Source: Pseudomonadota bacterium (lineage in GTDB: Bacteria > Chloroflexota > UBA6077 > JAJPHF01). Taken from it: 15,199 nt of DNA. Numbering within the stretch: the first letter of the stretch is position 1; every line of letters begins with the position of its first letter. Below the pieces are notes generated by a model that saw nothing but the letters and a program-made list of their open reading frames with translations, had not been told where the DNA came from and searched no databases. Position numbers and translations under genes: made by a program. Location of the stretch: positions 1-15,199 of the forward strand of contig JAJPHF010000062.1 of the NCBI GenBank assembly GCA_021325365.1. The letters are read 5' to 3'. Positions 1-15,199 of this stretch are shown here, piece after piece.

Positions 1-2
1 AC

Positions 3-980
3 ACCTATGTGGACGACGTGAGCGGCTCGCTGCCGCAGCTCATCGAAGACGGCTCGCTCTACTACATCCGGGGGATGGGGCTGGCGTACACCGTCGACCT
101 GACGAACGGCGTCGCGAGCGTCTTCCACACCGACGGCCGTGGCTCGGTGCGCGCCATCACGGACCAGAACGGGGTGCTGGCGCAGAGCTACCAGTACGAT
201 CCGTCGGGCATCCAGACTGCCTCGGGCACGAGCCAGCAGGTGCTGGGCTACACGGGCGAGCCGCAGGACCCGGACAACGGCCTTGTCTACCTGCGCGCGC
301 GGAGCTATGATCCGGCTATCGGGCGCTTCCTGGAGCGGGACTCTGCCCTGCCGAGCGCCGGCAACCCGGACTCGCTGAACCGGTATACGTATGCGGGCAA
401 TAACCCGACGAGCAACAGCGACCCGAGCGGGCACTGGTTCTTCCCCTTCTTCGGTTTTCTCCCACAAGTAGTTAACCCTTGGAACCAGCTGGCTGCACAA
501 GGCTGGGCCGCCAATCAGATGGCGGCCAATCCAAACGCAATAATTAACTACTTCGGGAACGGCGATTATCTATTCCGTACTTGGCAGCAGCACTCAGTAA
601 TGTTCCATGGTCGTACGCAATCCTATTTCACCGGGACACCTGCTGAGTTCATTCAGCTAATGGATTATGCTGGGGGGTTCGTGCCTTATGATTGGGGCGG
701 TGGCTTCTACCGACGCATCGTTCCATTTCCTTCCGCGCCGAACGCTGTGGGTCCGATGGGCATGACATGGGACCCCGATCAGCAGCAGTTCGTCGCTGCT
801 AGTTACTTTACGGTGATTACTCAACCAATGGGGCCTCCGGGGACACCCGAGCTATTCCGGAGCGCTTATCCAGGGTACCCAGCTATGTGGCCTGGCCTCG
901 TAAGCCCGCCTGTAGATGTCGACCCGTCGAGCGGCCTGCCAGAACCCTGGACGCCGCTTCCGCTACCTATGTCACCGTAA
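3..980 (+). CDS. RHS-repeat protein, C-terminal part (5' end outside window)
   Basis: The frame is open from the window edge, so this is the 3' end of a larger gene; the GTG at position 9 is not a credible start. The YD-repeat region ends in a recognisable RHS-associated core: a YTGEPQDPDNGLVYLRARSY-like stretch at about 258-315, then an NRYTYAGNNP motif and a DPSGH motif at 420-434. In RHS proteins this core closes the beta-cage, and what follows is a variable tip that is often a toxin. Here the tip is about 180 residues, rich in aromatic residues, Gly and Pro, with no toxin motif I recognise. Base composition drops from the junction onward (A/T-rich codons around 465-640), as usual for exchangeable tips. 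The protein is probably secreted or surface-exposed. No obvious immunity gene follows. The family call is secure; the tip function is unknown. Confidence 0.9.
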   Translation, partial: TYVDDVSGSLPQLIEDGSLYYIRGMGLAYTVDLTNGVASVFHTDGRGSVRAITDQNGVLAQSYQYDPSGIQTASGTSQQVLGYTGEPQDPDNGLVYLRARSYDPAIGRFLERDSALPSAGNPDSLNRYTYAGNNPTSNSDPSGHWFFPFFGFLPQVVNPWNQLAAQGWAANQMAANPNAIINYFGNGDYLFRTWQQHSVMFHGRTQSYFTGTPAEFIQLMDYAGGFVPYDWGGGFYRRIVPFPSAPNAVGPMGMTWDPDQQQFVAASYFTVITQPMGPPGTPELFRSAYPGYPAMWPGLVSPPVDVDPSSGLPEPWTPLPLPMSP

Positions 981-1108
981 CCGATCTCGTCGCAGGGCGT
1001 TATACGATACACTACTGACACACGGGGTCTGTAGCATGGTGACGAGCCCGCGGCAGACTGAGGCTGGCTTACGGACGGCAGCCAAAATGCCGCTCCTCGG
1101 GAGGAACA

Positions 1109-1612
1109 ATGCCTACTCGTGCGGTGATCTTGACGGCCATCCTCTCATCCGCTGTCTCGGCCGGTGTCGCATTCATAGTCGCACGGATGACAGCACCCGT
1201 CCCCGCCCAGGCAGAAGCTATGGATCAAGCTCCCACCCCGCTGCTCCGAGTGCAGGGGATTGAGGTAGTTGATTCGACTGGCGCACCACGGGTGACGATC
1301 GGGACAATTGGAGATGACCAAGTCATCCTGCAGATGAATGATCGAGCCGGGGAAGCAGGCATACAGGTTGGCCTGCAAGAAGTACGCATGCCGGATGGGA
1401 CCACTGTTACAGTCCCTGTGGTAATCGCAGGCAGCTCAACGGGAGCACAGGCCAACCTAATCGCTGGGCCGGATGGCAGCATCTCGTTCACATTGATTTC
1501 AACTCCAGAAGAAGCTGGCCACGCTGCTGCTGCCATCGCAGTAGATTCTAACGGTACTCCGAGGATTCGTCTTCTTGATAGCAACAATCATCCATTGTGG
1601 GAAATACCATGA
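1109..1612 (+). CDS. Small membrane-anchored extracytoplasmic protein, function unknown
   Basis: A 167-aa protein starting at an ATG preceded by a good Shine-Dalgarno (GGGAGG, about 1098-1103). Residues about 5-26 form a hydrophobic segment followed by a PVPAQA stretch, so it is either an N-terminal anchor or a cleaved signal peptide. The remainder should lie outside the membrane. It contains two diverged copies of a beta-rich motif, VVDSTGAPRVTIG and AVDSNGTPRIRLLD, the second near the C terminus. Repeats of this 'D-x-x-G-x-P/A-R' kind occur in many uncharacterised exported bacterial proteins. It lies 128 bp downstream of the RHS gene on the same strand. A role as its immunity protein cannot be excluded, but nothing in the sequence demonstrates it. 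Confidence 0.7.
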   Translation: MPTRAVILTAILSSAVSAGVAFIVARMTAPVPAQAEAMDQAPTPLLRVQGIEVVDSTGAPRVTIGTIGDDQVILQMNDRAGEAGIQVGLQEVRMPDGTTVTVPVVIAGSSTGAQANLIAGPDGSISFTLISTPEEAGHAAAAIAVDSNGTPRIRLLDSNNHPLWEIP

Positions 1613-1671
1613 TGGACTGACAGGTTCGCAATTCGATGACAGCACAGCGCTTCCAGGCTTACTGGCTATCC

Positions 1672-1904
1672 TCAGTACTCTGAGCAGTATGCGGTTCCCG
1701 GGCGAGCCTCCTCAGCGTACCAGTGGTTCTGAGGGGTCACCGCGGCGGCGTCGGGGAAGGCCCGGTAGAGCCCCGTGAGGACGCCGTCCGCGCCGTGATA
1801 GGTGATGCACAGGGCGGGCCACAGCGCTGGAAGCCCGCGCACTGCCGGCCAGGGCGCACGTCCGCGAGCGCGGCGCGTCCGATGCTGAGTCGCGCCACTG
1901 TTAA
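1672..1904 (-). pseudogene. 3' fragment of a coding sequence cut off by the IS630 insertion
   Basis: On the minus strand an open frame runs from the IS edge at 1904 to a TGA at 1672-1674. Its codons are almost all G/C-ending in the second half, as in real genes of this window. The product includes LPALWPALCITYHGADG and FPDAAAVTPQNHWYAEEA, which read like a folded domain and not like a shadow frame. I do not recognise the family. There is no start codon of its own; reading upstream, the frame meets a stop inside the IS terminal repeat. It therefore looks like the C-terminal part of a gene whose 5' part lies at 3063-3187. Rejoining the flanks with one TA copy leaves the two parts one base out of frame, so the ancestral gene had either also decayed or the parts belong to two different genes. 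Confidence 0.5.
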
Positions 1905-3064
1905 TATCAACTTACGGTGATTGCTTCGGGTAGAGCCGTGTTTGGCGGCCACCAGTGGAAGGCCGTGTAGCCGCAGACGACTGCCGGGTGGTCGGCGAGG
2001 TACACGCAGCGGTCCCCGAGGACCGCATCGAGGGCCGGCAGAGTCGTGAACGCGCGATTGGCCAGCGGCTCATCGACGAGCGGCCACAGGCGCTCGGCCG
2101 GTTGCAGTTCGGGCGAGTACGGCGGGAGCGGGACCAGGTGCAGCCCATCGGGGACCTGCACGGCGGTCCCGCTATGCCAGCCCGCGCCATCGAGCGCGAG
2201 CACGATCTGTTTGCTGGCGCCCACGCCCTGCGCCTGGGCGAAGTGCGCCAGCGTGGCGCTGAACACCGCCGTATTCACGGTGGGGAGCAGCAGCCATTCG
2301 GTGGCCCCGGTGTCGGGTTGGACAAACCCGTACACGTACTCCCACTCGTAGCGGGGCCGGACCACGGCCCGCAGCGGCTGCCCGCGCCGCGCCCACACTC
2401 GCCGTAAGATCGGCTTCAGTCCGACGCGGTGCTCGTCCATCGCCCAGCTCTCGACCCACGCCTGCGGGTGCGCACGCTGGACCCGCGCGACGGCCGCCGC
2501 GAGGGTTTGGGAAAAGCCGCCTGGGCGGCGGCATCGGCCTCGGCATGGCGGGGACGCGGCCGCCGGGGCGTGAACCCCAGCCGCCGCAACGACACCCAGC
2601 CTAGATGTGCGCTCACCGCGCGGCCCGTCGTCTGCGCGATCCAGGCGGCGACCTTCGGCCCGGTCCACATCCCGCCATCCGGCGCCGGGCCCTCCAGCGC
2701 GGCGGCCAACTCCGCCTCCTGGGCGGCGGCGAGCACCCGCGCCGAGCCCGGGTTCTGATGGCGGTGGTCGCCCAAGCCCGCCGGGCCCTGCGCGTTGTAG
2801 CGCTGCGCGAGTTGGCCGATCCACCGCGTGCTAAAGCCGGTGCTCGCCGCCACTTGCTGCCCAGTCCAGCCCTGCGCCAGCAGCCACACGATCTGCCAGT
2901 GCCGACTCGCCCTCGGATCGGCAGCCCGGCGATACTGGCGCTCCAGCTCGGCTACGGGTAAGTGCGGCGCGATCAGGATCCGACGCGGCATCGGCGCCTC
3001 CCTCCTCCCGGGCCAGCGCTTCGCGCGCTCGCCTAGTATACGAAGGATTCGCCATCAGTTGGTA
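1905..3064 (-). mobile_element. IS630-family insertion sequence with TA target duplication
   Basis: The element spans 1907-3062 (1156 bp), flanked by TA at 1905-1906 and 3063-3064. The imperfect terminal inverted repeats are TCAACTTACGGTGATTGCTT at 1907-1926 and, on the other strand, CCAACTGATGGCGAATCCTT from 3062 inward to 3043. They match at 14 of 20 positions, with further matches beyond. Length, TA target and the DDE transposase all fit IS630. The transposase stop codon TGA (1907-1909) is made by the last bases of the element. The insertion separates minus-strand coding fragments at 3063-3187 and 1672-1904. Confidence 0.85.
1907..2991 (-). CDS. IS630-family transposase in two frames (frameshift near 2512-2515)
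   Basis: The 5' frame starts at the ATG at 2989-2991, behind a purine-rich Shine-Dalgarno (GGAGGGAGG). It encodes the helix-turn-helix DNA-binding region, including QGWTGQQVAASTGFSTRWIG, and reaches AAQAAF. The second frame continues the homologous protein with SQTLAAAVARVQRAHPQ and carries the catalytic triad of the DDE domain: MDEHRVGL, LDGAGWHSG and PYSPELQPAERLWP. The switch falls on TTTTCCC (plus-strand AAAA at 2512-2515) and corresponds to a -1 shift in the direction of translation. Some IS630 elements make their transposase by programmed frameshifting, but the run is only four T and is not a classical X-XXY-YYZ heptamer. Either a programmed site or a simple inactivating mutation is possible. 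Both halves otherwise look full-length. Confidence 0.85.
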
Positions 3065-3187
3065 TAAGCCCTCGATTTTCTGGACACTCCGCGCGGTCAG
3101 TGCGGCATCCGTCCAGTCGGTCTTGGGGCCGCGCTTCTGCCGCGGCGGCGCTTGCCGAGCGCGAGGCGTACCGGCGCCGTTAGGCAC
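3063..3187 (-). pseudogene. 5' coding fragment downstream of the HTH gene, interrupted by the IS
   Basis: A GTG at 3185-3187 overlaps the stop codon of the HTH/coiled-coil gene (TAA at 3180-3182), a typical translational-coupling arrangement. The frame encodes about 41 residues, including RQKRGPKTDWTDAALTARSV and QKIEGLY, with G/C-rich third positions, before entering the IS at 3062. It was probably the N-terminal part of a second gene in the same operon. The C-terminal fragment at 1672-1904 is the obvious candidate for the rest, but the two are one base out of phase when the IS is removed. No family recognised. Confidence 0.35.
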
Positions 3188-3764
3188 CGCTACGCCGCCA
3201 GAACGCCCACCAGGGCCGCGGGGCCGGCGCGGCTGCCTCAAACGCCTGCGCCGTAGCGCGCTCTGCCGCGCCACTGGGCAGCGCCCGCGCGAGCGCTAAC
3301 GCCGTCAATGCTTCGTGCAGCCGGGCGTGTAGGGCCTCGCGCTCCTGGGCGTGCTGCTCGCGCTCCCGCTCGGCACTCTCGTCGCGCCGCTGGATCTCGA
3401 CGGCGTGGGCCTCGTCGCGGCGGCGCAGCTCGTCGCGCAGGAAGCTGACCTCGCTCTTGAGCGTGTCCAGCTCGCTCGTGATAGCGGCGGCCACGGCGGC
3501 GGTGTCCTGATGGCTGTCCTGCCGTGTCTGGACGGCTGCCGGCGGAGTGTCCTGCCGTGGCAGGCCGTCGTGTCCAGCCGCGTCCTGCCGTCCTGCCACG
3601 GCCCCGGGGAGCCAGGCATACCACTGGCCATCGCGCTTGTAGCCGTCGAGGCTGCCGCGCTGGAGCCGCTTGCGGAGAGCTTCCGGGGTGAGCCCCAGGC
3701 GGGCCGCGGCGTCCACGAGGGGGAGCGGCTGTCCTGCCACGTCCTGCCGCGTGTCCTGCTGCAT
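3180..3764 (-). CDS. HTH protein with RQD-repeat linker and coiled coil
   Basis: 194 aa from the ATG at 3762-3764; an in-frame TTG at 3812 would add 16 residues, but neither start has a strong Shine-Dalgarno. The order of parts is: (1) a short QDTRQD-type repeat; (2) an HTH of the excisionase/MerR-like kind, PLVDAAARLGLTPEALRKRL, with a GYKRDGQWYAWLP wing; (3) a low-complexity linker with repeated RQD units; (4) a long charged coiled coil (SEVSFLRDELRRRDEAHAVE onward); (5) a C-terminal PWWAFWRR motif. Proteins of this layout are common as putative DNA-binding proteins on mobile elements and are loosely reminiscent of KfrA-type plasmid regulators. It is divergent from the integrase gene 229 bp away, so it may regulate that intergenic region. 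The exact role is unknown. Confidence 0.7.
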   Translation of the reverse strand: MQQDTRQDVAGQPLPLVDAAARLGLTPEALRKRLQRGSLDGYKRDGQWYAWLPGAVAGRQDAAGHDGLPRQDTPPAAVQTRQDSHQDTAAVAAAITSELDTLKSEVSFLRDELRRRDEAHAVEIQRRDESAEREREQHAQEREALHARLHEALTALALARALPSGAAERATAQAFEAAAPAPRPWWAFWRRSGA

Positions 3765-3782
3765 GGCTACCCGCGTCCTGCC
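3516..3782. repeat. Dispersed GTCCTGCC octamer repeats inside the HTH gene
   Basis: The octamer GTCCTGCC occurs exactly at 3516, 3549, 3582, 3590, 3731, 3741 and 3775, with near copies at 3504 and 3753. Several spacings are near-regular (33, 33 and 34 bp between 3516, 3549, 3582 and between 3741, 3775). On the coding (minus) strand they produce the RQD tripeptide repeats. They could be only an amino-acid repeat, or also DNA-binding sites for the encoded protein. Confidence 0.6.
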
Positions 3783-3913
3783 AGGTGTCCAGACGGCGGG
3801 CCCGCCTGGCAAGGGCGAGGATAGCCGACCGGCGCACCGCCGGCGGTCACGAGGGCATCACAGTACAGACCGCCACGGCGCCACGCCCAGAAACCTGTTA
3901 TTGCCTGCCCATT

Positions 3914-3943
3914 TTGGTGATTACGGGCAAGCTGCGCTATACT
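3914..3943 (+). promoter_or_regulatory. Likely sigma70-type promoter of the integrase gene
   Basis: TTGGTG at 3914-3919 and TATACT at 3938-3943 are separated by 18 bp. The site lies about 50 bp upstream of the recombinase start, in a locally A/T-richer stretch of the divergent intergenic region. It is a motif match only. Confidence 0.5.
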
Positions 3944-3993
3944 GCGAATGCACGATAAGATCGATTACCTTGCATTCGCCAGGAGCGCGCCCG

Positions 3994-4959
3994 ATGCTGG
4001 CCCAGTCGCCGACTACCTCACCGATCTATCCGCAGAATCGGAATGCGAGCGGAAACGCCGAGCCGCCGGCGGCGCTCGTGGCCCAAGCGGATACCGACGC
4101 CCGCCTGCTCGCCCTCTGGCTCCACGGGCGCTCGGCGGCGACGCAGCGCGCCTACCGTGCCGACGCCGAGGCCTTCCTAGCGTTCGTCGGCAAGCCGCTG
4201 CGCGCGGTCACGCTCGGCGACCTGCAAGCCTACGCCGACGCGCTCGCCTCCACCCAGGCCCCCGCGTCGCAGGGGCGCCGCCTCGCCGCCGTCAAGTCGC
4301 TGTGCGCCTTCGCCCATCGTGTCGGCTATCTGCCCTTCGACGTGGGGCGCCCGCTGCGCCTGCCACCGCGGAAAGCGACGCTCGCCGAGCGCATCCTACC
4401 CGAGAGCGACGTACAGCGCTTGCTCGCCCTCGAGACGCAGCCCCGTAACCGCGTGCTCCTGCGTCTGCTCTACGCCGCCGGCGTGCGCGTGAGCGAGCTG
4501 TGCGCGCTGCACTGGCGCGACGTGCAGCCGCGTGAGGACGGGGCGGGGCAAGTCACCGTCTACGGCAAGGGGGCCAAAACGCGCGCCGTGCTGCTCTCGG
4601 CGGCGACGTGGCGCGAGCTGGCCGGCCTGCGCCAGGGCGCCCCGCCCGAGGCACCCGTGTTCCGCTCCCGGAAGGGTGGCCGCAGGCCTGCCGCCGCGTC
4701 CGCGGACGCGGCCAAGGGGCACGGCGCCCTCACGCCGCCCCAGGTGTGGCGCATCGTGCGCGCTGCGGCCGAGCGCGCGGGGATCGCCGCCGGCGTCTCG
4801 CCGCACTGGCTGCGCCACGCCCACGCCAGCCACGCGCTTGATCGCGGCGCCCCGGTGCACCTGGTGTCGAGCACGCTCGGGCACGCGGACTTGCGGACCA
4901 CCAGCGCCTATACTCACGCGCGGCCGGGGGATAGCTCGGCGCGCTACCTGGCGGTGTAG
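3994..4959 (+). CDS. Tyrosine recombinase / integrase (XerC/D type)
   Basis: 321 aa from the ATG at 3994, chosen because AGGAG lies at 3981-3985 with an 8-bp spacer; the frame is open further upstream but without a better start. The N-terminal SAM-like core-binding domain covers about residues 25-120 (SAATQRAYRADAEAFLAFVG). The catalytic domain has all expected residues: R165 (GVRVSEL), K192 (YGKGAKTR), H271 and R274 (HWLRH), H297 (LGHADLRTT) and the nucleophile Y306 (SAYTH). It should therefore be active in strand exchange. Its length and short C-terminal tail resemble XerC/XerD. Its position at the head of a mobile-element gene set, divergent from an HTH gene, suggests it integrates and excises this element. 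A chromosomal dimer-resolution role is less likely in this context. Confidence 0.92.
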   Translation: MLAQSPTTSPIYPQNRNASGNAEPPAALVAQADTDARLLALWLHGRSAATQRAYRADAEAFLAFVGKPLRAVTLGDLQAYADALASTQAPASQGRRLAAVKSLCAFAHRVGYLPFDVGRPLRLPPRKATLAERILPESDVQRLLALETQPRNRVLLRLLYAAGVRVSELCALHWRDVQPREDGAGQVTVYGKGAKTRAVLLSAATWRELAGLRQGAPPEAPVFRSRKGGRRPAAASADAAKGHGALTPPQVWRIVRAAAERAGIAAGVSPHWLRHAHASHALDRGAPVHLVSSTLGHADLRTTSAYTHARPGDSSARYLAV

Positions 4960-4961
4960 GC

Positions 4962-5845
4962 GTGGATGGGCAGCGACCCGCGTTGAAGGCGCCGCGTCTC
5001 GTATGGTCACGGTACACGCGCCAGCCACCGATCGGGCGGTGCATTTACTGCGGCGCGACAGGCATGAAGCTGACCAACGAGCATGCGATTCCTCGTGGGA
5101 TCGGGGGGTTGCTTATTCTTTACGAGGCCTGCTGCGCCACTTGCCAGGCCATCATCAATGAATTCGAGAACGCCCTGCTGCACAAGAGCTGGGGCGTGGC
5201 ACGCGCCAAACTCGGCTTCGCAAGCTACAACAAGCCGGGGCGGCCGACCTCAGCGCCGGTCGAGCTACAGCAGGGGGACACTATGGTCGGCGCGATCTCC
5301 TTATTGCCGATGCCCCCGCGTACATCGTCCTACCGCACTGGAATCCGCCCGGCCATCTCACCGGGATTGAGATCCCCGCCGGGCACATGCCGGGCCGGAT
5401 GAACCTGACCGGCACCCCAGAACTGTGCATGATCGCAGCCGACAGGGGCGCGGTCGCTCGGCTGCAGCAGACATCCCTCGCAACCAGCCTGCGCATGCAG
5501 GTGCCGATTCGGGCTTACGCTTTGGCACGCCTGCTCGCCAAAATAGCCTATGGATACGCGATCTACACTTACGGCGTGGACAACCTCGTCGATGTGAACG
5601 TCCTGCCGGGCATTCTCGAGCAGCGCGAAGATTTGGCGTGGTGGGTAGGAGGGTCGCGATACGCGGTCTTCGAGAGCGACGGGCTCCAGGTCCCCCCAGG
5701 CGTACATCAGATCGGTAGCGCGGTGGTCAATGGTCAGGTGTTCGTCGTCATCCGACTGTTTGCACGCTTGGACCCTCGGGCCCCGGAGTACATGGTTGTG
5801 ATAGGCCGTCTGCGGGAGGAGCCAACGCCGCAGGGCCTGAGCTAA
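4962..5845 (+). pseudogene. HNH-type nuclease gene with a frameshift near 5273-5277
   Basis: Starts with a GTG two bases after the integrase stop, so it is probably coupled to it. The N-terminal part has CIYCG, then LTNEHAIPRGIGG, then a second CATCQ pair followed by NEFENALL: a zinc-stabilised HNH-like nuclease domain (Cys pairs plus the EH-x-x-P core). Past VELQQG the frame deteriorates, while the -1 frame continues sensibly (LLIADAPAYIVLPHWNPPGH, then LAKIAYGYAIYTYGVDN and APEYMVVIGRL) to a stop at 5845. The switch coincides with a run of five G at 5273-5277. Restoring one base gives a protein of about 294 aa. It could be a genuine mutation, a sequencing error in the homopolymer, or less likely a programmed shift. 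Confidence 0.75.
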
Positions 5846-6182
5846 AGCTGCACGGGCGAGCTATTCCGCCAGAACGCCACCGCGGCCGTGGGGTTGTAGC
5901 AGCTAGAGAGACTTCCACAGTCCCTGAGCGCCGCAAGGAGGCTATGCAGAGAGTAGGCGAGCTGGCTACGACGACGTGCGCACTGAGTGAAGCCGTCGAG
6001 CACTATATTTTCGAGTCACCCGACACGTCCCGGGCGTAGACTGGAATACATGCAGGAGTGTCGTCGGGCCGGCGCCCCCTGTAACGTTCGAGGGGGCTGC
6101 ACCGTTTGATGGCGCGAGAGCAGCCGTGTATGGCACATGGCCTGCGACGTTGGGGGTATCGGGGCCGGGCGAGGAGCGCACC
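5846..6182. other. Non-coding gap between HNH gene and toxin-antitoxin pair
   Basis: I see no convincing gene here. The stretch 5866-5894 resembles 3187-3215, which encodes the C-terminal WWAFWRR motif of the HTH gene, and might be a remnant of a second such gene on the minus strand. Near the toxin-antitoxin pair it holds an inverted repeat (6074-6097) and a weak promoter-like pair TTGATG (6106-6111) / TATGGC (6129-6134) with 17-bp spacing. Confidence 0.4.
6074..6097. promoter_or_regulatory. 7-bp inverted repeat upstream of the toxin-antitoxin pair
   Basis: GCCCCCT (6074-6080) and AGGGGGC (6091-6097) form a perfect stem around a 10-nt loop, just before the weak promoter-like motif at 6106-6134. 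It could be an autoregulatory operator of the antitoxin, or a hairpin closing the upstream transcript. There is no T-tract. Confidence 0.35.
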
Positions 6183-6386
6183 ATGAGCGACGCGGAGAAC
6201 CTGGAACGCTATCACCGTCTCCTGGTGGAGACCAACCAGGCGTACGCCGCGCTGCGCGCCGATCCATCCGCGTGGGATGCCGAACTCGCCGAGCGCCAGG
6301 TGTGGGAGGCGACCATCGCCGACGGGCTGGAGTGCGAACCCTGGGACGAGGACGCGGGTGCATCCATCGCTCCCCCCTGGGCCTAG
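6183..6386 (+). CDS. Probable MazE-like antitoxin partner
   Basis: A 67-aa acidic protein starting at an ATG with GAGGAG at 6171-6176. It is mostly helical and charged (NLERYHRLLVETNQAYAALR, then AWDAELAERQVWEATIADGL), with an acidic, Trp-containing tail such as toxin-neutralising segments often have. I see no clear N-terminal AbrB or ribbon-helix-helix DNA-binding motif. The antitoxin call rests mainly on size, charge and its 29-nt overlap with the MazF-like toxin gene. If it cannot bind DNA, autoregulation would need another factor. Confidence 0.65.
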   Translation: MSDAENLERYHRLLVETNQAYAALRADPSAWDAELAERQVWEATIADGLECEPWDEDAGASIAPPWA

Positions 6387-6723
6387 CCCGGCGCGCGGCG
6401 AGGTGTGGGATGCCGACTTGGGCATTCCCACCGGGCACGAGCAAGGCGGCCCCCGCCCCTGCCTCGTCGTTTCCGACGACACCTACAATCAGGGGCCGGC
6501 CGACCTCGTTATCGTCGTACCGCTCACCTCGAATCAGCGCCCGATTCCTGTGCACGTGCCGGTCGCCCCGCCGGAGGGCGGCCTAACGCGCCCGAGCAAG
6601 ATCCTCTGCGACCAAATCCGCTGCATTGCACGGGCCCGCCTGCGCCAGCGACGAGGCATGGTCAGCCCGGTGACTCTACAAGACGTCGAGGACCGGCTCC
6701 GGGCGCTCCTGCGGCTACCGTAA
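6358..6723 (+). CDS. MazF/PemK-family endoribonuclease toxin
   Basis: 121 aa from the GTG at 6358-6360, chosen because GAGGA lies at 6348-6352 and it is the last start before the conserved N terminus. It overlaps the antitoxin gene by 29 nt. Family hallmarks are RGEVWDADL at residues 13-21, the GGPRPCLVVSDDTYN strand, VVPLTSNQRP, and LTRPSKILCDQIRCIARARL followed by VEDRLRALL. MazF toxins are mRNA-cleaving ribonucleases held inactive by the antitoxin. Such pairs commonly stabilise mobile elements, which fits the neighbouring integrase and replication genes. The order antitoxin then toxin with overlap is standard. No lesion is visible. Confidence 0.9.
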   Translation: MHPSLPPGPSPARGEVWDADLGIPTGHEQGGPRPCLVVSDDTYNQGPADLVIVVPLTSNQRPIPVHVPVAPPEGGLTRPSKILCDQIRCIARARLRQRRGMVSPVTLQDVEDRLRALLRLP

Positions 6724-7178
6724 CCTACCGTAACCGCGTTGCCGCGCGAGCGCATGGCGCACCCCCGCCTCTTGTAACACTCAACGAGGCGCGTAGAAGC
6801 CCGGCGAGCCGCGGGCAGGACGTCGGGGCGCAGCAGCCCCGTGGCGGGCGCCGGCGAGGTCATCCGAGTCGCCCCTCGGCTCGGGCGACGGCAACGATCG
6901 CGGCGTCGCGGGCGACTCGCCACGCGTAGCGGGGCCTGGCCGCGTTGGCCCATCCCGGCCGCAACCGGCGTTGGACACAGTACTGGTCGGGAAGGGACTG
7001 CGGATTTTGCGGAGTAGTTTGGGATTCTGCACGGAATTTCGGCATCCCGGTGTAGGATTTCCTTCGGAAGCTGCTGAGGTTTCCTGTGTAAATGGGGTGC
7101 TAAAACAGGGCAAAAACGGACCAAAATCGCCCCGCTGGGGGCCGTCTGAAGCCTGTTTAGCACGTCCAGGGGGCCAAA
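6724..7178. other. 455-bp non-coding region with structured leader
   Basis: No convincing gene on either strand; long frames here lack coding-like composition. The first half is GC-rich and has a short inverted repeat GTCGCCC/GGGCGAC at about 6870-6892. From about 6970 the sequence turns markedly A/T-richer than its surroundings. It ends in the inverted repeat at 7097-7163, immediately before the zinc-ribbon gene. The size and composition suggest a regulatory or replication-associated zone. Confidence 0.4.
7097..7163 (+). promoter_or_regulatory. Leader inverted repeat upstream of the zinc-ribbon gene
   Basis: GTGCTAAAACAGG (7097-7109) pairs with CCTGTTTAGCAC (7152-7163): 12 bp with one bulged A. 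The enclosed 42 nt contain ACGG (7116-7119) / CCGT (7142-7145) and a CCCC-GCT-GGGG hairpin, so a three-tiered stem is possible. It ends 15 nt before the next start codon and just before its Shine-Dalgarno. It could be a cis-acting RNA, an operator or a single-strand initiation structure. Confidence 0.45.
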
Positions 7179-8105
7179 ATGGCGCGCTGGTACTGGGATA
7201 AGCGCGATACGGTCGAGGATGCCCGCGTGCTTGCCGTGGGCGACTTCCACCGCTGCGGCTACCTCCGCGCCGGCCAGGGCGGCACGTCGCGCTGGCGCCG
7301 CGGCGAGCAGGAAACCGGCTCGATCGGTTGGTACTGCGACGGCGCTGCCCTCTGGCTCGACTACGCGGTCACCCCGCGCGACGGCGAGAAGCGCCCCTAC
7401 CGTTACGCCGTGCGCCTGGTCCGCACACCCCAGCCCTTCGGCGGCGAGCGCGTCTGGTTCACCTGCCCGCAGTGCCTGCGTCCAGTCGTCAAGCTGTACA
7501 TGGCGCCGATGTCGCACTACTTCTGGTGTCGGGCCTGTCAGGGGCTCTCCTACCGTAGTCGGCAAGAGCGTACACATCCGTACTGGCGCCTCTGGGCACG
7601 CGCGCACGAGCTGGAGCGCGCGTTAGAGACAACCCCACGGCGGCGCGGGCAGTGGCGCCGCACGCTCGCCGAGCTGGCGGCGGTGAACCAGGCGCTACTG
7701 GCCGCCAGCCCACACATGCTCGCCGACCTCGACGCGCGGATTGCGCGGGTGACAGAGCACACCACGCGAGTGCGACGGCGCCCGGGCCGACCGTCTAAGC
7801 GCACGCTACGCGAGCGTGCCCGCCTCGTCCGCCAGGCCGCCCAGCCCAGTGCGCCCGCGCGCCCGCCGGGCCGACCCAAGGTGAAGCGGGCCTACACGCG
7901 GCGCCAGCCGTGGGCGCTCGCCACGCCGCCAGCCGCGGGCCTCGCCTACTGCGTCCGCTGCCGCGATCGCCGCCCCCTGGTAGACGGCCAAGCCGTCACT
8001 TACGCAAACGGGCGCTCCGCGCTCCGCGGCGTCTGCGGGACGTGCGGCACAACAGTTACACGGATCGTGGCGGCTGCCCCGCTGGCGAGCGCACGGGGCG
8101 CGTAG
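7179..8105 (+). CDS. Protein with two zinc ribbons and AT-hook-like linker, function unknown
   Basis: 308 aa, ATG at 7179 with AGGGGG at 7168-7173. Three parts are visible. Residues 1-95 form a beta-rich domain (GSIGWYCDGAALWLDYAV, then the R-x-x-P-x-x-x-GG-x-R/E-x-W type strand PFGGERVWF). This leads into a zinc ribbon C96/C99-C117/C120 with LSYRSRQE after it; I know this arrangement from uncharacterised mobile-element proteins. The middle is basic and helical with two GRP cores (RRPGRPSKR and RPPGRPKVKR) resembling AT-hooks. The C-terminal 50 residues hold a second ribbon, C258/C261-C286/C289 (YCVRCRDRRPL and GVCGTCGTT), resembling DUF5679. Nucleic-acid binding is a reasonable inference; no catalytic site is seen. 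Confidence 0.75.
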   Translation: MARWYWDKRDTVEDARVLAVGDFHRCGYLRAGQGGTSRWRRGEQETGSIGWYCDGAALWLDYAVTPRDGEKRPYRYAVRLVRTPQPFGGERVWFTCPQCLRPVVKLYMAPMSHYFWCRACQGLSYRSRQERTHPYWRLWARAHELERALETTPRRRGQWRRTLAELAAVNQALLAASPHMLADLDARIARVTEHTTRVRRRPGRPSKRTLRERARLVRQAAQPSAPARPPGRPKVKRAYTRRQPWALATPPAAGLAYCVRCRDRRPLVDGQAVTYANGRSALRGVCGTCGTTVTRIVAAAPLASARGA

Positions 8106-8490
8106 CAGCAACCCCATGCAAGCCGGGTAACCCCATGCAAAGCAGGCCGCAAGCGCGCCCGCCGCGCGGGATAACCCGCATTACGACTCCATCTGCGCCC
8201 GTATCGTGCGTGGGCGCTTTATCCATCTTCGACCCTTTATGCAGCACCGGTGACATGAATCGTTTGGAGCGCGAGGAGACTCTAATCATTAGGCCAGCTA
8301 TCGCTCACAATAGCAGCCACGACAGCGCGTGACCGGGTGTCACCTCTATCTGACTGAGCGCGCCGCACGCTAGAATGCTCCAACGCAAGCGAGAGCGCCA
8401 AGACCATACAGCCGCGTTACGAACGTAATTGAGACGGGTGACATTACCCACGCAACCGTGCTACTGGAGTACCATGAGCGCAAGCGAAGC

Positions 8491-8537
8491 GGCCCGCGTC
8501 CCCCACCCTGGCGCCCAACCCGGGAGGGACGCGGGCC
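8491..8537. other. Perfect 12-bp inverted repeat
   Basis: GGCCCGCGTCCC (8491-8502) and GGGACGCGGGCC (8526-8537) are exact reverse complements around 23 nt. As RNA this would be a very stable hairpin. There is no following T-run, so it is not a classical intrinsic terminator; operator, replication-associated or transcript-boundary roles remain open. Confidence 0.6.
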
Positions 8538-8568
8538 AACAGCAGCCCGTTGCGGCGGGGCTGTGCGG

Positions 8569-8631
8569 CTAGTGTAGCTGGTTGGTAACGGCCGCGGTAG
8601 CAGCGGGGGGTACCAACCGCGCATCAACTAG
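8569..8631. promoter_or_regulatory. Nested inverted repeat upstream of the HTH gene
   Basis: GGTTGGTA (8580-8587) pairs with TACCAACC (8611-8618), and outside them CTAGT (8569-8573) pairs with ACTAG (8627-8631). The outer arms sit 6 and 8 nt from the inner ones. The set ends 37 bp before the ATG of the small HTH protein, where an autoregulatory operator or an excision/recombination arm site could lie. Confidence 0.45.
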
Positions 8632-8668
8632 CGTCGGCCCCGACCGACGGGCGGAAAAGGAACCGCCC

Positions 8669-8899
8669 ATGCCCGACCTCGCCGATACCCTGACCACGGG
8701 CGCTGTCGCCCGCCAGCTCGGCGTGCGCGCATCCACCGTGCGGCGCTGGGAAGCCGCCGGCCTGATTCCCCGGGCCTGCGGCCAAACGCTCGGCGGGCAT
8801 CGCCGCTGGCCGGCCGCCCTGGTCGCTGAGCTGGCCGCCCGCATGGCCGGTCACGACCAAGACGCGCACGATGCCGCGGAAGGGGGCGCCAGTGCGTAA
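8669..8899 (+). CDS. Small MerR/excisionase-like HTH protein
   Basis: 76 aa from the ATG at 8669, behind AAGGAA (8657-8662). The frame is open upstream, but only this start has a Shine-Dalgarno and places the HTH near the N terminus. The core LTTGAVARQLGVRASTVRRW, then EAAGLIPRACGQTLGGHRRW is a winged HTH of the MerR/BldC/Xis type: the T-x-x-A-x-x-LGV-x-x-x-T-x-x-RW and GGHRR signatures are both present. There is no effector domain or dimerising coiled coil. As first gene of the replication module and in an element with a tyrosine recombinase, it is a candidate recombination directionality factor or module repressor; sequence alone does not decide. Its stop overlaps the start of the next small ORF. 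Confidence 0.8.
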   Translation: MPDLADTLTTGAVARQLGVRASTVRRWEAAGLIPRACGQTLGGHRRWPAALVAELAARMAGHDQDAHDAAEGGASA

Positions 8900-9050
8900 C
8901 GGCCAGCACCTGCCAGCCCCCAGCTATATGCACCCGCGGCGCGCTGAGCTACTCGCTATCCTCGCCGTGCTTGAGGCGCTTGCCGCCGCTTACTATCGCA
9001 CCGAGCCACCGCCGCCGAACGACAGCGCGCCCAATGCCGAGGGACGATGA
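8892..9050 (+). CDS. 52-aa small protein overlapping both neighbours
   Basis: A GTG start at 8892 follows a strong Shine-Dalgarno, GGAAGGGGG (8879-8887), inside the end of the HTH gene. It overlaps that gene's stop by 8 nt. Its own TGA (9048-9050) overlaps the initiator gene's ATG as ATGA. The product has an amphipathic Ala/Leu helix (AELLAILAVLEALAAAYYR) and a Pro-rich polar tail. The double overlap and third-position G/C bias argue for translation. Function unknown; a short partner or regulator of the initiator is a guess. An internal ATG at 8928 is an alternative start. Confidence 0.55.
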   Translation: MRNGQHLPAPSYMHPRRAELLAILAVLEALAAAYYRTEPPPPNDSAPNAEGR

Positions 9051-10399
9051 ACCCGACGCTACCCCCCAATCCTCTGCACCAGGTCTGGGAAACCTTATAC
9101 GCGACGGCGCAAGAACTCCTCGCCTATGCGACACGCACAGGGCAACCCCCGCCGCCCGCGCTGCTAGCGATCCTGCGCCAGCTCGTTGATTACCTGGACT
9201 CGCTCGGCGCCGACTCCGCCGGCCTCGAAACCGAGCTGGGCGCCGTCGTGCAGGTACTTGACCAGGTACGGCTACAGCTCGGCCTCGCGCCCCCCCCCGT
9301 CCCCGACGTGTTCGACCGCGATGCGGCGCCGATCCCCACCATGCACGCCGTTCGCGCGCTGGTCGGCGCGATACACGACGGCAGCACGGGCCGCGGCTGG
9401 GCCGACCAGGGCGGCCAAACTGTGCCAACCCACCACACCCCGACCCGCGGGAGCGGCGCGGTGTTCGTTTCCGTGCGCGATGCCACCGGCAGCCCGACGC
9501 CCGCAGCCGACGTGCTGCCTCAGCTTTGGGAGAAGGTGCGCGCCCTGGACGATCTGACGAGCGACGTACTGCTAGTCTGTCTCGCTCATTGGGCCACACG
9601 CAGCGAGCGCCCCGACCAACCCGTATGGATTACGGCTGACGCGGTGCTCGACGCCCGCGGGATTGAGCGCAAGCGCTACCGGAGCGAGCGCGAGATGTGG
9701 GCGCACGGCCATCGCCGCGAGGACCGGCTGGAGGTAGCACGCGCGTTCGCCCGGCTCGATGCGCTTTGGCTCCAACTCGTGAACGTCGAAGTGATCCCCC
9801 CAGGCCGTGGGCGCAAGCGCCAGGCCGTCAACGTCGAAAGTAAGGCGCTGGCGTGGCTCGACCGGATTACGCAGCCCGACCTCGACGGCGGCGAGCCAGT
9901 GTTTCTCGCCGCGCGGGTGATGCCGGGCGCGTGGGCCAACGAGTACGCAGCGCTGGACGTGCGCCAAACGGGCCTCTTAGCACAGAAGGCGCTCGCCTAT
10001 GATCCGTACCGGCGGCAGCCCGAGAAGCGCTTGGCGAAGTACCTGGCCTTCCACGTCCGCATCAATAGCAAGCACGATCGCGTAACCCTCAACTTGCGGG
10101 TAAGCACGCTGCTCGACACCGCCGGCCTCTTGCCCGAGCCTGCCAACCCGCTCCGCACGCGGAAGCGCCTCGAAGATGCACTTAATACGCTCTGCCAGGA
10201 TGGCCTACTCGACGGCTGGCGCTACGTGCTCGACCCCGAGCAGCTCCCCGCGCGGCGTTGGCTTGACGCCTGGCTAGGCTTTACTGTGGCCCTCACGCCG
10301 CCGGCGGCGCTGCGTGAGCAATACGCCGCACTCGCCGCTACCGCTCAGGCCGCGCCGGCGCCGCGGAAGCGCCGGGCACGACGGGCGCCCGCGGAGTAA
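9047..10399 (+). CDS. Probable replication initiator (Rep-like, winged-helix)
   Basis: 450 aa, ATG at 9047 with GAGG at 9039-9042, coupled to the preceding small ORF by ATGA. The N-terminal ~90 residues are helical, followed by a variable segment with a poly-C run in the DNA (about 9289-9297). The central block (LTSDVLLVCLAHWATRSERP, then WITADAVLDARGI with basic residues KRYRSEREMWAHGHRREDRL) and the C-terminal block (KRLAKYLAFHVRIN, then LRVSTLLDTAGL and TRKRLEDALNTLCQDGLL) look like two winged-helix-type DNA-binding domains, as in plasmid initiators. The C terminus is basic. Its place just upstream of 22-bp iterons, a helicase and a primase supports the initiator call. I cannot name the exact family. 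Confidence 0.65.
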   Translation: MNPTLPPNPLHQVWETLYATAQELLAYATRTGQPPPPALLAILRQLVDYLDSLGADSAGLETELGAVVQVLDQVRLQLGLAPPPVPDVFDRDAAPIPTMHAVRALVGAIHDGSTGRGWADQGGQTVPTHHTPTRGSGAVFVSVRDATGSPTPAADVLPQLWEKVRALDDLTSDVLLVCLAHWATRSERPDQPVWITADAVLDARGIERKRYRSEREMWAHGHRREDRLEVARAFARLDALWLQLVNVEVIPPGRGRKRQAVNVESKALAWLDRITQPDLDGGEPVFLAARVMPGAWANEYAALDVRQTGLLAQKALAYDPYRRQPEKRLAKYLAFHVRINSKHDRVTLNLRVSTLLDTAGLLPEPANPLRTRKRLEDALNTLCQDGLLDGWRYVLDPEQLPARRWLDAWLGFTVALTPPAALREQYAALAATAQAAPAPRKRRARRAPAE

Positions 10400-10464
10400 C
10401 TGCGGTGTGCAGCGCTCGGGCCGGCGACGTTGACGAGGTCGCACCCGAGCGCACCGCGCCGCGG

Positions 10465-10530
10465 CACCGGTACGGTATCGCGTGGCTACCGGTACGGTAT
10501 CGCGTGGCTACCGGTACGGTATCGCGTGGC
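10465..10530. repeat. Three tandem 22-bp iterons: candidate replication origin
   Basis: Three head-to-tail copies at 10465-10486, 10487-10508 and 10509-10530. The repeat begins TACCGGTACGGTATCG and ends CGTGGC; the only difference is C instead of T at the first base of copy 1. The period of 22 bp is two helical turns, as in many iteron plasmids. Each copy contains the palindrome TACCGGTA. They lie 66 bp after the stop of the probable initiator gene and before an A/T-rich zone. Confidence 0.85.
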
Positions 10531-10563
10531 ATCGGCGCGGCGGATTCGGCGCCGGCATTAGGC

Positions 10564-10606
10564 TAGCAGCGTGCCTCAGGCTGCTAATTAGTCTAATAAG
10601 ACTAAT
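10564..10606. other. Two abutting hairpins in a short A/T-rich zone
   Basis: TAGCAGC (10564-10570) pairs with GCTGCTA (10580-10586). Immediately afterwards ATTAGTCT (10587-10594) pairs with AGACTAAT (10599-10606) around AATA. The second repeat is the most A/T-rich spot of this intergenic region and lies 57 bp after the last iteron, so it may be the duplex-unwinding element of the origin. An operator is the main alternative. Confidence 0.5.
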
Positions 10607-10646
10607 GCTCGCGCGGCGACGCTTGAGGCGCGCCGCGCGGCGTAGG

Positions 10647-10682
10647 ATGCTACCTCCGAACACAGCCGCCCGGAGGTAGCAT
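10647..10682 (+). promoter_or_regulatory. Perfect hairpin sequestering the helicase ribosome binding site
   Basis: ATGCTACCTCCG (10647-10658) and CGGAGGTAGCAT (10671-10682) are perfect 12-bp complements around a 12-nt loop. The 3' arm contains the Shine-Dalgarno GGAGG (10672-10676) and the first two bases of the helicase start codon. In the mRNA this would hide the initiation site, suggesting translational control; as DNA it could be a dyad operator. Confidence 0.7.
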
Positions 10683-11583
10683 GGTCGCTACGCCTACTCG
10701 TGAGCCGTTCACGCCCTCGGCCGACACGCCCCCGCGCCCGCGCCTGGCGCGGCTCGGCGACCTGCTCGGCGAGCTAGAAGCCGACGCGATCGCCGCCCAC
10801 GCCGCCCGCGTCGAAGGCCGTCCTCGCGGCCCAGTGACCGGTCTGCGCCCACTCGACCAAGAGCTAGGTGGGGCGCTGCCTGTCGGCGTGACCGCTGTAC
10901 ACGGTGGGCCGGGCGTCGGCAAGACCGCGTTTGGCCTGCAGGCCGCGGCGTCGTGCGGCGGCCCGGCCCTGTTCGTAACCTGCGAGATGGCGCCCCTCGA
11001 GCTGCTACGCCGCCACACAGCTCGCGTGACGGGTACCTACCTGGGGCGGCTGAAGTCGGGTGAGCTGGCGCCCGCCGACGTGCTCACGCTGGCGCGCCAG
11101 GCCGCCGGGGCGGCGCCGCTGCTGATGCTCGCCGACGCGACGCAGGCGCCCGCCGACGCCGATTGGCTGCGCGATGCGGCCCGCGCGGCACGCGGCGGCG
11201 CCGAGCACTTGCTGTTAGTGCTCGACTCGCTGCACTCTTGGGCCGACGCGCTCGGCGGCGATGCGCCCGAGTACGAGCGGCTCAACGCTGCGCTCGCTAT
11301 CCTGCGCCAACTCGCCGGCGCGCTCAACTGCGCCATGCTGGTGACAGTGGAGCGCAACCGCGCCAGCATGCGGGCCGGCGGGCTAAACGCCGGCGCCGGC
11401 ACGCGCAAGATCGAGTACGGCGCCGAAGTCGTGCTTGACCTGACCGCCGACGACAAGGCGCCACCGGTGGCGCCGGGCACGGTGGCGCTGGTGGCGACGC
11501 TCGACAAGAACCGCCACGGCTCGCCGGGCCGCAAGCTGCCCCTACGCTTCACGGGCGCGCTCCAGCGCTTCGAGGCCGTGTAG
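10681..11583 (+). CDS. DnaB/RecA-like replicative helicase (RepA-type)
   Basis: 300 aa, ATG at 10681 with GGAGG at 10672-10676. It is a single RecA-fold ATPase: Walker A GGPGVGKT (residues 75-82), Walker B LLLVLD (177-182), a Q-loop-like MLVTVERNR segment, and KNRHGSPG (276-283), equivalent to the arginine-finger/K-N-R-x-G motif near the C terminus of DnaB helicases. It lacks the N-terminal DnaB domain that binds DnaG; about 55 residues precede the linker, which starts GPVTGLRPLDQELGGALP. This size and layout match hexameric helicases of plasmids and phages (RepA-like). The next gene, a primase, starts directly after its stop. It likely unwinds the element's origin. Confidence 0.82.
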   Translation: MVATPTREPFTPSADTPPRPRLARLGDLLGELEADAIAAHAARVEGRPRGPVTGLRPLDQELGGALPVGVTAVHGGPGVGKTAFGLQAAASCGGPALFVTCEMAPLELLRRHTARVTGTYLGRLKSGELAPADVLTLARQAAGAAPLLMLADATQAPADADWLRDAARAARGGAEHLLLVLDSLHSWADALGGDAPEYERLNAALAILRQLAGALNCAMLVTVERNRASMRAGGLNAGAGTRKIEYGAEVVLDLTADDKAPPVAPGTVALVATLDKNRHGSPGRKLPLRFTGALQRFEAV

Positions 11584-12756
11584 ATGCCCACGGGCACTGC
11601 CGCGCCGCCGCTCTCGCTCGCTGACCTGGAGGCCTTCGACCCTCAGGCGCCGCCGCGCGACGGCGAGCGGCGGTTCTGCTGCCCGCTACCGGCCTGTGCC
11701 GACAAGCCGGTCGACGCCGCCCACCGCTCGCTCTCTGTGAACGTCGGCACGGGCCTCTGGCGCTGCTATCGCTGCCAAGCCCGTGGTAGGTTGCGCGAAT
11801 GCTGGAGCGCGCGCCCTACCAGTCGCCGCGCTCGCAGTCAGGCCGCCGTGGCGCGGGCCTTCCGCCTCACGCCCGAGCCGTTGCCGCCAGCGCCCGAGGC
11901 CGTGCCCTGGCGGGACCAATGGGCCGCAGCCGGACCGCTCGCCGACACGCCCGGCGCTGCCTACCTCGCGGGCCGCGGGATTCCGCTTGCGCTCGCCGAC
12001 GCGGCCGGCGTGCGCTGGGCGGCGCGTTTCTTCGGGCGCCCCGCCGTCGTGTTCCCGCTCACGGATGTGGCCGGCCAGCTCGTCGCCGTGACAGGGCGAC
12101 ATACCGACGGGCGGGACGATCCGAAGGCGCACACAGCGGGACCGAAGTCGCTGGGCCTGTTCGCCACGGCCGGAGCGCTCGCCGCTGATCCGCTCGTTAT
12201 CACGGAGGCGCCGCTTGATGCCCTAGCGCTCGCAGCGTGCGGGGTGCCCGCCGTGGCACTCTGCGGCACGACGGGGCCGCGGTGGCTGCTCCAGCGCGCC
12301 GCCCTGCGCCCCGTGCTCCTGGCCCTCGACAACGACGCCGCGGGCGACGCCGGCGCCACCTCGCTCGGTGTCACGCTGGTGAGCCTCGGGGCGCACTGCG
12401 AGCGGCTACGGCCCGGGCGGAAGGATTGGGCCGACGATCTAGCTGCAGCAGGGCGCGACGTGCTCGCCGCGCAGCTTGCCGCGCAGCTAGGACAGCCCGC
12501 GGCGTCGGCGCCGCCCGAGCCGTGGGAGCCGGCCGCGGCTCGGGCGCTACTCGCCACCCTGTACGAGCGTGTGCAGGCGGCATGGCCTCAGCTCACGCCC
12601 GCGGCGCGGCGCGAGGCGACGGCGATTCTACAGGGGCAAGAGCCGGCCCTACGGCGCGCCTGGGATGCGCGGGACGCGGCCGGCCTCCGTGCGGCGCTGG
12701 CGGCGGTCGATATGGTGCTCGTGCCGTGTCTGGCAGTGCGCAACAGTACGGATTAA
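11584..12756 (+). CDS. DnaG-like primase with CHC2-type zinc finger and TOPRIM domain
   Basis: 390 aa; its ATG immediately follows the helicase TAG, so the two are co-translated. The N-terminal zinc finger has C33-x4-C38, H47 and C61-x2-C64 in a context typical of CHC2 fingers (HRSLSVNVGTGLWRCYRCQA). A middle domain (AGAAYLAGRGI-like and FFGRPAVVFPLTD segments) leads to TOPRIM, with the catalytic Glu208 (VITEAPLDALAL), D249-N-D251 (LALDNDAAG) and KDWADDL at 280-286. The last ~100 residues are helical and Ala-rich, possibly the helicase-interaction region. It should make primers for the element's replication. A metal-binding core with all acidic residues suggests it is active. Confidence 0.88.
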   Translation: MPTGTAAPPLSLADLEAFDPQAPPRDGERRFCCPLPACADKPVDAAHRSLSVNVGTGLWRCYRCQARGRLRECWSARPTSRRARSQAAVARAFRLTPEPLPPAPEAVPWRDQWAAAGPLADTPGAAYLAGRGIPLALADAAGVRWAARFFGRPAVVFPLTDVAGQLVAVTGRHTDGRDDPKAHTAGPKSLGLFATAGALAADPLVITEAPLDALALAACGVPAVALCGTTGPRWLLQRAALRPVLLALDNDAAGDAGATSLGVTLVSLGAHCERLRPGRKDWADDLAAAGRDVLAAQLAAQLGQPAASAPPEPWEPAAARALLATLYERVQAAWPQLTPAARREATAILQGQEPALRRAWDARDAAGLRAALAAVDMVLVPCLAVRNSTD

Positions 12757-13005
12757 CGTTCGCCCACTGGCGGCCGCACCGCCCGCCGGTCCGGCTGCTG
12801 CGCGCCTCCCCGCCTGGGCCCTCGACCTACGGAGCCAGCCCCGGCAGGCTCATGTCAGTTCTGTAACATTTTTGCGCTCACGCCGTTTAACCAAGCAACA
12901 AGGCGCTGTGGCGGCGGCCGCCGTGCTCGCGTCGGTACGGCGAAGCCACCCGCTTGAGTGCGTAGGAGCGCGTCCTCCTGCGCTGGGGGCTCAGGCAGGA
13001 TACTG

Positions 13006-13371
13006 ATGGGATCGCGGTGGCACGCGCTGGCGGTGGGCCTCATCATCCTGCGGCTTCTCTGCGGCCTCAGCAGTCCCACAACGGTAGCGAGTGGCGCATC
13101 GGTCCGCGGTCTCGCGTGGCTCGGCCACCGGGAGGCGGCAGGAGTCACTCTGCGCACCACTGCGGAGCGCCCCCCATTGCCTGTCCGTCCGCGCGGCGCC
13201 ACGGGGCGGAGGCTCACTGTGCCCTCGACCCATCCGCGTCTGTGCCGCGCGCTCACGACGGTCTGTCCGGTGTCCTCGCTGTCGGCGCCTGAGTCGGCGC
13301 TGCCCGCTGCCTATGCCGCTGGACAGACGCCCGCGACGCTGCGCTGGGCCCCTGCTCCCCTACGCGCTTAG
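13006..13371 (+). CDS. Possible small secreted protein, doubtful
   Basis: 121 aa from the ATG at 13006, preceded by AGGA (12997-13000). The N terminus resembles a signal peptide (basic n-region, then ALAVGLIILRLLCGLSS, then VASGAS as possible cleavage site). The rest is Pro/Arg/Thr-rich with no domain I recognise. Other frames are also open here, as is common at this GC content, so the signal-peptide-like start is the main support. The 249 bp between the primase gene and this start hold nothing I can identify. Confidence 0.35.
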   Translation: MGSRWHALAVGLIILRLLCGLSSPTTVASGASVRGLAWLGHREAAGVTLRTTAERPPLPVRPRGATGRRLTVPSTHPRLCRALTTVCPVSSLSAPESALPAAYAAGQTPATLRWAPAPLRA

Positions 13372-13476
13372 ACCGCTCCCCCACTCCACACTACGTCGCA
13401 CGCGATGCAACAAATGCCTGCCTGGCCGCACGCCCGGGTAGCGTCGTGTCCACTGCAGGAGTTGGGGGAGCCACGT

Positions 13477-14283
13477 ATGGAAACCTCGCATGGATTCGGG
13501 CTATCGCCGGCGCACCCGCGACCACCTGCTCGCACCCCGGTCCCGATTCGCGTCGTCATCGTCGATGAGCAGCCACTGACGCTACAGACGTTTGAGGCAA
13601 TCTTGCAGGCGACGCCCGACATCGCGGTGGTCGGCACCGCCACGCACAGCGCCGCGGCGTTGGACCTGATCCAACAACAGCACCCGGACGTGCTGCTCCT
13701 CGACCTGCTGCTGCCGAGCCCCAGTGGCCTGGGCCTCGCCCAGGCCATGCTCACCCAGCACCCGGCCACCACCGTGCTACTCGTGACCGGCGCCGGCGGC
13801 GCCTGGGATCCCCGGCCGCTGTTGGCCCTGGGGCTGCGTGGCTACCTGACGACTACCGTCTCGCTCGACGACCTGCGCGCCGCGGTGCGCGCCGTCGCCG
13901 CCGGGCAGGCCGTGATCCGTGCCGAGGCGCCCACGATGGCGCTGGACGCCGCGCCCTACCTGCTCACGCCGCGGGAGCGGGCCGTCCTGCGCCTCCTGGC
14001 GCAGGGCCAGGGCAACGAGGAGATGGCGACGGTGCTGCATCTCTCGCTGCGCACCATCGAGCGCTGCCGCAGCGCGCTGCGGACCAAGCTGGCGGCGCGC
14101 TCCTCGCGGGAGCTGCTCCACACAGCCGCGGGCTGTGGGCTGCTTGCCCCGGGCCTGGCCCGCCCTGCGGCCGTGCGAGCCCCGGCCGCTTCCCGACCGC
14201 CAGTGCGGTTGGCGGGTTGCCGCCACGATAATGGCGGAAAGTTGGCGGGTTTTCCTCTTGTGCCGTGCCCGGGCGCGGTGTAG
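13477..14283 (+). CDS. NarL/LuxR-family response regulator
   Basis: 268 aa from the ATG at 13477, chosen for its Shine-Dalgarno GGGGGAG (13464-13470). A receiver domain covers residues about 24-140: acidic pair D30/E31 (IVDEQPL), phospho-acceptor D76 (LLLDLLLPSPSG) and T104 (LLVTGAG). At the usual conserved lysine after GYL (here GYLTTTVSLDDL, residues 122-133) there is Thr, so phosphorylation signalling may be altered. A LuxR-type HTH follows (LTPRERAVLRLLAQG, then ERCRSALRTKL). The last ~50 residues are an unusual Pro/Ala-rich tail. No histidine kinase lies in the window. It is probably a chromosomal gene outside the mobile element. Confidence 0.85.
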   Translation: METSHGFGLSPAHPRPPARTPVPIRVVIVDEQPLTLQTFEAILQATPDIAVVGTATHSAAALDLIQQQHPDVLLLDLLLPSPSGLGLAQAMLTQHPATTVLLVTGAGGAWDPRPLLALGLRGYLTTTVSLDDLRAAVRAVAAGQAVIRAEAPTMALDAAPYLLTPRERAVLRLLAQGQGNEEMATVLHLSLRTIERCRSALRTKLAARSSRELLHTAAGCGLLAPGLARPAAVRAPAASRPPVRLAGCRHDNGGKLAGFPLVPCPGAV

Positions 14284-14286
14284 GAT
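14258..14286 (+). promoter_or_regulatory. Possible promoter at the end of the regulator gene
   Basis: TTGTGC (14258-14263) and TAGGAT (14281-14286) are separated by exactly 17 bp, overlapping the regulator stop codon. It may drive the downstream secreted-protein gene through a leader of about 360 nt. Motif match only. Confidence 0.3.
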
Positions 14287-14654
14287 GGGCCTACGCTTCG
14301 TCGAGCGCTTCGGTCAAGCCCAGGGTAGTCCTCTCGTAAGTAGCCGAGGGCCGGCTGGGCAGGGACACGCTACCCGGTAGCGCCGTCCCGACGCGACACA
14401 ACACACAAGGATGGGCCCCGTAGCGGCGGCCACCGCCGGGGCCCGTGGCAGAGAGCGGTTGGGCGACCTCCCTGTGCCGCGTCCAGTCTAGCACACCACG
14501 AGACTGAGCGCCCACCGGGACTGGGCAGCGTTGCGCTGCGCAGCGTGTCCTCTCCCCTTCTCCTGCTGACTGGCGGCGAGCCCGTGGCTGAACGCGGGCA
14601 CGAGACTGACGGTACGGGGCCTCCCGGCCGGGTCACGGAGAGGAGCAGGACCGG
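14284..14654. other. 371-bp leader/intergenic region before the Thr/Pro-rich gene
   Basis: No convincing gene. It holds a GC hairpin, GGGCCCCG (14413-14420) with CGGGGCCC (14437-14444) and an inner GGCGG/CCGCC stem, without a T-tract. There is also a short repeat CACGAGACTGA near 14497 and 14599. The hairpin could end the regulator transcript or fold in the leader of the next gene. Confidence 0.4.
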
Positions 14655-15199
14655 ATGCAGGAGCACAACGCAGGCCCACGTCCCTGGCTAGTGCTCGTCG
14701 CGGGTCTGATTGCCGTCCTCGCCCTGGGCCGGCTGACACTGGATCCGGCCCAGGCCCAGGGACCCGGGGGCAGCACCGTCACGCCCACGCGCATGGCGGT
14801 GACGACGACCGCCACGCCGCTCCCGAGCACCGTCACCCCGACGGCGACGGGGACGGCCAGCGCGCCCACCCCGACCCTGGGTCTCGCCACCGTCACGGCG
14901 GGCTTGCCGACGGCCCTCCCGACGAGTACGACCAGCACGCCCACGTCCCTCACCACCACGCCCACGAGCCTGACCACCACGCCGACGGCCGTCGGCACGC
15001 CCACCGCCGGCGCGGCCCCGCCTGCGGCCAGCCCATCGCCGCTGCCACCGGCGAGTCCGTCCACGACGCCAGTGGGCACGCTGTCCGCGACGCCCGCGAC
15101 CACGCCGGGGACGCCGCTGGCGATCCAGCCGGGGGAGACACCGCCCGCCATGCCCAAGACGCCGCTCGCCGTTTACCAGACGGCCGTGGCGCAGCCCGC
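14655..15199 (+). CDS. Thr/Pro-rich secreted protein, N-terminal part (runs off the window)
   Basis: ATG at 14655 preceded by GGAGAGGAG (14636-14644); the frame stays open to the window end, giving at least 181 residues. Residues about 11-36 form a signal peptide (RPWLVLVAGLIAVLALGRL, then AQAQG as likely cleavage). Everything after is low-complexity Thr/Pro/Ala/Ser with irregular TPT, TSLTTTPT and ASPSP units, like a mucin-type wall-spanning stalk or linker. A functional domain may follow outside the window. Such stalks are common in exported proteins of Chloroflexota and other high-GC bacteria. The complementary strand is also open here but encodes only a Val/Gly-rich shadow. Confidence 0.75.
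   Translation, partial: MQEHNAGPRPWLVLVAGLIAVLALGRLTLDPAQAQGPGGSTVTPTRMAVTTTATPLPSTVTPTATGTASAPTPTLGLATVTAGLPTALPTSTTSTPTSLTTTPTSLTTTPTAVGTPTAGAAPPAASPSPLPPASPSTTPVGTLSATPATTPGTPLAIQPGETPPAMPKTPLAVYQTAVAQP

Follow-up and report, generated by a model that had tools for sequence, protein, structure and literature searches.

A probable plasmid replication and maintenance core with a predicted iteron-type initiator from an uncultured Chloroflexota bacterium

The window, which is the whole stretch of DNA analysed here, is 15,199 bp long and corresponds to positions 1-15,199 on the forward strand of contig JAJPHF010000062.1 (GCA_021325365.1, Chloroflexota lineage). Sixteen of its ORFs were compared with Pfam and ten each with NCBIfam and PHROGs, with the frame at 14655-15197 outside the scan. 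Every gene and repeat named in the original prediction was found again on the plus strand by ORF analysis and family scans. An Xer-like tyrosine recombinase (3994-4959; PF00589, 1.4e-25) is followed by an HNH_5-like frame at 4962-5402 (PF14279, 1.1e-4, below cut-off) and an overlapping frame at 5387-5845 with no Pfam match; the two, spanning 4962-5845, are possibly one interrupted gene. A putative antitoxin known from the ORF list (6126-6386, zero family matches in the Pfam scan) lies upstream of a MazF/PemK-like toxin (6382-6723; PF02452, PemK, 8.9e-29), and a zinc-ribbon/DUF5679 protein is coded at 7179-8105 (PF18930, 1.1e-11). Further on, in the same orientation, are a MerR/HTH_17/BldC-like small DNA-binding protein (8669-8899), a predicted initiator designated Rep (9047-10399), three tandem iterons (10466-10531), a DnaB-type replicative helicase (10681-11583) and a DnaG-like primase (11584-12756). 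A dif-like repeat at 3947-3976 and a palindrome at 10587-10606 had no place in the earlier description. An RHS-type gene, ORF 1109-1612, two IS630 frames and a response regulator lie on the flanks, and reading frames continue past both ends of the window. Among the scanned ORFs, comparison with Pfam, NCBIfam and PHROGs revealed neither a terminase nor a capsid gene, nor a relaxase or coupling protein, in agreement with the claim that transfer and capsid genes are missing, as far as the scanned frames are concerned.

At E≤0.1 the window Rep matched none of the families of Pfam, NCBIfam or PHROGs. No initiator family was recognized in 33 members of Rep alignment A1 either, only helix-turn-helix (HTH) families with one member each, and comparison of the window Rep with solved structures by sequence revealed no resemblance (two matches, E about 0.5). 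The Rep family is thus without a name in the libraries searched and is missed by these databases; to this extent the suggestion of an element undescribed in its host group is true. The predicted fold of residues from about 90 to 420 consists of two tandem winged-helix domains, as in the iteron initiators R6K Pi, mini-F RepE and Vibrio RctB, with 6-12% identical residues when the structures are aligned. Origins of the R6K Pi/RepE/RctB type have tandem direct repeats of about 22 bp and an A/T-rich stretch, as does the window. Its repeats fall in the range of about 17-22 bp used to define the repeats near rep in this class. Differences are an extra helical N-terminal part of the window Rep, the position of the iterons downstream of rep, and that the window Rep escapes the Pfam and NCBIfam families. 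Judged by the fold model, Rep is most likely an iteron-type initiator. The Rep tree has several long branches (G221, G210, G363 and others), and from it only the window's immediate grouping with P0002, P0004 and P0005 was used; it is a caveat that Reps of D. aurantiacus and Tengunoibacter sit deep in this tree.

The small gene upstream of rep has a listed TTG start at 8582 and an ATG at 8669. Its product matched MerR (PF00376, 2.6e-9) and an excisionase-type family of NCBIfam (TIGR01764, 8e-4). Very weak matches to terminase small subunits (PF10668, 0.02; phrog_57, 5e-4) were read as a common helix-turn-helix, and a terminase was rejected. Because the gene adjoins rep, and two relatives (P0032 and P0060) have Rep fusions with the same type of HTH (HTH_17), a role in the replication module is more likely for it than one in excision.

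The three 22-bp iterons, ACCGGTACGGTATCGCGTGGC(T/A), are 100, 100 and 95% identical. When the 1400 bases downstream of Rep were dinucleotide-shuffled 60 times, the score of the iterons was never reached. Another Chloroflexota element (locus L002 of genome G002), whose Rep is 51% identical to that of the window, has the same three 22-bp units, likewise between Rep and helicase (4286-4350; 84.6% identity over 65 bp, E 1e-12). When 34 of the 37 Rep loci were used for a periodicity test, the downstream region exceeded all 60 shuffles in 20, the window included, with a period of exactly 22 in 16 of these; the other 14 did not beat all shuffles. One locus (G363) has the Rep-helicase-primase set on a 288-kb contig and no significant iteron period. 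The iteron pattern was rejected as a phylum-wide marker, as G002 alone of 400 genomes contained it, and iteron sequences therefore seem to track Rep subtypes. Plasmid Rep relatives outside Chloroflexota were also rejected as iteron-bearing members: no 22-bp array was found at five genes, of which four are from Bacillaceae and the fifth is from a plasmid whose record names Klebsiella, and downstream scores exceeded all 60 shuffles in two of them (Cytobacillus, period 18; B. arachidis, period 21, low-complexity). The A/T-rich perfect palindrome ATTAGTCT-AATA-AGACTAAT (10587-10606), read from the sequence, is a candidate for DNA unwinding or for single-strand initiation.

The helicase (DnaB_C, 2.5e-11) has a linker helix and a RecA-type motor and is devoid of the N-terminal collar domain. 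The primase has a Toprim domain (Toprim_2, PF13155, 4.4e-9) and, by eye, a zinc-finger-like Cys cluster; it matched TIGR01391 (3.6e-9, below cut-off) and primase phrog_47 (3.6e-28). The order Rep-iterons-helicase-primase, for which a search in relatives had been proposed, recurs in L002/G002 and on pPfer1 of Paludibaculum fermentans (Acidobacteriota), a complete circular plasmid of 55,292 bp with the arrangement Rep-iterons-DnaB-Toprim. Its 22-bp iterons are directly before the helicase gene, and Toprim is followed by ParA, by a gene annotated as tyrosine recombinase and by a toxin-antitoxin pair. The Reps of pPfer1 and the window are 30% identical. Unlike the window, pPfer1 has a longer helicase gene (1984-3261), wecB between Rep and iterons, and ParA, and its recombinase has no match to the window recombinase detectable by tblastn. 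IncQ plasmids such as RSF1010 also encode their initiator, a small DnaB-type motor helicase and a primase, and have iterons of about 20 bp. These features are shared with the window, but its primase is of DnaG/Toprim type, the initiator and gene order differ, and no mobilization gene is present among the window ORFs scanned. RSF1010 RepA was not among the 50 helicase matches listed, which excludes nothing. An autonomous replicon, equipped with initiator, iterons, helicase and primase of its own as originally proposed, is well supported.

The recombinase matched XerD (TIGR02225, 2.2e-44), though below the family cut-off, and by eye it has R, K, HxxR, H and Y, which we take to be the catalytic set. 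It matched 123 plasmid records, 121 of them covering 80% or more of the protein, and the twelve best plasmid recombinases are 48-58% identical to it. A recombinase match above 40% was found in one of 158 genomes of the class. The best named relatives are on circular plasmids; ParA or toxin-antitoxin genes are close to some of them, and some adjoin a dif-like site. Other relatives are on large contigs (P0088 and P0172, 62-64% identity, 5.5 and 8.5 Mb; P0139 and P0149, 62% identity, 356 and 594 kb), so this type of recombinase is not confined to plasmids. The dif-like site AATGCACGATAA-gatcga-TTACCTTGCATT (3947-3976) has a 12-6-12 arrangement with two mismatches, stops 17 bp upstream of the recombinase start and is a candidate recombination core; an 11-6-11 repeat with at most two mismatches is expected by chance anywhere in 310 bases in 9% of cases. 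Equivalent sites were found upstream in 7 of 14 recombinase loci (shuffled mean 0.095), by a definition fixed after four of the sites had been seen, which gave three sites in the ten remaining loci. With a profile built from these four sites, only two of ten other loci stood out from shuffles, pNYY1_7 (0/200 shuffles) and Trichormus (5/200), and the other eight were undistinguished (10-197/200). XerS/difSL and XerH/difH are described as single-recombinase Xer systems (PMC5357621), in which, as in the window, one recombinase gene directly adjoins its dif-like site. The window differs from difSL in being plasmid-type with a centre of 6 bp instead of the 11 bp given there (PMC5357621), and the role of its site is predicted. 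The recombinase and the dif-like site probably serve dimer resolution.

The Rep family also has members in Thermobaculum terrenum, on chromosome 2, and in Ktedonobacteria, on chromid-like replicons of megabase size. Rep is at the GC-skew switch on all four chromid-like contigs sampled in 20-kb pieces (grid of about 130 kb; finer local bins of 1-10 kb). For Tengunoibacter tsumagoiensis and Dictyobacter aurantiacus, rep on the second replicon was placed at 0.055 Mb and 1.256 Mb of the contigs, and Ktedonobacter robiniae has a Rep as well. Sparse 4-kb samples of T. terrenum chromosome 2 revealed no clear V-shaped skew, and its periodicity is higher upstream (0.69, period 24) than downstream (0.64, period 18). 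In Ktedonobacteria assemblies G404 and G466, Rep and DnaA share one contig, a point against the plasmid reading. The chromid-like replicons are Mb-sized (PMC13289182), unlike the plasmid core; their Reps are at most 31% identical to the window Rep, and the partner of Rep is a phage-O-like protein or unassigned, in contrast to DnaB and primase in the window. From its position, Rep is a candidate for the initiator missing from the Ktedonobacteria chromid-like replicons, where Pfam searches reported in PMC13289182 (2026) gave no canonical Rep initiator. That an unrecognized Rep family drives Chloroflexota secondary replicons, namely plasmids, T. terrenum chromosome 2 and Ktedonobacteria chromids of 2-3 Mb, is slightly favoured; the estimate was lowered a little because of the coarse GC-skew grid and the lack of a clear V in T. 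terrenum.

The stretch is quite likely the replication and maintenance core of an extrachromosomal plasmid, and probably a piece of a larger one. ParA and/or ParB were found on the available stretch of 27 of the 37 Rep loci; the 15-kb window is among the ten without them. The longest contigs of Rep P0002 and recombinase P0069 are equal in size (10,979 bp; 0.0075 coincidences of at least 9 kb expected), and so are those of recombinase P0165 and helicase P0201 (37,211 bp; 0.015 expected), which was taken as linkage of Rep with recombinase and of recombinase with helicase. Terminal overlap, the sign of a self-closing circle, was absent from the 15,199 bases of the window and from 18 other contigs tested, whereas pPfer1 with the same gene order is circular. 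A viral origin was rejected, with no relative of alignment A1 among viral contigs and no match of Rep among phages. It is very improbable that Rep is a transcription regulator instead of an initiator: several of its relatives from Bacillaceae plasmids carry the annotation "helix-turn-helix transcriptional regulator", and the five non-Chloroflexota genes have no 22-bp iterons beside them, but the full predicted two-winged-helix initiator fold, the neighbouring iterons, helicase and primase, and the position at the GC-skew switch on four large contigs speak against such a role.

The original prediction of an integrative plasmid or satellite replicating after excision is supported for the autonomous replicon and not for integration and excision. 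Insertion of the module into the chromosome by the recombinase, with the MerR-like protein as excisionase, would fit the presence of both genes, the IS630 and RHS-type genes on the flanks and the Mb-sized contigs of some recombinase relatives. It is nevertheless unlikely, as the HTH gene more likely belongs with Rep, the nearest named recombinases are those of circular plasmids, the window has no tRNA, and the scanned flank ORFs include no housekeeping gene. The longest exact flank repeat, sought as a direct-repeat attachment site, is 13 bp, within the 11-15 bp given by 20 shuffles, and true element ends may fall outside the window. Tblastn at 1e-6 matched none of the flank ORFs (RHS-type, 1109-1612, both IS630 frames, response regulator) to the loci used for comparison, which were not selected as chromosomal homologues. 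Somewhat doubtful is a fragment of a conjugative plasmid or ICE with transfer genes beyond the window, which is compatible with the plasmid core if it is a plasmid. Such a fragment is suggested by the presence of the window recombinase protein on six contigs, which measure up to 40,966 bp, and by G002 C378 (42 kb), the closest element that shares the iterons. This element codes for ParA and ParB, for a RES-type toxin and a DEAD helicase, and for a large ATPase with weak similarity to FtsK/SpoIIIE (6e-4, below cut-off), beside large proteins with no family match. Against it, no transfer gene is among the scanned window ORFs, and none in G002 is backed by a family above cut-off.

As a plasmid core, the stretch could function as follows. 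The two winged-helix domains of Rep would bind the three 22-bp iterons just behind the rep gene, and Rep would melt the neighbouring A/T-rich palindrome. Next, the DnaB-type helicase without collar and the DnaG-like primase, both encoded by the plasmid itself immediately downstream, would load and start the forks, with less reliance on DnaB and DnaG of the host. The Xer-like recombinase would resolve plasmid dimers at the dif-like site, and the MazF module would enforce retention of the plasmid.

Plasmids and megaplasmids of Chloroflexota are already known (PMC6497799), and a literature search, judged partly from titles and abstract beginnings, turned up no work that describes an iteron origin or an initiator from this phylum. 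With a recognizable initiator family and a defined iteron, Chloroflexota plasmids and chromids would become findable by sequence and their origins placeable. Chloroflexota is a large soil phylum, and the question of the missing chromid initiator raised by PMC13289182 becomes testable with this Rep family, which is at the skew switch of the sampled Ktedonobacteria replicons, where that paper reports no Rep initiator. If the family does drive these replicons, the Ktedonobacteria chromids would be domesticated plasmids of the Rep family, with origins just downstream of rep.

The recombinase-to-primase set of features named in the original prediction was found in full on the plus strand of the window, from 3994 to 12756; that observation is confirmed and its reading as a replicon is strengthened. 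The G+C content is 70% over the 15.2-kb window. Located to the left of the Xer-like tyrosine recombinase gene (3994-4959, plus strand) are the C-terminus of an RHS/YD-repeat protein (1-980, plus strand; PF25023 at 1.9e-4, below the cut-off; frame open at the window edge), two overlapping frames of an IS630-type transposase (1907-2824 and 2416-2991; DDE_3 6.9e-17, HTH_33 3.5e-16), and, on the minus strand, a coiled-coil protein that may contain a helix-turn-helix (3180-3812; all matches sub-threshold). To the right of the replication genes are a LuxR-type response regulator (13405-14283) and, recognized by eye, the N-terminal region of a Thr/Pro-rich protein that looks secreted (14655-15197, plus strand; frame open at the window edge). 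The sequence has no terminal overlap. Segments 1-980 and 14655-15197, both on the plus strand, may be the termini of a single gene, if the sequence comes from a circle that was broken within the RHS repeats. The transposase (1907-2991) and an HNH-like gene (4962-5845) each consist of two overlapping frames and are possibly interrupted.

Three 22-bp iterons ACCGGTACGGTATCGCGTGGCT, with one change in the third, lie at 10466-10531, the first unit 67 bp past the rep gene (9047-10399), and an A/T-rich perfect palindrome (10587-10606) is placed between them and the helicase gene. Locus L002 of G002, a soil Chloroflexota MAG with a Rep 51% identical to that of the window, has the same three units in the matching position (65 bp aligned at 84.6%, E 1e-12); the remaining intergenic DNA yielded no alignment by blastn at E 1e-10. 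When a two-unit iteron pattern with up to 2 mismatches was searched in 400 phylum genomes, G002 was the sole carrier. In 34 of the 37 Rep loci, periods of 17-26 bp in the 1400 bases downstream of rep were compared with 60 dinucleotide shuffles. Periodicity above all 60 shuffles was recognized in 20 loci (period 22 in 16, 21 in three, and 18 in one) and not in the other 14. Some iteron units appear, by eye, similar around a TATC core.

Plasmid pPfer1 (NZ_CP063850.1, Acidobacteriota, 55,292 bp, circular) is a circular plasmid sharing the gene order of the window. It encodes a Rep match (30%, E 4e-20; the gene apparently spans the coordinate origin), a DnaB-like helicase (29%, 2e-6), and a Toprim protein (41%, 3e-6), and the DNA directly ahead of the helicase gene holds a 22-bp iteron array whose score of 0.82 was reached by none of 60 shuffles. 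Its other genes include those for ParA and a MazE/Doc pair and one annotated as a tyrosine recombinase. Unlike in the window, a wecB gene separates Rep from the iterons, and the recombinase of pPfer1 has no tblastn match to that of the window at E 1e-3. Linkage of the modules was also assessed in protein relatives (66 Rep, best 120 of 6,022 recombinases, and best 120 of 684 helicases), as pairs of proteins whose longest contigs have equal size. Among these matches listed, Rep P0002 and recombinase P0069 coincide at 10,979 and recombinase P0165 and helicase P0201 at 37,211 with three contigs each (0.0075 and 0.015 coincidences of at least 9 kb expected, respectively), Rep-helicase pairs occur at 9,632 (0.0275 expected) and 4,890, and four pairs of less than 2.3 kb are about what chance would give. 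Equal contig sizes are indirect evidence that Rep, recombinase, and helicase share contigs.

It is possible that the window recombinase carries out integration, as the original prediction of an integrated replicon with direct-repeat attachment sites would imply. Integration is nevertheless unsupported by the flanks: 1-3993 and 12757-15199 share an exact repeat of 13 bp at most, a length within the chance range (11-15 in 20 shuffles), no tRNA was found in the window, and there is no housekeeping marker among the RHS, IS630, coiled-coil, and response-regulator genes. A plasmid is the better reading. Against 72,556 plasmid records the recombinase had 123 matches, of which 121 cover 80% or more of the protein; the best twelve of the 123 (Bacillus, Methylorubrum, cyanobacteria, Rubrobacter, and others) are 48-58% identical, and all 11 records inspected among these twelve are circular. 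Recombinases of this type also occur outside plasmids, because two relatives with 62-64% identity come from contigs that measure 5.5 and 8.5 Mb. Of 158 genomes in the class that includes G001, with up to 14 candidates scored per genome, 42 had a match at E 1e-20 and only one, G067 (52%), exceeded 40% identity.

Upstream of the recombinase gene is a dif-like site, AATGCACGATAA-gatcga-TTACCTTGCATT (3947-3976), which is weak on its own, because an 11-6-11 repeat with up to 2 mismatches has a 9% chance of occurring in a 310-base stretch. A common definition (11-6-11, up to 3 mismatches, AA at the end of the left arm and T at the start of the right one, up to 130 bp upstream) was fixed after similar sites had been seen in pCMU02, pGLO7428.03, and G067. 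Such sites were found in 7 of 14 loci (the window, these three, Fischerella, Trichormus, and pPfer1), in 6 of 13 without pPfer1, whose recombinase is not detectably related, and in 3 of the 10 loci that had not shaped the definition. Shuffled sequences gave a mean of 0.095 (maximum 2 in 1000), and two in-gene controls 0 of 13 each; a profile of the four sites behind the definition clearly matched only 2 of 10 other loci. A review (PMC5357621) suggests that a site near the gene may be a hallmark of Xer systems with a single recombinase, and, with this hallmark and the upstream site, the recombinase is assigned with moderate confidence a putative role in dimer resolution.

The Rep profile had hits in 13 of the 158 genomes from the class of G001, in 1 of 29 from that of G002, in 20 of 400 phylum genomes, and in 16 of 47 from the class of G461; these sets overlap, and in some of them only a few candidates per genome were scored. 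ParA and/or ParB is near Rep in the stretch examined in 27 of 37 loci, mostly a few kb off and about 20 kb in G002. Genome G086 (9.2 Mb) has seven different Rep loci, each on a contig of its own (C17, C41, C57, C58, C66, C72, and C82) and all with ParA/ParB, which suggests that many secondary replicons, differing in their iterons, coexist in it. A Rep relative is also on pNY3A (L252, CP079755.1), within a seemingly A/T-rich stretch; the record gives it as a Klebsiella grimontii plasmid, an assignment that looks odd, as at least 22 of 30 plasmid Rep relatives are from Bacillaceae. The circular, 103-kb plasmid pIAD-21 (L117, Abditibacteriota) encodes a helicase 48% identical to that of the window; a gene for a hypothetical protein precedes it, and dnaE2 is 4.5 kb off.

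Family members were found on chromosome 2 of Thermobaculum terrenum (G099:C2, 1,074,634 bp; PMC3035366) and on contigs given as chromid-like in Table 1 of PMC13289182, namely those of Dictyobacter aurantiacus (G440:C2, 2,748,323 bp), Tengunoibacter tsumagoiensis (G422:C2, 2,396,690 bp, circular), and Ktedonobacter robiniae (G461:C2, 2,645,227 bp). Membership of the D. aurantiacus and Tengunoibacter Reps is the weaker part, because these Reps are remote relatives that match at an E of about 1e-16 to 1e-20, chiefly in the C-terminal half, and branch deeply in the tree. Pfam searches reported in PMC13289182 (2026) recognized no canonical Rep initiators on Ktedonobacteria chromid-like contigs, and parB is reported there as absent from every one. 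Contrary to this, the K. robiniae contig carries a ParB gene (PF02195, 3e-20) adjoining those of ParA and Rep (L064, 6148-8324). DnaA-type genes are solely on contigs other than that of Rep in 10 of 12 Rep-bearing genomes of the class of G461 (12 of 16 placed; G248, G362, G221, and G386 left out), a separation that is weak for those of the 10 that are fragmented. In the Ktedonobacteria contigs G404:C1 and G466:C1 (11.3 Mb in G466), Rep is together with two DnaA-type genes, possibly by a fused chromid or an assembly joint.

The Rep family was also observed at the GC-skew switch of the Mb-sized Ktedonobacteria contigs G440:C2, G422:C2, G461:C2, and G471:C2 (L075, L077, L064, and L065), the last of 2,279,271 bp and absent from Table 1 of PMC13289182. 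Skew was sampled in 17-20 nearly evenly spaced pieces of 20 kb (grid 120-138 kb) plus the Rep stretch, which was included on purpose. For G461, G440, and G471, the detrended cumulative skew reaches its minimum at the Rep segment, and for G422 at 10 kb from Rep; without detrending, the minimum of G461 is 94 kb away, and the noisy G471 curve has another low of almost the same depth near 2.1 Mb. In finer bins, the local sign change falls on the iteron side of rep, 1-5 kb downstream in G440, G461, and G471 and about 9 kb in G422; 46-bp direct repeats are downstream of rep in G440 and G422. T. terrenum chromosome 2, in 4-kb samples, revealed no clear switch. Iteron initiators working with a plasmid-encoded helicase and primase are already known; the novelty is the Rep initiator family, together with its connection to secondary chromosomes of Chloroflexota.
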